Position numbers and translations under genes: made by a program. A stretch of 59,595 nucleotides of DNA from Actinomycetes bacterium (GTDB taxonomy: Bacteria > Actinomycetota > Actinomycetes > DATJPE01). The notes under the pieces were generated by a model. The model searched no databases, was not told where the DNA came from, and saw nothing but the letters and a program-made list of their open reading frames with translations. The DNA lies in the NCBI GenBank assembly GCA_035506535.1, contig DATJPE010000095.1:1-59595 (forward strand). The letters run 5' to 3'. Below are positions 1 through 59,595 of this stretch, one piece after another (position 1 is the stretch's first letter; the number at the start of each line of letters is the position of its first letter).

Positions 1-489
1 GGCGCCGACGTCGACGAGGTTGCCGAGATGCAGCGCGAGCTGGTCCGGATCGGCATCGACCGTCCGGCTGCCTACGCCGTCGGCTCGCCCACGGACTGGG
101 CGTCCGACGGGGTCCCGATCACGTCGTACCCCCGACGCACCCACCCGGACCTGGCGCGGGCGATGGCCGGAGAGCCCCGACCGCTCGTCCTCGACGTGCG
201 CCGGAACCTGGAGCACGCCGACGGGTACGTCCTCGGCGCCAAGCACGTCCCCCTGCACGAGCTCGTCGCCCGGCAGGGAGAGGTCGCTACCTGGGCCGGC
301 ACGGGCCGCGGACCGGTGTGGGTCTACTGCGGCAGCGGCTTTCGTGCCGCGGTCGCCGCCTCGCTCCTCGAACGCATCGGTGTCGACGTGGTCCACGTGG
401 ACGACGAGTTCGCCAACGCCGCGCCGAGCGGCGTGCCGTTGGCGAGGACCGAGGTCGGACAGACGCTGGGCGCGACCTATACCGACTGA
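1..489 (+). CDS. MBL-fold/rhodanese protein, C-terminal part (5' end outside window)
   Basis: The reading frame is open from base 1, so the gene begins upstream and only about 162 residues are seen. The visible part is a rhodanese domain: a hydrophobic strand ending LVLDVRR, then GAKHVPLHEL, then the active-site loop YCGSGFRAAVAASLL, where the Cys of CGSGFR would carry the persulfide. The stretch before it (ELVRIGIDRPAAYAVG) resembles the linker of actinobacterial proteins that fuse a metallo-beta-lactamase domain to a C-terminal rhodanese, as in persulfide dioxygenase relatives. That fusion is inferred from family knowledge because the MBL half is outside the window. Its end overlaps the convergent next gene by 13 bp. 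The role is probably sulfur or persulfide handling. Confidence 0.75.
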   Translation, partial: GADVDEVAEMQRELVRIGIDRPAAYAVGSPTDWASDGVPITSYPRRTHPDLARAMAGEPRPLVLDVRRNLEHADGYVLGAKHVPLHELVARQGEVATWAGTGRGPVWVYCGSGFRAAVAASLLERIGVDVVHVDDEFANAAPSGVPLARTEVGQTLGATYTD

Positions 490-1544
490 CCTTCGTTCAC
501 GTCGGACGGCAGCGACCACAACCAGACCGGTTCCCCGGAGGCGAGGACGACCTCGGAGCGCTCGGCGAGGTAGTGCAGGTGCGCCGCCGTCTCCGCCACG
601 GCAGCCCGGCGCATGAACCCGGTCACCGAGCCCCAGCCGCGCGACCACGACAGATGCTGCGTCACGTCCCAGACCGTGCCGGTCCCAGCCTCGGAGAGGA
701 CGGCGATGACCTCCGCGCACCGCTCCTCGTGGTGACGATGCAGGGCGTGGACCCGTTGGGCGAGCCCCACGAAGCGGTACTCGTGCGCGGGCAGGACCTC
801 GGCGGAGTCGTACGCCGTCACCCGAGCCAGAGACTCCAGGTACGCCGCCAGCGGCAGGTCCTCGGCGTGCGGCTGCAACCCGATGTTGGGGCTGATCCGC
901 GGCAGCACGTGGTCACCGGTCAGCAGCAGGTCCTCCACCGTGTCGTGGAAGCACAGATGGCCCGGGGTGTGCCCCGGGGTCCACACCGCACGGAAGCGAC
1001 CCTTGTCGCCGGGGATGGAGTCACCGTCGTGGAGAAGCCGGTCCGGCCGGGCCATGGCCGCGAACCGGGCGAGCAGCTCCCGGCGCAGGACCAGCTCGGC
1101 TGCGACATCTGCGGGTACGCCGCACCGTCGCAGCCACGTCTCGTCCGCCGCGACGCCGCGCGCGCTGACCCTGGCGCGCGAGGGAAGCGAATCGCGCTCA
1201 GCGGGATGCATCGCCACCCACGCATCCGAGGCATCGCGGAGCCTGGCCGTGAGCCCGTGGTGGTCAGGGTGGACGTGGGTGAGGACGACGCCCGACACGT
1301 CGCCGATCCCGGCGCCGGCGAGCGCGAGCCCGTCGACGAGGGTGCCCCAGCCGAGATCGGTGTCCCAGCCAGGGTCCACGACGACGAGACCGCCGGGCAG
1401 GTCGAGGACGTAGCACAGCGTGTACCGCAACGGGCTGTCCGGGATCGGGACCGGGAGCGACCAGACCCCCGCGCGGACCGCTTCGACAGGCGGCAGCACG
1501 CGACCCAGCCACGCCGCCCGCTGCGCCTGGCCCGTCACCCGCAC
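477..1544 (-). CDS. MBL-fold metallo-hydrolase
   Basis: A 355-residue metallo-beta-lactamase-fold hydrolase. The zinc signature THVHPDHHG is near residue 90, a second metal region PGHTPGHLCFH is near residue 195, LLTGDHVLP follows, and a late His lies in PAHEY. The C-terminal 100 residues resemble the winged-helix tail of LACTB2/beta-lactamase-like 2 hydrolases. The GTG start is chosen because GGGAGG lies 7 nt upstream. It is convergent with the rhodanese gene and shares its last 13 bp. The substrate cannot be told from sequence; candidates are thioesters, nucleotides or lactones. Confidence 0.85.
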   Translation of the reverse strand: MRVTGQAQRAAWLGRVLPPVEAVRAGVWSLPVPIPDSPLRYTLCYVLDLPGGLVVVDPGWDTDLGWGTLVDGLALAGAGIGDVSGVVLTHVHPDHHGLTARLRDASDAWVAMHPAERDSLPSRARVSARGVAADETWLRRCGVPADVAAELVLRRELLARFAAMARPDRLLHDGDSIPGDKGRFRAVWTPGHTPGHLCFHDTVEDLLLTGDHVLPRISPNIGLQPHAEDLPLAAYLESLARVTAYDSAEVLPAHEYRFVGLAQRVHALHRHHEERCAEVIAVLSEAGTGTVWDVTQHLSWSRGWGSVTGFMRRAAVAETAAHLHYLAERSEVVLASGEPVWLWSLPSDVNEGQSV

Positions 1545-1691
1545 TGATTCACCTCCCTGCCCAAAGGATGACCGGAATCCGGACCCGATCCGCCCCGGAG
1601 ACCCTCGATAGTGCTCAGTCTGGTGTCCGCACCGCGCGCCACGGGCGGCGCCCCGGAGCCGACCTCGACTGGATCACGCTCCGTACGAGCG

Positions 1692-2105
1692 TCAGAGGAC
1701 GGACTGCCCGATCGGGCCCGGGTTGTAGGCGATCTCCCATCGGAAGCCGTCGGGATCCGCGAAGTAGCCGCTGTAGCCGCCCCAGTCCCGAAGCACCGCG
1801 TCCGCGATGACGGTCGCGCCGGCTGCGCTGGCCGACGCGAGAACGGCGTCCACCTCGTCCGCCGATCCGACGTTGTGCGCGAGGGTGAAGGGCAGCGCAC
1901 CCTTGGTGCGAGCGATAGGTCCCAGCTCGAGCGCCGCGGCGTCCTCCTGCCACAGCGAGAGAACGAGCTTGTCACCGGTCCGGATCATGACGACCTCGCC
2001 CGGGACGTCCAGCTCAGCGGTCCAGCCCAGGCCGTCGAGGTAGAAGCCGCGGCTTGCCATGAGGTCGCGGACGACGAGTGTCACGAAGGTGATACGAGCG
2101 TCCAC
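1692..2105 (-). CDS. Glyoxalase/bleomycin-resistance (VOC) fold protein
   Basis: A 137-residue single-domain vicinal-oxygen-chelate protein. It begins ITFVTLVVRDLMASRGFY and ends with GYSGYFADPDGFRWEIAYNP, the two halves of the beta-alpha-beta-beta-beta fold; ADPDG...WE is the usual C-terminal metal-site region, with Glu as likely ligand. The GTG start is preferred because the open frame upstream is not VOC-like and a TACGAT box ends 6 nt before it, which fits a leaderless message. It lies alone between the MBL gene and ychF on the same strand. Function beyond the fold (lyase, dioxygenase, resistance protein) is unknown. Confidence 0.85.
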   Translation of the reverse strand: MDARITFVTLVVRDLMASRGFYLDGLGWTAELDVPGEVVMIRTGDKLVLSLWQEDAAALELGPIARTKGALPFTLAHNVGSADEVDAVLASASAAGATVIADAVLRDWGGYSGYFADPDGFRWEIAYNPGPIGQSVL

Positions 2106-2111
2106 GCAGGC

Positions 2112-2117
2112 ATCGTA
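2112..2117 (-). promoter_or_regulatory. Putative -10 box TACGAT for a leaderless VOC gene
   Basis: TACGAT on the minus strand is followed by 6 nt and then the GTG start at 2105. This matches the actinobacterial leaderless pattern TANNNT-N6/7-start. No clear -35 is visible. Confidence 0.45.
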
Positions 2118-2160
2118 GGTGGGCCCTCCGAGCGCCAATGTTCCCGGGTTTCGCCGTGGC

Positions 2161-3234
2161 TCAGACGTTGAATCTGAACTCCACGACGTCACCGTCGGCC
2201 ATGACGTAGTCCTTGCCCTCGATGCGAACCCTGCCGCGGGCCCTGGCCTCGGCCATCGAGCCGGCGTCGACGAGGTCGTCGTAGGAGACCACCTCGGCCT
2301 TGATGAAGCCGCGCTGGAAGTCGGTGTGGATGACCCCCGCCGCCTCGGGAGCCGTGGCCCCCTTGTGGATGGTCCAGGCGCGCGCCTCCTTGGGGCCCGC
2401 GGTGAGGTAGGTCTGCAGCCCCAGCGTCTCGAAGCCCACGCGAGCCAGCTGGGCGAGCCCCGGCTCGGCCTGGCCGCTCGCGGCCAGTAGCTCGGCGGCG
2501 TCGTCGTGGTCGAGCTCGACGAGCTCGGACTCCAGCTGTGCGTCGAGGAAGATCGCCTCGGCCGGCTCGACGAGGGCCGACAGCTGGGCACGCAGCTCGG
2601 CGTCGCCGAGCTCGGCGTCGTCGAGGTTGAACACGTACAGGAACGGCTTGGCCGTGAGCAGGTTCAGCTCCCGCACCGGCAGCGGGTCGAGCCCCGCCGC
2701 GAACACGGTCCGGCCGTCGTCCAGGACCGCGCGGGCCTCGAGCGCCCCGGCGAGCACGGCCGAGCGCTCCTTGTTGTTGCGCGCCTCCTTGTCCAGGCGC
2801 ACCAGTGCCCGGTCGAGGGTCTGCAGGTCGGCCAGGATCAGCTCGGTGTTGATGGTCTCGATGTCGTCAGCAGGGTCGATCTTGCCCTCGACGTGGACCA
2901 CGTCCGGGTCGTCGAAGACCCGGATCACCTGGCAGACGGCGTCCGCCTCCCGGATGTGGGCCAGGAACTTGTTCCCGAGACCCTGCCCCTCGCTCGCCCC
3001 CCGGACGATGCCGGCGATGTCGACGAACTCGACAGTGGCCGGCACCACGCGCGCCGAGGAGAACAGCTCCGCCAGCCGGTCGAGCCTCGGATCGGGGACG
3101 GGCACCACGCCGACGTTGGGCTCGATCGTCGCGAAGGGGTAGTTGGCCGCCAGTACGTCGTTTCGCGTCAGCGCGTTGAACAGCGTGGACTTGCCGACGT
3201 TGGGCAGGCCGACGATCCCGATCTGCAGGCTCAC
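2161..3234 (-). CDS. ychF: Redox-regulated ATPase YchF (Obg family)
   Basis: A 357-residue Obg-family P-loop protein, normal length for YchF/OLA1. Visible parts are the P-loop GLPNVGKST (residues 9-17), switch II FVDIAG (70-75), GASEGQGLGNKFL (79-91), a helical hairpin insertion at about 125-190, and a C-terminal TGS domain ending AGVIHTDFQRGFIKAEVV and DYVMADGDVVEFRFN. YchF proteins usually bind ATP and act in stress, catalase and ribosome-linked functions. The base-recognition motif reads FNLDD (N203, D206) rather than the usual NxxE of YchF. The GTG start gives the standard N-terminus. A TAGACT box ends 8 nt upstream. Confidence 0.95.
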   Translation of the reverse strand: MSLQIGIVGLPNVGKSTLFNALTRNDVLAANYPFATIEPNVGVVPVPDPRLDRLAELFSSARVVPATVEFVDIAGIVRGASEGQGLGNKFLAHIREADAVCQVIRVFDDPDVVHVEGKIDPADDIETINTELILADLQTLDRALVRLDKEARNNKERSAVLAGALEARAVLDDGRTVFAAGLDPLPVRELNLLTAKPFLYVFNLDDAELGDAELRAQLSALVEPAEAIFLDAQLESELVELDHDDAAELLAASGQAEPGLAQLARVGFETLGLQTYLTAGPKEARAWTIHKGATAPEAAGVIHTDFQRGFIKAEVVSYDDLVDAGSMAEARARGRVRIEGKDYVMADGDVVEFRFNV

Positions 3235-3323
3235 GACCGGGGAGTCTAGGTTTCGCCGCGGCGAGGCCCCTCCTCGGGCGCGGCTGCGAGGTCTTGTCGG
3301 ATCCTGATGACATCGTGGTCGGC

Positions 3324-4787
3324 ATGGACGTCACGGCCCTGGTTCTCCTGCTCCTGGGACTCGGCGCCGGCCTGGGGGTCGGGGTCGTGCTCGGCCGTGC
3401 CACCCGCGAGCCGGCCGCCGCCCAGTCCGCACGGGCGCTCGCCGAACGCGACGCCCTGCGAGGCGAATCGGAACGCCTCGCCGCCGACCGGGACCGGCTC
3501 GAGGAGCGCGCGCGCACGGCCGAGCGAGAGCTGGCCGCCGTGACGGCCACGCTGGACGCGGAGCGGGTCGCGGGCGCCCAGCGGCTGGCGGATCTCCAGC
3601 AGTCGCAGGCGGACCTCGCCGAGCGCTTCCGCGCGCTGTCGCAGGAGGCCCTCGACCGCAGCCAGCAACGTCTGGCGGAGTTCGCCGAGGAGCGGCTGAA
3701 GGCCGGCCGCGAGCAGGCGAGCGCCGACCTCGAGCAGCGCAAGCAGGCTGTCGAGCACCTGGTCGCCCCGCTCAAGGAGTCCCTCTCCAAGGTGGAGCAG
3801 CAGCTCGGAGAGGTGGAGAAGGCACGGACCGAGGCCTACGCCGACCTGCGTCGGCAGGTCGCGACGATGAACGAGACCTCGGCTGCGCTGCGCACCGAGA
3901 CCGCTCAGCTGGTGACGGCCCTGCGGGCACCGCAGGTGCGGGGCCGCTGGGGGGAGTTGCAGCTGCGACGGGTCGTCGAGGCGTCCGGGATGGTCGAGCA
4001 CTGCGACTTCGTCGAGCAGGAGAGCGTCGCCACCGACGACGGCGTCGTCCGCCCCGACCTCGTCGTCCACCTGGCGGGTGGCAAGCACGTCGTCGTCGAC
4101 TCCAAGGTCGCCTTCAACGGCTACCTCGAGGCCATGGAGGCGCGCGACGAGGGCCAGCGGGCCGACCGGCTCAAGGCCCACGCCCGGCACCTGCGCGCGC
4201 ACATCGACGCCCTGGGGTCGAAGGCGTACTGGGAGCACTTCGACCCCTCCCCCGAGTTCGTGGTCATGTTCGTGCCGGCGGAGGTCTTCCTCAACGCCGC
4301 TCTGGAGGAGGACCCCACCCTGCTGGAGCACGCCTTCGAGAGAGGCGTCGTCATCGCGACGCCGCAGACGCTGGTCGCGCTGCTTCGCACCGTGGGGTAC
4401 GCCTGGCGCCAGGAGAGCGTGGCTCGCAACGCGCGCGAGGTCTACCAGCTCGGCCGGGAGCTGCACGGCCGGCTCTCGGTCCTCGGCGGGCACGTCGCGA
4501 AGCTCGGCAACCAGCTCAACGGCGCCGTCAGCGCCTACAACAAGACCGTTTCCTCGCTCGAGTCGCGCGTCCTGGTCAGCGCCCGTCGGCTCTCCGACCT
4601 CAAGGTGGTCGAGACCGACCTGGAGCAGCCCGGACAGGTCGAACTTCGGGCGGTGACCCCTCAGGCGCCGGAGCTGGTGGCGGCCGCCAGCCAGAGCCTG
4701 GTCGGCATCGACGAGCTCGAAACCGACGACCGCTACGGGGTCGACGTCCCGGCTGCGATGCCCGGCGCCGGTACCCTCGGAGCATGA
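3324..4787 (+). CDS. rmuC: DNA recombination protein RmuC
   Basis: A 487-residue RmuC homologue. An N-terminal transmembrane helix (LVLLLLGLGAGLGVGVVLG, about residues 5-25) is followed by a long charged coiled coil to about residue 190. The conserved RmuC nuclease-like core comes next, with VRGRWGELQLRRVVEASGM, KHVVVDSKVAFNGYLEAM and EFVVMFVPAEVFLNAAL, and an end typical of the family (GGHVAKLGNQLNGAVSAYNKTV). The D...DSK pattern matches the PD-(D/E)XK-like fold. RmuC limits recombination at inverted repeats in E. coli. ATG 3324 is chosen because the helix follows at once; a TTG at 3294 would add 10 residues. It overlaps the next gene by 4 bp. Confidence 0.92.
   Translation: MDVTALVLLLLGLGAGLGVGVVLGRATREPAAAQSARALAERDALRGESERLAADRDRLEERARTAERELAAVTATLDAERVAGAQRLADLQQSQADLAERFRALSQEALDRSQQRLAEFAEERLKAGREQASADLEQRKQAVEHLVAPLKESLSKVEQQLGEVEKARTEAYADLRRQVATMNETSAALRTETAQLVTALRAPQVRGRWGELQLRRVVEASGMVEHCDFVEQESVATDDGVVRPDLVVHLAGGKHVVVDSKVAFNGYLEAMEARDEGQRADRLKAHARHLRAHIDALGSKAYWEHFDPSPEFVVMFVPAEVFLNAALEEDPTLLEHAFERGVVIATPQTLVALLRTVGYAWRQESVARNAREVYQLGRELHGRLSVLGGHVAKLGNQLNGAVSAYNKTVSSLESRVLVSARRLSDLKVVETDLEQPGQVELRAVTPQAPELVAAASQSLVGIDELETDDRYGVDVPAAMPGAGTLGA
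4772..4777 (+). promoter_or_regulatory. Putative -10 box TACCCT for the DUF6542 gene
   Basis: TACCCT lies 6 nt before the ATG at 4784, inside the end of rmuC. It could give an internal leaderless transcript in addition to readthrough from rmuC. Confidence 0.35.
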
Positions 4788-5395
4788 GCGCCTTCCGCGC
4801 CGGGGCCGAGTTCCCCGTCACGAGCGATCAGCAGCCCAGGCTCGAGGTGGCCGTGGCGGATGTCCCGCCCCCGCCCGCGGTGGCTCCGGTCGACCTCCCG
4901 GCGGACCCGCTGGACCCCACGTCGGCTCAGTCGGCTCCCGCCGACGTCACGGGACCGGACCCGGCGAGCCGCCCCCCGCGGTCCCAGCCCCGGGTCCAGC
5001 GGGGCAGTAACTCCGGACTGACGGCGCCCGGCGTCGCGGTGGTCGTCTTCGCGGGCTCCCTGCTCGGTGCCGTGGTGGACACGACGATCGGCAACGGACT
5101 CGGCACCTTCTTCTCGGTGCTGTTCGTGGCCTCCTCGGTCTATGCGGCGGTGCGGGTCCGCCCACGCAACTTCCTCGCGGCGGTGGTCGTCCCGCCGCTG
5201 GTCTTCCTGCTCATCCTCGGCTTCCACCAGCTTCTCGCGCCCACCGGGCACAGCCGGTCTCTCGTCGACCTCACCGGCGACGTGATCTCCGCGCTGGCGC
5301 TGGGGGCACCGACGCTGTGGGCCGGGACCGTGGCGGCGGCAGCCGTCGTCGCCGTGCGCTGGGTCCGCCGCCGGGGCGGGTTGCGGCGGGGCTGA
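4784..5395 (+). CDS. Membrane protein of DUF6542 type
   Basis: A 203-residue protein with a polar Pro/Asp-rich N-terminal third (about residues 1-75), then a hydrophobic domain with about four membrane segments: GVAVVVFAGSLLGAVVD, LGTFFSVLFVASSVYAAV, FLAAVVVPPLVFLLILGF, and LWAGTVAAAAVVAVRWV, ending in an Arg-rich tail. The RGSNSGLTAPGVAVVVF entry and VRPRNFLAAVVVPPL match what I remember of the actinobacterial DUF6542 domain. The ATG overlaps the rmuC stop (ATGA). It converges on ispH with a 5-bp gap. Function unknown. Confidence 0.7.
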   Translation: MSAFRAGAEFPVTSDQQPRLEVAVADVPPPPAVAPVDLPADPLDPTSAQSAPADVTGPDPASRPPRSQPRVQRGSNSGLTAPGVAVVVFAGSLLGAVVDTTIGNGLGTFFSVLFVASSVYAAVRVRPRNFLAAVVVPPLVFLLILGFHQLLAPTGHSRSLVDLTGDVISALALGAPTLWAGTVAAAAVVAVRWVRRRGGLRRG

Positions 5396-5400
5396 GCCCG

Positions 5401-6411
5401 CTACCGGGTGCCTGCAGCGCGCAGGTCGCGCCGCAACTCGGGCGGGAGCGCGAACAGCAGGCTCTCCTCGACCGCGTGCACTTCCTCGACCGAGTCGAAC
5501 CCCGACGCCGTCAGGTGGTCCAGCAGCTCCACCACGAGCACCTCGGGGACCGAGGCCCCGCTGGTGACCCCGACCGTCGACGCCGTGGCGAGCCACTCCG
5601 CGCGGACCTCGGAGGCATCGTCGACGAGGTACGCCGCAGCCGCCCCGGCCTCGAGGGCCACCTCGACCAGGCGTACCGAGTTGGAGGAGTTTCGCGACCC
5701 GACGACCAGGACGACGTCGCACTGCGCGGCGATGCGCTTGACCGCGGACTGCCGGTTCTGCGTCGCGTAGCAGATGTCGTCGCTGGGTGGGTCGATCAGC
5801 AACGGAAGACGTCGGCGCAGCGCGTCCACGGTCTGGTTGGTCTCGTCGACCGACAGCGTGGTCTGCGAGAGCCACGCCACCCGGCTGGGGTCGTGCACCT
5901 CGACCGTCTCCGCGGCCTCCGGGCCGTCGACCAGGGTGATGTGGTCCGGCGCCTCCCCGCTGGTCCCCACGACCTCCTCGTGGCCCTCGTGGCCGATGAG
6001 CAGGATCTGGTAGCCGTCGTCAGCGAAGCGGCGGGCCTCCTGGTGCACCTTCGTCACGAGCGGGCAGGTCGCGTCGATGGTCCGCAGGTGCCGCGCGGCC
6101 GCCTCCTCGTGCACCGTCGGCGCCACGCCGTGGGCAGAGAAGACCACGGTGGCCCCCTCCGGGACCTCCTCGGTCTCCTCCACGAAGATCGCGCCCTGCT
6201 GCTCCAGGGTCGCGACCACGTGTCGGTTGTGGACGATCTGCTTGCGCACGTACACCGGCGCCCCGTAGAGCTCCAGCGCCTTCTCCACGGTGAGCACAGC
6301 CCGGTCCACCCCGGCGCAGTATCCACGCGGCGACGCGAGGAGCACCCGGCGCGCCGGCGCGGTCGTAGGCTGCGACGCTGACCCTGACGATGCTTCGCCG
6401 ACTCTGTCCAC
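5401..6411 (-). CDS. ispH: 4-hydroxy-3-methylbut-2-enyl diphosphate reductase
   Basis: A 336-residue IspH/LytB, last enzyme of the MEP isoprenoid pathway, reducing HMBPP to IPP and DMAPP with a [4Fe-4S] cluster. The three cluster cysteines are visible in [13 protein letters not shown], in [12 protein letters not shown], and in [10 protein letters not shown]. Substrate-site histidines lie in VHNRHV and SAHGV, and the catalytic Glu in the stretch ending [20 protein letters not shown] is also conserved. Length is normal. The GTG at 6411 is chosen because it is the only start that leaves a short natural leader and has TACCAT 6 nt upstream. The frame stays open further upstream without IspH homology. 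It is divergent from xseA, with very little intergenic space. Confidence 0.95.
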
Positions 6412-6417
6412 CTCACC

Positions 6418-6423
6418 ATGGTA
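6418..6423 (-). promoter_or_regulatory. Putative -10 box TACCAT for leaderless ispH
   Basis: On the minus strand TACCAT is followed by 6 nt and the GTG start of ispH. The box overlaps the upstream alternative ATG of xseA (6418), one reason to prefer the later xseA start. Confidence 0.4.
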
Positions 6424-6441
6424 GGGACGCCGGGAGGACGC

Positions 6442-7647
6442 GTGCCGCTCGAGACCTCCGCGGAGGCGCCGATCCCGGTCCGCACCGTCGCCCGTCTCAT
6501 CGGCGATTGGGTCGGCCGACTCGGGCGCGTCTGGGTCGAGGGCCAGGTCGCCCAGCTCAGCCGCCGGCCCGGCGCCGCGACCTGCTTCCTCACCCTGCGT
6601 GATCCCGTCGCGGACGTCTCGCTCACGGTGACCTGCCCGGCGAGGGTCCTCGACCAGGTCGTGCCGCCCCTGGCCGACGGCGCGCGCGTGGTCGTGTGGG
6701 CCAAGCCGGACTTCTACCTCGGGCGCGGCACGCTGTCCCTCGCCGCCGTCGAGATCAGGCCGGTCGGCCTGGGCGCGCTGCTGGCCCGCCTCGAGCAGCT
6801 GCGGACGACACTGGCCGCCGAGGGGCTGTTCGCCGCCGAGCGCAAGCGCGCGCTGCCCTTCCTGCCGCGCACGGTCGGCGTGGTGTGCGGCCGCGGGTCC
6901 GCCGCCGAGCGGGACGTGCTCGAGAACGCGCGGCGTCGCTGGCCGGGCGTGGCGATCCGCGTCGAGAACGTGGCGGTGCAGGGCCCGTACGCCGTCCCGG
7001 AGGTGACCGCCGCCCTGGCCCGCCTCGACCGGGACCCCGAGGTCGACGTCATCGTCATCGCGCGGGGTGGCGGCAGCGTGGAGGACCTGCTGCCCTTCTC
7101 CGAGGAGAACCTGCTCCGGGCGGTCGCGGCCTGCCGCACGCCCGTCGTGAGCGCGATCGGCCACGAGCAGGACACCCCCCTACTGGACCTGGTCGCCGAC
7201 GCCCGAGCGTCCACACCGACCGATGCCGCAAGGCTCGTGGTCCCCGACGTCGGCGAGGAGCTGGCCGCCCTGGACCGCCATCGCCAGCGCGCCCGGCGGG
7301 CGCTCGAGTCATCGCTCCAGCGCGAGCAGCACGTGCTCGACGGCCTGCGGGCCCGGCCGGTCCTGCGCAGCCCGGAGACGATGCTGGACGCGCGAGCGGC
7401 CGAGATCGGGGAAACGCGGGAACGGGTACGCCGGGCCGTCGGGCATCGCCTCGACCGCGCCCGGGACGAGCTGGGACACACCCGCGCCCGGCTCCTCGCG
7501 CTGTCGCCCGCGTCCACCCTGGCGCGGGGGTACGCGATCCTCCAGCGGTCGGACGGACTGGTGGTCCGCGATCCCGCCGAGGTCGAGACCGGGGAGCTGC
7601 TGCGGGCACACGTGGCGGCGGGCGTCTTCACCGTACGGCGTGACTAG
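6442..7647 (+). CDS. xseA: Exodeoxyribonuclease VII large subunit
   Basis: About 401 residues. The N-terminal OB fold reads [24 protein letters not shown] and [16 protein letters not shown]. The catalytic domain contains [55 protein letters not shown] and [25 protein letters not shown], all hallmarks of XseA. A helical C-terminal part and the LARGYAIL motif follow. With XseB it degrades single-stranded DNA in both directions. GTG 6442 is preferred since GGGAGGA precedes it; ATG 6418 would add 8 residues. A TAGGCT at 6366-6371 could be its promoter, inside ispH. xseB follows 10 bp after the stop. Confidence 0.93.
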
Positions 7648-7650
7648 GGT
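7645..7650 (+). promoter_or_regulatory. Putative -10 box TAGGGT for leaderless xseB
   Basis: TAGGGT starts at the xseA stop codon and is followed by 7 nt and the GTG of xseB. The position fits a leaderless internal promoter, which would let the small subunit be made in excess of the large one. Confidence 0.35.
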
Positions 7651-7657
7651 CGGCGCT

Positions 7658-7900
7658 GTGACCGAGCCGACCGACTCCCTCGCCGCCCCCGAGACGCCGA
7701 GCTACGAGCAGGCCCGCGACGAGCTCGTCGAGGTGGTGCGCCGGCTCGAGGCCGGGGGTGCGAGCCTCGAGGAGTCGCTGGCGCTGTGGGAGCGCGGGGA
7801 GTACCTCGCCGCGGTGTGCCAGACCTGGCTGGACGGCGCACGCGCCCGCCTCGACGCCGCGCGCGCGGCGACCGGGGAGGCTCAACCCAGCGCGGGCTGA
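7658..7900 (+). CDS. xseB: Exodeoxyribonuclease VII small subunit
   Basis: An 80-residue XseB: SYEQARDELVEVVRRLEAGG, then SLEESLALWERGEYLAAVCQTWLDGARARLD, the two-helix coiled coil that wraps the large subunit. Several small subunits bind each XseA and are needed for activity. The GTG at 7658 gives the usual acidic N-terminus (TEPTDSLAAP). The 3' end overlaps the convergent DUF4245 gene by 19 bp. Confidence 0.93.
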   Translation: MTEPTDSLAAPETPSYEQARDELVEVVRRLEAGGASLEESLALWERGEYLAAVCQTWLDGARARLDAARAATGEAQPSAG

Positions 7901-8436
7901 AGCTTCCCTACGAGGTGGGCCAGCTCGACATCGGAGGCCGAGCCATAGACGACCAGCGTGGTGGACCCCGCGCCGCGCACGTACGCCCGCCAGCCCTTCT
8001 CCTGACCCGTCCAGCGCTGCCAGCCCGCGAAGGGCCCCGAGCCGTTGCCGGCGCGCACCGGCTCGGTGAGCAGGGTGGCGACGAAGGCGGCCGACGGTCC
8101 GTCGGACTGGTCGAGCGCCGCGTAGCCGCCGGCGGGCGTGACCCAGCCCAGATGCCAGACCGGAGCAGCGATGGAACCGTCCTCGGCGAAGCGGGCGCTG
8201 GTGAGCCGCCAGCCGGCCCCGAGCCCGACCGGTTCCTCCGGGGTGAAGGCGCCGACCGCCCGCGCGGCGACCCTCGCCTGCGTCGGGTCGACGACGGTGA
8301 CCGACGGCGTGTGCGGATGGCGCGACAGCACGACGATGACGAGGACCGCCAGCATGACGACAGCCAGCGAGCGCAGCATGTCGCCGACCGTCTCGAAGCC
8401 GCGCCGGCGAGCGCGCTCGGTGTGCGGCTCAGCCAC
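7882..8436 (-). CDS. DUF4245-type membrane-anchored protein
   Basis: A 184-residue protein with a short cytoplasmic N-terminus, one membrane helix (MLRSLAVVMLAVLVIVVLS, about residues 22-40), and an extracytoplasmic domain with VTPAGGYAALDQSDG and STTLVVYGSASDVELAHLVGKL near the end. This is the pattern of the actinobacterial DUF4245 family, often found by xse and fumarase genes as here. Function unknown. GTG 8436 is chosen as the start with a normal short N-terminus. It is convergent with xseB and overlaps it. Confidence 0.75.
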   Translation of the reverse strand: MAEPHTERARRRGFETVGDMLRSLAVVMLAVLVIVVLSRHPHTPSVTVVDPTQARVAARAVGAFTPEEPVGLGAGWRLTSARFAEDGSIAAPVWHLGWVTPAGGYAALDQSDGPSAAFVATLLTEPVRAGNGSGPFAGWQRWTGQEKGWRAYVRGAGSTTLVVYGSASDVELAHLVGKLQPALG

Positions 8437-8514
8437 CGCTTGACCACGTGTCGGGCACGCGTTCCAGTGTGGCTCACCTTCGGCGCATGCGGTCCGCCCA
8501 CCCCCCGGCGCCAC

Positions 8515-8520
8515 TAGGCT
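8515..8520 (+). promoter_or_regulatory. Putative -10 box TAGGCT for the PfkB kinase gene
   Basis: TAGGCT is followed by 7 nt and the GTG at 8528, with no Shine-Dalgarno between. This fits a leaderless transcript. Confidence 0.5.
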
Positions 8521-8527
8521 GCGCCCC

Positions 8528-9481
8528 GTGTTCACCGTGCTGGGGGAGTCCCTGGTCGACGTGGTCGTCACGCCCGACGGTGAGCGCCGCGCCCACCCCG
8601 GCGGCAGCCCCGCCAACGTCGCGGTGGGCCTGGCCCGGCTCGGCTCCGCGGTGTGGCTGCTCACCGAGATCGGGGACGACGCGTACGGGCACCTGTTGCG
8701 CGACCACTTCGACGCCAACGGCGTGAACCTGCCGGTCCCGCTGGAGTCCGCGCGCCCGACGTCGATCGCGGAGGCTCGGATCGGGCCGACCGGGGCCGCG
8801 ACCTATGTCTTCGACCTGCGCTGGAACGCTCCCGGGACGGAACGCCCGCTGCCGGCGGGCAGCACCCACGCGCACACGGGGTCCATCGGCGCCCTGCTGC
8901 CTCCGGGGGGCAAGAAGGTGCCCGGCTGGGTCGAGGCGGCGCGAGGCCGCGCGAGCGTGTCCTACGACCCCAACGTGCGTCCGGCGCTCATGGGTGCGGT
9001 GGAGAGCGCCCGGCCCCGCGTGGAGCGGCTGGTCGCCCTCGCCGACGTGGTCAAGGCCAGCGACGAGGACCTGGCCTGGCTGGCGCCGGACACCCCGCTG
9101 GAGGAGGTCGCGAGCTCCTGGCTCGACCTCGGCCCCGCGCTGGTCGTGGTGACCCGGGGCCGTGAGGGCGCTTTCGTCACAGCGCGTTCCGGCAGCTTCG
9201 AGCTGGCCCCGGTCCCCGTGACCGTCGTCGACACTGTCGGTGCGGGGGATGCGTTCATGGCCGGGCTGCTCGACGGGCTGCGGCTGGCCGATCTGCTGGG
9301 CCCGGAGAACCGCGAGGCCCTGTATGGCGCCTCGATCGAGACCTTCGAGGCGCCGCTGCGACGCGCGGCGCTCGTGTCGGCGTACACCTGCTCGCGGCGC
9401 GGCTCCGACCCACCCACGGTCCACGAGCTCGAGGCGTGGGCAGCAGCGCGGGCGGATCGGCCCGGGTCGGCGTTCCGCTGA
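8528..9481 (+). CDS. PfkB-family carbohydrate kinase (fructokinase-like)
   Basis: A 317-residue ribokinase-fold sugar kinase. The N-terminal PfkB signature reads [17 protein letters not shown] (residues 21-37) and the C-terminal signature [19 protein letters not shown] holds the catalytic Asp of [19 protein letters not shown] and [13 protein letters not shown] are typical of bacterial fructokinase/2-keto-sugar kinase branches. It would phosphorylate a hexose or keto-sugar with ATP. It is monocistronic by its own -10 box, 19 bp before the fumarase start. Exact sugar unknown. Confidence 0.85.
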
Positions 9482-9487
9482 GCCACC

Positions 9488-9493
9488 TAGGCT
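9488..9493 (+). promoter_or_regulatory. Putative -10 box TAGGCT for class I fumarase
   Basis: TAGGCT is followed by 7 nt and the ATG at 9501. Same hexamer and same spacing as at 8515, so the two genes probably share the same sigma factor and leaderless initiation. Confidence 0.5.
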
Positions 9494-9500
9494 GGGCGAC

Positions 9501-11177
<1,677 letters not shown>

Positions 11178-11208
11178 GCCGTTCCGGCGCGTCGGGCGGC
11201 ATCGGACG

Positions 11209-11214
11209 TACCGT
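11209..11214 (+). promoter_or_regulatory. Putative -10 box TACCGT for fumC
   Basis: TACCGT is followed by 6 nt and the GTG of fumC at 11221. It gives fumC its own leaderless promoter, separate from the upstream fumarase. Confidence 0.45.
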
Positions 11215-11220
11215 CATCGC

Positions 11221-12621
11221 GTGGCCGAGCAGGGATTCCGCATCGAGCACGACACCCTCGGAGAGGTCCTCGTCCCGGCGACGGCGAAGTGGCGCGCGCA
11301 GACCCAGCGGGCGGTAGCCAACTTCCCGGTCAGCGGGGAGCCGGTCGCACCTGAGGTCGTGCACGCGCTGGCCCGGATCAAGGCGGCCGCGGCCCGGGTG
11401 AACGCGCAGCTGGGTGTCATCGACGCGCCGACGGCGCAGGCGGTACGCGCCGCCGCGCTGGACGTCGCATCCGGGGCCTACGACGAGCAGTTCCCGGTCG
11501 ACGTCTTCCAGACCGGCTCGGGCACCTCGACGAACATGAACGTCAACGAGGTCGTGGCCACCCTGGCGAGCGAGGCGCTCGGCCATGACGTCCACCCCAA
11601 CGACGTCGTCAACGCCGGGCAGAGCAGCAACGACACCTTCCCCACCGCGGTGCACGTCGCGGCGGCCACCGGCCTCGTGGCCGACCTCCTGCCCTCGATG
11701 GAGGAGCTCGCGGCCACCCTCCGCGTCCTGGCGGGGCGGCACGCCGAGACCGTGAAGGCGGGACGAACGCACCTCATGGACGCCACGCCGATCACCTTCG
11801 GGCAGGAGGTGGGCGGATGGGCGACGCAGGTGGAGCTGGGGGCCGAGCGCGTACGCACGGCGCTGCCCCGCCTGGCCGCCCTCCCGCTCGGGGGCACCGC
11901 GGTCGGGACGGGCGTCAACGCCACGGCCGGCTTCGCCGCCGCCGTCGTGGCCGAGCTCGTCGAAGCGACCGGGGTGCCGTTCACCGAGGCGCGCGACCAC
12001 GTCGAGGCGCAGTCCGCACGGGACTCCCTCGTCGAGACGTCCGGCCAGCTGCGGGTCGTCGCGGTGTCGTTGACCAAGATCTGCAACGACCTCCGGCTGA
12101 TGAACTCGGGCCCCATGACCGGCCTCGCGGAGATCCGGCTGCCCGACCTGCAGCCCGGGTCGTCGATCATGCCGGGCAAGGTGAACCCGGTGGTGCCCGA
12201 GGCGGTGCTGCAGGTCTGCGCGCAGGTCGTCGGGAACGACGCGACGCTGGCCTGGGCGGGTGCCTCGGGGCTCTTCGAGCTCAACGTGATGATGCCGGTG
12301 ATGGCCCGTAACCTCCTGGAGTCCATCCGGCTGCTCGCCGCCGCCTGCCGCCTCCTGGCGGGCAAGGCGCTGACCGGCCTGGAGGTGGACGCCGAGCGCA
12401 TGCGCGCGTACGCGGAGGCCTCGCCGGCGGTGGCGACCGCGTTGACCCGCTACCTCGGCTACGAGGAGGCGGCCGCCGTGGCCAAGCAGGCGCAGCGCGA
12501 GGGCCGACCCGTGGCTGACGTCGTGGTCGAGCGCGGCCACATCCTCTCCGGCCGTCTCACCGAGGCCGAGCTCGCCGCCGCCCTCGACGTCCTCTCGATG
12601 ACCCACCCCTCTTCCGAATGA
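11221..12621 (+). CDS. fumC: Class II fumarate hydratase
   Basis: A 466-residue member of the fumarase/aspartase superfamily. Visible: [30 protein letters not shown] at the N-terminus (two adjoining motifs), the substrate loop [50 protein letters not shown], and the signature [12 protein letters not shown] whose Ser is the catalytic base. Length is normal for FumC. It needs no metal and tolerates oxygen. The stop codon lies inside the left arm of a 22-bp inverted repeat that probably ends transcription. Confidence 0.95.
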
Positions 12622-12671
12622 ACGCGGCGTTCCTCCAATAGGTCCGAGAGAACGCCGCGTTCATTCGGAAG
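12611..12671. repeat. Long perfect inverted repeat, copy 1 (probable bidirectional terminator)
   Basis: Arms 12611-12632 and 12650-12671 are perfect 22-bp reverse complements (core GAATGAACGCGGCGTTC) around a 17-nt loop containing CCAATAGGT. The left arm covers the fumC stop codon. It stands between convergent fumC and the Rieske gene. There is no long T run on either side. A close relative lies at 24305-24363, so it belongs to a dispersed family rather than being a one-off terminator. Confidence 0.85.
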
Positions 12672-12725
12672 GGGAGCGAGCGAGGCCCCCCACCCCCCCC
12701 CCCAGGGCGAGCGGACGGGGGCGCG

Positions 12726-13886
12726 TCAGGAGCGGGCGAGGTAGCCCTCGGCGACCCGGCTGACGAAGTGGTAGACCCCGTCCTCGTCGGGGGCCAGCGG
12801 GCCGGGGATCGAGTGCTCGGAGGACAGCCCGCGCTGGACGGACTCGCAGGCGGCCCAGTCCTGCCGGTTGGTCAGGTCCCAGAAGTCGACGGCATAGGAG
12901 GCGTCGAAGTCGGGCTTCGCGAGCGACTCCTGCGGGAACAGCCACGAGCACTCGACGAACGTGCGGTCCACGGTGATCGGGCGCAGCACGTGGGTCATCA
13001 CGTAGTCGGGGTGCAGGCTGACCAGGATGTTCGGGAAGACCACCACGTACATCACCGTGCGCTGCTCCTGGGGGCTCAGCCCGGTGATCGTCGTACCGCG
13101 GCTCTCGCCGTCGAAGGACATCGTGGCCGCGCCCTCGCGCAGGTCCATCCAGCCACCGACCCAGTCCCCCGGGCCGGTGATGTTCTCGCCGCTCTCCGGC
13201 GGGCTGACCCGGCACAGCTCCGGGTGGATGTTCGAGCAGTGGTAGCACTCCTGGTAGTTCTCGACGATGACCTTCCAGTTCGCCGCGACCTCGTAGGAGT
13301 GGGACGACGCGACCCGCAGGTGCTCCGGGTGGTAGGGCGCCACGATCTCCTCGAGGGAGCCCACGTGGTCCTCGAACGACCCCGCCACCGCGGAGGAGTC
13401 CACGAACACCCACCCGTGCCAGTCGACGACCGGGAGCTCGACCAGGCCGAGGCCCTCGGTGTCGAAGCCCTCGACGTCGCGGAAACCGGGCGCACCCCGC
13501 AGGGAGCCGTCCAGCCGGTACGTCCACGCGTGGTAGGGACAGACGACTGCGCGCTTGGTCACCGAGGCACCGCACGGCAGCAGCTCGTGGGCCCGATGGC
13601 GGCAGACGTTGGCGAAGCCGCGCAACCGCCCGTCCTCGGCGCGGGTGACCAGGACTCCCTCGCTCCCCGCGGCGTACGCCCGCTGGGCGCCGGGATCGGC
13701 GAGGTCGTCCGCCCGGCCCAGGCAGGTCCAGCCCGAGAAGAAGTTCGCCTGCTCCCAGGCGAGGACGTCGGGGTCGACGTACGCCGCCCGCGGCAGCATC
13801 CGGCTCTGCCCGTGCGGCAGCGCGGATTCCGCGACGGCGGAGAGGTCAAGGGGGGCGGGTGTCCCGCGCAGTTGCTGACTGAACAC
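12726..13886 (-). CDS. Rieske non-heme iron oxygenase alpha subunit (quaternary-amine type)
   Basis: A 386-residue ring-hydroxylating-type oxygenase. The Rieske [2Fe-2S] ligands are C95, H97, C116 and H119 in CRHRAHELLP and CPYHAWTYRLDG. The mononuclear iron site is in NYQECYHCSNIHPEL (H216, H221, with E213), and the NYxECYHC form is typical of the GbcA/Stc2/CntA branch that oxidises N-methyl groups of betaines or cleaves carnitine. No reductase partner is encoded nearby, so electrons must come from elsewhere. GTG 13886 is preferred since TACCCT lies 6 nt upstream. The ATG at codon 30 is an alternative. The TetR-type palindrome overlaps the start, so it should be repressed with the rest of the island. 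Confidence 0.85.
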   Translation of the reverse strand: MFSQQLRGTPAPLDLSAVAESALPHGQSRMLPRAAYVDPDVLAWEQANFFSGWTCLGRADDLADPGAQRAYAAGSEGVLVTRAEDGRLRGFANVCRHRAHELLPCGASVTKRAVVCPYHAWTYRLDGSLRGAPGFRDVEGFDTEGLGLVELPVVDWHGWVFVDSSAVAGSFEDHVGSLEEIVAPYHPEHLRVASSHSYEVAANWKVIVENYQECYHCSNIHPELCRVSPPESGENITGPGDWVGGWMDLREGAATMSFDGESRGTTITGLSPQEQRTVMYVVVFPNILVSLHPDYVMTHVLRPITVDRTFVECSWLFPQESLAKPDFDASYAVDFWDLTNRQDWAACESVQRGLSSEHSIPGPLAPDEDGVYHFVSRVAEGYLARS

Positions 13887-13892
13887 ACAGTC
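13877..13892. promoter_or_regulatory. TetR-type operator, site A
   Basis: GACTGAACACACAGTC; with flanks a 7-6-7 perfect palindrome (13875-13881 and 13888-13894). It has the same half-sites and spacing as sites B, C and D. It covers the Rieske gene start and the region just after its -10 box, so bound repressor would block initiation. Confidence 0.75.
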
Positions 13893-13898
13893 AGGGTA
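13893..13898 (-). promoter_or_regulatory. Putative -10 box TACCCT for the leaderless Rieske gene
   Basis: TACCCT on the minus strand is followed by 6 nt and the GTG start. TGACGA 17 nt upstream is a possible weak -35. Confidence 0.45.
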
Positions 13899-13945
13899 CG
13901 CCGTCCCGACCCTGTTCGTCACCAGGTCGACGCGAGGAGATTCGC

Positions 13946-14875
13946 TCAGAGACCGGAGGCGAAGTCCTGCACGCCGGAGTCGCTCTTCTCGCCCCGCGAG
14001 AGCCACTTGAAGAACACGAACCCTAGCGTGACCGCCAGGAGTGACGCGAGGAGCACCAGGGTGGCGAGCGCGTTCAGCGCGGGCGTGGGAGCCGCCCGTG
14101 CGGTGTTGTAGATCTTGACCGACACTGGCTCGGTCGACGCGTCGGAGGACAGGTAGCGGACGATGACGAAGTCGTCCACCACGTCGGCGAAGACGAGGAC
14201 AGCGCTGACGAAGATGGCCGGCATGAGCATCGGCAGCAGGACCCGGCGGATCGAGCCGGTCGGCGAGGCGCCGAGGTCGATCGCGGCCTCCTCGTACTGC
14301 TTGCCGATCGTGATGAGCCTCGCTCGGACGATGACCACCGGATAGGAGAGCTGGAACGTCGTGAGGCCGACCACCTGAGCCGTCGTGCCGAGGTGCAGCG
14401 GTGTCGTGACCTGGGTCACCAGGAAGAGCAGGGCGACCGCGAGCAGCGTCTCCGGGATCACGAACGACAGCAGCATCGCGAAGTTCGCCCCGGAGGGCAG
14501 CCGCCCGTGCCACCGGTCGACGCCGAGCGCGAAGGCGACTCCCAGCGGCACCGTGATCGCGGTCGTCACGACCCCGAGAACGAGGGTGTGCACGAGCGCG
14601 GTGTGCAGGCTCCCGTCGTGCCACACCGAGCGGACCGGATCGCCCCAGTACCAGCGGAACGAGAAGCCCTGCCACACGGTGCGCGACTTGCCCGCGTTGA
14701 ACGAGAACAAGATGGCCACCAGCACCGGCAGCAACGACCAGGCGAGGTAGCCGAAGGTCAGCAGCTGCAGGAAGACGGGCTGGCGCCAGGGGCTCTCCCA
14801 CCAGCCCCACAGCCCGCGCCGACGCTGCGCCCGCGAGGTGACCTCGACGCTCGGCCGTTCCAGGGCGACGGTCAT
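13946..14875 (-). CDS. Polyamine-type ABC transporter permease (PotC-like)
   Basis: A 309-residue inner-membrane permease with six predicted helices, the first at LLTFGYLAWSLLPVLVAILFS. The cytoplasmic EAA loop reads YEEAAIDLGASPTGSIRRVLLPMLMP, which docks on the ATPase. FSFRWYWGDPVRSVW after helix 1 is typical of PotC/PotI. The ATG overlaps the stop of the PotB-like gene by 4 bp, so the two are translationally coupled. Substrate is probably a polyamine, betaine or other cationic amine, judged by family and island context. Confidence 0.88.
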   Translation of the reverse strand: MTVALERPSVEVTSRAQRRRGLWGWWESPWRQPVFLQLLTFGYLAWSLLPVLVAILFSFNAGKSRTVWQGFSFRWYWGDPVRSVWHDGSLHTALVHTLVLGVVTTAITVPLGVAFALGVDRWHGRLPSGANFAMLLSFVIPETLLAVALLFLVTQVTTPLHLGTTAQVVGLTTFQLSYPVVIVRARLITIGKQYEEAAIDLGASPTGSIRRVLLPMLMPAIFVSAVLVFADVVDDFVIVRYLSSDASTEPVSVKIYNTARAAPTPALNALATLVLLASLLAVTLGFVFFKWLSRGEKSDSGVQDFASGL

Positions 14876-15828
14876 GACGCCACGCCCTCGTCGCGCGCGC
14901 TGCGCACGTACAGCAGCATCGGGATCAGCGAGACCGCGAGGACGATGAGCACGAACGCACCGCCCTGCCCCGTCTGTCCCGGGGTGAGCACCGAGTTGTT
15001 GATCAGGTTGCCGACCATCGAGGTGCTGGGTGACGCCGAGAGCAGGTCCGCCGTGTAGTAGTCACCGAGCATCGGCAGGCAGGTCAGCAGCACCGAGGCG
15101 ATGATGGCCGGCATGCTCAGCCGCAGCGTCACCCGACGGAAGGTCTCGAGCCGCCCCGCGCCGAGGTCGCGCGCCGCCTCGAGCACGTTCGGGGAGAAGC
15201 GGTCGAGTCCGGCGTACAGCGGAAGGATCATGTACGGCACGTAGCCGTAGACCAGCCCGAGCACGACGACGTAGGGCTTGCCGTCCAGCCAGTCGACGTT
15301 GGTGTGCAGGACCTTGTTGACGAGGCCGTCGTTCTGCAACAGGTTGACCCACGCCAGCATCCGCATCATGTAGCTGATCCAGAAGGGTGCGATGAGCGCC
15401 GCGAGCAGCCACCCGCGCCGGCGACCGGCGTAGCGCGCGGTGTAGTAGGCGACCGGGTAGGCGACGAACAGGCACATCACACTGGCGGTCAGCACGTATA
15501 CCGCGGTCCGCAGCAGGGCCGGCCCGAAGTAGCCGTCGGACCCGAAGATGTGCGTGAAGACGTAGTTGAACTCGACCGTGTTCCACTCGATCGGGTTCCA
15601 GACCGGGAGCGGTGTTCGGAAGATCGGGTCGATCTGGCCGAAGACGATCGTGAACACGACGTACATCGGCACCAGGAACAGGCTGGCCAGCCAGAGTATC
15701 CCCGGCGAAGCCAGCAGGATCCACAGCCAGTTGCGGCGCGCCCAGTGCGCCAGTCGGACCGCGCGGCCCGCGGGCGGTGGGGAGACCGGTGCCGTTGGTG
15801 GCGGCTCGGTCGTGGCGACCGTGCTCAC
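14872..15828 (-). CDS. Polyamine-type ABC transporter permease (PotB-like)
   Basis: A 318-residue permease. A Pro/Thr-rich N-terminal tail of about 30 residues is followed by helix 1 (LWILLASPGILWLASLFLVP) and five more. The EAA loop reads LEAARDLGAGRLETFRRVTLRLSMP. The GTG at 15828 overlaps the stop of the binding-protein gene (GTGA); a longer frame from 15864 would overlap that gene by 40 bp and lacks support. It forms the membrane channel with the PotC-like partner; the ATPase is on the other strand at 18.7 kb. Confidence 0.88.
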   Translation of the reverse strand: MSTVATTEPPPTAPVSPPPAGRAVRLAHWARRNWLWILLASPGILWLASLFLVPMYVVFTIVFGQIDPIFRTPLPVWNPIEWNTVEFNYVFTHIFGSDGYFGPALLRTAVYVLTASVMCLFVAYPVAYYTARYAGRRRGWLLAALIAPFWISYMMRMLAWVNLLQNDGLVNKVLHTNVDWLDGKPYVVVLGLVYGYVPYMILPLYAGLDRFSPNVLEAARDLGAGRLETFRRVTLRLSMPAIIASVLLTCLPMLGDYYTADLLSASPSTSMVGNLINNSVLTPGQTGQGGAFVLIVLAVSLIPMLLYVRSARDEGVAS

Positions 15829-17156
15829 GCTCCGGCCTTGAACCGGGTCCAGACCTGGTGCCATGCGGCGTCGGCCGCGGGGGGGAGCTCGAGGAGGCGG
15901 TACCCCTCGGTGAAGTACGGGCGCTTGACCACGGCCGCCGACAGGTTCGCGGGGACGTAGCCACCGCTCACCAGCCTGTTCACGTCCAACGCGTTCTGCG
16001 GCGGCTGGTAGCCGATGAAGGCGAAGTTCCCGAGGGCGGTCTTGGTGTCGAGCATGTGGTTGAGGAACAGGTGGGCGAGCACCGGGTTCTTCCCGCCCTT
16101 GAGGATGACCATGAGGTCGTTGTCCACCGAGCCCTTGCCGTCCGGCGGGAACCAGTAGCCGAGGACCGTCGGCGGGGTGCCCTTCGGCAGGTACGACACC
16201 GCGTTGACCACGTCACCCGACCACATCTGGCAGAGGCTGAGCTCGCCCGCCGGCAGGTCGTTGTACATGGTGATGGTGACCTTGGGATGCGTCGCGGCCT
16301 GCATCGACAGCAGCCCGTCCTGCACGTCCTTGATGACGGCGGGGTCCGTGGAGTTGATGTCCGCGCCGCGTCCCTCACGCAGCAGGGGTAGGGCCATGCA
16401 CGTGTGCCAGTCGTCGATGACGGCGACGTTGGAGGACTTCGGGTTCCAGAACACGTCATAGGGGTTCTGCTGCTTGCTCGGGTCGACGGTCGCCTTGTCG
16501 GTCCGCCAGCCGATCCCCGTCGTGTAGACGGTGTACGGGACCGTGTACTGCCAGTTCTGGTCGTACCAGGGGTTGGTGAACTCGGGCCAGACGTTGGAGA
16601 TGTTCGGGATGTAGGAGTGGTTCAACGGGCGGATGAGCCGAGCGGTGACCATCTTCGAGATCTGGTCGTAGCTCGGGAAGTAGATGTCGTACGGCACCTT
16701 GCCGTCACGGATCTTCAGCAGCGCCTCGTCGGTGTCGTTGAACGTCGACACCTGCACCTTGACGTTGTACTTCGCGTACTTCTTCTGGAAGGACTTGATG
16801 GCGTTCGGGTCGATGTAGTCCTCGTAGTTGTACAGCCGCAGCGTGGCGTTCTTCTCGGGCGTGAGGCTGTTGCCGATGATCGGGTTGTCGTCGTAGATCG
16901 GCCAGGTGACCGGGTTGTCCGGAGTGGCGATCTGCAGCCCGCCGGCGGGCCCCGAGGACCGCGCCGCACTGCCCGAGCCGACCGGCGTGCTGCTCGACAG
17001 CGGAACGCCGCCCGGCGTCTGCGAGCCGCAGGCGGCGAGCGTCTCGACCAGACCCGGGCCCACGACGGCCCCCAGCGCGAGGCCACGAAGGAAGGATCGC
17101 CGGCGGATCGGCGCCCTGCGCACGACCCGGTCGCCGTCCTCTCGAGGTCCGACCAC
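15825..17156 (-). CDS. Polyamine/betaine-type ABC substrate-binding lipoprotein (PotD-like)
   Basis: A 443-residue secreted binding protein. The N-terminus has a twin-arginine motif RRRSFLRG (residues 18-25), a hydrophobic stretch, and a lipobox LAAC with Cys at residue 43, so it is probably a Tat-exported lipoprotein. The mature part shows LRLYNYEDYIDPNAIKSFQKKY, split here as LRLYNYEDYI and DPNAIKSFQKKY, then KIRDGKVPYDIYFPSYDQISKM and YTVYTTGIGWRTDK, typical of PotD/PotF. Start GTG 17156 has GGGAGG 4-5 nt upstream. It begins the minus-strand operon binding protein-PotB-PotC, divergent from the aminotransferase across site B. Confidence 0.9.
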   Translation of the reverse strand: MVGPREDGDRVVRRAPIRRRSFLRGLALGAVVGPGLVETLAACGSQTPGGVPLSSSTPVGSGSAARSSGPAGGLQIATPDNPVTWPIYDDNPIIGNSLTPEKNATLRLYNYEDYIDPNAIKSFQKKYAKYNVKVQVSTFNDTDEALLKIRDGKVPYDIYFPSYDQISKMVTARLIRPLNHSYIPNISNVWPEFTNPWYDQNWQYTVPYTVYTTGIGWRTDKATVDPSKQQNPYDVFWNPKSSNVAVIDDWHTCMALPLLREGRGADINSTDPAVIKDVQDGLLSMQAATHPKVTITMYNDLPAGELSLCQMWSGDVVNAVSYLPKGTPPTVLGYWFPPDGKGSVDNDLMVILKGGKNPVLAHLFLNHMLDTKTALGNFAFIGYQPPQNALDVNRLVSGGYVPANLSAAVVKRPYFTEGYRLLELPPAADAAWHQVWTRFKAGA

Positions 17157-17182
17157 TCAGCCTCCCAGTAGTGAGGAGTGCC

Positions 17183-17212
17183 TTGCCTGGCACCACGACG
17201 CTTACATAGACT
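17183..17212 (+). promoter_or_regulatory. Promoter of the aminotransferase-ATPase operon
   Basis: TTGCCT (17183-17188), an 18-nt spacer, then TAGACT (17207-17212). The -10 box is fused to the left half of operator site B. The same TAGACT-operator fusion is seen at 20540 and 26023. The inferred leader to ATG 17318 is about 100 nt. Confidence 0.6.
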
Positions 17213-17224
17213 GAACGCTCAGTC
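17209..17224. promoter_or_regulatory. TetR-type operator, site B
   Basis: GACTGAACGCTCAGTC, a perfect 6-4-6 palindrome overlapping the -10 box TAGACT. It lies between the divergent PotD-like and aminotransferase genes, so one site could control both directions; on the minus strand it contains TTGACT, a good -35 for the transporter operon, though no good -10 follows. Confidence 0.8.
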
Positions 17225-17317
17225 AACCCTTGGAAGCCCCTGGGGACGTCACAAGTCGGACACCCTACGCGCGGCTACCTGAAGGGTTGTTGAGACCGCA
17301 GAGGGAATGGGGCAGGC

Positions 17318-18697
17318 ATGAGCCTGGCAACCGTGGTGACCGACCCGATGACGGCGCGACTCGACGAGCTGATCGCCGCCGAGGAGGAGGTGTTCCTGCG
17401 GCGCCAGCCGGTGTCCGCGGCGCTCGTCGCACGAGCCCGCTGCTCCCTCGCCGGCGGGGCGACGTCGAACTGGCAGATCGCCTCGCCACAGGCCGTTTGG
17501 CTCAGCCACGGGCTCGCCGGCCACGTCTTCGACGTCGATGGGACCGAGTACGTCGACATGCACGGCGGGTACGGCGTCTCGCTGGTCGGTCACGCCCACC
17601 CGGCGATCGTGCGCGCCGTTCAGGAGCGGGTCACGCGGGGGACGCACTTCGCCCAGCCGACCGAGGACGCGATCGTGGTCGCCGAGGAGCTGGCCCGGCG
17701 CTTCGGCCTCCCCCTCTGGCGCTTCTCGAACTCCGGCACCGAGACGACGATGGACGCGGTCCACCTCATGCGGGCGGTGACCGGGCGCGACTACATCATC
17801 AAGGTGGAGGGTGCCTACCACGGCCACCACGACTCGGTGGAGGTTTCGGTCCTGCCCGACGCCGAGGACGTGGGTCCCGCCGACCACCCGGTCGGGGTCG
17901 CCGGCAGCAGCGGCATCCCGAAAGCCATCCGCGACCTGGTCGTCGTGGTCGGCTTCAACGACCTCGGCGCGGTGGCCCGCGCGCTGGACGAGCACCCCGG
18001 ACAGGTCGCCGGCATGATCATGGAGCCGGTCATGATGAACGCCGGCATCATCCCCCCGGATCCCGGCTACCTCGAGGGGGCTCGCGACCTCCTGCACGCC
18101 CACGGCGCGTTGCTCGCCTTCGACGAGGTCAAGACCGGCCTGACCGTCGGCCCCGGCGGGGCCACCGCGCTGTACGGCGTCACGCCCGACCTGGTCTGCC
18201 TCGCGAAGGCGTTGGGCGGCGGGCTGCCCGTGGCGGCGATCGGCGGGGTCGCCGAGGTGATGGAGGCGATCGCCGACGGCACGTACGAGCAGGTGGGGAC
18301 CTTCAATGGCAACCCGCTGTCCATGGCAGCGGCCCGCGCCACGTTGCTGGAGGCGCTGACCCCGCGGGCGTACGCGCACCTGGACGTGCTGCGCACGCGG
18401 CTGGTCGGGGGCATCACGCAGACGCTGGAGGACAGCGGCTTCTCGTGGCCTGTCGTGGCCGTCGGTGCGAAGGGCTGCATCACCTTCCGGGGCGCCGCCG
18501 TACGCAACTACCGGGACTTCTTGGAGATCGACGACCGGCTGGGTTACCTTCACTGGCTCGTCCAGCACAACGGAGGAGTCTTCATGCCCCCCTGGGGGAA
18601 GGTCGAGCAGTGGCTCGTCAGCGTCCAGCACACCGAGGCCGACGTCGACCGCTTCCTCGGCAACGTCTCTCGCCTCGCCTCCCTCGTGAGGGGCTGA
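17318..18697 (+). CDS. Class III PLP aminotransferase (glutamate-1-semialdehyde aminomutase-like)
   Basis: A 459-residue fold-type I enzyme. Visible are GGATSNWQIASPQAVWLSHG, the VDMHGGYGVSLVGHAHPAI region, FSNSGTETTMDAVHLMRAVTGR, EGAYHGHHDSVEVS, LLAFDEVKTGL (Asp contacts PLP) and CLAKALGGGLPVAAIGG with the Schiff-base Lys near residue 297. GSA aminomutase relatives in catabolic islands usually act on omega- or beta-amino acids rather than in heme synthesis. It is followed after 4 bp by the importer ATPase, so both are made from site B. In this island it could remove the nitrogen after demethylation; that is inference. Confidence 0.85.
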   Translation: MSLATVVTDPMTARLDELIAAEEEVFLRRQPVSAALVARARCSLAGGATSNWQIASPQAVWLSHGLAGHVFDVDGTEYVDMHGGYGVSLVGHAHPAIVRAVQERVTRGTHFAQPTEDAIVVAEELARRFGLPLWRFSNSGTETTMDAVHLMRAVTGRDYIIKVEGAYHGHHDSVEVSVLPDAEDVGPADHPVGVAGSSGIPKAIRDLVVVVGFNDLGAVARALDEHPGQVAGMIMEPVMMNAGIIPPDPGYLEGARDLLHAHGALLAFDEVKTGLTVGPGGATALYGVTPDLVCLAKALGGGLPVAAIGGVAEVMEAIADGTYEQVGTFNGNPLSMAAARATLLEALTPRAYAHLDVLRTRLVGGITQTLEDSGFSWPVVAVGAKGCITFRGAAVRNYRDFLEIDDRLGYLHWLVQHNGGVFMPPWGKVEQWLVSVQHTEADVDRFLGNVSRLASLVRG

Positions 18698-18701
18698 GCA
18701 G

Positions 18702-19844
18702 GTGGGGGGCGGCGCGATCCAGCTACGCGCGCTGACGAAGAACTACGGCGAGGTCCCGGCCGTCCGCGGCATCGACCTCGACATCGACGCGGGTGAGTTC
18801 TTCTCCCTGCTCGGCCCCTCCGGGTGCGGCAAGACGACGACACTGCGCATGGTGGCTGGGTTCGAGCAGCCCACGAGCGGCCAGATCCTCCTCGACGGCA
18901 ACGACCTGGTCGACGTTCCTCCGCACCGACGCCCGGTCAACACGGTCTTCCAGTCCTACGCGCTGTTCCCCTTCCTCGACGTCTGGGACAACATCGCCTT
19001 CGGTCTGCGCTACCAGTCGGTCTCCAAGGAGCAGGCGAAGCGCCGCATCGGCGAGGCGCTCGAGCGGGTCCGCATGAACGCGTACGCGCGCCGCCGCCCG
19101 GCGCAGCTGTCGGGCGGCCAGCAGCAGCGCGTGGCGCTCGCCAGGGCACTCGTGCTCAACCCGTCCGTGCTGCTCCTCGACGAGCCGCTCGGAGCGCTCG
19201 ACGCCAAGCTGCGCAAGGACCTGCAGGTCGAGCTCAAGGACCTCCAGCAGTCCGTGGGGATCACGTTCATCTATGTGACCCACGACCAGGAAGAGGCGCT
19301 CACGATGTCGGACCGGCTCGCCGTCATGAACGACGGCCGGGTGGAGCAGGTCGGGCCCCCCGAGCAGGTGTACTCGGCGCCCGAGACGGCGTACGTCGCG
19401 GGCTTCCTGGGCTCCGCCAACGTGCTGGACGTCCACGTCCTCGACTCCGACGGCGACGTGGTCGCCTGCTCCCTCGGTCCCCACCGACTCCGCTGTGTCG
19501 GAGAAGTCCGGCACGGCCCGGCGAAGGTCGTCGTACGTCCGGAGCGCATCACCCTGCTCGCCGCGGAGGACAACGCCCCTGAGGGCTACAACCTCTTCCG
19601 CGGCCGCATCGACCGGGTGGTCTACCTGGGGCCTGCCACCCATGTCGTCGTCGCCCTCAACGACGGCCAGGTGCTGACCGTGTCAGTGCCCAACCTCGTC
19701 GGCCCTGCCTCCACCTGGTACCCGGAGGGCTCCGAGGTCAGCCTCTCCTTCGCGCCGGACGCCGCCCGCCTGCTCCATGACGCCCCGGCAGACGAGGAAC
19801 AGGCGGAGGAGCAGGTGGAGGAGGGTTCAGCGCCGGGTGCGTGA
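18702..19844 (+). CDS. Polyamine-type ABC transporter ATPase (PotA-like)
   Basis: A 380-residue ABC ATPase. Walker A GPSGCGKT is at residues 38-45, the Q-loop is in VFQSYALFP, the signature is LSGGQQQRVALARAL, Walker B reads VLLLDEPLGALD, the switch His lies in VTHDQEEAL, and there is a C-terminal TOBE domain (ITLLAAEDNAPEGYNLFRG, then VYLGPATHVVVAL). This layout matches PotA/FbpC importers. It starts 4 bp after the aminotransferase and overlaps the convergent TetR gene by 18 bp. It presumably powers the PotB/PotC-like permeases encoded on the opposite strand. Confidence 0.92.
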   Translation: MGGGAIQLRALTKNYGEVPAVRGIDLDIDAGEFFSLLGPSGCGKTTTLRMVAGFEQPTSGQILLDGNDLVDVPPHRRPVNTVFQSYALFPFLDVWDNIAFGLRYQSVSKEQAKRRIGEALERVRMNAYARRRPAQLSGGQQQRVALARALVLNPSVLLLDEPLGALDAKLRKDLQVELKDLQQSVGITFIYVTHDQEEALTMSDRLAVMNDGRVEQVGPPEQVYSAPETAYVAGFLGSANVLDVHVLDSDGDVVACSLGPHRLRCVGEVRHGPAKVVVRPERITLLAAEDNAPEGYNLFRGRIDRVVYLGPATHVVVALNDGQVLTVSVPNLVGPASTWYPEGSEVSLSFAPDAARLLHDAPADEEQAEEQVEEGSAPGA

Positions 19845-20489
19845 GGGACGGCGGCGCCGGACGGGGAGCGCCCAGTCCACACCCAGGGCGGCCGCGACGT
19901 AGCCCATCGCCAGCGCGAAGGCGCGCTCCGGGTCGACGTCCGGGTCGAGCAGCGCCACCTGGATGGACAGCCCGTCGAGCAGGGCGGCGAAGGTCAGCGT
20001 GAACGTCTCGACGTCAGCGTCCTTGGGAATCTCCCCGACAGCCTGACCCGAACGCACCACGTCGTCGACCGTGTCCCGCCAGCGCTGGTCGAGTGCGATG
20101 CGGTCCTTGGCGATCTCGGGGTGCCGCAAGGCCTGGGCCCACAGGTCGAACCAGAGCCCCCACGCGCCAGGGATCTCGCCGTCGCCCTCGGGCACGCAGG
20201 TCAGCCGGACGAGGAGCTCCAGCCGTTCGCGGGCGGTATCGAGTCGCTCGAGCTGGCCGGCAACCGACTGGTAGAAGATGTCCTCCGAATAGCGCAGCGC
20301 CTCGGTCAGGAGCTGGTCCTTGGTGCCGAAGTAGTAGATGACAAGCGCGGGGCTGGCGCCGGAGCGACGCGCGACATCGGCGATGCGCGTCTCGCTGAAC
20401 CCGCGCTCCGCGATCAGCTCGGCTGCCGCTCTGAGCATCTGGTCACGCCGCAGGTCTGGCACCGTCGTGGTCGCTTGCTCCGTGGTCAT
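19827..20489 (-). CDS. TetR-family repressor, likely master regulator of the island
   Basis: A 220-residue TetR/AcrR protein. The N-terminal DNA-binding domain has RRDQMLRAAAELIAERGF and the helix-turn-helix RIADVARRSGASPALVIYYFGTKDQLL (shown in two joined motifs). The ligand domain has a BetI-like C-terminal pattern (AWGLWFDLWAQALRHPEIAKDR). ATG 20489 is used. It is divergent from the flavin oxidoreductase across operator site C, the usual place for a self-regulating TetR. A possible promoter TGACTG-17-TATCGT places the operator on its -35. The four identical operators argue that it controls all flanking catabolic genes, with a pathway compound as inducer. Confidence 0.88.
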   Translation of the reverse strand: MTTEQATTTVPDLRRDQMLRAAAELIAERGFSETRIADVARRSGASPALVIYYFGTKDQLLTEALRYSEDIFYQSVAGQLERLDTARERLELLVRLTCVPEGDGEIPGAWGLWFDLWAQALRHPEIAKDRIALDQRWRDTVDDVVRSGQAVGEIPKDADVETFTLTFAALLDGLSIQVALLDPDVDPERAFALAMGYVAAALGVDWALPVRRRRPSRTRR

Positions 20490-20515
20490 CCACACCCCTG
20501 ACGGCTCCAGAAACC

Positions 20516-20545
20516 TTGTCCCACAACGATAGCAGGTTCTAGACT
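20516..20545 (+). promoter_or_regulatory. Promoter of the flavin oxidoreductase-CoA ligase operon
   Basis: TTGTCC (20516-20521), an 18-nt spacer, then TAGACT (20540-20545), with the -10 box fused to operator site C. An AAGGAGA Shine-Dalgarno precedes ATG 20573. Confidence 0.65.
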
Positions 20546-20557
20546 GAACAGTCAGTC
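20542..20557. promoter_or_regulatory. TetR-type operator, site C
   Basis: GACTGAACAGTCAGTC, perfect 6-4-6 palindrome between the TetR gene and the divergent flavin oxidoreductase. Identical in sequence to site D. Confidence 0.82.
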
Positions 20558-20572
20558 AATCAAGGAGAGCCC

Positions 20573-22219
20573 ATGGGATCCAGCTACGACGCCATCGTCG
20601 TCGGGGGCGGCCACAACGGTCTGGTCGCCGCGGCCTATCTCGCACGAGCCGGCGCGCGCACGGTGGTGCTGGAGCGCCGCCCGAGCACCGGCGGTGCGGC
20701 CACCACGGAGTCCCCCTGGCCCGAGGCCCCACACCTTCGTGTCACCCGGCTCTCCTACGTCATGAGCCTGATGCCGCCCACGATCCTGCAGGACCTGAAC
20801 CTCGAACGGCACGGCTACCGCGTGCACCCCATGGGCCCGTACTACCAGGCCTTCCCCGAGGGCGGCTCCCTGACGATCTACGAGGACGACCCGAAGCGGA
20901 CCTACGAGTCGATCGCTCGCTGGTCGAAGGCGGACGCGGACGCGATGGCCGACTGGAACGCGTGGCTGGCCGGACTCGCCGACGTCCTGGGCCCGCTGCT
21001 CATGACCGTCCCGCCCGCCATCGGGTCCAAGAGACCGGGGGACCTCAAGGACACGCTTCGCCTGGCCTGGCGCAACCGCGGACTCGACGTACGAACCGTC
21101 GCCGACGTCACTCGGCTGATGGCCATGAGCATCGCGGACCTGCTCGACGACTTCTTCGAGTCCCCCCAGGTCAAAGGCGCCCTCGCGGTCAACGGCGTCA
21201 TCGGGACGTGGGCCGGCCCCTACGAGCCCGGGACGGCCTACGTCATGGCCCACCACTCGATCGGCGACGTCGGGGACGGGCAGCTGGGCAGCTGGGGCTA
21301 CCCCGAGGGCGGGATGGGCGGGGTGTCGGCAGCCATCCGGCGCTCCGCCGAGGAGTTCGGCGCGGAGGTCCGCACGCACGCCGGCGTGGAGCAAGTCCTC
21401 GTCCGCGACGGGCGGGCCACGGGCGTGGTGCTCTCCGACGGCACGGAGCTGTCGGCCCCGATCGTGGTCACGAGCCTGCACCCCAAGACGGCGTTCCTGC
21501 AGCATCTGTCGCCGGCCGACCTGCCCGGTGACTTCGTCCGCGACATCGAGCACTGGCGGTCGCGCAGCGGTGTGGTGAAGATCAACCTCGCGCTGGCGGA
21601 GCTGCCGGACTTCACCGCGGACCCCGGCACCGAGCTGGCCGAGCACCACACCGGTTCGGTCGACATGGCCCCGACCATGGAGTTCATCGAGCGCGCGTTC
21701 CAGGACGCGCGGGAGGGTCGCCCGGCCGTGCGCCCGTTCAGCGACGGGGTCATCCCGACGACGCTCGACAAGACGCTGAACCCTGACGGCACCCACATCA
21801 TGTCGCTGTTCACCCAGTGGGTACCGAGCGACTGGAACGAGGAGCCGCACACCGAGGAGCTCGAGCAGTACGCCGACCGCGTCATCGACCTCTACGACGA
21901 GGTAGCGCCGAACTTCAAGTCCTCGATCCTGCATCGCGACGTCGTCGGACCGCATGAGATGGAGCACGAGTACGGCCTCGTCGGCGGCAACATCTTCCAC
22001 GGCGAGCTCTCGCTGGAGCAGCTGTTCCACATGCGCCCCGCCCCGGGCTTCGCCGACTACCGGACGCCGATCGCGGGCCTGTACTACGCGAGTTCGGCCA
22101 CGCACGCCGGTGGCGGTGTCTGCGGCATCCCCGGCATGCAGGCCGCGCGAGCGGCGATCTCCGACCGCAAGCGCGCCGCACGGACCCCCTCGGCGTGGCT
22201 GGCGCGCCGCCGCGGGTGA
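20573..22219 (+). CDS. NAD(P)/FAD-dependent oxidoreductase, phytoene-desaturase-like
   Basis: A 548-residue flavoprotein of the COG1233 type. The dinucleotide-binding motif YDAIVVGGGHNGLVAAAYLARAG is at residues 5-27 (VGGGHNGL core), followed by VLERRPSTGGAA. The C-terminal FAD-closing motif reads IAGLYYASSATHAGGGVCGIPG, split as IAGLYYASS and HAGGGVCGIPG. The middle of the protein resembles PYROXD2-like enzymes rather than carotenoid enzymes, and no carotenoid genes are nearby. It starts the site C operon with a good Shine-Dalgarno. It probably oxidises an amine or saturated intermediate of the island pathway; substrate unknown. The stop overlaps the next start by 4 bp. Confidence 0.85.
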   Translation: MGSSYDAIVVGGGHNGLVAAAYLARAGARTVVLERRPSTGGAATTESPWPEAPHLRVTRLSYVMSLMPPTILQDLNLERHGYRVHPMGPYYQAFPEGGSLTIYEDDPKRTYESIARWSKADADAMADWNAWLAGLADVLGPLLMTVPPAIGSKRPGDLKDTLRLAWRNRGLDVRTVADVTRLMAMSIADLLDDFFESPQVKGALAVNGVIGTWAGPYEPGTAYVMAHHSIGDVGDGQLGSWGYPEGGMGGVSAAIRRSAEEFGAEVRTHAGVEQVLVRDGRATGVVLSDGTELSAPIVVTSLHPKTAFLQHLSPADLPGDFVRDIEHWRSRSGVVKINLALAELPDFTADPGTELAEHHTGSVDMAPTMEFIERAFQDAREGRPAVRPFSDGVIPTTLDKTLNPDGTHIMSLFTQWVPSDWNEEPHTEELEQYADRVIDLYDEVAPNFKSSILHRDVVGPHEMEHEYGLVGGNIFHGELSLEQLFHMRPAPGFADYRTPIAGLYYASSATHAGGGVCGIPGMQAARAAISDRKRAARTPSAWLARRRG

Positions 22220-24282
22220 GCTCGTCCGTACGGGCCATGCTCTCGGCCCGCTCCGTCGCCGTCGTCGGTGCGAGCCCGCGCGAGGGGAGCTTCGGCCACC
22301 GCCTGGTGACCGAGGTGCGGCGCTCGCCGTCGACGCCGGAGCTCTTCCTGGTCAACCCGCGCCACACCGAGGTCCTCGGCGCGCCGTGCGTGCCCTCCCT
22401 CGACGCGATCGAGGACCCGGTCGACCTGGTGCTGCTCGGGGTCCCCGACTCGGCGCTGGAGACGGAGCTGGCGCGGGCGGCGGCTCGGGGCGCGCGCGGT
22501 GCGGTCGTCTTCGGGACGGCGTACGAACCGCCGTCACCGGAGCGACCGCGGCTCGGCGCCCGGCTCGCGGAGATCGCGCGAGCCGCGGACATGGCGCTGT
22601 GCGGCGGCGGGTGCATGGGCTTCGCGAACGTGTCCGAGGGACTGCGCGCGATGGGCTACCTCGAGCGCGAGCCGCTGCCTGCGGGGCCCATCGCGCTGGT
22701 GACGCACTCGGGCTCGGCCTTCTCCGCCCTGCTGAGAACCCACCGGCGCCTCGGCTACACCCTCGCCGTCTCCTCCGGCCAGGAGCTGGTGACCACGACG
22801 GCCGACTACGTGGAAGCCGCACTGGACGACCCGGCCACGCGTGTCGTCGCTCTGCTCATGGAGACCCTGCGCTCTGCCGATCGGCTCCGTGCTGCGCTGG
22901 ACCGCGCCGCCCGGCAGGGTGTCGCCGTCGTCCTGCTCACCGTCGGCGGCTCCGAGGTGGGTCGCGGGATGGTCGCCGCCCACTCAGGAGCGGTGGCCGG
23001 GGCCGACGCCGCCTGGGAGGCGCTGGTCGACGCCCATGGTCTGCTGCGCGTGCGCGACCTCGACGAGATGACCGACACCCTCGAGCTGCTCGCGGTCGGC
23101 CGGCGCGCCACCTCGCCCGGGCTGGCCACGGTGCACGACTCGGGCGCCGAGCGCACCCTCGTGGCCGACATCGCCGACGAGGAAGGCGTCGCCTTCGCCG
23201 CCCTCGGCGAGCAGACCGTCTCGCGGCTCGATGCGCTCCTCGAGCCCGGTCTGGTCGCCACCAACCCCCTGGACGTCTGGGGTACCGGTGCCGACACGTT
23301 GCCGCTGTTCGCGGGCTGTCTGCGCGCCGTCGCCGACGACCCGGCTGTCGGCGTCGTCGCGCTCGCGGTGGACCTCGTCGAGGAGTACGACGGCGACGAG
23401 TCCTATCCGCTCGCGGTGCTGGAGGCCGCCGCCGCGACCGACAAGCCCGTGGCGGTCCTGTCGAACGTGACCAGCGCCCTCGACCAGGCGGCGGCGGCCC
23501 GCCTCCGCTCGGCGGGCGTCCCCGTGCTCGAGGGGACGCGCAGCGGCCTGCGGGCCGTACGCCACTTGCTCCAACACAGCCTCCAGACCGCTCGCACGAC
23601 GCCCCTGGTCTCCGTCGACGCAGCCCGACAGGAGCGGTGGCGCGCCCGGCTGGGCGGGCCGATGGGCTCGCTCGACTGCTTCGCGCTGCTGCGCGACTAC
23701 GGGATCCCCACGGTGGGTGTCGCGACCGCCGCGTCGCGAGAGGAGGCGGTACGCGCTGCCGCAGGGCTGGGCTGGCCGGTCGTGCTGAAGACCGACGAGC
23801 CAGGCGTGGCGCACAAGTCCGACGTCGGCGGGGTGGTGCTGGGGCTCGCGGAGGAGGCCGCGCTCGGGCGGGCGTACGACGACCTGGCCGAGCGCCTCGG
23901 GCCCCGCGTCCTGGTGGCGGCGACGGCGCCGGCGGGGGTCGAGCTGGCGCTGGGACTCGTGCGGGACCCGCTGCTCGGCCCCCTCGTGGTGGTGGCGGCC
24001 GGTGGGGTCCTCGTGGAGCTGCTCGCCGACCGGGCCGTGGGCCTGCCGCCACTCGACGAGGACGGGGCGCTGCGCCTGCTGGACCGGCTGACCGCACGCC
24101 CGCTGCTGGACGGCCTGCGCGGGGCGGCCCCGGCCGACCTGAGCAGCGTCGTGGCGTGCGTGCGGGGCCTCTCCCAGCTCGCCGTCGAGCTCGGCGACCT
24201 GATCGTCGCCCTCGACGTCAACCCCCTCATCGCCGGCCCGACCGGCGCCGTCGCCGTCGACGTCCTCGTCGTCCCTCAGTGA
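22216..24282 (+). CDS. ADP-forming acyl-CoA/acetate-CoA ligase family protein (fused alpha-beta)
   Basis: A 688-residue fused NDP-forming acyl-CoA synthetase. N-terminal CoA-binding Rossmann domain: SVAVVGASPREGSFGHRL. Ligase domain: GPIALVTHSGSAFSALL, and AAHSGAVAGADAAWEAL with the likely phospho-His. C-terminal ATP-grasp part: LRDYGIPTV, WPVVLKTDEPGVAHKSDVGGVVLGL, and a final VALDVNPLI. Such enzymes make an acyl-CoA from a free acid with ATP giving ADP and phosphate. GTG 22216 overlaps the previous stop (GTGA). In the island it would activate a carboxylate for the acyl-CoA dehydrogenase. The acid is unknown. Confidence 0.88.
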   Translation: MSSSVRAMLSARSVAVVGASPREGSFGHRLVTEVRRSPSTPELFLVNPRHTEVLGAPCVPSLDAIEDPVDLVLLGVPDSALETELARAAARGARGAVVFGTAYEPPSPERPRLGARLAEIARAADMALCGGGCMGFANVSEGLRAMGYLEREPLPAGPIALVTHSGSAFSALLRTHRRLGYTLAVSSGQELVTTTADYVEAALDDPATRVVALLMETLRSADRLRAALDRAARQGVAVVLLTVGGSEVGRGMVAAHSGAVAGADAAWEALVDAHGLLRVRDLDEMTDTLELLAVGRRATSPGLATVHDSGAERTLVADIADEEGVAFAALGEQTVSRLDALLEPGLVATNPLDVWGTGADTLPLFAGCLRAVADDPAVGVVALAVDLVEEYDGDESYPLAVLEAAAATDKPVAVLSNVTSALDQAAAARLRSAGVPVLEGTRSGLRAVRHLLQHSLQTARTTPLVSVDAARQERWRARLGGPMGSLDCFALLRDYGIPTVGVATAASREEAVRAAAGLGWPVVLKTDEPGVAHKSDVGGVVLGLAEEAALGRAYDDLAERLGPRVLVAATAPAGVELALGLVRDPLLGPLVVVAAGGVLVELLADRAVGLPPLDEDGALRLLDRLTARPLLDGLRGAAPADLSSVVACVRGLSQLAVELGDLIVALDVNPLIAGPTGAVAVDVLVVPQ

Positions 24283-24304
24283 GCGCTAGCTAGCCCCTCC
24301 CCTG

Positions 24305-24363
24305 TTTGGAATGAACGCGACGTTGTTCCAATAGGTGCGCAACAACGCCGCGTTCATTCCAAA
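24305..24363. repeat. Long inverted repeat, copy 2 (same family as 12611-12671)
   Basis: Arms 24305-24327 and 24341-24363 are 23 bp with one mismatch (A at 24320), around a 13-nt loop. The arms share the GAATGAACGCG...CGTT core and the loop shares CCAATAGGT with copy 1. Like copy 1 it lies between convergent genes (acyl-CoA ligase and cupin). Confidence 0.85.
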
Positions 24364-24375
24364 GAAACGGGGGGC

Positions 24376-24420
24376 GGGTCAGAAGACGGCCGGGTCAGAA
24401 GACGGCCGGGTCAGAAGATG
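24376..24420. repeat. Tandem 16-bp direct repeat at the cupin stop
   Basis: Two exact copies of GGGTCAGAAGACGGCC (24376-24391, 24392-24407) and a third partial copy (24408-24420). The third copy contains the cupin stop codon, so the repeat has duplicated the 3' end of the gene with its stop. Confidence 0.85.
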
Positions 24421-24764
24421 ACGTAGACCTTGCGCAGGGTCTCGTGGATGTCCCAGATGCCGCTCCAGCCCTTGGGGAAGAACGCGCAGTCGCCGGTCCC
24501 GACCTTCAGCGGCTCGCCACCGTCGGGGGTGACCGTCATCGAGCCCGCGACGAGCTGGATGAACTCGTGGGTCTCCAGCAGCCACCGGGACGGCCCGGCG
24601 GTGCACTCCCAGATGCCGGCCGACTGACCGGTGGCCTCGTCGGCCCACAGCTGCAGGCCAGCGGTCTGCATGGGCTCGGCGGTCGCCTCCTCCAGGGGCC
24701 CCCAGTCCTCCAGGTCGGTACGCCCTGCGGCGTCGGCGAGGTAGGGAGTGGTCGGCGTCGTCAT
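24411..24764 (-). CDS. Small cupin-domain protein (DUF861/EutQ-like)
   Basis: A 117-residue single cupin. GIWECTAGPSRWLLETHEFIQL, split as GIWECTAGPSRW and HEFIQLVAGSMTVTPDGG, is the first half; KVGTGDCAFFPKGWSGIWDIHE is the second. The pattern matches the small DUF861 cupins that often accompany amine-oxidising flavoenzymes. The ATG overlaps the stop of the upstream flavin oxidoreductase (ATGA), so they are coupled. Its role is unknown; it may handle an unstable imine or aldehyde product. Confidence 0.8.
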   Translation of the reverse strand: MTTPTTPYLADAAGRTDLEDWGPLEEATAEPMQTAGLQLWADEATGQSAGIWECTAGPSRWLLETHEFIQLVAGSMTVTPDGGEPLKVGTGDCAFFPKGWSGIWDIHETLRKVYVIF

Positions 24765-26005
24765 GCTGGCGTCCTCTCGGGATCGGGCAGGCGGTCGGGA
24801 TCGGGCAGGCGGTCGGGATAGGGCAGGGCGATCGGGTCGGGAGCGAGGCGGCTCTTGCCGGTCTCGTCGAATCGGTCGAGGCCGAGCTCACCGGCGTCCA
24901 CGACGTCGGTCGAGCCGGTGAGCACGAGGTCGGCGGCGGCGCGCGACACGCCGGGACCCCACATCATCCCGTGCCCGCCGGCGCAGGCGACCACGCTGCC
25001 CTCGACCGGGCCGTCGGCGCGAAGCCCCGGCCCGATGATCGGCAGGTGGTCGGGCGTGTACTCGATCGTGGCGGCCCACACCTTGCGGATGCCGAGACTC
25101 GCGGTCAGGGGGACGGCGACGATGAGCCGCTCCCTCATCCGCGCGTAGTAGTCCCAGTCGAAGCTGCGCGCCTCCCCTGGTGCCTCGTCGGGGTTGCTCA
25201 TCCCCCACAGCAGCCCGCCCTCCTCGGGGCGCCAGTAGATGCCGTAGGTGACGTCGAACATCATGGGCACCCGCTCTGGGGCGAGCTCGGGGTGCGGCTC
25301 GGTGACCACCACCTGGTGCCGTACGCCCGCCGCGGGGACCCGCATCCCCGCGAGCGCGCCCACGGCGCCGAGCGAGGGCCCACCGGTCAGCACCACGCGA
25401 GGGGTGTCGATCGGGCCGGCCGAGGTGTCGACCCCGACAACGCGGCCGGAGGCGACCCGAAGGCCGGTGAAGGCGGTTCGCTCCCGCACGTCGACCCCGG
25501 CGATGAACAGCGCCGCCGTGTAGCACCGGACGTTCGTGGGCGGATCGAGGTAGCCGTCGCTCGCGCAGAAGGACGCCCCGAGCTGCACGCCGTGGGCGAG
25601 CGTGGGGTTGCGCCGCTCCACCTCCTCCGGCTCCATCCACTCGACCTCGAGGCCGAGGCGCTGCTGCATCGCCACCCTGGAACGCCCGACGCGGACCTCC
25701 TCGGCGGTGTAGGCCGGCATGAAGTAGCCCTGCTCCACCAGGCCGGAGTCGATACCCAGCTCGGCGTGCTGGGATCGGTAGAAGTCACGGGTGAAGATGC
25801 CCAGGCGGACCGCCGCCTCCGTGCCGCCCTGCGCTCGGACCATGCCGGCCGCCCGGCTGCTCGCCCCCTGCCCGAGGCGTCCCGCCTCCAGCAGCACCAC
25901 CCGGCCGGCGCCGGCCCGGCGAAGGAACCAGGCGCACCACGCGCCGACCGTTCCCCCGCCGACGACGACCACGTCCGCAGTACCCGTGCCGCTGAGCGTG
26001 TCCAT
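24761..26005 (-). CDS. FAD-dependent amine/amino-acid oxidoreductase (DAO family)
   Basis: A D-amino-acid-oxidase-superfamily flavoprotein of about 414 residues. The Rossmann motif ADVVVVGGGTVGAWCAWFL is at the N-terminus, with VVLLEAGRLGQGASSRAAGMVR giving the FAD ribose and isoalloxazine contacts, and the C-terminal motif YTPDHLPIIGPG followed by CAGGHGMMWGPG. This branch includes sarcosine, dimethylglycine and gamma-glutamylputrescine oxidases. ATG 26005 is used; ATG 26023 adds six residues and would sit in the -10 box of the divergent gene. The last 20 residues are a degenerate PDRLPD repeat. It is coupled to the cupin and divergent from the acyl-CoA dehydrogenase across site D. Confidence 0.85.
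   Translation of the reverse strand: MDTLSGTGTADVVVVGGGTVGAWCAWFLRRAGAGRVVLLEAGRLGQGASSRAAGMVRAQGGTEAAVRLGIFTRDFYRSQHAELGIDSGLVEQGYFMPAYTAEEVRVGRSRVAMQQRLGLEVEWMEPEEVERRNPTLAHGVQLGASFCASDGYLDPPTNVRCYTAALFIAGVDVRERTAFTGLRVASGRVVGVDTSAGPIDTPRVVLTGGPSLGAVGALAGMRVPAAGVRHQVVVTEPHPELAPERVPMMFDVTYGIYWRPEEGGLLWGMSNPDEAPGEARSFDWDYYARMRERLIVAVPLTASLGIRKVWAATIEYTPDHLPIIGPGLRADGPVEGSVVACAGGHGMMWGPGVSRAAADLVLTGSTDVVDAGELGLDRFDETGKSRLAPDPIALPYPDRLPDPDRLPDPERTPA
24781..24834. repeat. 18-bp tandem repeat encoding the C-terminal tail
   Basis: GATCGGGCAGGCGGTCGG occurs twice exactly (24781-24798, 24799-24816) and a degenerate third copy follows. It encodes repeated PDRLPD at the C-terminus of the DAO-family enzyme, outside the conserved fold, so it is a likely slippage expansion. 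Confidence 0.8.
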
Positions 26006-26022
26006 GGATGCCGACGCTGGCA

Positions 26023-26028
26023 TAGACT
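26023..26028 (+). promoter_or_regulatory. -10 box TAGACT of the acyl-CoA dehydrogenase promoter
   Basis: TAGACT is fused to operator site D exactly as at sites B and C. A GTGTCC 19 nt upstream is a weak -35. Expected leader is about 35 nt, ending in GCGGAG before GTG 26070. Confidence 0.5.
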
Positions 26029-26040
26029 GAACAGTCAGTC
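26025..26040. promoter_or_regulatory. TetR-type operator, site D
   Basis: GACTGAACAGTCAGTC, identical to site C. It lies between the divergent DAO-family oxidoreductase and the acyl-CoA dehydrogenase. Confidence 0.82.
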
Positions 26041-26069
26041 AAGGTAGCCACGGACGAAGCGGAGCCGAT

Positions 26070-27236
26070 GTGTACGGCCTCTCGGAGCAGGACCTCGACA
26101 TCCAGCGGCGAGCCCGCACCCTCGTCGACGAGTTGATCCCCCTCGAGGTCGAGGTGGAGCTCGCCGGCGGCGAGGTGCCCCCGGACCTGCTGAAGGCCCA
26201 CCACGCCCGCGCGATCGAGCTCGGTGTCCACGCCACCAACCTGCCGCGGGAGGTGGGCGGCCAGGGCTGCAGCACGCTGCAGGTGGTCCTCGTCCAGGAG
26301 CAGGCGGGCCGGGCCACGAACGCCCTCGGCTGGGTGATGGCCACCCCGCCGTCCTGGCTTCCGGCGGTGGCGACCGAGGACCAGATGGAGCGCTACGTCC
26401 GCCCGTCCGCCCGCGGCGAGCGCGTGGAGTGCTACGCCATCACCGAGGAGGGCGCCGGCTCGGACGTCGAGGACATCACGTCGACGGCACGGCGCGAGGG
26501 CGACGAGTACGTCCTCGACGGCGTGAAGTGGCACGTCACGTCCTACAACGAGGCCGACTACGCCTTCGTCCAGGCCAAGCTCGTCGGTGGGGCGCACGAG
26601 GGCGAGCACGCGATGTTCTTCGTCGACCTGCCCTCGCCCGGGGTGCGTGTCGTGCGGACGCCGGCGTACACGCACACCATCGGCCACGCCCACCCGATCG
26701 TCGCCTTCGAGGGGGTGCGCGTGCCCGTCGCCAACCTCGTCGGGGCCGAGGGCGAGGGCATGACCTTCGCGCACGAGTGGTTCCGTTTCGAGCGGCTGAT
26801 GGTCGCTGCGCGCTGCCTGGGCGCCGCCGACCGCCTGGTGGAGGAGACCGCCGCCTTCGCGAGTGCCCGGGTCGTCGGGGGCGAGCCGCTGGCCTCCCGC
26901 CAGCTCGTCCAGGCGATGCTCGCCGACTCCCTCACCGAGCTGTACGCGGCACGAGCCCTGGTCTACGAGACGGCGCGAGGCGTGGACGCGGGGGTCGACC
27001 GCAAGGTCCAGCACGCCCAGTGCTCGATGGCCAAGCTGTTCGCCTCGGAGATGGCCGGTCGCGTCGCGGACCGCTGCGTGCAGATCTTCGGCGGGCGAGG
27101 CTACATGCGGGAGAACGTCGCCGAGCGCTTCTTCCGCGAGCTTCGGGTGGAGCGGATCTGGGAGGGAGCCAGCGAGCTGCAGCGGGTGGTCATCGCCGAC
27201 CAGCTCGCCAAGCGGGGGATCCGGGCCCTCGTCTAG
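26070..27236 (+). CDS. Acyl-CoA dehydrogenase
   Basis: A 388-residue flavin acyl-CoA dehydrogenase. N-terminal helical domain, then CYAITEEGAGSDVEDITSTARREGDEY, seen as CYAITEEGAGSDV and TARREGDEYVLDGVKWHVTS, the FAD-binding beta domain. C-terminal helices show QIFGGRGYMRENVAERFFRE and RIWEGASELQRVVIADQLAKRG, where the Glu of WEG is in the position of the catalytic base. It oxidises an acyl-CoA to the enoyl-CoA and passes electrons to ETF. Site D overlaps its promoter, so it joins the TetR regulon. Its partner is probably the product of the 22.2 kb CoA ligase. The acyl chain is unknown. Confidence 0.9.
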   Translation: MYGLSEQDLDIQRRARTLVDELIPLEVEVELAGGEVPPDLLKAHHARAIELGVHATNLPREVGGQGCSTLQVVLVQEQAGRATNALGWVMATPPSWLPAVATEDQMERYVRPSARGERVECYAITEEGAGSDVEDITSTARREGDEYVLDGVKWHVTSYNEADYAFVQAKLVGGAHEGEHAMFFVDLPSPGVRVVRTPAYTHTIGHAHPIVAFEGVRVPVANLVGAEGEGMTFAHEWFRFERLMVAARCLGAADRLVEETAAFASARVVGGEPLASRQLVQAMLADSLTELYAARALVYETARGVDAGVDRKVQHAQCSMAKLFASEMAGRVADRCVQIFGGRGYMRENVAERFFRELRVERIWEGASELQRVVIADQLAKRGIRALV

Positions 27237-27339
27237 CCCGCACCCTGGCGGCGCCGCTCCTCCTGACCGGTGCAGGTGGTTGCCACCGCGGGGACCGGCA
27301 CGGTTGGCTCTGACCGACCCGATCGAGCCAGGGAGTGCC

Positions 27340-28806
27340 ATGACCGCGAGCGAGACCGAAGACCTCACGACGCCGGGCGCCGGCGTCGAGGTGACCGCCA
27401 CCGAGACGGCGGCCTGGTCGCTGGGCGGGCGGGCCTTCTTCTTCGAGGCGCCGGTGATCGCGCGGTTGCCGATCGGCTCGCCCGTTGTGCTGTCCAGTCC
27501 GCAGGGTGAGTTCCTCGGCCAGGTCGTCGAGGTCGGTGCGGCCGAGGGTGCGCAGGGCCGGCTAGGGCGCCGGATCGCCGGGCAGGGCACGCTTCTCGCG
27601 CGCGTGGACGGCGACACCCTGACCGCGGTGGGCAGCGACGTCACCTTCGAGGACGCCGCGATGCGCCAGGCCTCCCCAGGCGTGCTCGCGGCCTGGCAGG
27701 CGGGCCTGGCCGCGGGCAAGTCCACCCTCGCCCTCGGTGACCTGCGGCACCCGGAGGGCCAGCCCGCCCAGCTGCTCGCCTCGGGCTTCAACCGGCACAC
27801 GTTCCTCTGCGGGCAGTCCGGCTCCGGCAAGACCTACACCCTCGGCGTCATCCTCGAACAGCTCCTGCTGCGGACCACGCTGCGCATGGTCGTCCTCGAC
27901 CCGAACTCCGACTACGTCGGGCTGGACCGCATCGCCGCCGAGGACGGCCAGGGCCTGGCCGACGTGGGCCCGGTGGTCGTGTTCCGCTCCAAGGGCGAGC
28001 ACCGCCTCCAAGTCAGGTACGGGCGCCTGCCGCTGCACCAGCAGGCCATGGTGCTCGCGCTCGACCCGGTGGCCGACGCGGAGGCGTACGACGCGCTGCG
28101 GCGCGCGACGGAGGAGCTCGGCACCCCCGAGTACTCGCTGAACGACATCAGGCAGCGCATGCGGGACAGCGCCGACCCGGCGGAGCGGGCACTGGCGCTG
28201 CGCATCGACAACCTCGGGGTCGCCACCTGGAGCATCTGGGCGGAGCGAGAGGACCCGCCCCTGCTCGACCAGCTGCCCGCGGACTGGCGAGCGGCGGTGG
28301 CCGACCTCGGCGAGATGGAGATCCCGGAGGAGCGGTCGGCGATCGTCGCCTCGATCCTCACCGGGCTGTGGGCGGTCCGCGGGTACAAGCAGCCGGTGCT
28401 CATCGTCATCGACGAGGCCCACAACATCTGCCCCCAGGAGCCGGCCAACGCCCACCAGGCCCTCGCGATCGAGCACGCGACCCGGATCGCCGCGGAGGGC
28501 CGAAAGTACGGGCTCTACCTGCTGCTCGCCACCCAGAGCCCGCGCAAGCTGCATGCGAACGTGCTCTCGCAGTGCGAGAACCTGATCCTGATGAAGACGA
28601 ACTCGGTCGCCGACATCAACCACATCGCCGACGTGTTCTCGCAGGTGCCTCGCGGTCTCATCGCCCAGGCGACCGGGTTCTCCCTCGGCGAGGGGCTGGC
28701 CGCCGGCCGGATCTCCCCGACCCCGCAGCTGTTCCGCGGAGGACGGCGGCGCTCGCCGGAGGGTGGCGCGGACATCCCCACGTCCTGGGCCGACAAGCGC
28801 GACTGA
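27340..28806 (+). CDS. HerA/DUF87-type P-loop ATPase
   Basis: A 488-residue ATPase. The N-terminal beta-barrel (residues about 25-105, GEFLGQVVEVG) is followed by the HerA-type motor: Walker A GQSGSGKT at 158-165, a Walker B LIVIDEAHNICPQE near residue 360, an arginine-finger region IAAEGRKYGLYLLLATQSPRK (split by the strand), and SQCENLILMKTNSVADINHIADVF. HerA relatives are hexameric DNA translocases. The usual nuclease partner NurA is absent here. ATG 27340 has GGGAG upstream. It is alone on its strand with 175 bp after it. Confidence 0.82.
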   Translation: MTASETEDLTTPGAGVEVTATETAAWSLGGRAFFFEAPVIARLPIGSPVVLSSPQGEFLGQVVEVGAAEGAQGRLGRRIAGQGTLLARVDGDTLTAVGSDVTFEDAAMRQASPGVLAAWQAGLAAGKSTLALGDLRHPEGQPAQLLASGFNRHTFLCGQSGSGKTYTLGVILEQLLLRTTLRMVVLDPNSDYVGLDRIAAEDGQGLADVGPVVVFRSKGEHRLQVRYGRLPLHQQAMVLALDPVADAEAYDALRRATEELGTPEYSLNDIRQRMRDSADPAERALALRIDNLGVATWSIWAEREDPPLLDQLPADWRAAVADLGEMEIPEERSAIVASILTGLWAVRGYKQPVLIVIDEAHNICPQEPANAHQALAIEHATRIAAEGRKYGLYLLLATQSPRKLHANVLSQCENLILMKTNSVADINHIADVFSQVPRGLIAQATGFSLGEGLAAGRISPTPQLFRGGRRRSPEGGADIPTSWADKRD

Positions 28807-28981
28807 CCCCGGCACCACCGCCGATCGGGCGCGGCCGGGACGGGGCGGAGGCGCGACCACCGCCAGGTGCGACGCTAGGCTCCGTCGAGATCCGAGACGA
28901 GGGACCTTCGGCGCTTGCGCCCGTTGATCGACTCGGTGAGGGTGACCGAACAGGTCGTCGACGACGCCGAGGGAGCCGAGC

Positions 28982-30343
28982 ATGAGCGAGGATCAGGGCA
29001 CGCCCAGCGCCGAGGAGGTCGCGCAGCTTCGGGCCGAGGTGGAGCAGCTGCGGGAGCAGGTCGATGCTGATCAGCACCCGCGTCCCCACCCCGCGTCCTG
29101 GGGCAACCGGACCGGCGGCTGGAGACCCGTCGTCGCCTCGATCCTCATCGTGGTCGCAGCCCTGCTCGTTCCGCTGTCCGTCCTCGCGGTCTGGGCGCAC
29201 GACCAGGTGAGCAACACCGACCGGTACGTCAAGACGGTCGGCCCGCTGGCCGCCGACCCGGCGGTCCAGAAGGCCGTCGCGAACCGGATCAGCACCGAGA
29301 TCTTCGACTACCTCGACGTCAACCAGCTCACGTCGCAGGCGGTCGACGCATTGCAGAACCTTGGCCTTCCGCCACGGGTGAGCAGCAGCCTCTCCGCTCT
29401 GGCCGTGCCCATCTCGAACGGGGTGCAGAGCTTCGTCACCGAGCAGGTCGACAACTTCGTCAGCTCGAAGGCGTTCCAGGAGGCGTGGGTCGCGGCCAAC
29501 CGGGAGGCCCACGCCCAGATGGTCGCGGTGCTGAGCGGGAAGAAGTCGGGTCTCGTGCAGGTCAACGGGCAGACGGTCTCGGTCAACCTCTCCGCCGTCA
29601 TCGACACCATCAAGACCCAGCTGGTGGCCCGGGGCTTCACTCTGGCCAAGAACATCCCCGAGGTCAACGCGCAGTTCACGATCTTCCAGTCCAAGGACCT
29701 GACCAAGGCCCAGCGCTACTACCGGCTCCTCGACCGGGTCTCCACGTGGCTGCCGATCCTGGCCCTGGTCCTGCTCGGCGTCGCGGTCTTCATCGCCCGT
29801 GACCGACGGCGCTTCCTGATGTGGGCCGGCATCGCCGTCGCGATCAGCATGGTGGTGCTCGGGGCCATGCTCAACATCTTCAGGACCATCTACCTGAACC
29901 AGCTGCCGAGCACGGTGAACCTGCCAGCGGCGACCAGCGTCTACGACCAGCTCGTGCACTTCATCCGGCTCAACCTGCGCGCCGTCCTCGTCGTCGGGCT
30001 CGCTGTCGCGATCGGCGCCTGGCTCTCGGGGCCGTCAGGATCCGCGGTGGCGACCCGCGGCTGGATCAACCGCTTCATAGGCTCCCTTCGCGGGGGCGCC
30101 GAGCACGCCGGGCTGCACACCGGCCGGGTCGGCGAGTTCGCCGCCCGGCATCACAACGGCCTCCGCGCGGTCATCGTCGGCGCGACCGTGCTCGTCTATG
30201 TCCAGGCAGCGCACCCGACGGGATCGTGGACGCTGAAGCTGCTGGTGCTCATGGTGGTGCTCCTGCTGGTCCTCGAGTTCCTCGCCAGGCCGGCTGGTGC
30301 GGCGTCGGACACGACGGATGCCGCCGCTCCTCGTGGCTCCTGA
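28982..30343 (+). CDS. Conserved actinobacterial membrane protein
   Basis: 453 residues. An N-terminal acidic coiled-coil stretch (SAEEVAQLRAEVEQLREQVD, residues 9-28) precedes a first membrane helix (VASILIVVAALLVPLSVLAVWA, in part), then about 150 extracytoplasmic residues with VSNTDRYVKTVGPLAADPAVQKAV (in part), then five more helices, one reading VSTWLPILALVLLGVAVFIA. TDRYV and LA.DP.VQ are recurrent in this uncharacterised actinobacterial family. ATG 28982 has GAGGGAG upstream. The next gene starts within its last 26 bp. A TAGGCT at 28875-28880 could be the promoter. Function unknown. Confidence 0.7.
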   Translation: MSEDQGTPSAEEVAQLRAEVEQLREQVDADQHPRPHPASWGNRTGGWRPVVASILIVVAALLVPLSVLAVWAHDQVSNTDRYVKTVGPLAADPAVQKAVANRISTEIFDYLDVNQLTSQAVDALQNLGLPPRVSSSLSALAVPISNGVQSFVTEQVDNFVSSKAFQEAWVAANREAHAQMVAVLSGKKSGLVQVNGQTVSVNLSAVIDTIKTQLVARGFTLAKNIPEVNAQFTIFQSKDLTKAQRYYRLLDRVSTWLPILALVLLGVAVFIARDRRRFLMWAGIAVAISMVVLGAMLNIFRTIYLNQLPSTVNLPAATSVYDQLVHFIRLNLRAVLVVGLAVAIGAWLSGPSGSAVATRGWINRFIGSLRGGAEHAGLHTGRVGEFAARHHNGLRAVIVGATVLVYVQAAHPTGSWTLKLLVLMVVLLLVLEFLARPAGAASDTTDAAAPRGS

Positions 30344-31250
30344 GGAGCGTCCACCCGCACCGCTGCCGGAACCGACGGACGTCAACCCGGCGCCGCTCGA
30401 GATCGGCCCGATTCGGCCGCTGGCAGCGCTCACCCGACGAGACGACACGCTCGGGCGGGTCGCCAAACGACTGGCGGACTCCGTCGTCATCGCCATCGTG
30501 GTCGACTTCGTGCGCCTGGGCGGGCGGGACCGGGTGCTCGTGCTCGCCGGCCAGGCGTTCACCACGATCATCCCGCTGTTCATCCTGATGGCCGCGGTGA
30601 GCAGCAACCCCGACTACGTCGCGGACAACATCATCAGGCGGTTCAACCTCACCGACGGAGCAGCCGAGGCGGTCAAGAACCTGTTCGCCCGACCGCCCGG
30701 CACCACGGGAGCCATCACCGTCGTCGGTGCCCTGCTGCTGTTCTTCTCCGTCCTGTCTTTCACCAAGTCGCTCCAACGCACGTACGAGGCAGCATGGCGG
30801 CTGCCCCCGGCGGGGGTGCGCGGGACCCTCTTCGGCCTGTCCGGCATCGTGCTGCTCGTGGGTCAGGTGGTCCTCCTCACCCTCATCGCGAGTCTCCTGC
30901 ACCGCGCACCGGCCGGGACGGTCCTCACGTTCCTCGTCCGCGTCGCGATCGCAAGCTTCCTGTGGTGGCAGCTGCAGTACCTGCTGCTGACGCGCCGCGT
31001 CCCGCGCCGGCTGCTGGTCCCGGGCGCCGTGACCTCGGGACTCGGCCAGATCGTCATCTCTGTCTACTCCGCCGCGTGGATGCCGCACCTCGTCCGGATC
31101 AACGCTGCTCGCTACGGCGTGATAGGCGTCACCTTCGCCCTGCTCACCTGGTTCATCGTCATCTGCTTCGGCGCCGTGCTGACCGCGATCATCTCGGCGC
31201 AGTTCGGCGAACGCGCGAAACAGCGTCAGGATTCGACTGCGGCGAGCTGA
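30318..31250 (+). CDS. YihY/BrkB-family membrane protein
   Basis: About 310 residues with a Pro-rich N-terminal tail and six membrane helices. The YihY pattern is visible: GRDRVLVLAGQAFTTIIPLFILMAA (in part), VGALLLFFSVLSFTKSLQRTYEAAW and GVTFALLTWFIVICFGAVL. ATG 30318 overlaps the preceding gene by 26 bp; GTG 30333 is an alternative. It is likely co-transcribed with the preceding membrane protein. The family is wide but has no agreed function; it was once misnamed ribonuclease BN. Its end overlaps the convergent MBL gene by 25 bp. Confidence 0.78.
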   Translation: MPPLLVAPEERPPAPLPEPTDVNPAPLEIGPIRPLAALTRRDDTLGRVAKRLADSVVIAIVVDFVRLGGRDRVLVLAGQAFTTIIPLFILMAAVSSNPDYVADNIIRRFNLTDGAAEAVKNLFARPPGTTGAITVVGALLLFFSVLSFTKSLQRTYEAAWRLPPAGVRGTLFGLSGIVLLVGQVVLLTLIASLLHRAPAGTVLTFLVRVAIASFLWWQLQYLLLTRRVPRRLLVPGAVTSGLGQIVISVYSAAWMPHLVRINAARYGVIGVTFALLTWFIVICFGAVLTAIISAQFGERAKQRQDSTAAS

Positions 31251-31987
31251 CCCGGAGGCGTGAGCGCCACGTGCACGTCCAGACCGCTTCGTCGTACGAG
31301 CTCGGCGAACACCGCTCCCTGCGTACCGAAGTCCTTGCCCAGCAACGATTTCAATCCCACCGGGAACAGGGTTCCGTAGTGGATCGGCACCACGTGACGG
31401 GCACGGAGCCGAGCCGTCGCCTCCACGGCGCGCACCGGGTCGAGATGGCCCGGTCCGATGTCGGGTCCCCATCCCCACACGGGAAGCAGCGCCACGTCGA
31501 CGTCGCCGAGATCGCTCATCGCGTCGAAGAGGTCGGTGTCGCCGGCGAAGTACGTCGATCCCGTGCCGGCCGACAGGACGTACCCGAGCGCCCTCGCGAT
31601 CGGTCCGGCACGGCGTCGCCCCGAATGCACAGCAGGGACAGCACGGACGCGCAGTTGGCCGTCGACGTAGACGTCACCCAGATCCATTTCGTGGACGGCG
31701 CGAAAACCCTGACGTGCCAACCATTCACCGCCGCCGGCAGGGACGAGGACGGGCACGTCGTGACCGATCCTCCGGAGCGAAGGGAGATCGCAATGGTCGT
31801 GGTGCAGGTGCGAGAGGACTACGAGGTCGACGCCCTGCCATGTCGACGGACCGGGCATCGCCGCGTATCGCCACAGCACCCCCTCGACGCTGCGGCCGAG
31901 CACGGGATCGGTGAGGACGCTGCGGCCGCCGAGATCCACACGCAAGGTCGAATGACCGACGTACGTCACCCGCGGCAACTCACCCAT
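31226..31987 (-). CDS. UlaG-like MBL-fold hydrolase
   Basis: A 253-residue metal-dependent hydrolase. N-terminal VTYVGHSTLRVDLGGRSVLTDP, metal motif LSHLHHDHCDLPSL near residues 78-90, STYFAGDTDLFDAM, and a late VVPIHYGT, as in UlaG and RNase Z-like proteins (also NAPE-PLD relatives). An inverted repeat CTCACCC-N6-GGGTGAG (31979-31998) spans the start codon and could be an operator or an RNA hairpin. Substrate unknown. The gene ends inside the convergent YihY gene. Confidence 0.85.
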   Translation of the reverse strand: MGELPRVTYVGHSTLRVDLGGRSVLTDPVLGRSVEGVLWRYAAMPGPSTWQGVDLVVLSHLHHDHCDLPSLRRIGHDVPVLVPAGGGEWLARQGFRAVHEMDLGDVYVDGQLRVRAVPAVHSGRRRAGPIARALGYVLSAGTGSTYFAGDTDLFDAMSDLGDVDVALLPVWGWGPDIGPGHLDPVRAVEATARLRARHVVPIHYGTLFPVGLKSLLGKDFGTQGAVFAELVRRSGLDVHVALTPPGQLAAVES

Positions 31988-32002
31988 GACCGGGTGAGCC
32001 TG

Positions 32003-32524
32003 TCAGTACCAGCCGTGCGACCGCCAGTAGTGCCAGGCGAGGCACGGTGTCCGGTGCCGGTTCTTGATGTAGCGAAGACCCCATCGGATCTGCGTCTTCG
32101 CGCTGTTGCGCCAGTTCGCGCCCGCGGTGGCCATCTTGGGGCCAGGGAGAGCCTGCGGGATGCCGTACGCCCCGCTGCCGTTGTGGGCATGCACCCGCCA
32201 TCCGGACTCGTTGGTCCACAAGGAGTCCAGGCACCGGAACTGCCCCGCGCCCCAGCCACGCGCCTTGGCCATGTCGCGCCCGAGCTGGCGCGGCGTCCGT
32301 CGCTTGTGGTGCGTGCTGCTCGTGGCCGTCGACGTGGCGGTGCTCTTGGCAGTGCTGAGCAGCTCAGCCTTGGTCTCGCCGACGAGGACGACACTCGGGG
32401 AGACCGGAGAGGTCTTGTGCGCAGGCGCGAGCGCGGCCGCCGCACCGCTCATCCCGAGGAGACCGACACCGCTGGACGCGGCGAGGGCGGCGATGCCGAC
32501 GTTCCGGATCGAGGTCCGGGACAT
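32003..32524 (-). CDS. Secreted lytic transglycosylase-like protein
   Basis: A 173-residue exported protein. Signal peptide about residues 1-32 (IAALAASSGVGLLGMSGAAAALA). A Ser/Thr-rich linker follows, then a lysozyme-fold domain from about 95: LDSLWTNESGWRVHAHN, SGAYGIPQALPG, WRNSAKTQIRWGLRYIKNR and a closing WHYWRSHGWY. The Glu of NESGW is the expected catalytic acid. This is the form of actinobacterial peptidoglycan hydrolases related to Rpf and transglycosylase SLT domains. It has a long untranslated leader (see 32525-32844), usual for cell-wall hydrolases under RNA control. It lies 15 bp upstream of the UlaG-like gene on the same strand. Confidence 0.85.
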   Translation of the reverse strand: MSRTSIRNVGIAALAASSGVGLLGMSGAAAALAPAHKTSPVSPSVVLVGETKAELLSTAKSTATSTATSSTHHKRRTPRQLGRDMAKARGWGAGQFRCLDSLWTNESGWRVHAHNGSGAYGIPQALPGPKMATAGANWRNSAKTQIRWGLRYIKNRHRTPCLAWHYWRSHGWY

Positions 32525-32844
32525 GAACAGGATTCCTTCCCAGCTGTGCCGGCCACGGAGGTCGCGACCGGATCACCGGCCGTGGGTTGGTGTCGGCCGG
32601 GCGTGGTCCCTGAGCGCTAGGGCTCGAACGGGCGGCGTCAGTGCCGCTGCGGGAATACCGCGAGGGAGGGGAGCGACGCATCCACCGGTTCATCCCTCAC
32701 GAGGTGATGACATCAACCCTGGGGGAACCTCGCGACCCAGGCAAATCCTGCGCCCGTGGCCTTGATCACAGCGTGGCCTACCTCACGCGCTGACGCGGAA
32801 TTCGGTACTCCACGCAGCTGGGAGGTGACGCAGCGTCGACCGGA
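32525..32844 (-). other. 320-bp gene-free leader of the transglycosylase gene
   Basis: No ORF with coding character is seen here. On the minus strand it can form several short hairpins: CCTGGG...CCCAGG at about 32720-32743, CCTC-GT-GAGG near 32697-32706, GCGTG...CACGC near 32772-32790, and CCACGG...CCGTGG near 32552-32585. This suggests a structured 5' leader. It was compared by eye with the c-di-AMP ydaO riboswitch, which often precedes such hydrolases, and the conserved core was not found. The upstream part may hold the promoter and the end of the phoH-like gene's transcript. Confidence 0.4.
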
Positions 32845-34176
32845 TCAGTACGGCAGGTCCTCGAGCATCTCGGTCACGAGAGCCGCGATCGGTGAACGCT
32901 CCGACCGCGTCAAGGTGACGTGAGCGAACAGTGGATGGCCCTTGAGCTTCTCGACGACGGCGACCACGCCGTCGTGGCGGCCCACCCGGAGGTTGTCCCG
33001 CTGCGCGACGTCGTGGGTGAGCACGACGCGCGAGCCCTGCCCGATGCGCGAGAGGACGGTGAGCAAGACGTTGCGTTCCAACGACTGGGCCTCGTCCACG
33101 ATGACGAAGGCATCGTGCAGGGAACGGCCGCGGATGTGGGTGAGCGGCAGCACCTCGAGCATGCCGCGGTCGACGACCTCCTCGACGACCTCGGTGGTGG
33201 TGAGTGCGGACAGCGTGTCGAAGACCGCCTGCCCCCACGGCGTCATCTTCTCCGCCTCGGTGCCGGGGAGGTAGCCGAGCTCCTGGCCGCCGACCGCGAA
33301 GAGAGGGCGGAACACCACGACGCGTCGGTGCTGGCGCCGCTCGAGGACAGCCTCGAGGCCCGCGCACAGCGCGAGCGCGGACTTGCCGGTGCCGGCCCGT
33401 CCGCCCAGCGAGACGATGCCTACGTCGGGATCGAGGAGAAGGTCGAGCGCGATGCGCTGCTCGGCGCTTCGCCCATGCAGGCCGAAGGCTTCGCGGTCTC
33501 CCCGCACGAGACGGACCCGCTTGTCGGGCGTGACCCGGCCCAGCCCGCTGCCCCGCTCCGAGAGCAGGACGAGGCCGGTGTGGCAGGGCAGCTCGGCAGC
33601 GGCAGGGTGGTCGAGCGACCCGTCCTCGTAGAGCCGGTCGAGCTCCTCACCGGTCAGGTCGAGCTCGGCGAGCCCGGTCCAGCCGGACTCGACGGCCAGC
33701 TCGGCGCGGTACTCCTCCGCGGGCAGCCCGACCGCGGAGGCCTTGACGCGCATGGGCAGGTCCTTCGAGACCAGTGTGACGTCGCGTCCCTCGGCCCGGA
33801 CGTTGAGTGCGACCGCGAGGATGCGGCTGTCGTTGTCACCCAGCCGGAACCCGGCGGGAAGGATGCTCGGGTCGGTGTGGTTGAGCTCGACCCGTACGGT
33901 GCCGCCCACGTCGTTGAGCGGGAGCGGCTCGTCGAGCCGCCCGTGGCGGATCCTCAGGTCGTCGAGGAGACGCAGCGCCTGGCGCGCGAAGTAGCCGAGC
34001 TCGGGATGGCTCCGCTTGCCCTCGAGCTCGGTGATGACCACCACCGGCAGGACCACCTCGTGCTCGTCGAAGCGCAACAACGCCAAGGGGTCCGAGAGCA
34101 GGACGCTGGTGTCGAGCACGTACGCCCGCCGGCCGCGAGCGGCGTCGAGGGCGGGAACGGCAGCGATGTCGGCCAC
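32845..34176 (-). CDS. PIN-PhoH fusion protein (PhoH2 type)
   Basis: 443 residues. N-terminal PIN nuclease domain: [47 protein letters not shown] with the acidic residues of a PIN active site. C-terminal PhoH ATPase: [21 protein letters not shown] (Walker A in part), [38 protein letters not shown] (Walker B), [22 protein letters not shown] (in part). PhoH2 proteins of actinobacteria are RNA helicase/RNases that can act like toxins. GTG 34176 has GGGGAG 8 nt upstream. About 245 bp of apparently non-coding sequence separate it from the prenyltransferase. Confidence 0.9.
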
Positions 34177-34421
34177 AGGTCGGTCTCCCCGCGGACGAGC
34201 GCGCCTCGTCCGCGGCTGGTTCGAAGGTCCGGAGAGCGCCCCTGTCCGGGGCCGCGCGCCGGCCCCTTCGTCCGCTGCTCGAGCACCGGTCAGTGGGGCC
34301 TTCCCGTCGGGGCGGCGGGGTGCCGCTCCGTCTCTGTCGACGCTAGGCCGCATCCGCGGAGTGCGGCGCGCGCCACGCCGTACGCGCCGGCCCTCGCGGA
34401 CCGACCCCGCGGCTCCTCGCG

Positions 34422-35192
34422 TCAGCCGCCGAAGCGGCGATGGCGTTCGGCGTAGGACCGCACCGCGCGCAGGAAGTCGATGCGGCGGAAGTCGGGCCAG
34501 TACGCCTCGCAGAAGTAGAACTCCGAGTGTGCGCTCTGCCAGAGCAGGAACCCCGACAGACGCTGCTCGCCCGAGGTACGGATCACCAGATCCGGGTCGG
34601 GCTGTCCCTTGGTGTACAGGTGCGCCGCGATGTGGTCGACGTCGAGGACGGCGGCCAGGTCGTCCAGCGAGGTGCCCTGGACGGCCTGTTCCTGGAGCAG
34701 GGCACGTACGGCGTCGGCGATCTCGCGGCGACCGCCGTAGCCGACTGCCACGTTGACCAGCATCCCGGGGATGTCGGTGGTCCGCTCCTCGGCCGTCTTC
34801 AGCACCGTTGCCGTGCGCTCGGGGAGCAGGTCGAGGGCACCGACCGGGTGGATGCGCCACCGTCGACGCTCGGCGAGATCCCCGACGGTGTCCTCGATGA
34901 TCGAGAGCAGCGGCGCGAGCTCGGACTCCTCGCGCTGCAGGTTGTCGGTCGAGAGCAGCCACAGCGTCACCACCTCGACGCCGAGGTCCTCGCACCACCC
35001 GATGAACTCCACGATCTTGTCGGCGCCGGCCCGGTGACCGCCAGCGGTGGACAGGCCCGCGTCGCGGGCCCATCTGCGGTTCCCGTCGAGGATGACTCCG
35101 ACGTGGCGAGGGATGCGCTCGGGGTCGAGGTGCTGGATGCGGTCGGCGAGGCGGCGCTCGTACACCCCGTAGACGAGGTCGCGCAGCCCCAT
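34422..35192 (-). CDS. cis-Prenyltransferase (isoprenyl/undecaprenyl diphosphate synthase family)
   Basis: A 256-residue UppS-fold enzyme. [15 protein letters not shown] has the catalytic Asp at residue 36, [17 protein letters not shown] and [14 protein letters not shown] follow, and [20 protein letters not shown] and [14 protein letters not shown] close the active site. It condenses IPP onto an allylic diphosphate in cis configuration, for lipid carriers of cell-wall synthesis. Start ATG 35192 is chosen because GGGAGG is 5-6 nt upstream; a GTG two codons earlier lies inside that Shine-Dalgarno. Chain length (short Z-farnesyl or long decaprenyl) cannot be told. Confidence 0.93.
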
Positions 35193-35240
35193 GGACACCT
35201 CCCGTGACGTGAGCCTACTGGCGTCACCTCACGGGATGGC

Positions 35241-35756
35241 TCAGGCGTGCGGGCCTTCGGCGCGGACCTTCGCCACGTGTTCCATCGCCCCCCGCAGGTC
35301 GGCCAGCCAGGTGTCGCTGTTCTTGGCCACCAACCGGACGCACCAGGCCAGCGCGTCGGAGCGCGACCGCGCCACGCCGGCCTCGACCAGGGTGTCGAGC
35401 ACCTGCCGCTCGGGCTGGCGCAGCCGGGTCATGACCGGCGCCGACAGGGTCGTGAACAGCTCGCGATGGTCCCCGACCTGGACGCCCCAGGAGACCGTGC
35501 GCCCGGTGCGGTGCTGCAGCTCGCGCGCCACCTCCATGCGCTGCTCACGGGTGCGTTCGCGGAACTCCTTGACCCGCCCGCGGACAGCGGCAGCGCGTTC
35601 GGCGTCGGCGGCCTCGGGCGCGAGCGGGGGTGGGGCGAGCGGGCCGATCACGGTGATCTCGTCGCGGTCGAGCTCGAGGGTGACCGGTCCGGTGAACCAG
35701 TCGTCGGGCAGGCGGCCGGTCAGCCAGCCGCGGAGCGTGTCGTGGTCAATGGTCAT
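35241..35756 (-). CDS. Conserved hypothetical protein with a ribbon-helix-helix-like C-terminal half
   Basis: 171 residues. The N-terminal half (LRGWLTGRLPDDWFTGPVTLELDRDEITVIGPL, in part) is an alpha/beta segment I do not recognise. Residues about 115-160 read LRQPERQVLDTLVEAGVARSRSDALAWCVRLV (in part); the strand followed by a helix starting with SRSDAL is like CopG/Arc-type ribbon-helix-helix proteins. The region upstream has three ATTAC repeats at 8-bp spacing, as expected for an autoregulated RHH protein. ATG 35756 is used. Function otherwise unknown; an antitoxin-like or DNA-binding regulator role is inference. Confidence 0.6.
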   Translation of the reverse strand: MTIDHDTLRGWLTGRLPDDWFTGPVTLELDRDEITVIGPLAPPPLAPEAADAERAAAVRGRVKEFRERTREQRMEVARELQHRTGRTVSWGVQVGDHRELFTTLSAPVMTRLRQPERQVLDTLVEAGVARSRSDALAWCVRLVAKNSDTWLADLRGAMEHVAKVRAEGPHA

Positions 35757-35765
35757 GTCAGCATG

Positions 35766-35786
35766 ATTACACAATTACATCATTAC
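35766..35786. promoter_or_regulatory. Iterated ATTAC operator upstream of the RHH-like gene
   Basis: ATTAC at 35766, 35774 and 35782, an exact 8-bp period in an AT-rich patch that contrasts with the surrounding DNA. It lies 10 bp upstream of the ATG. Evenly iterated short repeats are typical of sites bound side by side by RHH dimers. Confidence 0.55.
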
Positions 35787-35798
35787 GCAACTGCATCG

Positions 35799-37799
35799 TC
35801 AGGACGACAGCTGGGCGCGGAGCTCCTCCGGGGTCGTCACCGGCCGCTCGCAGACGAAGCCGCGGCAGACGTACGCCGCGGCGCGGCCGGCCACGAGCCC
35901 CCGCCCGGCGAGCAGCGGCGCGCTCGGCGCTTCCGCCGGGTCGCCGACGGCCAGCACCAGGCCGGGTACGTCCGCCAGCAGCGCGGCTCTGCGCAGGGCC
36001 TTCGTGCCGGGGTCGTCGGGGGGGCCCACGAGCGCGACCTCTCGCGGCCCGTCGACCATGGCCTCGGCGACCGCCAGCCCCCAGCCGGCGAAGCGGGGAT
36101 GCTCGCTCGCCAGGAGCCGGTAGACCCCGAGCGCGGCCTCCGCCGCCTCCCGGTGGCGGGCCGACCCCGTGAGGGCGGCGTAGGACAGCAGCGCACCGGC
36201 CGCGGCCGCCCACCCGGACGGGGTGGCGTTGTCGGTCGGGTCCTGGGGCCGGCGCAGCAGCTCCTCCGCGTCGTCGGCGGTGTCGTAGAAGCCGCCGGCG
36301 CCGTCGGCGAAGTGCACGAGGACGGTGTCGAGCAGGTCCCCCGACCAGGCGAGCCACCGACCCTCGCCGGTGGCGGCGTACAGCGCGAGGAGGCCCTCGG
36401 CGAGGTCCGCGTAGTCCTCGAGCACCCCGACATGGCGTCCCGCCCGGCCGGCCCGAGACGCCCGGACCAGCCGGTCGCCCTGCCGGTGCACGTCCATCAG
36501 CGTCTCGGCGCACTCCCGCGCCGCCTCGACCCAGGCCGGCTCGTCGAACAGCGCGCCGGCGTCGGCGAGGGCCGCGATCGCGAGGCCGTTCCAGGAGGTC
36601 ACGACCTTGTCGTCGCGCATCGGTTGTGGCCGCGACGCGCGGGCCTTGCGCAGCCGGTCGCGGACGTCGGCCCAGCGCACCGCGTCGTCTGGGTCCGCGC
36701 GCAGCTGCAGCGTCGACGTGCCGTGCTCGAAGGTCCCGTCAGCAGAGACGGCGAACAGGTCCGCGGCCCAGGCCCCGTCCCGCTCGCCCAGCGTCTGGCC
36801 GAGCTGGGCGGGAGTCCACACGTACGTCGCGCCCTCGACGCCGCCGGTGTCGGCGTCGAGGGCCGAGGCGAAGCCACCCTCGACCGTCCGCAGGTCGTCC
36901 AGAAGGAACGACGTCGTCTCGCGCACAACGCGCTCCGCCAGGGCCGACCCCGTCGCCCGCCACAGGTGCGCGTAGAGGCGCAGCAGCAAGGCGTTGTCGT
37001 ACAGCATCTTCTCGAAGTGCGGCACGACCCAGTCCGCATCGACGCTGTAGCGCGCGAACCCGCCGGCCAGCTGGTCGTAGATCCCGCCCCGGGCCATCGC
37101 CTCTGCGGTGGCGGTCACCATCTCGAGGGCCGATGCGTCGCCGGTGCGCGCGTGGTGGCGCAGCAGCCACTCCATGACCACCGACGGCGGGAACTTCGGC
37201 GCCCGCCCGAAGCCGACGCCGTCGAAGCCCTCGCGGACGACCTCGACGGCCCTGGCGAGACTGGCTACGTCGGGGGGCGCCCCGCCGGCCCCGGCGGACG
37301 TACGGCGGTCGAGCTCGGCCCCGATGCGGGCTGCCGCGTCCTCGACCGCCCCGCGCTCCTGACGCCAGGTCTCTGCGATCGCCGTCAGCACCTGCGGGAA
37401 GGACGGCATCCCGGAAACCGGACGGGGCGGGAAGTAGGTGCCCGCATAGAAGGGCCGGCCATCGGGGGTCGCGAACACCGTCATCGGCCAGCCACCTCGG
37501 CCGGTCAGCGCGGTGACGTAGTCCATGTAGACCGCGTCCACGTCGGGGCGTTCCTCGCGGTCGACCTTGACGTTGACGAAGCCCGCGTTCATCAACGCGG
37601 CGGTCGCAGGGTCCTCGAAGGACTCGTGAGCCATGACGTGGCACCAGTGGCAGGCCGCGTACCCGACCGAGAGCAGGATCGGGACGTCGCGGCGCCGTGC
37701 CTCGTCGAAGGCCTCCTCGCCCCACTCGTGCCAGTCCACCGGATTGTCTTGGTGCTGCAACAAGTACGGGCTCGTCGATCCGGCGAGACGATTGGGCAC
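35799..37799 (-). CDS. Thioredoxin-domain protein, YyaL/DUF255 (SPATA20) family
   Basis: A 666-residue protein. The N-terminal thioredoxin-like domain begins [21 protein letters not shown] and has the redox-like motif CHWCH (C50, C53) in [17 protein letters not shown], with [15 protein letters not shown] and [13 protein letters not shown]. The remaining 500 residues form an alpha/alpha toroid seen in N-acylglucosamine epimerase-like and glycosidase-like proteins ([33 protein letters not shown]). Bacterial members have no settled function. It is monocistronic, opposite to no other gene. Confidence 0.9.
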
Positions 37800-37871
37800 G
37801 ACAGCTCCTCCCCAGGTGGATCAGACCGCTCCCCATCCTCGCCGACCCCGCAGCTGCGCGAGGAATGCCTT

Positions 37872-38717
37872 TCAGGGGATGCTGTCGAGGATCTCGAGCA
37901 TCCGCGCGGTCATCGACTCGCGAGCCGGGGTCAGATAGCGCCTGGGATCGACGTTCGTCGGGTCGGCCTCGAGCTCGGCCCTGATCGAGCGGGTCAGCGC
38001 GACGTTGAGTGCCGTCCCCACGTTGACCTTGGCGATGCCTGCCGCCACCGCTGTGCGCAGCTCTTCGCCGGAAACGCCCGAGGAACCGTGCAGCACCAGG
38101 GGAACGCTCACCCGTTCGCGAAGGCGCGCGATGAGCTCGTGGTCGAGCCGGGCCGTGGGGTCCCGCATCGCGTGCGAGCTGCCCACCGCGACGGCGAGCG
38201 CGTCGACACCCGTCCGCCGGACGAAGTCGGCGGCTTCGTCCGGATCCGTCCGCACACCCTCGGCGTGCGCACTGAGCGGCGAGTCTGGCTTGCCCCCGAC
38301 GTAGCCCAGCTCGGCCTCGACCCACAGACCGGCCGCATGGGCCTGGTGTACGGCTCCGGCGGTGCGCCTGAGGTTCTCCTCGTAGGGCAGCAGCCCTGCG
38401 TCATACATGACCGAGCTGAAGACGGAATCGAGTGACTCGGCGAAGAGGGCGCCTTCGGTGACGTGGTCGAGGTGGAGCGCGATGGGGACGTGTGCATGAC
38501 GGGCGACCGCCTCCGTCGCCACCGCGATGGGCTCGAGCTGGCCGACGTGAAAGCGCACGGCGTTCTCACTGATCTGGAGGATCACCGGCCGGCGACTCGC
38601 GTTCGCCGCGGCCGCCGCGGCCTCGGCATGCTCGAGGCTGATCACATTGAACGCCACGACGGCGCTTCGTCGTGACCGTGCGCCCTCGACGAGCTCGCTC
38701 GTCGGCGCCAGCGTCAT
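37872..38717 (-). CDS. Class II ketose-bisphosphate aldolase (tagatose/fructose type)
   Basis: A 281-residue class II aldolase. AFNVISLEHAEAAAAAA near the start, HLDHVTEG with a zinc His, SSVMYDAGLLPYEENLRRT, VEAELGYVGGK, VAVGSSHAM, VPLVLHGSSGVSGEELRTAVAAGIAKVNVGT (in part), which hold the zinc ligands and phosphate loop. Closer to KbaY/GatY than to FbaA, since the length is short. It splits a ketohexose-1,6-bisphosphate into DHAP and glyceraldehyde-3-phosphate. The ATG overlaps the stop of the upstream kinase (ATGA), making it the last gene of a four-gene coupled operon. Confidence 0.88.
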   Translation of the reverse strand: MTLAPTSELVEGARSRRSAVVAFNVISLEHAEAAAAAANASRRPVILQISENAVRFHVGQLEPIAVATEAVARHAHVPIALHLDHVTEGALFAESLDSVFSSVMYDAGLLPYEENLRRTAGAVHQAHAAGLWVEAELGYVGGKPDSPLSAHAEGVRTDPDEAADFVRRTGVDALAVAVGSSHAMRDPTARLDHELIARLRERVSVPLVLHGSSGVSGEELRTAVAAGIAKVNVGTALNVALTRSIRAELEADPTNVDPRRYLTPARESMTARMLEILDSIP

Positions 38718-39643
38718 CCGGCGACACCACCGAGATCGCGGACGAGCACTCCCTCGCGCTGTGCGGCGTACACCTCGAGGTCCACCTCACCGGCCACCGG
38801 GCTCAGCACGGCGGCAGAGGCCAGGCCCACGCAGTCGCGCAACGTCTCCCTGAGGTCGGTCGCTACCGGGTCCACGCGCAGAGCGCGCGCGAGACCTGCC
38901 ACGACGGCGTCTCCGGCGCCCGTCGCATTGCCCTCGAGAACCGTCGCTGGCGTCGCCGCCCACACCCGACCGGATGCAGCGGCGATGACACCGTCGGGAC
39001 CCAGCGACGCCACCACGACGGTCCCGTGCATCTCCGAGAGCTCGCGTGCCGCGGCGACGGGTTCGCCGATCGGCGACGCCAGGGCGAGCTCCTCGGCGTT
39101 CGGCTTGACCACGGTCGGGCCGGCGGACAACGCGTCGAGGAGGGCAGGCCCACTGGTGTCGACGACGACCGGGACCTCGGCAGCCTTGGCCAGCTCGACG
39201 AGAGTGCTCATCGCGTCCTTCGGGACGCCGGACGGGACGACGCCGCTGATGACGACCACCCGAGCGCTGACCAGCGCAGCCGAGAAGGCCCCGAGCAGCT
39301 CAGGCCAGCAGTCGATCTCGGCCGGCTCGACGAGCACAGTGACGCAGCCGCTCGTCTCGTCGACGACGGTCACGGTCCGCCGGGTGGGAGCGCCGCTGTG
39401 GACGGCGGAGGTGGGGACGCCCAGATCGGCGAGCCCGCGCGCGAGATCGCCCCCGCCGGGACCGCCGAGGGGGAGGAGGACCTCGACCGGTTCACCGAGC
39501 TGGCGCAGGATCCGCGCGACGTTGACGGCCTTGCCCCCCGGCCTGGACGACACGGTTCCGACCCGGTTGGTGCTCCCCACCACGAGCTGGTCGACGCGGT
39601 AGGTGAGGTCGACGGCCGGGCTCAGGCAGACGCAGAGGATCAC
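38714..39643 (-). CDS. PfkB-family hexose-phosphate kinase (1-phosphofructokinase/tagatose-6-phosphate kinase type)
   Basis: A 309-residue PfkB kinase. ILCVCLSPAVDLTYRVDQL at the start is the 1-PfkB/LacC form, as is SSRPGGKAVNVARILRQLG (signature 1). Signature 2 is GNATGAGDAVVAGLARAL. The conserved VKPNAEEL is present. It would phosphorylate a ketohexose phosphate to the bisphosphate that the next gene's aldolase cleaves. GTG 39643 overlaps the stop of the SIS gene (GTGA). Confidence 0.87.
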   Translation of the reverse strand: MILCVCLSPAVDLTYRVDQLVVGSTNRVGTVSSRPGGKAVNVARILRQLGEPVEVLLPLGGPGGGDLARGLADLGVPTSAVHSGAPTRRTVTVVDETSGCVTVLVEPAEIDCWPELLGAFSAALVSARVVVISGVVPSGVPKDAMSTLVELAKAAEVPVVVDTSGPALLDALSAGPTVVKPNAEELALASPIGEPVAAARELSEMHGTVVVASLGPDGVIAAASGRVWAATPATVLEGNATGAGDAVVAGLARALRVDPVATDLRETLRDCVGLASAAVLSPVAGEVDLEVYAAQREGVLVRDLGGVAG

Positions 39644-40548
39644 GCGGGCGGGCCCTCGGCCAGCACGACGGAGCGGGTGAGGCTGCGCGGCCGGTCCGGG
39701 TCGAGCCGCAGCTGTTCGGCGCGACGGACGGCGAGCTGCTGGACGCGGATCAGGTCGGCCAGCGGGTCCAAGCCGTCCGCCACGAGCACGGCGCCGGTGG
39801 CCCTGACGTCGTCCGCGATGCCCTCGCGGGGCTCGCCGAACACCCACACCGCCCGCCCGGGCTCAGCGATCGCGATCGGCCCGTGCCGGTACTCCATCTG
39901 AAGGTATGCCTCCGTCCACGCCTGGGCGGCCTCGCGCATCTTGAGGGCCGCCTCCTGGGCGATCCCGTAGGCCCAACCTTGCCCAAGGAAGGAGATCTGC
40001 GTGGCGACCTGGGCGTCCGGGGAAACGGGGTCCTTGCCCTCGAGAACCGAGACTGCCTGAGCGATCACGGGATCGACGTCCTCCCCGAGGGACACCCTGA
40101 GCAGCATCAACGCCGTCGTGGCGAACACCGTCTGCACCACCGACTCCTCGTCGGCGAAGTCCAGCACGATGGATCTGGGCGTGACCTGCGTGACGGGCGA
40201 GCCCGGCACCGCGGTGATGGCCACGACCGGTGCGGACGTGGTTCGTACCGCCCGGATCACCTCGGTGGTCGTGCCCGAGCGCGAGATCGCCACTACCCGG
40301 TCGTACGAACGCCCCGCCGGGAACTGGCTGGCTGCGAACGCATCCGTCTCCCCCGCTCCCGCGTCCTCGCGCAGCGCCGCATAGGCCGCGGCCATGAACC
40401 ACGACGTCCCGCAGCCGATGACGGCGACGCGTTCGCCGGTCTGGGGAAGGCTCTCCGCGACATCAGCGGCCAGGTCCCGCGCCGTGGTCCACGCCCCAGG
40501 TTGGCCGAGGATCTCGCGGCTGACGTGTGGGAGTGCGTCGGTCGTCAT
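39640..40548 (-). CDS. SIS-domain sugar-phosphate isomerase/deaminase (AgaS/FrlB-like)
   Basis: A 302-residue protein with two SIS domains. The first reads VAVIGCGTSWFMAAAYAAL and VVAISRSGTTTEVIRAVR, the phosphosugar-binding Ser/Thr loop; the second has FLGQGWAYGIAQEAALKMREAAQAW (in part) and the MEYRHGPIAIAEPG loop seen in GlmS-like isomerases. There is no glutaminase domain, so it should release rather than add nitrogen. AgaS-type members turn galactosamine-6-P into tagatose-6-P; FrlB-type members deglycate fructosamine-6-P. The ATG overlaps the preceding kinase stop. It sits between two kinases, which fits the middle step of an amino-sugar or Amadori route. Confidence 0.85.
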   Translation of the reverse strand: MTTDALPHVSREILGQPGAWTTARDLAADVAESLPQTGERVAVIGCGTSWFMAAAYAALREDAGAGETDAFAASQFPAGRSYDRVVAISRSGTTTEVIRAVRTTSAPVVAITAVPGSPVTQVTPRSIVLDFADEESVVQTVFATTALMLLRVSLGEDVDPVIAQAVSVLEGKDPVSPDAQVATQISFLGQGWAYGIAQEAALKMREAAQAWTEAYLQMEYRHGPIAIAEPGRAVWVFGEPREGIADDVRATGAVLVADGLDPLADLIRVQQLAVRRAEQLRLDPDRPRSLTRSVVLAEGPPA

Positions 40549-41498
40549 GTGCCCTTCCTGACGGTCATGAGCTCCTCGCGTCTCGCCTGCGCGGCCGTTC
40601 CTCCGAGCGCTCGGACGCTGAGTGCACCGGCGAGGACAGCGCGCTCGAGGCACTCGGGCACGTCGAGGTCGTCGAGCCACGCATCGATGAAGGCCGCGTC
40701 GAAGCTGTCCCCGGCACCGGTCGTGTCCACGGTGACGACGGGGACACCGGCGACCTCCAGCAGGCCCCGGTCCGAGGCGACGGCGAAGGCGCCGAGGGCG
40801 CCGTTCTTCACCACCACCATGGGCCCCGAGCCGGCGATCCGTGCGGCCGCGACATAGGGGTCCTCATCGCGGCCGAGCGCGATCGCCTCGGCTCGGTTGG
40901 GGAGGACGAGGTCGAGCAGTGGTAGCAGCTCCTCGATCCCGTCCCAGACGCCGGCGGGGTCGCCGTTGGTGTCCAACGACGTCGACGCACCCACGTCCCG
41001 GGCCGCGACCAGGACCTGGGCGGCATGCGACAGCAGCGCTCGCTGGAGATACAGCGAACAGAGGTGGACGTGTCGGAGGCCGGCGCCGGCCAGCTCGGCG
41101 ATCGTGCGCACCACCTCGTCAACGGACAGCGTCGGGATCGCGCCCGGCAGGGTCAGCGTCGCGCGGTCGTCGCCATGGGAGAGCACCACCGACAGTCCGG
41201 TCGGTACGTCGGATCGGCGCCGCACGTGATCCACCGAGACGCCGGCGGCGGACAGCTGGTCGCAGACGTGAGCCGCGAACAGGTCCTCGCCCACCGCGGC
41301 GACCAGCGAGACCTTGCGGCCGAGGAGCGCAAGACCATGGGCGGCGATGCCCGCGGACCCGCCGATGACCAGGTCAGCCGCCTCGAGGAGCTGCTCCGCC
41401 TGGCCGAAGCGGGGGATCACGTCGCCCACGAGCAGCAGGTCCGGGTTGAGATCGCCCACCACGAGCACGCGAGAGAGATCACCGCTCACGGGGCACAT
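40545..41498 (-). CDS. PfkB-family carbohydrate kinase, first gene of the operon
   Basis: A 317-residue ribokinase-fold kinase. LVVGDLNPDLLLVGDVIPRFG at the start (in part), GGSAGIAAHGLALLGRKVSLVAAVGED (signature 1 region), VLPNRAEAIAL, VVVKNGALGAFA and signature 2 VVTVDTTGAGDSFDAAFIDAWL. The branch is like ribokinase, FrlD and adenosine-type kinases rather than LacC. It would phosphorylate the entering free sugar or amino sugar. ATG 41498 is used; GTG 41489 with AGGA 8 nt upstream is an alternative. The IclR gene lies 67 bp upstream on the same strand, so the operon may be read together with the regulator. Confidence 0.86.
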   Translation of the reverse strand: MCPVSGDLSRVLVVGDLNPDLLLVGDVIPRFGQAEQLLEAADLVIGGSAGIAAHGLALLGRKVSLVAAVGEDLFAAHVCDQLSAAGVSVDHVRRRSDVPTGLSVVLSHGDDRATLTLPGAIPTLSVDEVVRTIAELAGAGLRHVHLCSLYLQRALLSHAAQVLVAARDVGASTSLDTNGDPAGVWDGIEELLPLLDLVLPNRAEAIALGRDEDPYVAAARIAGSGPMVVVKNGALGAFAVASDRGLLEVAGVPVVTVDTTGAGDSFDAAFIDAWLDDLDVPECLERAVLAGALSVRALGGTAAQARREELMTVRKGT

Positions 41499-41565
41499 CC
41501 TGACGAGGATCGCACAACGTGTCTACAACTGATCAGGGAAGATGCTCAGTTCTGCTCGATTGCGG

Positions 41566-42345
41566 TCATCGCTGCGGAGGCACCGGGGCGAACTCGTGGG
41601 TGATCGCGCGCAGCTTTCGGCCGATGCGTTCCGCGTCGGTCACCTTCAACCTCTCCTTCGGCGCGGTGACGCTGACCGCGGCGACCGGCGTCGGAGCCCC
41701 GAAGAACAGCGGCACGGCGACGCAGCGCACGCCGACCTCGCTCTCCTCGTCGTCGAAGGACCAGCCGACGTCTCGGACCCGGCCCAGCTTGTCGGCGAGC
41801 TCATCGGCGCTGCGGGCGGTCTTGGGCGTTCGCGGGACCGTCTCCAACGGATGACGGGCGAGCCAGCCGGTGACAGCGGCGTCGTCGGGCAACGTGGACG
41901 CGAGGATGGCCTTGCCGACCGCCGTGACGTACGCCGGGTTGCGACCACCGATCGTGGAGGTCAGTCGGACGGTGTGGTCGGCTTCGACCTTGTCGACGTA
42001 GATGACGTCGCCGCCGTCGAGGACCGCCAGATGCGTCGTCTCGTTGAACTCGTCGCGGATGGCGATGAGCAGCGGGCGGACCATCGCGCGCAGGTCGAGT
42101 CCGTCGTAGAAGCCGAAGGCGGCCTCCACGATCGCCGGGCCGAGGAAGTAGGGACCGGCCGGCACGGGCTGTGCAGCGAAACCGTGCGCGCGCAGGACGA
42201 CCAGCAGCCGGTGCACCGAGCTCTTGGGCACCGAGAGAGCGCGGCTCAGCTCGTCGAGGGTGCTCCCGCCCGGCCGTTGAGCGAGCAGCCGGATCAGCCG
42301 CAGCGTGCGGTCGACCCCGGTGAGGGTGGGCGCCGTCGTGGTCAA
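41566..42345 (-). CDS. IclR-family transcriptional regulator
   Basis: A 259-residue IclR protein. N-terminal winged helix: GVDRTLRLIRLLAQRPGG, LDELSRALSVPKSSVHRLLVVLRAHGF (in part). C-terminal effector domain: THLAVLDGGDVIYVDKVEADH, PAYVTAVGKAILASTLPDD, VRCVAVPLFFGAPTPVAAVSVTAP. Its start codon is TTG. It is divergent from the alcohol dehydrogenase operon with a 64-bp gap holding GCGGAA-type half-sites and a GTAGC-N8-GCTAC palindrome, its likely operator. The effector is probably a sugar or sugar acid. Confidence 0.9.
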   Translation of the reverse strand: MTTTAPTLTGVDRTLRLIRLLAQRPGGSTLDELSRALSVPKSSVHRLLVVLRAHGFAAQPVPAGPYFLGPAIVEAAFGFYDGLDLRAMVRPLLIAIRDEFNETTHLAVLDGGDVIYVDKVEADHTVRLTSTIGGRNPAYVTAVGKAILASTLPDDAAVTGWLARHPLETVPRTPKTARSADELADKLGRVRDVGWSFDDEESEVGVRCVAVPLFFGAPTPVAAVSVTAPKERLKVTDAERIGRKLRAITHEFAPVPPQR

Positions 42346-42363
42346 TGGTCCGTCCAGTCCACA

Positions 42364-42394
42364 GAGCGGAACGCTATGCCATGTAGCGGAATCC
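42364..42394. promoter_or_regulatory. 31-nt element with two GCGGAA half-sites (copy 1)
   Basis: Contains AGCGGAACG and TAGCGGAATCC with the GCGGAA cores exactly 20 bp apart. The same arrangement is found at 46961-46991 upstream of the GH4 gene; 21 of 31 positions are identical by my alignment. It lies between the IclR gene and the ADH operon, so it is a candidate IclR operator. Confidence 0.6.
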
Positions 42395-42400
42395 TGCTAC
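42383..42400. promoter_or_regulatory. Palindrome GTAGC-N8-GCTAC over the ADH promoter
   Basis: Perfect 5-8-5 dyad overlapping the right half of the 31-nt element and the first bases of the TACGTT -10 box. Position suits a repressor or IclR-type site. Confidence 0.5.
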
Positions 42401-42403
42401 GTT
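42398..42403 (+). promoter_or_regulatory. Putative -10 box TACGTT for the ADH operon
   Basis: TACGTT is followed by 6 nt and the GTG at 42410, fitting a leaderless start. Confidence 0.4.
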
Positions 42404-42409
42404 CCCTCC

Positions 42410-43387
42410 GTGGTACCGACTCGGGCAACCGGGATGCGCGCACTCGTGTTCACTCGCCCGGGTGACGTGGAGCTGCGCGAGGAGCCCGCTCCGGTCGCCG
42501 GTCCTGGAGAAGCGCTCATCCACGTCCGCTCCTCGGGGATCTGTGGCAGCGACCTGCACGGATTCTGGCACGTGGGGATGCGCAAGCCGCCGCTGATCAT
42601 GGGCCACGAGTTCGCCGGTGCCGACGCCGACGGCTCCCGCGTCGTCATCAACCCGCTCCTCACCTGCGGGACATGCGCCGCCTGCCTGCGCGGCCATTCC
42701 TCGGTGTGCGCGAACCGGCAGCTGATCGGCGTCAACCGCGCGGGCGGCTTCGCCGAGCAGGTCGCCGTGCCGACCTCCGCGCTGCATCGCCTTCCGGACG
42801 GTCTCCCTTGGGTGTCGGCTGCCCTCATCGAGCCGCTCGCCAACTCGGTGCACGCGCTCGACCTCCTGGGCGATCCGCAAGGCAGCCTCGGCATCGTCGG
42901 CGCTGGGTCGATCGGTTTGCTCACCTTCCTCGTGGCGCGATCCCGGGGGTACGACGTCGTCCTCGCCGAGCCGTCGGATGTTCGGCGCGACACCGCGCAG
43001 CGACTTGGTGCGACCGTCGTGCCCCACCTCGGGTCCGTCGACCGCGAGTTCGACGTGACGATCGACGCGGTGGGCAGCACCGAGTCTCGCCGTTCCGCTC
43101 TGGAGCGGCTCTCTTCTCGAGGCACGAGCGTGTGGATCGGGCTGGCCGAGGCGGATTCGACCATCGGGGCCAACGACATCGTGCGGAGCGAGAAGCGCGT
43201 CGTCGGCTCTTTCGCCTACACCGACGACGAGTTCGCTCACGCTGTGACGCTCGTGTCCACGCTGGACCTCACCTGGGTCACCCCGATCCCGATGGCTGAG
43301 TCGGAACGGACGTTCCTGGAGCTCGCCCGAGGTCGAAGCGACATCATCAAGGCCGTGCTCGACCTGTGCGAGCAGGGCGACCGATGA
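42410..43387 (+). CDS. Zinc-dependent alcohol/polyol dehydrogenase (MDR family)
   Basis: About 325 residues (317 from the ATG at 42434). Zn sites: catalytic SSGICGSDLHGFWH and MGHEFAGAD, structural four-Cys loop TCGTCAACLRGHSSVC. Rossmann motif GIVGAGSIGLLTFLVARSRGYDVV (in part). It resembles threonine/galactitol-1-phosphate/sorbitol dehydrogenases and should oxidise a secondary hydroxyl of a sugar or polyol with NAD(P)+. GTG 42410 is used because of the -10 box 6 nt upstream; the ATG at 42434 has no Shine-Dalgarno. It is first of an operon with an SDR, a lactonase, RidA and a PLP enzyme. Confidence 0.87.
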   Translation: MVPTRATGMRALVFTRPGDVELREEPAPVAGPGEALIHVRSSGICGSDLHGFWHVGMRKPPLIMGHEFAGADADGSRVVINPLLTCGTCAACLRGHSSVCANRQLIGVNRAGGFAEQVAVPTSALHRLPDGLPWVSAALIEPLANSVHALDLLGDPQGSLGIVGAGSIGLLTFLVARSRGYDVVLAEPSDVRRDTAQRLGATVVPHLGSVDREFDVTIDAVGSTESRRSALERLSSRGTSVWIGLAEADSTIGANDIVRSEKRVVGSFAYTDDEFAHAVTLVSTLDLTWVTPIPMAESERTFLELARGRSDIIKAVLDLCEQGDR

Positions 43388-44151
43388 GGGGGCTGGCCGG
43401 GAAGCGGGTCCTCGTCAGCGGTGGCTCACGCGGGATCGGTCAGACATCTGCGCGTCGCTTCCTCGAGGAGGGGTGCTCGGTGTTCCTCACCGGGCTCGAC
43501 GCGGACGAGGTGGAGGCCGCCGTCTCCGGCCTCGCCTCGTGGGGCACCGTGGCCGGCACGCGCTGCGACGTGTCCTCCGAGTCCTCTGTGAACGAGGCCC
43601 TGCAGAGCGCGGTGGCGTTCCTCGACGGCATCGACGTTCTCGCCAACAACGCCGGGATCGCCTGGCAGGAGCCGTTCCTGGACATGACCGCGAGCCACTG
43701 GGACCGGGTCATCGCGGTCAACCTTCGTGGCATGTTCCTCGTCGGGCAGGCGGTGGCGCGACATCTCGTCGCGGAGCGGCGTCCGGGCGTCATCGTCAAC
43801 ATGGCCTCGACGAACGCGCTCGGCGGTGAGGCGTACTACGCCCACTACAACGCCTCGAAGGGCGCGGTCCTGCAACTGACTCGCACCATGGCGGTCGAGC
43901 TCGGCGTCCATGGGATCCGAGTCAACGCCCTGTGTCCGGGCTACATCGAGACGCCGCTCAACCGTGAGATCGCCGCGAACAGCGGTGACCCGGACTTCGT
44001 GGCCACCTATGTGCGAGACAACATCCCGCTGGGTCGTACCGGCAGCGAGGAGGACGTCGCCGCCGCGTACGCCTTCCTCGCCAGTGACGAAGCCGCGTTC
44101 GTGCACGGGGCCGCGCTCGTGCTCGACGGCGGTCAGACCGCGGTCATGTGA
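43384..44151 (+). CDS. Short-chain dehydrogenase/reductase
   Basis: A 255-residue classical SDR. Cofactor motif VLVSGGSRGIGQTSARRF (residues 8-25), LANNAG, catalytic Ser and YxxxK in NMASTNALGG and HYNASKGAVLQLTRTMAVELG (in part), CPGYIETPL after it. The acidic residue LTGLDADE after strand 2 suggests NAD(H). ATG overlaps the ADH stop (ATGA). With the ADH and the lactonase it may convert a sugar or amino sugar to its lactone. Confidence 0.9.
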   Translation: MRGLAGKRVLVSGGSRGIGQTSARRFLEEGCSVFLTGLDADEVEAAVSGLASWGTVAGTRCDVSSESSVNEALQSAVAFLDGIDVLANNAGIAWQEPFLDMTASHWDRVIAVNLRGMFLVGQAVARHLVAERRPGVIVNMASTNALGGEAYYAHYNASKGAVLQLTRTMAVELGVHGIRVNALCPGYIETPLNREIAANSGDPDFVATYVRDNIPLGRTGSEEDVAAAYAFLASDEAAFVHGAALVLDGGQTAVM

Positions 44152-45098
44152 CAGGTCCCGGGAAGGTGGGTCACGGCATTGTGCAGGAGGGACGAGCTGG
44201 GGTGGAGCGAAGGACTGCCGAGCCGATCGTCCTCGATGCCGGTGACCTGCCGGAGTGTCCACGGTGGGACGACGTCTCCCAGCGCCTGCACTGGGTCGAC
44301 ATCTACGCCGGCCGCCTGTGCGTCTGGTCCCCGAGCACCGGCGAGCGGAGCACCTACGACGTGGGACAGCCGCTCGGCAGCTTCGCGTTCCGCGAGGGGC
44401 AGGGCTTCGTCCTGGCGCTGGCGGCGGGCTTCGCCCTCAGCGGCGCCGATCCGTCGGGATGGGAGCCCGTGGGCGCCCATCGCCTTCCCGACAGCCCGAT
44501 CCGCATGAACGACGGCGCGTGCGATCCGGTGGGACGCTTCCTCGCGGGAACGATGCGCCACGACGAGGCGGCCCACGGTGGTGCGCTCTGGCGGCTGGAC
44601 CCGCAGACGGAGTCTGGCCAGCGTCCTCCGCCGGAGCCGGTCGTCGCACCGACGTCCATCTCCAACGGCCTCGGCTGGAGCGCCGACGGCCGTACGCTCT
44701 TCCACGTCGACTCGGCCGACCGCGTGGTGTGGGTACGCGACTACGACGTCGAGACCGGAACCGTCGCCGCGTCGAGACCGTTCGTGACCTTCGACGAGGG
44801 CGACGGCTATCCCGACGGCCTCGTCGTCGACAGCGAAGGCTGTCTGTGGGTCGCCCTGTGGGACGGCGGGCGCGTCGTCCGCGTGGACCCGACCGGCGAG
44901 GTGCTCGCTGAGGTCCTGGTCCCGGCGCGTCGGGTGAGCAGCTGCACCCTCGGCGGGGTCTCGGGCAGCGAGCTCTACATCACGACGGCGCGTCGTCGAC
45001 TCGACCCGTCGGTGCTCGAGGCCGAGCCGCTGCACGGCTCGATCTTCGTCTGCCCTGTCGACGTCACCGCCCCGACCCTCGCCCGCTACGCGGGCTGA
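44148..45098 (+). CDS. SMP-30/gluconolactonase-like sugar lactonase
   Basis: A 316-residue six-bladed propeller. AGDLPECPRWDDVSQRLHWVDI, seen as LPECPRWDD and LHWVDIYAGRL, with the metal Glu; PIRMNDGACDPVGRFLAGTM, SISNGLGWSADGRTLFHVDSADRVV and GYPDGLVVDSEGCLWVALWDGG (in part) hold the Asn and Asp metal ligands. It hydrolyses aldonolactones. GTG 44148 overlaps the SDR stop (GTGA). A later GTG near 44200 would shorten the unconserved N-terminus. Confidence 0.87.
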   Translation: MTGPGKVGHGIVQEGRAGVERRTAEPIVLDAGDLPECPRWDDVSQRLHWVDIYAGRLCVWSPSTGERSTYDVGQPLGSFAFREGQGFVLALAAGFALSGADPSGWEPVGAHRLPDSPIRMNDGACDPVGRFLAGTMRHDEAAHGGALWRLDPQTESGQRPPPEPVVAPTSISNGLGWSADGRTLFHVDSADRVVWVRDYDVETGTVAASRPFVTFDEGDGYPDGLVVDSEGCLWVALWDGGRVVRVDPTGEVLAEVLVPARRVSSCTLGGVSGSELYITTARRRLDPSVLEAEPLHGSIFVCPVDVTAPTLARYAG

Positions 45099-45120
45099 CC
45101 ACGACCACCTGGAGGACCCC

Positions 45121-45528
45121 ATGCCACGCCAGGCATTCCGCACCGAGCTCGCACCACGCCCTGCGGGTCCCTACTCCCAGAGCGTCCGGATCGACAACAT
45201 CGTCGTCGGCGCCGGCCAGGCCGGGATCCGGCCCGACGGATCGATCGTCGACGGGGTCCGTGAGCAGACCCGGCAGGCCTTCGCCAACCTGCTGGCCGCG
45301 ATGGCCGAGGCGGGCGCGACCGGCCAGGACGTGGTGAGCGTGCGGGTCTTCCTGCGCCACCCGGAGCAGTTCGCCGAGATGAACGAGGCCTATGCCGAGG
45401 TCTTCACCGAGCCCTATCCCGCGCGGACCACGGTCTTCGTGGGGCTGCCGGCCGGGTTGGAGGTCGAGGTCGACGCGCTCGCCGTGCTGCCCCGCACGGA
45501 TCCCTCCGAGACCGGGAGCGGAAGCTGA
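45121..45528 (+). CDS. RidA-family imine/enamine deaminase
   Basis: A 135-residue YjgF/YER057c/RidA protein. PAGPYSQSVRIDNIVVGAGQAG at the start (in part), QTRQAFANLLAAMAEAG, and PARTTVFVGLPAGLEVEVDALAVL with the conserved Arg. A GGAGGA Shine-Dalgarno precedes the ATG. RidA removes reactive enamine/imine intermediates made by PLP enzymes, so its place directly before a PLP enzyme is telling. Operon gap to the lactonase is 22 bp. Confidence 0.88.
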   Translation: MPRQAFRTELAPRPAGPYSQSVRIDNIVVGAGQAGIRPDGSIVDGVREQTRQAFANLLAAMAEAGATGQDVVSVRVFLRHPEQFAEMNEAYAEVFTEPYPARTTVFVGLPAGLEVEVDALAVLPRTDPSETGSGS

Positions 45529-45581
45529 CCGGGCAGTCGTACGATCCAGGCGCTCCCCTCGACGCGCCCCTGCCGTGGCGC

Positions 45582-46784
45582 GTGGCCGGGTCGGCGTCCC
45601 CTCCCCGGCTCCGGCTGCCCGGTGCGGACCCGGGGGCACGGCGCGACCTGGAGACGCCGGTGGCGGTCCTCGCCGAGTCGGCGTTGCTCCACAACGCACG
45701 GTGGATGCGCACCTATTGCGACGCGCACGGGTTCGTTGCCGCCCCGCACGCCAAGACCAGCCTGTCGCCCGAGCTGTGCCGACTACAGATGGCAGAGGGC
45801 GCCTGGGGAATGACCACGGCGTCCGTGGCGCAGGCGCAGGCGGTGCTCGGGATGGGCATCGACCATGTGCTCATCGCCACCGAGGTGATCGACGAGGCGC
45901 CGCTGCGTGACCTGGTCACCGACGTGATGGCAGAACCGCGGCGCGAGCTCGTCGTCTTCGTCGATTCGGCACGAGGCATCGGGGCGCTCGAGACAGCTGT
46001 GCGCGAGGTCGGCGCCGACCCCGGACGGGTCGGTGTCCTCGTCGAGCTCGGGCAGCCGGGAGCTCGCAGCGGCGTGCGCGACCGGACGACGGGGATCGAG
46101 CTGGCCGAGCGAGTCCATGCTTCCTCGACACTGACACTGCGAGGCGTGGGCGCGTACGAGGGCACGATCGCGAGCGCGCGGACACCGGACTCCCTCGACC
46201 GCGTCGACGCGTTCCTGCACGACGTCGTCGTGCTGGCGAGCGAGCTGCGGGACCGCGGCTTGGTCGGCGACCACGACATGGTGTCGGTCGGCGGCAGCAT
46301 GTACCTGGATCGGGTGGGCACGGTGCTGTCGCCGGTCGCAGCATCCGGGGCAATGGTCCTTGTGCGAAGCGGCTGCTACATCACTCACGACCATGGGCTC
46401 TACGACGCGGCCGCTCTCCTCACGCCATCGCTTCCGCCGCTGCGAGCGGCCCTTCAGGTGTGGGCTCGAGTGGTCTCGCAGCCTGAGCCGGGCCTTGCCA
46501 TCCTCAACGCGGGACGGCGACACGTGTCCCACGACAACGGACTGCCGGTGCCCCTGCACCTGGTCGGCGACGACGGGCGCGCGGTGGACGCGTCGGCCAC
46601 GTCGGTGTCCGCGCTGAGCGACCACCACGCCTCCCTGAGATTCCCCGACACGGTCCCGGTGAGGGTGGGCGACCTGGTCGCGCTCGGGATCTCGCATCCC
46701 TGCACCACCTTCGACAAGTGGTCGACACTCCTCGTCCTGGACGACGACGGTCAGCAGGTCGGACTGTGCCGCACCCTGCTGTGA
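45582..46784 (+). CDS. Fold-type III PLP enzyme, D-threonine aldolase/D-serine dehydratase-like
   Basis: A 400-residue alanine-racemase-fold protein. LETPVAVLAESALLHNARWM near residue 25, PHAKTSLSPELCRLQM with the PLP Lys, a barrel of repeated strands (GVLVELGQPGARSGVR), VSVGGSMYLDRVG, and the C-terminal metal motif GISHPCTTFDKW (His, Cys) typical of DSD1/D-threonine aldolase. It would act on a D-beta-hydroxy amino acid. GTG 45582 is the only start I can defend; no Shine-Dalgarno is visible. A hairpin CGAGCT-N6-AGCTCG (46818-46835) follows and may mark the operon end. Confidence 0.83.
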   Translation: MAGSASPPRLRLPGADPGARRDLETPVAVLAESALLHNARWMRTYCDAHGFVAAPHAKTSLSPELCRLQMAEGAWGMTTASVAQAQAVLGMGIDHVLIATEVIDEAPLRDLVTDVMAEPRRELVVFVDSARGIGALETAVREVGADPGRVGVLVELGQPGARSGVRDRTTGIELAERVHASSTLTLRGVGAYEGTIASARTPDSLDRVDAFLHDVVVLASELRDRGLVGDHDMVSVGGSMYLDRVGTVLSPVAASGAMVLVRSGCYITHDHGLYDAAALLTPSLPPLRAALQVWARVVSQPEPGLAILNAGRRHVSHDNGLPVPLHLVGDDGRAVDASATSVSALSDHHASLRFPDTVPVRVGDLVALGISHPCTTFDKWSTLLVLDDDGQQVGLCRTLL

Positions 46785-46960
46785 CCGGAGGCCGACCCGT
46801 GGCCCCGACCCGGTCCCCGAGCTAGAAGGAGCTCGTCGTCCAACGGCCGACCACCGGCGCCGGGGCGGAGGGGACCGCAATTGTCACTGGTTGGGAACGA
46901 TCCTTGCGAAGCCCCCCGCCAACCGTTGACGACGGGGTCCAGAGGTAGTTACGGTCTGTC

Positions 46961-46991
46961 TGGCGAAACGTCATTCCGCCTAGCGAAATCC
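46961..46991. promoter_or_regulatory. 31-nt element with two GCGAAA half-sites (copy 2)
   Basis: Contains GGCGAAACG and TAGCGAAATCC with the same spacing as copy 1 at 42364-42394. It also holds a TTCCGCC in opposite orientation (GGCGAAACG and TTCCGCC form an imperfect dyad). It ends 18 bp before the GH4 start. Confidence 0.55.
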
Positions 46992-47009
46992 AAGGCAGTC
47001 ACCTTGACC

Positions 47010-48350
47010 ATGACCACCGCCGTCACGTTCGTGGGGGCCGGGAGCGTGGAGTTCACACGCGACCTCGTCGCCGACATCCTCCGCTTCCCCGACCTCGGTC
47101 CCGTGGACCTGCGTCTGCACGACATCGACCCGGACCGGCTGAGCACCGCCGAGGGGGTTGCGCGGTCGGTCGCGCGATCAACCGGAACCTCGCCCACGGT
47201 GTCGACCTTCGCCGACCGTCGTGCGGCGCTCGAGGGTGCTCGGTTCGTCATCAACACGGTGGCCGTAGGAGGTCTTGACGCCACACGGGCCGACTTCGAG
47301 GTCCCGGCCCGCTTCGGGCTGCGCCAGACCATCGGCGACACGCTCGGCATCGGCGGCATCTTCCGTGCCCTTCGCACCTTCCCCGTCCTCGACCAGATCC
47401 TCGAGGACATGCAGGAGGTGTGCCCCGACGCCTGGTTGCTGAACTACACCAACCCGATGGCGATGAACATCTGGTACGCCTCGCTGAGGGCGCCCTCGAT
47501 CCGGACGGTGGGCCTTTGCCACTCGGTTTACTGGACCGTGCGGGGCCTGTGCGAGGTCATGGGGGTCGACCACGAGGCAGTCTCCTACGACTCGGCGGGT
47601 GTCAACCACCAGGCGTGGTTGCTGCGCCTGGAGAAGGACGGACGGGACCTGTACCCGCTGCTGGACGAGCGCATCCGCGACGACCCCGAGCTGCGGCGGC
47701 GGGTACGGGTCGACATGTACAAGCGGATCGGCTACTACCCGACGGAGACGAGCGAGCACTCCAGCGAGTACGTGCCCTGGTACCTGCACAACGAGGCGGA
47801 GATCGAGCGCCTGCGCATCCCGATCGGGGTCTATCTCGACATCAGCGAGGAGAACGCCGCGACCTTCCAGGCGACCCGCGACGCGATCGTCGCGGGTCGC
47901 GACATCGAGGTTCACGACGGTGCGACGGAGTACGCGCCGCAGGTGATCCACAGCATCGTCACCGGCACCACGCGACGCATCCACGCCAACGTCCCCAACC
48001 GGGGGCTCATCTCGAACCTGCCGAGCGGGGCTGCGGTGGAGGTGCCGTGCTACGTCGACGAGCTCGGCGTCCACCCGGTGGCCATGGGTGACCTCCCTGC
48101 ACAGTGCGCGGCGCTGAACCGCTCCTTCCTCAACGTGGCAGAGCTCACCGTGCGCGCGGCCGTCGACGGTGATCCGCGGTTGGTCCGGCTCGCCGCGATG
48201 GTCGACCCCGCGACGGCGGCCGCGCTGACGGTCGACGAGATCTGGCAGCTCTGCGACGCGATGACCCAGGCACACCGGGACCGGCTCCCCCTCGCGCTCA
48301 GGAACGAGCGCCTCCCGTTCGTCACCGACTCCGTGGAACGTCGGGCGTGA
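47010..48350 (+). CDS. Family 4 glycosidase (alpha-galactosidase/MelA-like)
   Basis: A 446-residue GH4 enzyme, NAD+ and Mn2+ dependent. NAD motif VTFVGAGSVEFTRDLVADIL, then RQTIGDTLGIGGIFRALRT, LNYTNPMAM, the metal and substrate motif GLCHSVYWT (Cys, His), and GVNHQAWLL. CHSV places it with MelA-type alpha-galactosidases and relatives rather than the 6-phospho-glycosidases. ATG 47010 is chosen because the NAD motif follows at once. The frame is open back to 46881 but without homology. It converges on DeoR with a 59-bp gap. It probably releases the sugar that the ABC importer brings in. Confidence 0.9.
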   Translation: MTTAVTFVGAGSVEFTRDLVADILRFPDLGPVDLRLHDIDPDRLSTAEGVARSVARSTGTSPTVSTFADRRAALEGARFVINTVAVGGLDATRADFEVPARFGLRQTIGDTLGIGGIFRALRTFPVLDQILEDMQEVCPDAWLLNYTNPMAMNIWYASLRAPSIRTVGLCHSVYWTVRGLCEVMGVDHEAVSYDSAGVNHQAWLLRLEKDGRDLYPLLDERIRDDPELRRRVRVDMYKRIGYYPTETSEHSSEYVPWYLHNEAEIERLRIPIGVYLDISEENAATFQATRDAIVAGRDIEVHDGATEYAPQVIHSIVTGTTRRIHANVPNRGLISNLPSGAAVEVPCYVDELGVHPVAMGDLPAQCAALNRSFLNVAELTVRAAVDGDPRLVRLAAMVDPATAAALTVDEIWQLCDAMTQAHRDRLPLALRNERLPFVTDSVERRA

Positions 48351-48409
48351 TGGTCAGCGCGTGCGCCCCAGCCGCAGCGCCGACCCGCGTCCGCACGGCG
48401 TCGTCGACC

Positions 48410-49180
48410 TCAGGGGACCGGGACGACGTGCACCGTGGGGCCGAGGCGCTCCAGCTCGGCGGCGTCGCTCGGGTCGACACCGGAGTCGGTCACGATGTCG
48501 GACGCGACCGAGATGTCGACGATCTTGGCGAAGCCGCGCCGACCCACCTTGCTGGAGTCGGCGACAACGATGACGCGCTCAGCCGCCCGGACCAGCGCGC
48601 GGTTCGTGTGGGCCTCGACCTCGTGATGGGTGGTGAAGCCCGCCGCGGCGCTCACGCCGTCGACGCCGATGACGGCAATGTCCAGGTTGATGTTGGCCAG
48701 CGTGAGCTCCGCGAGCGGCCCGACGAGCTCGTAGGACTCGGCTCGGGCACTTCCGCCGCACACCACGAGTTCGATGTTCGACCGCACAGCGAGCTCGGAG
48801 GCGATGTTGAGCGCATTCGTGACCACCCGCAGGCCAGATCGCACGGCCAGGGCACGCGACACCTCGGTGGTCGTCGTGCCACCGTTGAGCCCGATCGAGG
48901 TGGCCTCGGGCGGGATGAGCTGCGCGGCGGCCTCGGCGATCGCCCGTTTGGCGTCGTAGTGCTGACCTCCGCGGTAGCGCATCGGCAGCTCGTAGAGGAC
49001 GCCCGACGCGACCGCCCCGCCATGGGTCCGGGTGAGCAGCTTCTGCTCCTGGAGCAGGTGGAGGTCGCGACGCACCGTGGCCTCGGAGACCTCCAGCTGG
49101 GCGGCGAGGTCCAGCACGGCCACCGTTCCGTGCTGGTTGAGCTGCTGCAGGATCTGCCCGAGCCGGTCCTCCTGGCGCAT
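48410..49180 (-). CDS. DeoR-family transcriptional regulator
   Basis: A 256-residue DeoR/GlpR-type repressor. Winged helix: MRQEDRLGQILQQLNQHG, LDLAAQLEVSEATVRRDLHLLQEQ (in part), THGGAV. Sugar-phosphate-binding domain: IGLNGGTTTTEVSRAL, VVTNALNIASEL, VVCGGSARAESYELVGPLAE, GVDGVSAAAGFTT. ATG 49180 is preferred because TAAGGT lies 7 nt upstream; GTG 49189 overlaps that box. It is divergent from the sugar ABC operon and is its natural regulator, with a phosphorylated sugar as effector. Confidence 0.9.
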   Translation of the reverse strand: MRQEDRLGQILQQLNQHGTVAVLDLAAQLEVSEATVRRDLHLLQEQKLLTRTHGGAVASGVLYELPMRYRGGQHYDAKRAIAEAAAQLIPPEATSIGLNGGTTTTEVSRALAVRSGLRVVTNALNIASELAVRSNIELVVCGGSARAESYELVGPLAELTLANINLDIAVIGVDGVSAAAGFTTHHEVEAHTNRALVRAAERVIVVADSSKVGRRGFAKIVDISVASDIVTDSGVDPSDAAELERLGPTVHVVPVP

Positions 49181-49187
49181 GTCGCGC

Positions 49188-49193
49188 ACCTTA
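49188..49193 (-). promoter_or_regulatory. Putative -10 box TAAGGT for leaderless deoR-type gene
   Basis: TAAGGT on the minus strand is followed by 7 nt and ATG 49180. Confidence 0.4.
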
Positions 49194-49210
49194 CGCGCAC
49201 GTCGATGTTC

Positions 49211-49348
49211 ATTTCGAGCATCCGGGCGATCGACCTTCCGGCCGCGAAGGCGACCGATTCGAACGGCAGGAGAGCGCCCGGAGACCGTGTTCGGGTCCTT
49301 GACCGCTCGATATCACCGTGCAAGGCTGCGCACGAGATTCGATCGAAT
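49211..49348. promoter_or_regulatory. DeoR/ABC divergent control region with TTCGA motifs
   Basis: Three TTCGA-centred motifs: CATTTCGAGCA (about 49210-49220), CGATTCGAACG (about 49255-49265), and a perfect palindrome ATTCGATCGAAT at 49337-49348, 39 bp before the binding-protein start. They are plausible DeoR sites. The rest of the 206-bp gap holds no ORF. Confidence 0.45.
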
Positions 49349-49386
49349 GTGCGCGATTGGCCGATCTCGTCTGAAGGAGCACCCTG

Positions 49387-50730
49387 ATGGTCCTCGTCCA
49401 GCCGGCCGGACGTCCGCACCGCCCGCGGACCCGCCGCACGACCCTGCTCGTCGCGCTCGGCGTGGCTGCCGCCCTCGGCGCCGCCGGATGCAGTGGCGGG
49501 AGCAGCAGCGGCTCCGCGGGGGGTAGCGCGAGTGCCGGTGGGGGCTCGACGTCGATCACCGTCGCTCACGGCTACACCGACGCCGAGGCGGCGGAGCTCA
49601 AGAAGCAGGTGGCGCAGTGGAACTCCGCGCACCCCAAGGAGACGGTCAAGCTCCTCTTCAACGGCGGCAACGACAGTGCGCTCCAGAAGACGGTGGCCGG
49701 ATTCACCGCAGGCAACTTCCCGGACGTCGCCTACGAGTACGGCTCGTCGGCCGCGCAGCTGGCGCGTCAGCCCAAGCTCGTCGACCTCACCGACAAGGTG
49801 ACGTCACCCGCTCTGGACTGGCAGGACTTCTTCCCCTCGGAGCGACAGGCCGCGACCGTCAACGGCAAGGTCGTGGGCATCCCCTCGCTCGTCGACAACC
49901 TCAGCCTCGTCTACAACAAGGACCTGTTCGCCAAGGCGGGTGTCGCTCCGCCCACGAACGACTGGACGTGGCAGGACTTCCGCGCAGCCGCCAAGCAGCT
50001 GTCCAACCCGAGCTCGAAGACGTACGGCTGGGCGTACGTCAACGACGGGAGCGAGGACACCGTCTGGCGCTACCTGGCGATGCTGTGGCAAGCCGGCGGC
50101 GACCTGCTCAACGCGGACAACACCAAGCCCGTCTTCAACTCCCCTGCCGGTCTCGCCGCCCTGCAGCTGCTGCACGACATGGCCGTCACGGACAAGTCCG
50201 TCTACCTCGACACGGGGAACCAGAACTACATCAACCTGTTCAACAGCGGCAAGATCGCCATGCTCTGGACGGGCCCGTGGGACCTGTCGAGCATCAACAG
50301 CGACGTGAACTACGGCGTGACCTATCTGCCCGGCTACAACGGCAACCACGAGACCATCTCGGGACCTGACCTCTACATGCTCTTCGACCACTCCGCGCCA
50401 CGTGTCCAGGCGGCGCTGGACTTCATCTCGTGGCTCACCTCGGCCAAGGTGCACATCGACTTCGCCATCGCGACCGGGGACCTGCCGCTTCGTCAGTCCG
50501 AGACGCAGCTGCCGGCCTACCAGACCTTCCTCACCAAGTACCCCGCGGAGAAGGTCTTCGTCAGCAATCTCGCCAACGTCAAGCATGTTCGGCCGAACAT
50601 CGCGAACTATGCCGAGGTCTCAGCCGCAGTCGGGCAGATGATCCAGAGCGTCCTGCTGGGACAGTCCCAACCGGCCGCCGCCCTGAAGTCCGCGAGCAGC
50701 CAGGTCTCGGCAGTTCTCGCCGGTTCGTGA
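49387..50730 (+). CDS. Sugar ABC transporter substrate-binding lipoprotein
   Basis: A 447-residue extracytoplasmic binding protein. Signal: RRTTLLVALGVAAALGAAGC with lipobox Cys at residue 35, then a Gly/Ser linker. Mature part is cluster-1 (MalE/UgpB-like): WNSAHPKETVKLLFNGGNDS, NFPDVAYEYGSSAAQLARQPKLVDLTD (in part), GIPSLVDNLSLVYNKDLFAKAGV (in part), NSGKIAMLWTGPWDLSSI. A GAAGGAGC Shine-Dalgarno precedes ATG. It is first gene of the importer operon, opposite to DeoR. Confidence 0.92.
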   Translation: MVLVQPAGRPHRPRTRRTTLLVALGVAAALGAAGCSGGSSSGSAGGSASAGGGSTSITVAHGYTDAEAAELKKQVAQWNSAHPKETVKLLFNGGNDSALQKTVAGFTAGNFPDVAYEYGSSAAQLARQPKLVDLTDKVTSPALDWQDFFPSERQAATVNGKVVGIPSLVDNLSLVYNKDLFAKAGVAPPTNDWTWQDFRAAAKQLSNPSSKTYGWAYVNDGSEDTVWRYLAMLWQAGGDLLNADNTKPVFNSPAGLAALQLLHDMAVTDKSVYLDTGNQNYINLFNSGKIAMLWTGPWDLSSINSDVNYGVTYLPGYNGNHETISGPDLYMLFDHSAPRVQAALDFISWLTSAKVHIDFAIATGDLPLRQSETQLPAYQTFLTKYPAEKVFVSNLANVKHVRPNIANYAEVSAAVGQMIQSVLLGQSQPAAALKSASSQVSAVLAGS

Positions 50731-51722
50731 GCGAGTCACTTCGCCCGGGCGAGACGCCCGTCATCGCTCGTGCAAGCCGACCGCGAACGATCCTGCCACG
50801 CCCCGAACGCCCATCGACGCGATCCAGGCGCAGCTTCGGCGGACGTCGATCCGAGGCCCTCAACGGATGGGCCATGGTCTCGCCCTCCGTGCTCCTGATC
50901 GCGCTCTTCGGCATCGTGCCCGTCATCTGGGCCGTGGCACTGTCGTTCCAGCGCAACGACCTCCAGACACCGCCGACCTGGGTCGGCCTGCACAACTACC
51001 GCCTGCTCGTCCACGACCCCGTCTTCCGCGCCTCGGTCAACCACAGCATCGTGTACACGGCGCTGTTCGTGCCGATCACCTTGGTGCTCTCGCTCCTCAC
51101 CGCCGCGGCCCTGAACCGGCGGGTGCGGGGGATGACGTTCTACCGGCTCGCGGTCTTCATCCCGGTGGTGACCTCCACCGTCGCGACCGGGGTCATCTTC
51201 ACCTGGCTGATGGACCCGAGCTACGGACTGATCAACGCCGTGCTCCAGAAGCTCGGGCTGCCGACCCAGATGTTCTTCGCCTCGCCCGACCAGTCGCTGT
51301 ACTCGATCGTCATCATGACGGTCTGGGGCTGGGTCGGTTTCGGTGCGCTCATCTTCCTCGCCGGCCTCCAGGGGATCCCGCAAGACCTGGTGGAGGCCGC
51401 CCTCATCGACGGCTGCACCCGCAGCGGAGCGTTCTGGCGGATCCAGGTCCCCCTGCTGCGGCCGGTCAGCGGATTCCTGTTGGTGTGGCTCACGATCAAT
51501 TCCCTCCAGCTGTTCGACGAGGTCTACGTGACGACGAAGGGCGGGCCCGAGCACTCGAGCACCGTGGTCGTCTATTACCTCTACGAGCAGGCCTTCGAGT
51601 TCTTCCACGCCGGCTACGCGGCCGCGATCGCGGTCGTCCTGTTCGCCGCGATCGCGCTCATCACGGTCATCCAGCTGCGAGTGGCGCGCGATCCGGCAGC
51701 CGGGGGTGGTGAGGCCCGGTGA
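50727..51722 (+). CDS. Sugar ABC transporter permease (MalF/UgpA-like)
   Basis: A 331-residue permease with a basic N-terminal tail of about 45 residues and six helices. Helix 1 is WAMVSPSVLLIALFGIVPVIW (in part); EAA loop is VEAALIDGCTRSGAFWRIQVPLLRP. GTG 50727 overlaps the binding-protein stop (GTGA). No ATPase gene follows, so a shared MsiK-type ATPase encoded elsewhere is expected. Confidence 0.9.
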   Translation: MSESLRPGETPVIARASRPRTILPRPERPSTRSRRSFGGRRSEALNGWAMVSPSVLLIALFGIVPVIWAVALSFQRNDLQTPPTWVGLHNYRLLVHDPVFRASVNHSIVYTALFVPITLVLSLLTAAALNRRVRGMTFYRLAVFIPVVTSTVATGVIFTWLMDPSYGLINAVLQKLGLPTQMFFASPDQSLYSIVIMTVWGWVGFGALIFLAGLQGIPQDLVEAALIDGCTRSGAFWRIQVPLLRPVSGFLLVWLTINSLQLFDEVYVTTKGGPEHSSTVVVYYLYEQAFEFFHAGYAAAIAVVLFAAIALITVIQLRVARDPAAGGGEAR

Positions 51723-52582
51723 CAGCGGTCGAGGCGGTGCGCTCGGCACCAGCGAGCGGGCGCCGCAGGAGGCGACTGCGGCTCCCGTCGGCGTGGCACC
51801 TGGTGCTCATACCCACCGCTGTGCTGATGGCGATGCCGCTGGTGTGGATGTTCGTCACCAGCGTCTCGACTCTGGAGGAGACACGCCAGTACCCGCCGCA
51901 GCTGCCGTCGAGCCTGGACTGGCACAACTACGTCGTGGCCTGGACGGACTCGCCCTTCGGGCGCTGGCTGATCAACAGCACGATCGTCTCGGTGACGTGT
52001 GTCGTGAGCAACATCGTGTTCTGCAGCATGGCCGGGTACGCCTTCGCACGCCTTCGCTTCCCGGGAAGCCGCATCGTCTTCTTCGCGATGCTGGCGACGC
52101 TCATGGTGCCGTTCCAGGTGGTCATGATCCCCACCCTGCTGATCGTCAAGCATCTCGGTCTCGTCGACACGCTGCCGGCGCTCATCGTCCCGAACCTGGT
52201 CACGCCCTTCGGGATCTACCTGCTTCGACAGTTCTTCCTCTCCTTGCCCATCGAGCTCGAAGAGGCTGCGCTCATCGATGGGGCGAATCGCATGCGAATC
52301 CTGCGCAGCATCCTGCTTCCCCTCATGGGCCCGCCGATCAGCACGCTCGCCGTTCTCACCTTCCTGTCGGTGTGGAACGACTTCCTTTGGCCACTCGTCG
52401 TCACGTCCTCGCCGAACATCATGACCGTGCAGCTTGGCCTGTCGACGTTCCAGAGCGCGCACTACACGAACTGGCCTGTCCTTATGGCTGGGACACTGCT
52501 GAGCCAGCTGCCAGTGCTGCTGCTCTTCGTGATCGGGCAACGGTACTTCGTCCGCTCGATCGCAACGACCGGTATCAAGTAG
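51719..52582 (+). CDS. Sugar ABC transporter permease (MalG/UgpE-like)
   Basis: A 287-residue permease. Helix 1 HLVLIPTAVLMAMPLVWMFVTSV (in part), then YAFARLRFPG typical of MalG, EAA loop LEEAALIDGANRMRILRSILLPLM (in part), and a C-terminal QRYFVRSIATTGIK close to the GAVKG-type ending of the family. GTG 51719 overlaps the previous stop. It ends the operon and converges on the next gene with a 4-bp gap. Confidence 0.9.
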   Translation: MTAVEAVRSAPASGRRRRRLRLPSAWHLVLIPTAVLMAMPLVWMFVTSVSTLEETRQYPPQLPSSLDWHNYVVAWTDSPFGRWLINSTIVSVTCVVSNIVFCSMAGYAFARLRFPGSRIVFFAMLATLMVPFQVVMIPTLLIVKHLGLVDTLPALIVPNLVTPFGIYLLRQFFLSLPIELEEAALIDGANRMRILRSILLPLMGPPISTLAVLTFLSVWNDFLWPLVVTSSPNIMTVQLGLSTFQSAHYTNWPVLMAGTLLSQLPVLLLFVIGQRYFVRSIATTGIK

Positions 52583-52586
52583 CGGG

Positions 52587-53336
52587 TCAGAACGGCACGT
52601 GGCGAGCGAGCAGGCCCTCACCTGGACGTCGGCCCGACAGCATCCTCGCGAACTCGATCGCGTCGAGACGGATCTCCTCGGCACCCGGCGGGGAGGTCCA
52701 GTGTCCGCCCGCCGGCCCGCACAGCCGCAGGTCGTACGGCTCGCCGTGCAGGGCGGCCCACTCCGCGACCAGGTCCTCGACGATGGCGCCGTCGTGATCC
52801 GGCGTCACCACGAGGTCGGCCCCGGTCGCCCGCGCGAGGTCCACGCGGTGCATCCAGGCGTCGCGGGTGTAGACCCGCCCCGTGAGGTAGCCCACTGGCC
52901 GGGTCCCCAGCGGGGGACCGAACGGGAGCGGTATCGACCGCAGCACGTGGGGTATCCGACGTCTTGCGGTGACGCCGCGCCGACCGGAGCGCTCGAGGTC
53001 ACCCACGAGCTCCTGCGCTGAGCAGCCCGCGCGGTCCCGGACCTGGAGCTGGTTCATCCGGTCGACGAGGTCACCGGCCCCTCCCACCCGGTGGGCGCGC
53101 CACGCCTGTCGCAGGAGTTCCGCGAGCGATGCCGTGCTCACCGCCGCGCCGGCCAGGTGCGCGACGACGTCGTGGACGTCCCAGCCGGCACAGTCGGTCG
53201 GCGCGAGCCACTGGTCCGGGGCCAGCCCGCGAAGGAGGTCGTCCAGCCGGCGGTACTCCTCGGCCGCGGCCACCATCCACCGGGTGTAGCCGAGCGAGCG
53301 TGGCAGCGCGGGTGTCGTGGCCGTCGCTTCCCCCAT
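52587..53336 (-). CDS. Maleylpyruvate-isomerase/mycothiol-dependent (DinB-fold) family protein
   Basis: A 249-residue four-helix protein. YRRLDDLLRGLAPDQWLAPTDCAGWDVHDVVAHLAG (in part) and YTRDAWMHRVDLARATG have the His residues expected to bind zinc in the TIGR03083/MDMPI fold. Mycothiol is the actinobacterial thiol cofactor, so this supports the taxon. ATG 53336 has GGGAGG 5 nt upstream. It is divergent from the TetR gene across a 15-bp palindrome and is likely its target. Substrate unknown. Confidence 0.83.
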   Translation of the reverse strand: MGEATATTPALPRSLGYTRWMVAAAEEYRRLDDLLRGLAPDQWLAPTDCAGWDVHDVVAHLAGAAVSTASLAELLRQAWRAHRVGGAGDLVDRMNQLQVRDRAGCSAQELVGDLERSGRRGVTARRRIPHVLRSIPLPFGPPLGTRPVGYLTGRVYTRDAWMHRVDLARATGADLVVTPDHDGAIVEDLVAEWAALHGEPYDLRLCGPAGGHWTSPPGAEEIRLDAIEFARMLSGRRPGEGLLARHVPF

Positions 53337-53358
53337 GACCGCCTCCCCTCAGCGAATG

Positions 53359-53373
53359 CCTAACGCTGTTAGG
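53359..53373. promoter_or_regulatory. 15-bp perfect palindrome CCTAACGCTGTTAGG (TetR-type operator)
   Basis: A 6-3-6 perfect dyad between the mycothiol-dependent-type gene and the divergent TetR gene. It differs from the GACTGA operator of the 12.7-27 kb island, so it serves the local regulator. Confidence 0.75.
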
Positions 53374-53433
53374 AGTTTGGGGGTAGCCTAGCTCGTCGTC
53401 AAGACCACACGACGTCCCACCAGGAGCGACCCG

Positions 53434-54050
53434 GTGGGGGATCGAGGAGCGCCGTTAGCGAGGCGGGTGCGCCGGCGGCTACGCCGTCCCGGCGCGCCCA
53501 GCGCCACCAGCAGACCCTGCGCCGCATCCTCGACGCGGCCTGGGTCCTGTCGCGGCAGCGCGGTCTGACCGGGTGGACGCTGCGCGACCTCGGCGCCGAA
53601 GTGGGGATGCAGGCCCCGTCGCTGTATGAGTACGCGCCGTCCAAGAACGCCCTGTTCGACCTCATGTTCGCCGATGGCTACCGGCAGCTGCTCGGTCGGA
53701 TCGAGGCGGCGGAACGCCCGGTCGACCCACGGGAGCTGCTGCGCCTGGCCACGCGTCTGTTCGTGACGTTCGCGGCCGAGCAGCCCGCCCGCTTCCAGCT
53801 GCTGTTCCAGTACGCCGTGCCGGGCTTCACGCCCTCGACGGAGTCGATGGGTCTCGCCGAACAGGTCCTCGCCGCCTTCGCGGCGGTGCTCGAGTCGGCG
53901 GGAGTGTCCGAGGCCACCGACCTGGATCTGTGGACCGCGACCCTGACCGGCTTGGCCTCCCAACAGGTCAGCAACGACCCGGGAGGGCAGCGGTGGCTCC
54001 GGCTCGCCGACGTCGCGGTGGACCGGCTGCTCCCGCCCGCTGCCGGCTGA
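53434..54050 (+). CDS. TetR-family regulator with an apparent frameshift near the start
   Basis: The TetR DNA-binding domain is clear in the frame that ends at 54050: RRILDAAWVLSRQRGL, WTLRDLGAEVGMQAPSLYEY, and SKNALFDLMFADGYRQLL, followed by a WHG-type C-terminal domain (LATRLFVTFAAEQPARFQLLFQ). That frame has no ATG, GTG or TTG between its upstream stop (53370) and GTG 53601, which is inside the helix-turn-helix. A GTG at 53434 with AGGAG 7 nt upstream is one base out of frame, right at a run of five G (53436-53440). One more G would restore a full protein starting VGGSRSAVSEAG. So this is a one-base deletion, a sequence error, or an odd start. Confidence 0.7.
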
Positions 54051-54058
54051 TCCCGGGA

Positions 54059-55081
54059 CTAGCCGGCCTCGGGTGAGCCGGCAGGCAGTGCCAGCTCGAA
54101 GCGGCACCCACTCCCGCGGTTCGACACGGCGACCGCCCCCCGGTGCGCCTCGGCGATGCCGCGAACGATGGCCAGGCCCAGACCCGCACCGCCGTCCCGG
54201 CCGGGTGTGCGGGCTTGGTCTCCTCGCCACGAGACGTCGAAGACGCGGGTCAGCTCCTCCTCGGCGATGCCGCCGCACTCATCGGCGACCGAGAAGACGA
54301 CCTGGCCGTCTCGTCGTCCAACGGACACATCGACGACACCGTCGGCAGGGGTGTGACGGATCGCATTGACGACCAGGTTCCCCAGCGCACGGTGCAGCTC
54401 CGCCTCGTCGGCGAGGACGTCGGCACCTGTGTCCGCGTGCCCGCGCAGACGTACTCCATGCTCGCGGGCGTATGGGTCGGCTGCCGCGAGCGCGTCCGAG
54501 ACCACATCACCCGCGGAGACGACGTCGAGGCACAAGGACAGCGTTCCGGACTGCAGCCGGGACAGCTCGAAGAGGTCGTCGACCATCCGCGAGAGGCGCT
54601 CGATCTGGGCCCGCATCTGGCGGTGATAGTGCTCGGGATCGTCGACGACACCGTCCTCCAGCGCCTCGGCCATGGCCCGTAGACCCGCCAGGGGGGTACG
54701 CAGGTCGTGCGAGACTCCCGCGACCAGCTCGCGGCGGCTGGCCTCCACCTGCCGCTCCCGCTCCAGCTGCTCCTGCTGGTGAGCGAGGTCGCGTTGCAAG
54801 GTCCCGACCCGCGAGGACAGAGCGAGGGCAACGACCACCGAGACCACCCCAGCCGTCACGCAGACGAGGAGCGCGACCCTCAGGTCATGGCCGGACAGGA
54901 ACATCGCCTTCGCGGTCACGACCAGGCCGACCGCGAAGGCGAGCGTCGGGACCACGGCGACGAGAACTGCGGCGAGGGGCAGGGACCTGGCGACCAGACG
55001 GCGGAACACGAGGACGCCCAGCAGGCAGACCAGCCCCGAGCTGAACAGGGCCAGCCCCACGACCTCGAGGCGACTGCTCAC
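54059..55081 (-). CDS. Two-component sensor histidine kinase
   Basis: A 340-residue membrane kinase. Three N-terminal hydrophobic stretches (LEVVGLALFSSGLVCLLGVLVF, in part; LPLAAVLVAVVPTLAFAVGLVV; ALLVCVTAGVVSVVVALAL), a coiled linker, the dimerisation domain VAGVSHDLRTPLAGLRAMAEAL with the phospho-His at residue 125, and the ATPase domain with N-box NLVVNAIRHTP, DECGGI, and GAGLGLAIVRGIAEAHRG. There is almost no extracytoplasmic loop, so it may sense a membrane or internal signal. GTG 55081 overlaps the response-regulator stop (GTGA). Confidence 0.93.
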   Translation of the reverse strand: MSSRLEVVGLALFSSGLVCLLGVLVFRRLVARSLPLAAVLVAVVPTLAFAVGLVVTAKAMFLSGHDLRVALLVCVTAGVVSVVVALALSSRVGTLQRDLAHQQEQLERERQVEASRRELVAGVSHDLRTPLAGLRAMAEALEDGVVDDPEHYHRQMRAQIERLSRMVDDLFELSRLQSGTLSLCLDVVSAGDVVSDALAAADPYAREHGVRLRGHADTGADVLADEAELHRALGNLVVNAIRHTPADGVVDVSVGRRDGQVVFSVADECGGIAEEELTRVFDVSWRGDQARTPGRDGGAGLGLAIVRGIAEAHRGAVAVSNRGSGCRFELALPAGSPEAG

Positions 55082-55809
55082 GCCGCGTCCCAGCGATAGC
55101 CCACGCCCCACACCGTCCGCAGCCGGCGTGGCCTGGCCGGGTCCGGCTCCACCTTGGCCCGCAGGCGGCGGACGTGCACGGTGACCGTCGATCGGTCACC
55201 GATCTCCCACCCCCAGACCTGGCGCAGCAGCTCGTCCCGCGAGAAGGCCTGCCCCGCGTGCTCGACCAGGAACGCGAGGAGGTCGAACTCCCGGTTGGTC
55301 AGCGCCAGGATGTCGCCGCGAAGGCTCGCGCTACGCGCGGTCGTGTCCACGACGAGGTCGCCGTCTCGCATCCTCGCCGGCGCCGAGCGCTCGCCGCGGG
55401 AGCGGCGCAGGACGGAGTCGACCCGCAGCACGACCTCTCGCGGGCTGAAGGGCTTGAGCACGTAGTCGTCGGCGCCGACCTCGAGGCCGACGATCCGGTC
55501 GGCCACCTCGCCCCTGGCGGTGAGCATCACGACAGGGAGGTCGGGTGCGCTCTCACGGATCCGGCGGCAGACCTCCAGACCGTCCAGGCCCGGCAGCATG
55601 AGGTCGAGGAGCACGAGATCCGGGGGGTCGGCGTCGATCGCCGCGAGGGCGGCACGGCCGTCCGCGAGATGCGCGGCAGCCAGGCCCGCTCGCCGCAGGT
55701 AGACGAGGAGGACCTCCACCACGGTGGGGTCGTCCTCCACGACGAGGACGCGGTACGGCCGGGCGGGGCCGTCGGCCCCGCCCGGGACGTACCTCGTCAT
55801 GCCGGTCAT
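55078..55809 (-). CDS. OmpR/PhoB-type response regulator
   Basis: A 243-residue regulator. Receiver domain: YRVLVVEDDPTVVEVLLVYLRRAG (acidic pair, in part), phospho-acceptor D69 in LVLLDLMLPG, VVMLTARGE, DDYVLKPFSPREVVLRV with the conserved Lys. C-terminal winged helix: LTNREFDLLAFLVEHAGQAFSRDELLRQVWG (in part), VTVHVRRLRAKVEPDP, RLRTVWGVGYRW. ATG 55809 is used; ATG 55800 is equally possible. It precedes its kinase in one operon. The beta-propeller gene lies just upstream on the same strand and may be a target. Confidence 0.93.
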   Translation of the reverse strand: MTGMTRYVPGGADGPARPYRVLVVEDDPTVVEVLLVYLRRAGLAAAHLADGRAALAAIDADPPDLVLLDLMLPGLDGLEVCRRIRESAPDLPVVMLTARGEVADRIVGLEVGADDYVLKPFSPREVVLRVDSVLRRSRGERSAPARMRDGDLVVDTTARSASLRGDILALTNREFDLLAFLVEHAGQAFSRDELLRQVWGWEIGDRSTVTVHVRRLRAKVEPDPARPRRLRTVWGVGYRWDAA

Positions 55810-55826
55810 GGAAGCACGCGAGCGAC

Positions 55827-56996
55827 TCACGTGGCGACCAGTCCCTCCATCCCCGCACCGTCGAAGGCCGGCAGACCGGTCACGGTCGTCACCAGGGTGA
55901 GGGAGCCGTCGTGGTGGACCCGGAAGCCCTGGACCTCGCCGGCGACCGCGTCCTGCACATAGAGCAGGCGCCCGCCCTCGGCGGTCGTCATGTCGATCGG
56001 ACCCGCCCCGGTGGACGCGGCGACGGCCGAGACGAGGGTCAGGCTCCCATCGGCTCCGGTGCGGTACGAGCTCAGCGTGCCCGACCCCGCGTTGGCGCCG
56101 AAGACGTACCCGCGAGCCGTGGCGGTCCAGCACAGCGCGGTACCGCCGTCCCCGACAGAGGTCGTCAGCGCGCTGACGTGGCCGTCGGGGCGGAGCGTGT
56201 ACGTGCTCACCGTCGAGGTGGCCGCCTCGGTCACCACGAGGTTCCCGAAGTCGTCGAAGCTGAACGCGAACGGGACGGCGCCCGCCGAGGGGTTCGAGAC
56301 GTGATGCACCGGACGGCCGTCGTGGTCGATGGTCCAGACCTCGATCGTGTTGTTGGCCTTCGTCGTCACGACGACGTGCCGGCCCTGCGGGTCGAAGCCG
56401 ATCTGCGCCGGCGCCGTGATGAACAGCGGAGGATCCGCGTTGGCGAGGCCGAGGGAGGCGACCGACCCCGGGACGGCGAAGAGGCGTCCACCCGCCACTC
56501 GGTAGCCGGCGATCGCACCGGTTCCGCCGGCGTCGAGGACGTAGACGAGATCACCGTGGACGGTGACGCTGACCGGGAACTGCCCCCGGCTGGGGACGAC
56601 CTGACGCAGCTGAAGGCGGTCGCCGGAGACGCCGAACACACTGATGCTGTCGCTGCCCGCGTTCACGGCGTACAGCAGGCCGTGCCCGGCGTCGTAGGTG
56701 AGCGAGCCCTGCGAGGCGAGGCTGTCGAGCGGCGCCTGGTCGGCCACGCCGCCCCTGCCGCCGGTCAGGTACGTCGCCTCGCGAGTGAGGCTGCCGTCCG
56801 GCCCCCGCCGGAAGGCGATGACCGAGTTGGCGGTCACGTCGTCGGTCTGCACGAAGAGCGCGGTGCCACCGGGGACGCCGTACGTCCCCTGGTCGGTCGG
56901 TGACGCGTGGGCGGCTACCGGCCCGAGCGCCACCGCGGACGCTGCGGCGAGCACCGGTACGGCGACGCGGACGAGGGGTGCGATGAGGCGGTGCAT
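55827..56996 (-). CDS. Secreted seven-bladed beta-propeller protein (lactonase/YncE-like)
   Basis: A 389-residue exported protein. Signal peptide at residues 1-31 (VAVPVLAAASAVALGPVAAHA). The rest is repeated propeller blades such as LTYDAGHGLLYAVNAGSDSISVFG, VTVHGDLVYVLDAGGTGAIAGY, FDPQGRHVVVTTKANNTIEVWTI (each in part), close to the 6-phosphogluconolactonase/YVTN repeat fold. ATG 56996 is chosen over the longer frame from 57080 because AGGAGG precedes it and the signal peptide starts there. Catalytic function is not shown by the sequence. Confidence 0.82.
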   Translation of the reverse strand: MHRLIAPLVRVAVPVLAAASAVALGPVAAHASPTDQGTYGVPGGTALFVQTDDVTANSVIAFRRGPDGSLTREATYLTGGRGGVADQAPLDSLASQGSLTYDAGHGLLYAVNAGSDSISVFGVSGDRLQLRQVVPSRGQFPVSVTVHGDLVYVLDAGGTGAIAGYRVAGGRLFAVPGSVASLGLANADPPLFITAPAQIGFDPQGRHVVVTTKANNTIEVWTIDHDGRPVHHVSNPSAGAVPFAFSFDDFGNLVVTEAATSTVSTYTLRPDGHVSALTTSVGDGGTALCWTATARGYVFGANAGSGTLSSYRTGADGSLTLVSAVAASTGAGPIDMTTAEGGRLLYVQDAVAGEVQGFRVHHDGSLTLVTTVTGLPAFDGAGMEGLVAT

Positions 56997-57110
56997 GTGG
57001 TTCCTCCTGGCGGACGGGGACTGCGCCACCATCGCCCGCCCAGCGACCGCGAGGAACGGCTCCGCGGGATCGGTCACCACCCCGTAAGACTCGTGAATCC
57101 CGGCCGCGCG

Positions 57111-58433
57111 TCAGGACGCGACGACGGCATAGACCCGGCGCGGGCCGACACCCTTCAGCTCGTGCTCGCCGCGGTCCTCGAAGGTGATGCCCGAGCCCGA
57201 CACGAGGTCGCGGACCGTCGAGGAGACGAGGACTTCCCCGGCACCGGCGAGAGCCGCGATTCGGGCGCCGGTGTGCACCGCGATGCCCGCGATGCTGTCC
57301 CCGAAGACCTCGCACTCCCCGGTGTGCAGGCCACTGCGGATGTCCAGGCCCAGGTCCCTGACGACCTCACGGATCGCCACCGCGGCGCGCACGGCCCGTG
57401 CCGGCCCGTCGAAGGTCGCGAGGAAACCGTCGCCCGCCGTGTCCACCTCGTGCCCGCGGAAACGCTCGATCTGACGGCGGACCGCCGCGTGGTGTCGGCC
57501 GAGCAGCTCGGTCCAGCTACGATCCCCGATCCGACCCAGCCGCTCGGTCGAGCCGACGATGTCGGTGAACAGGACGGTCGCCAGCACCCGGTTGGGCTCC
57601 GGCGCGGGTCGCACGCCGGTGGCGAGCTCCTCGATCTCGTCGACGATCGCGTCCCGGTTTTCGGTCCACCACGAGTGGTCGGCGCCGGGCAACTCGACGA
57701 AGCGGGCGCCCGGGATGCGCGAGGCGATATAGCGCCCCTCCTCGACGTGCGCGTCGCGGTCTCCCGTGGCGTGCATCACCACGGTGGTGGTGCCGATCGT
57801 CGGCAGGATGTCGCGGACGTCGACCAAGGTGTTCATCTTCATGAGCGCGAGGGCGGCCGCGGGGCTGGCCGAACGCTTGTAGTAACGGGAGACCTCGGCG
57901 AGCTCGGCCGGCCCGAGGCTCGGTGCGACGTCCTCCCATCCGAGGCCCGACAACCAGTTCTGCTCCACGACGGCGAAGGCCTCCTGGCGCTCCTCCCAGG
58001 TCGGTGCCCAGGGGTAGTCGGAGGTCCAGAGACGGCGCGCCGTGCTCCCGTAGGTCACCAGGCCGACGGTCCGTTCGGGGTACGTCGCGGCGAAGAGCAT
58101 GCTCATGTTGCCGCCCTCCGAAGCCCCGAAGACGACGGCCCGTTGCGAACCCACGGCATCCATGACCGCCCGGACGTCGTCCATGCGCTGCTCCAAGGTG
58201 GGCAGCTCGTGCGTCGACACGGGGTCGGACATCCCGGTGCCGCGCTTGTCGAAGAGGATCAGCCGGGAGAAGGTGGCCAACCGCTCGAACCCCGCCGCCA
58301 GCTGCGGGAGCTCCCAGGCGTACTCCACGTGCGACACCCAGCCGGGGACGTACACGACGTCGACTGGGCCATCGCCCACGGTCTGGTAGGCGATGCTGAC
58401 CTCGCCCGACCGGGCGTAGCGGGTCTCCGGCAT
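57111..58433 (-). CDS. Alpha/beta-hydrolase-adenylate/guanylate cyclase fusion
   Basis: About 440 residues. N-terminal alpha/beta hydrolase: VVYVPGWVSHVEYAWELP, LILFDKRGTGMSD, nucleophile elbow FGASEGGNMS near residue 100, and a late His in GADHSWW. C-terminal class III cyclase from about residue 265: ATVLFTDIVGSTERLG with metal Asp, VDTAGDGFLATFDGP with the second Asp, LHTGECEVFGDSIAGIAVHTGARI (in part). Such fusions are common in actinobacteria and make cAMP in response to an unknown ligand of the hydrolase domain. ATG 58433 is used; a GTG 7 codons earlier is possible. It lies 53 bp downstream of a Crp-type gene on the same strand. Confidence 0.9.
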   Translation of the reverse strand: MPETRYARSGEVSIAYQTVGDGPVDVVYVPGWVSHVEYAWELPQLAAGFERLATFSRLILFDKRGTGMSDPVSTHELPTLEQRMDDVRAVMDAVGSQRAVVFGASEGGNMSMLFAATYPERTVGLVTYGSTARRLWTSDYPWAPTWEERQEAFAVVEQNWLSGLGWEDVAPSLGPAELAEVSRYYKRSASPAAALALMKMNTLVDVRDILPTIGTTTVVMHATGDRDAHVEEGRYIASRIPGARFVELPGADHSWWTENRDAIVDEIEELATGVRPAPEPNRVLATVLFTDIVGSTERLGRIGDRSWTELLGRHHAAVRRQIERFRGHEVDTAGDGFLATFDGPARAVRAAVAIREVVRDLGLDIRSGLHTGECEVFGDSIAGIAVHTGARIAALAGAGEVLVSSTVRDLVSGSGITFEDRGEHELKGVGPRRVYAVVAS

Positions 58434-58486
58434 GCGAGTCGGCACGCCGCTCACAGTGACAGACCGCAGGTCGGTGCGGAACGCAG

Positions 58487-59179
58487 TCACTCTCCTCGGC
58501 GGAGCAGGTCGGGTCGGATCGCCACGATCCGCGAGCCCTTGCGCAGCACGCATCCCTCGGCCTCGAGTGCGACGACGATCCGGTTGACCTGCTGGCGCGA
58601 GCCGCCGACCAGGCTGGCCAGCTCGGACTGGGTCAGGCGCACGTCGACCGGCACCGCGACACCGGCCTCGGCGGCCGGCGGCCGTGGACCCGCCGCGTCG
58701 AGCAGGAAGCGGACCACGCGGCCGCGCAGGTCCTTGAGCACGAGGTCGGTCGCGCGGTCGTCGGTGGCTCGGATCATCGCCGCCATCTCGATGAGCAGTG
58801 CGGACGCGACGGACGGGTGCTCGCGCAGGACGCGGGCCACCGTCGCCTTGGGCACGGCGACCAGCGTGCTGCGCTGCCGGGCGACCGCACTCGCGACCCG
58901 GGGCTGGCCATCGATGGCCGAGAGCTCCCCGAAGGAGCGTGGAGGACGCACCACGGCGAGCACCACCTCGGCGCCGGTCTCGGACGTCACCGTCAGGGCG
59001 ATGGATCCCTCGGCGACGACGTACACGCCGCCGCCCGGCTCGCCGCGGGCGAAGACCTGCTGCCCGGCCTCGTAGCGACGGACCCGGCTCTCACCCGCGA
59101 GCCGGTCCAGCTCATCTGCCTCGAGCTGGCCGAACAGCTGGGTACGCGCCAGCAACCGGGCGACGGCTTCCCCGCTCAT
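58487..59179 (-). CDS. Crp/Fnr-family transcriptional regulator
   Basis: A 230-residue CRP-like protein. Cyclic-nucleotide-binding domain: LFGQLEADELDRLAGESRVRRYEAGQQVFARGEPGGGVYVVAEGSIAL (in parts), and the phosphate-binding cassette SFGELSAIDGQPRVASAVA. A dimer helix and the winged helix VRLTQSELASLVGGSRQQVNRIVVALEAEG (in part) follow. GELxxxxxxPRxA is the cAMP-type cassette. ATG 59179 is used. It is upstream of the cyclase fusion, so cAMP maker and receiver are neighbours. Confidence 0.92.
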   Translation of the reverse strand: MSGEAVARLLARTQLFGQLEADELDRLAGESRVRRYEAGQQVFARGEPGGGVYVVAEGSIALTVTSETGAEVVLAVVRPPRSFGELSAIDGQPRVASAVARQRSTLVAVPKATVARVLREHPSVASALLIEMAAMIRATDDRATDLVLKDLRGRVVRFLLDAAGPRPPAAEAGVAVPVDVRLTQSELASLVGGSRQQVNRIVVALEAEGCVLRKGSRIVAIRPDLLRRGE

Positions 59180-59225
59180 CGCCCGGTGTCGGCCCTTCGG
59201 ATCGAGCCGGTGACGTAGATCGGGC

Positions 59226-59501
59226 TCACTGGGCCTCGAGGTGGCGCACGCCCGTACGCTGACGCCGCGAGACGAGGAGCGCAAGGGCCACGACGGCGAC
59301 GACGACCAGAGTGATGGCCGCGCCGGTCGCCATCCAGTGCAGCTCGGTGCCGAACGTGGTGCCGGAGGCGGGGAGGGTGTCGGCGCTCGTGCCCCCGCGC
59401 GGGGTCGGGGTCATCGCGTAGGCGTTGCCGGCCAGCCCCACCAGGGAGCCGACGACGACGAGGAGGCCGAGGACGGTGCGGGTGACGATGCTGGTACGCA
59501 T
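59226..59501 (-). CDS. Tiny surface protein with LPASG sorting-like tail
   Basis: A 91-residue protein. Signal peptide at residues 1-29 (VLGLLVVVGSLVGLAGNAYA), a Thr/Pro/Gly spacer, then DTLPASG, about 15 residues, a membrane helix (ATGAAITLVVVAVVALALLV) and a basic tail RRQR. The order resembles a sortase sorting signal, though LPASG departs from LPXTG and the helix begins later than usual. AGGAG lies upstream of ATG 59501. It could also simply be a one-helix membrane protein. Confidence 0.6.
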   Translation of the reverse strand: MRTSIVTRTVLGLLVVVGSLVGLAGNAYAMTPTPRGGTSADTLPASGTTFGTELHWMATGAAITLVVVAVVALALLVSRRQRTGVRHLEAQ

Positions 59502-59595
59502 GGCGCTCTCCTGTGGGTCGCGGTGGTTCCTGTCGACGACCGAGCCTGCGCCGCCCACCAGCCGCTCGCTGTCACCCATGTGACAGCGCTCGGAA

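Follow-up and report, generated by a model that had tools for sequence, protein, structure and literature searches.

A 59,595-nucleotide stretch of contig DATJPE010000095.1 from an Actinomycetes bacterium (GCA_035506535.1), hereafter the window, carries a compact minus-strand operon that raises a simple question: which sugar do its enzymes degrade? The four genes encode a PfkB-family kinase (K1), a SIS protein (SIS), a LacC/1-PfkB-like kinase (K2) and a class II aldolase. As the first-pass annotation had described and the sequence bears out, they are joined by 4-bp overlaps: ATGA between K1 and SIS (40545-40548), with the true SIS start at the ATG at 40548, GTGA between SIS and K2 (39640-39643), and ATGA between K2 and the aldolase (38714-38717). 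The order K1-SIS-K2-aldolase is repeated in Frankia-type loci (Pseudofrankia L062 and loci L034-L037), so the arrangement here is not due to chance.

The operon had also been thought to lack a transporter. However, in Pseudofrankia and its relatives the operon has as neighbours the GH4 glycosidase, AgaR-like DeoR repressor and sugar ABC transporter that the window also contains, where the transporter spans 49387-52582 and the conserved module, with GH4 and DeoR, 47010-52582. Identity to the related loci is 74-80% for DeoR (Pseudofrankia-type and G157), 71-78% for the sugar-binding lipoprotein (Frankia-type and G157), about 50% for permease 1 at the same position, and 75-76% for permease 2 (Frankia-type). 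Overall, the cluster probably encodes a pathway of galactosamine catabolism that is supplied by the ABC transporter and feeds into glycolysis via tagatose-6-phosphate.

Table 1. Features of the predicted galactosamine cluster (positions in the window).
Feature	Position	Strand	Remarks
Aldolase	37872-38717	minus	class II ketose-bisphosphate aldolase, PF01116 282 bits; predicted tagatose-1,6-bisphosphate aldolase
K2	38714-39643	minus	1-PFK/LacC-like PfkB kinase, GTG start; predicted tagatose-6-phosphate kinase
SIS	39640-40548	minus	predicted double-SIS phosphosugar deaminase/isomerase; PF01380
K1	40545-41498	minus	PfkB-family sugar kinase, PF00294 133 bits; predicted galactosamine 6-kinase
IclR-family regulator	41566-42345	minus	PF01614/PF09339; TTG start assumed
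Candidate IclR operator	42366-42394	plus	divergent IclR/ADH promoter
Zn-dependent alcohol dehydrogenase (ADH)	42434-43387	plus	accessory cassette; PF08240/PF00107
SDR, glucose-1-dehydrogenase-like	43366-44151	plus	accessory cassette, start uncertain; NF005559 231.7 bits, cut-off 215
SMP-30/gluconolactonase-type lactonase	44148-45098	plus	accessory cassette; PF08450 247 bits
RidA enamine/imine deaminase	45121-45528	plus	accessory cassette; PF01042
D-threonine aldolase/D-serine dehydratase-like PLP enzyme	45582-46784	plus	accessory cassette; PF14031
Second candidate IclR operator	46963-46991	plus	upstream of GH4
GH4 glycosidase	47010-48350	plus	MelA alpha-galactosidase type; predicted product GalN (or Gal)
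DeoR-family repressor, AgaR-like	48410-49189	minus	best model AgaR NF040755
ABC sugar-binding lipoprotein (SBP)	49387-50730	plus	ABC transporter component
ABC permease 1	50727-51722	plus	GTG start; GTGA overlap with SBP
ABC permease 2	51719-52582	plus	NF008210 147 bits

In the proposed pathway, the transporter would bring in a galactosamine-containing alpha-glycoside, from which GH4 would free galactosamine. K1 would phosphorylate this to galactosamine-6-phosphate, SIS is predicted to deaminate and isomerise the product to tagatose-6-phosphate and ammonia, K2 would then form tagatose-1,6-bisphosphate, and the aldolase would cleave the latter into dihydroxyacetone phosphate and glyceraldehyde-3-phosphate. 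Control may lie with the AgaR-like DeoR protein and, in this genome, the IclR regulator. We infer all substrates and reactions from gene content, overlaps, the conserved module, active-site positions and the neighbour families found in relatives.

We compared the proteins with family models. GH4 scored 583.7 bits against the MelA-type model NF011657 (cut-off 486) and is 41% identical to E. coli MelA; it adjoins K1 in most K1 loci. The aldolase passed the class II ketose-bisphosphate aldolase model (TIGR00167, 236.1 bits, cut-off 215.6) but not the tagatose-bisphosphate aldolase model (TIGR01858, 205.7 versus 443.6), and its relatives include KbaY/AgaY (1gvf). K2 fell just under the 1-PFK subfamily cut-off (TIGR03168, 214.8 versus 216.4) and under that of LacC tagatose-6-phosphate kinase (TIGR01231, 124.3 versus 409.6); among solved structures, its best relatives are the tagatose-6-phosphate kinases 2awd/2jgv. 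K1 has a ribokinase fold in its AF2 model (pLDDT 89) and retains the GAGD catalytic motif, and the Asn of its GGxxxN sugar site is replaced by an invariant Ile. The DeoR protein reached 201.5 bits against NF040755 (cut-off 260).

For SIS, the AgaS model (TIGR02815) gave 23.3 bits against a cut-off of 529, and the match to E. coli AgaS is confined to 56 residues. The GlmD model (NF041128) gave 87.8 bits against 580, and the closest structures by both sequence and fold are GlmD-type GlcN6P deaminases (2cb0/2dec). The GlmS catalytic positions E481/K485/E488/H504 are invariant across 130 SIS family members; they include E206 and H222 of SIS, which correspond to the catalytic Glu E488 and the ring-opening His H504, and their retention places SIS in the GlmS/GlmD-type double-SIS deaminase/isomerase superfamily. 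The change of K603 to Arg is invariant in the whole family and thus cannot separate contexts. Val for Arg at residue 141 was considered as a specificity switch and rejected, as it follows one clade only and not the whole GH4/K1 context. This non-AgaS family occurs in 110 of the 395 sampled genomes of the class; NagS, a Streptomyces SIS protein that is a MurQ-related GlcNAc-6-P dehydratase, belongs to another family (PMC12680351).

The case for galactosamine draws on gene neighbourhoods in relatives. Among 121 distinct SIS orthologs, many from Streptomyces loci and counted without regard to shared ancestry, the aldolase lies near SIS in 93, K2 in 46, a ROK kinase in 39 and NagA in 20; three of these NagA proteins pass the TIGR00221 cut-off. 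NagA, ROK kinases or GH109 accompany SIS orthologs in other Actinobacteria. GH109 is an alpha-N-acetylgalactosaminidase family, and in a Streptomyces locus (L068) and about ten clustered relatives it adjoins DeoR-SIS-aldolase. In another family, a single operon (L225) reads DeoR-SIS-ABC-GH4-K1-GatZ/KbaZ, and the presence of GatZ/KbaZ (PF08013, 506 bits) alongside GH4, K1 and SIS indicates tagatose phosphates. Furthermore, GH114, whose characterised members are endo-alpha-1,4-galactosaminidases (PMC12054363), is within about 3-5 kb of K1/GH4 in five genomes (G086, G299, G366, G100 and G225); in G100 (L227) it heads an apparent operon GH114-SBP-permease-permease-K1-GH4. The present genome, too, encodes an apparently exported GH114.

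This context of NagA, ROK, GH109, GatZ/KbaZ and GH114 supports the step order of the first-pass annotation (phosphorylation, amine removal, second phosphorylation, cleavage) and its galactosamine option; the other option, an Amadori compound, did not survive. There, K1 would act as fructosamine 6-kinase and SIS as deglycase, paired like FrlD and FrlB. However, SIS matches FrlB at 24% identity over partial length (34.7 bits), K1 reaches 45.7 bits against an FrlD cut-off of 247, and relatives carry galactosaminidase families nearby. Nor would a deglycase that forms glucose-6-phosphate call for a dedicated second kinase and aldolase of the tagatose type. We rejected this route on the FrlB and FrlD scores and give it hardly any chance.

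Galactose rather than galactosamine is the main rival, though an unlikely one. GH4 would be an ordinary alpha-galactosidase, as its MelA-type score and identity would suggest, K1 would phosphorylate galactose at C6, SIS would be a galactose-6-phosphate isomerase replacing LacAB, and K2 and the aldolase would complete a non-PTS tagatose-6-phosphate pathway; the absence of NagA beside the operon is consistent with this. Yet the genome provides for galactose elsewhere, through galK (309 bits) and a galT-like gene next to it, which weakens this reading, and the recurrent association of the SIS family with NagA and, in Streptomyces, GH109, like that of K1/GH4 with GH114, argues against it. Quite improbable is a GalNAc route, in which the imported sugar stays N-acetylated, K1 forms GalNAc-6-phosphate and an unlinked NagA deacetylates it before SIS acts. 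The genome does hold a NagA on contig C74 (228.9 bits, cut-off 225.65), and NagA adjoins SIS in other lineages, but loci with both GH4 and K1 showed none close to SIS, and the companion of NagA is the ROK kinase, not K1. Galactosamine itself faces contrary points: none of SIS, K1, K2 and DeoR exceeds its equivalog cut-off, GH4 enzymes of the MelA type are, to our knowledge, known for galactosides and not galactosaminides, and the GH114 of this genome is unlinked, on another contig.

Most likely, the cluster employs a non-standard enzyme set to take up and use galactosamine set free from sticky polysaccharides of fungi or bacteria. A more specific proposal, which we put forward tentatively, is that the substrate is de-N-acetylated polygalactosamine (galactosaminogalactan of fungi or Pel of bacteria), which exported GH114 would cut into alpha-1,4-galactosamine oligomers for uptake by the ABC transporter. 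Inside the cell, GH4 would serve as an alpha-galactosaminidase, an activity new to GH4, and K1 as a PfkB galactosamine kinase, a kind not found in the searched literature, acting ahead of the non-AgaS SIS.

The role of the IclR/ADH/SDR/lactonase/RidA/D-threonine-aldolase-like cassette beside the operon is uncertain; under the polygalactosamine proposal, its SDR, lactonase, D-threonine-aldolase-like and RidA proteins may oxidise galactosamine to galactosaminate, followed by dehydration. Counterparts occur in related loci: SDR at 62% identity in the GH4/SIS locus of G304 (L220), and RidA (about 62%) and the PLP enzyme (45-48%) in L219 and L220. The closest solved relative of the PLP enzyme is D-serine deaminase (3gwq). 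The IclR gene, on the same strand and 67 bp upstream of K1, is probably first in the minus-strand unit. The two candidate IclR operators are identical at 21 of 29 positions, equalled by 8 of 2000 shuffles, and have no further matches in the genome. A shared DeoR operator, sought by eye between the ABC/DeoR and GH4/K1 promoters, yielded short, unconvincing similarities.

The extracellular matrix of fungi and bacteria includes polygalactosamine. Hydrolases that cut it in endo mode are already known (PMC12054363), and galactosamine is among the amino sugars that serve as soil microbial-residue markers (PMC11014887). In the open-licence literature we found no matching description of an actinobacterial GalN pathway with SIS and PfkB proteins, nor of what becomes of polygalactosamine in Actinobacteria once it has first been cut. 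The cluster offers a testable route that could explain the recycling of galactosamine-bearing polysaccharide, with two candidate new activities (GH4 alpha-galactosaminidase and PfkB galactosamine kinase) alongside a deaminase family distinct from AgaS.

Among known systems, the Frl fructoselysine pathway likewise has a PfkB kinase adjoining a SIS protein, but similarity is low, the partners differ, and a further kinase and an aldolase are present here. Archaeal GlmD glucosamine-6-phosphate deaminase is the best sequence and fold match to SIS and has the same catalytic Glu/His, yet SIS scores far under its cut-off, stands in a tagatose context and, like the rest of its family, has Arg where GlmD has the C-terminal Lys. 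The LacC-like kinase and tagatose-bisphosphate cleavage recall the Gram-positive LacABCD tagatose-6-phosphate pathway, although the cluster has no LacAB or PTS and its aldolase is class II, not LacD. Aga/Gam of Enterobacteriaceae and the Shewanella GalNAc pathway (AgaS, AgaZ/KbaZ, KbaY/AgaY, AgaR; PMC3668189, PMC12118421) share the predicted conversion of GalN-6-P to tagatose-6-P, phosphorylation, a class II aldolase and an AgaR-like DeoR-type regulator. Unlike these systems, the cluster has a PfkB kinase rather than PTS or AgaK, takes up its substrate through ABC and GH4, has no deacetylase, and carries a LacC-like kinase in place of AgaZ. Since SIS is not AgaS by sequence, the operon would represent a non-orthologous variant of the Aga pathway.

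The genes for a PfkB-family sugar kinase (K1), a double-SIS protein (SIS), a 1-PFK/LacC-like kinase (K2) and a class II aldolase had been described in the first-pass annotation as coupled by 4-bp overlaps and lacking an Aga/Frl transporter. Each junction indeed overlaps by 4 bp on the minus strand, but the window does encode an ABC sugar transporter (a binding protein and two permeases), conserved with the module in Pseudofrankia asymbiotica and relatives. Divergent from an IclR gene lie, in order, Zn-ADH, SDR, SMP-30 lactonase, RidA and a D-threonine-aldolase/D-serine-dehydratase-like gene (the PLP enzyme). Beyond them come GH4 (a glycosidase of MelA type), an AgaR-like repressor of the DeoR family on the other strand, and the transporter.

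Features of the sugar cluster and of its surroundings in the window
Feature	Position	Strand	Remark
Class II aldolase	37872-38717	minus	F_bP_aldolase (Pfam, NCBIfam)
K2	38714-39643	minus	PfkB, 1-PFK subfamily (Pfam, NCBIfam)
SIS	39640-40548	minus	SIS domain (Pfam, NCBIfam)
K1	40545-41498	minus	PfkB (Pfam, NCBIfam)
IclR gene	41566-42345	minus, as K1	67 bp upstream of K1
Candidate site 1	42366-42394		29 bp, IclR/ADH promoter
Accessory cassette	42434-46784		Zn-ADH to PLP enzyme
PLP enzyme	45582-46784
Candidate site 2	46963-46991		29 bp, before GH4
GH4	47010-48350	plus	MelA-type
LipJ-like gene	57111-58553		product resembles LipJ, a mycobacterial lipase/adenylate cyclase, at 423 bits, under the cut-off of 800

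Permeases, binding protein, DeoR, GH4, K1, SIS, K2 and aldolase recur, in this order, in P. asymbiotica and in four genomes of one family (one of which, G198, may be the same strain as that P. asymbiotica), with identities to the window of 74% for DeoR, 71-78% for the binding protein and about 75% for permease 2. The same gene set, with a DeoR 80% identical to the window's, is found in G157, of another family; K2 was not detected within the stretch read there. Because of this recurrence, transporter, glycosidase and repressor are members of the same module as the four coupled genes, and the module extends beyond them. Compared with these relatives, the window has six extra genes, IclR through the PLP enzyme, separating K1 from GH4.

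SIS was rejected as an AgaS or GlmD family member, scoring far below both cut-offs. Its top matches in sequence and fold (AF2 model, pLDDT 92) are the archaeal GlmD glucosamine-6-phosphate deaminases 2cb0 and 2dec. The catalytic Glu and His of GlmS are invariant across 130 SIS relatives, all of which carry Arg in place of the C-terminal Lys603 of GlmS. SIS likely acts like a GlmD-type deaminase. Orthologs (41-70% identity) occur in 110 of the 395 sampled genomes of the class; near the 121 distinct ones we found aldolase (93), K2 (46), ROK kinase (39) and NagA (20, three confirmed with TIGR00221). At one Streptomyces locus, a GH109 protein adjoins DeoR-SIS-aldolase, and its sequence cluster is present again at about ten such loci. 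GH4/K1 and NagA/ROK loci are interleaved in the SIS tree (a quick method, with several long branches), and therefore a single SIS reaction probably serves both, with galactosamine-6-phosphate as the probable common denominator. At about nine Streptomyces loci (e.g. L070, 11046-14114), the SIS ortholog adjoins a large secreted GH31 with an NPCBM-associated domain, whose substrate may be GalNAc-containing glycans.

K1 relatives were found in 15 of the 395 genomes, and GH4 adjoins K1 in nearly all loci read. Residue 51 of K1 is Ile, invariant in K1 and 13 relatives; in ribokinase-family kinases this place is usually taken by the Asn of GGxxxN, which contacts the sugar. Characterised GH114 members are endo-alpha-1,4-galactosaminidases (PMC12054363). 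GH114 lies about 3-5 kb or less from K1/GH4 in five genomes of three genera (G086, G299, G366, G100, G225); in G100, an apparent operon reads GH114-binding protein-permease-permease-K1-GH4, its GH114 bearing an apparent lipoprotein signal. Across the whole sample, 12 genomes carry both K1 and GH114, against 5 expected (Fisher p = 2e-4, phylogeny ignored). The single GH114 of the source genome is encoded on a different contig from K1, carries an apparent signal peptide and shares 49% identity with the K1-neighbouring GH114 proteins of G100 and G225. Galactose would accordingly be an unlikely cluster substrate: a galactosaminidase family neighbours K1/GH4 in those five genomes, and since the source genome has galK and an adjoining galT-like gene elsewhere (assigned by reading), a second galactose route is less needed. 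Since one NagA lies elsewhere in this genome, a GalNAc variant keeps some, though low, probability. From the SIS partners, GH114 neighbours and tagatose-type enzymes, we favour with reasonable confidence the galactosamine route raised earlier.

On this galactosamine route, K1 would yield galactosamine-6-phosphate and SIS tagatose-6-phosphate, to be passed to K2 and the aldolase. The nearest solved relatives of K2 are tagatose-6-phosphate kinases, and the aldolase family includes KbaY. In G060, one operon holds DeoR, SIS (a distant relative, about 30% identical to the window's), binding protein, two permeases, GH4, K1 and a GatZ/KbaZ-like gene (PF08013, 506 bits; agaZ_gatZ, 512.6, below the cut-off of 568.8). 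GatZ/KbaZ is part of tagatose-bisphosphate metabolism and a proposed tagatose-6-phosphate kinase (PMC12118421). A tagatose product is favoured because fructose-6-phosphate would require no partners of the K2, aldolase or GatZ/KbaZ type.

The accessory cassette is no random neighbour, since G304 again combines SDR, RidA and PLP enzyme with GH4, DeoR, aldolase, SIS and ABC genes, and RidA and PLP enzyme recur in G126, where an Amidohydro_2 gene adjoins SIS. It is possibly an oxidative branch for the amino sugar: galactosamine would be oxidised at C1, the lactone opened, the D-configured amino-hydroxy acid dehydrated, and the imine finished by RidA. In G130, visual reading of a GH4/K1/SIS locus (L226, 163-1985) suggests genes of the Amidohydro_2 and FAH families, a hint that this locus too may hold an oxidative branch for a sugar. 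The two candidate sites share 21 of 29 positions (8 of 2000 shuffles were as good), which suggests that IclR may jointly control operon, cassette and GH4. Genome-wide, no further match was found with up to 3 mismatches, a result weak alone because those same two sites had served to define the pattern.

A second cluster in this genome (contig C30, 14000-32000), with, by eye, a ROK-type regulator, ABC transporter, GH4-like and BadF-type kinase-like genes and another SIS gene, probably serves another amino sugar. On the favoured reading, the window's cluster is a known pathway in a new form, in which the GH4 and PfkB activities, if confirmed, would be new.
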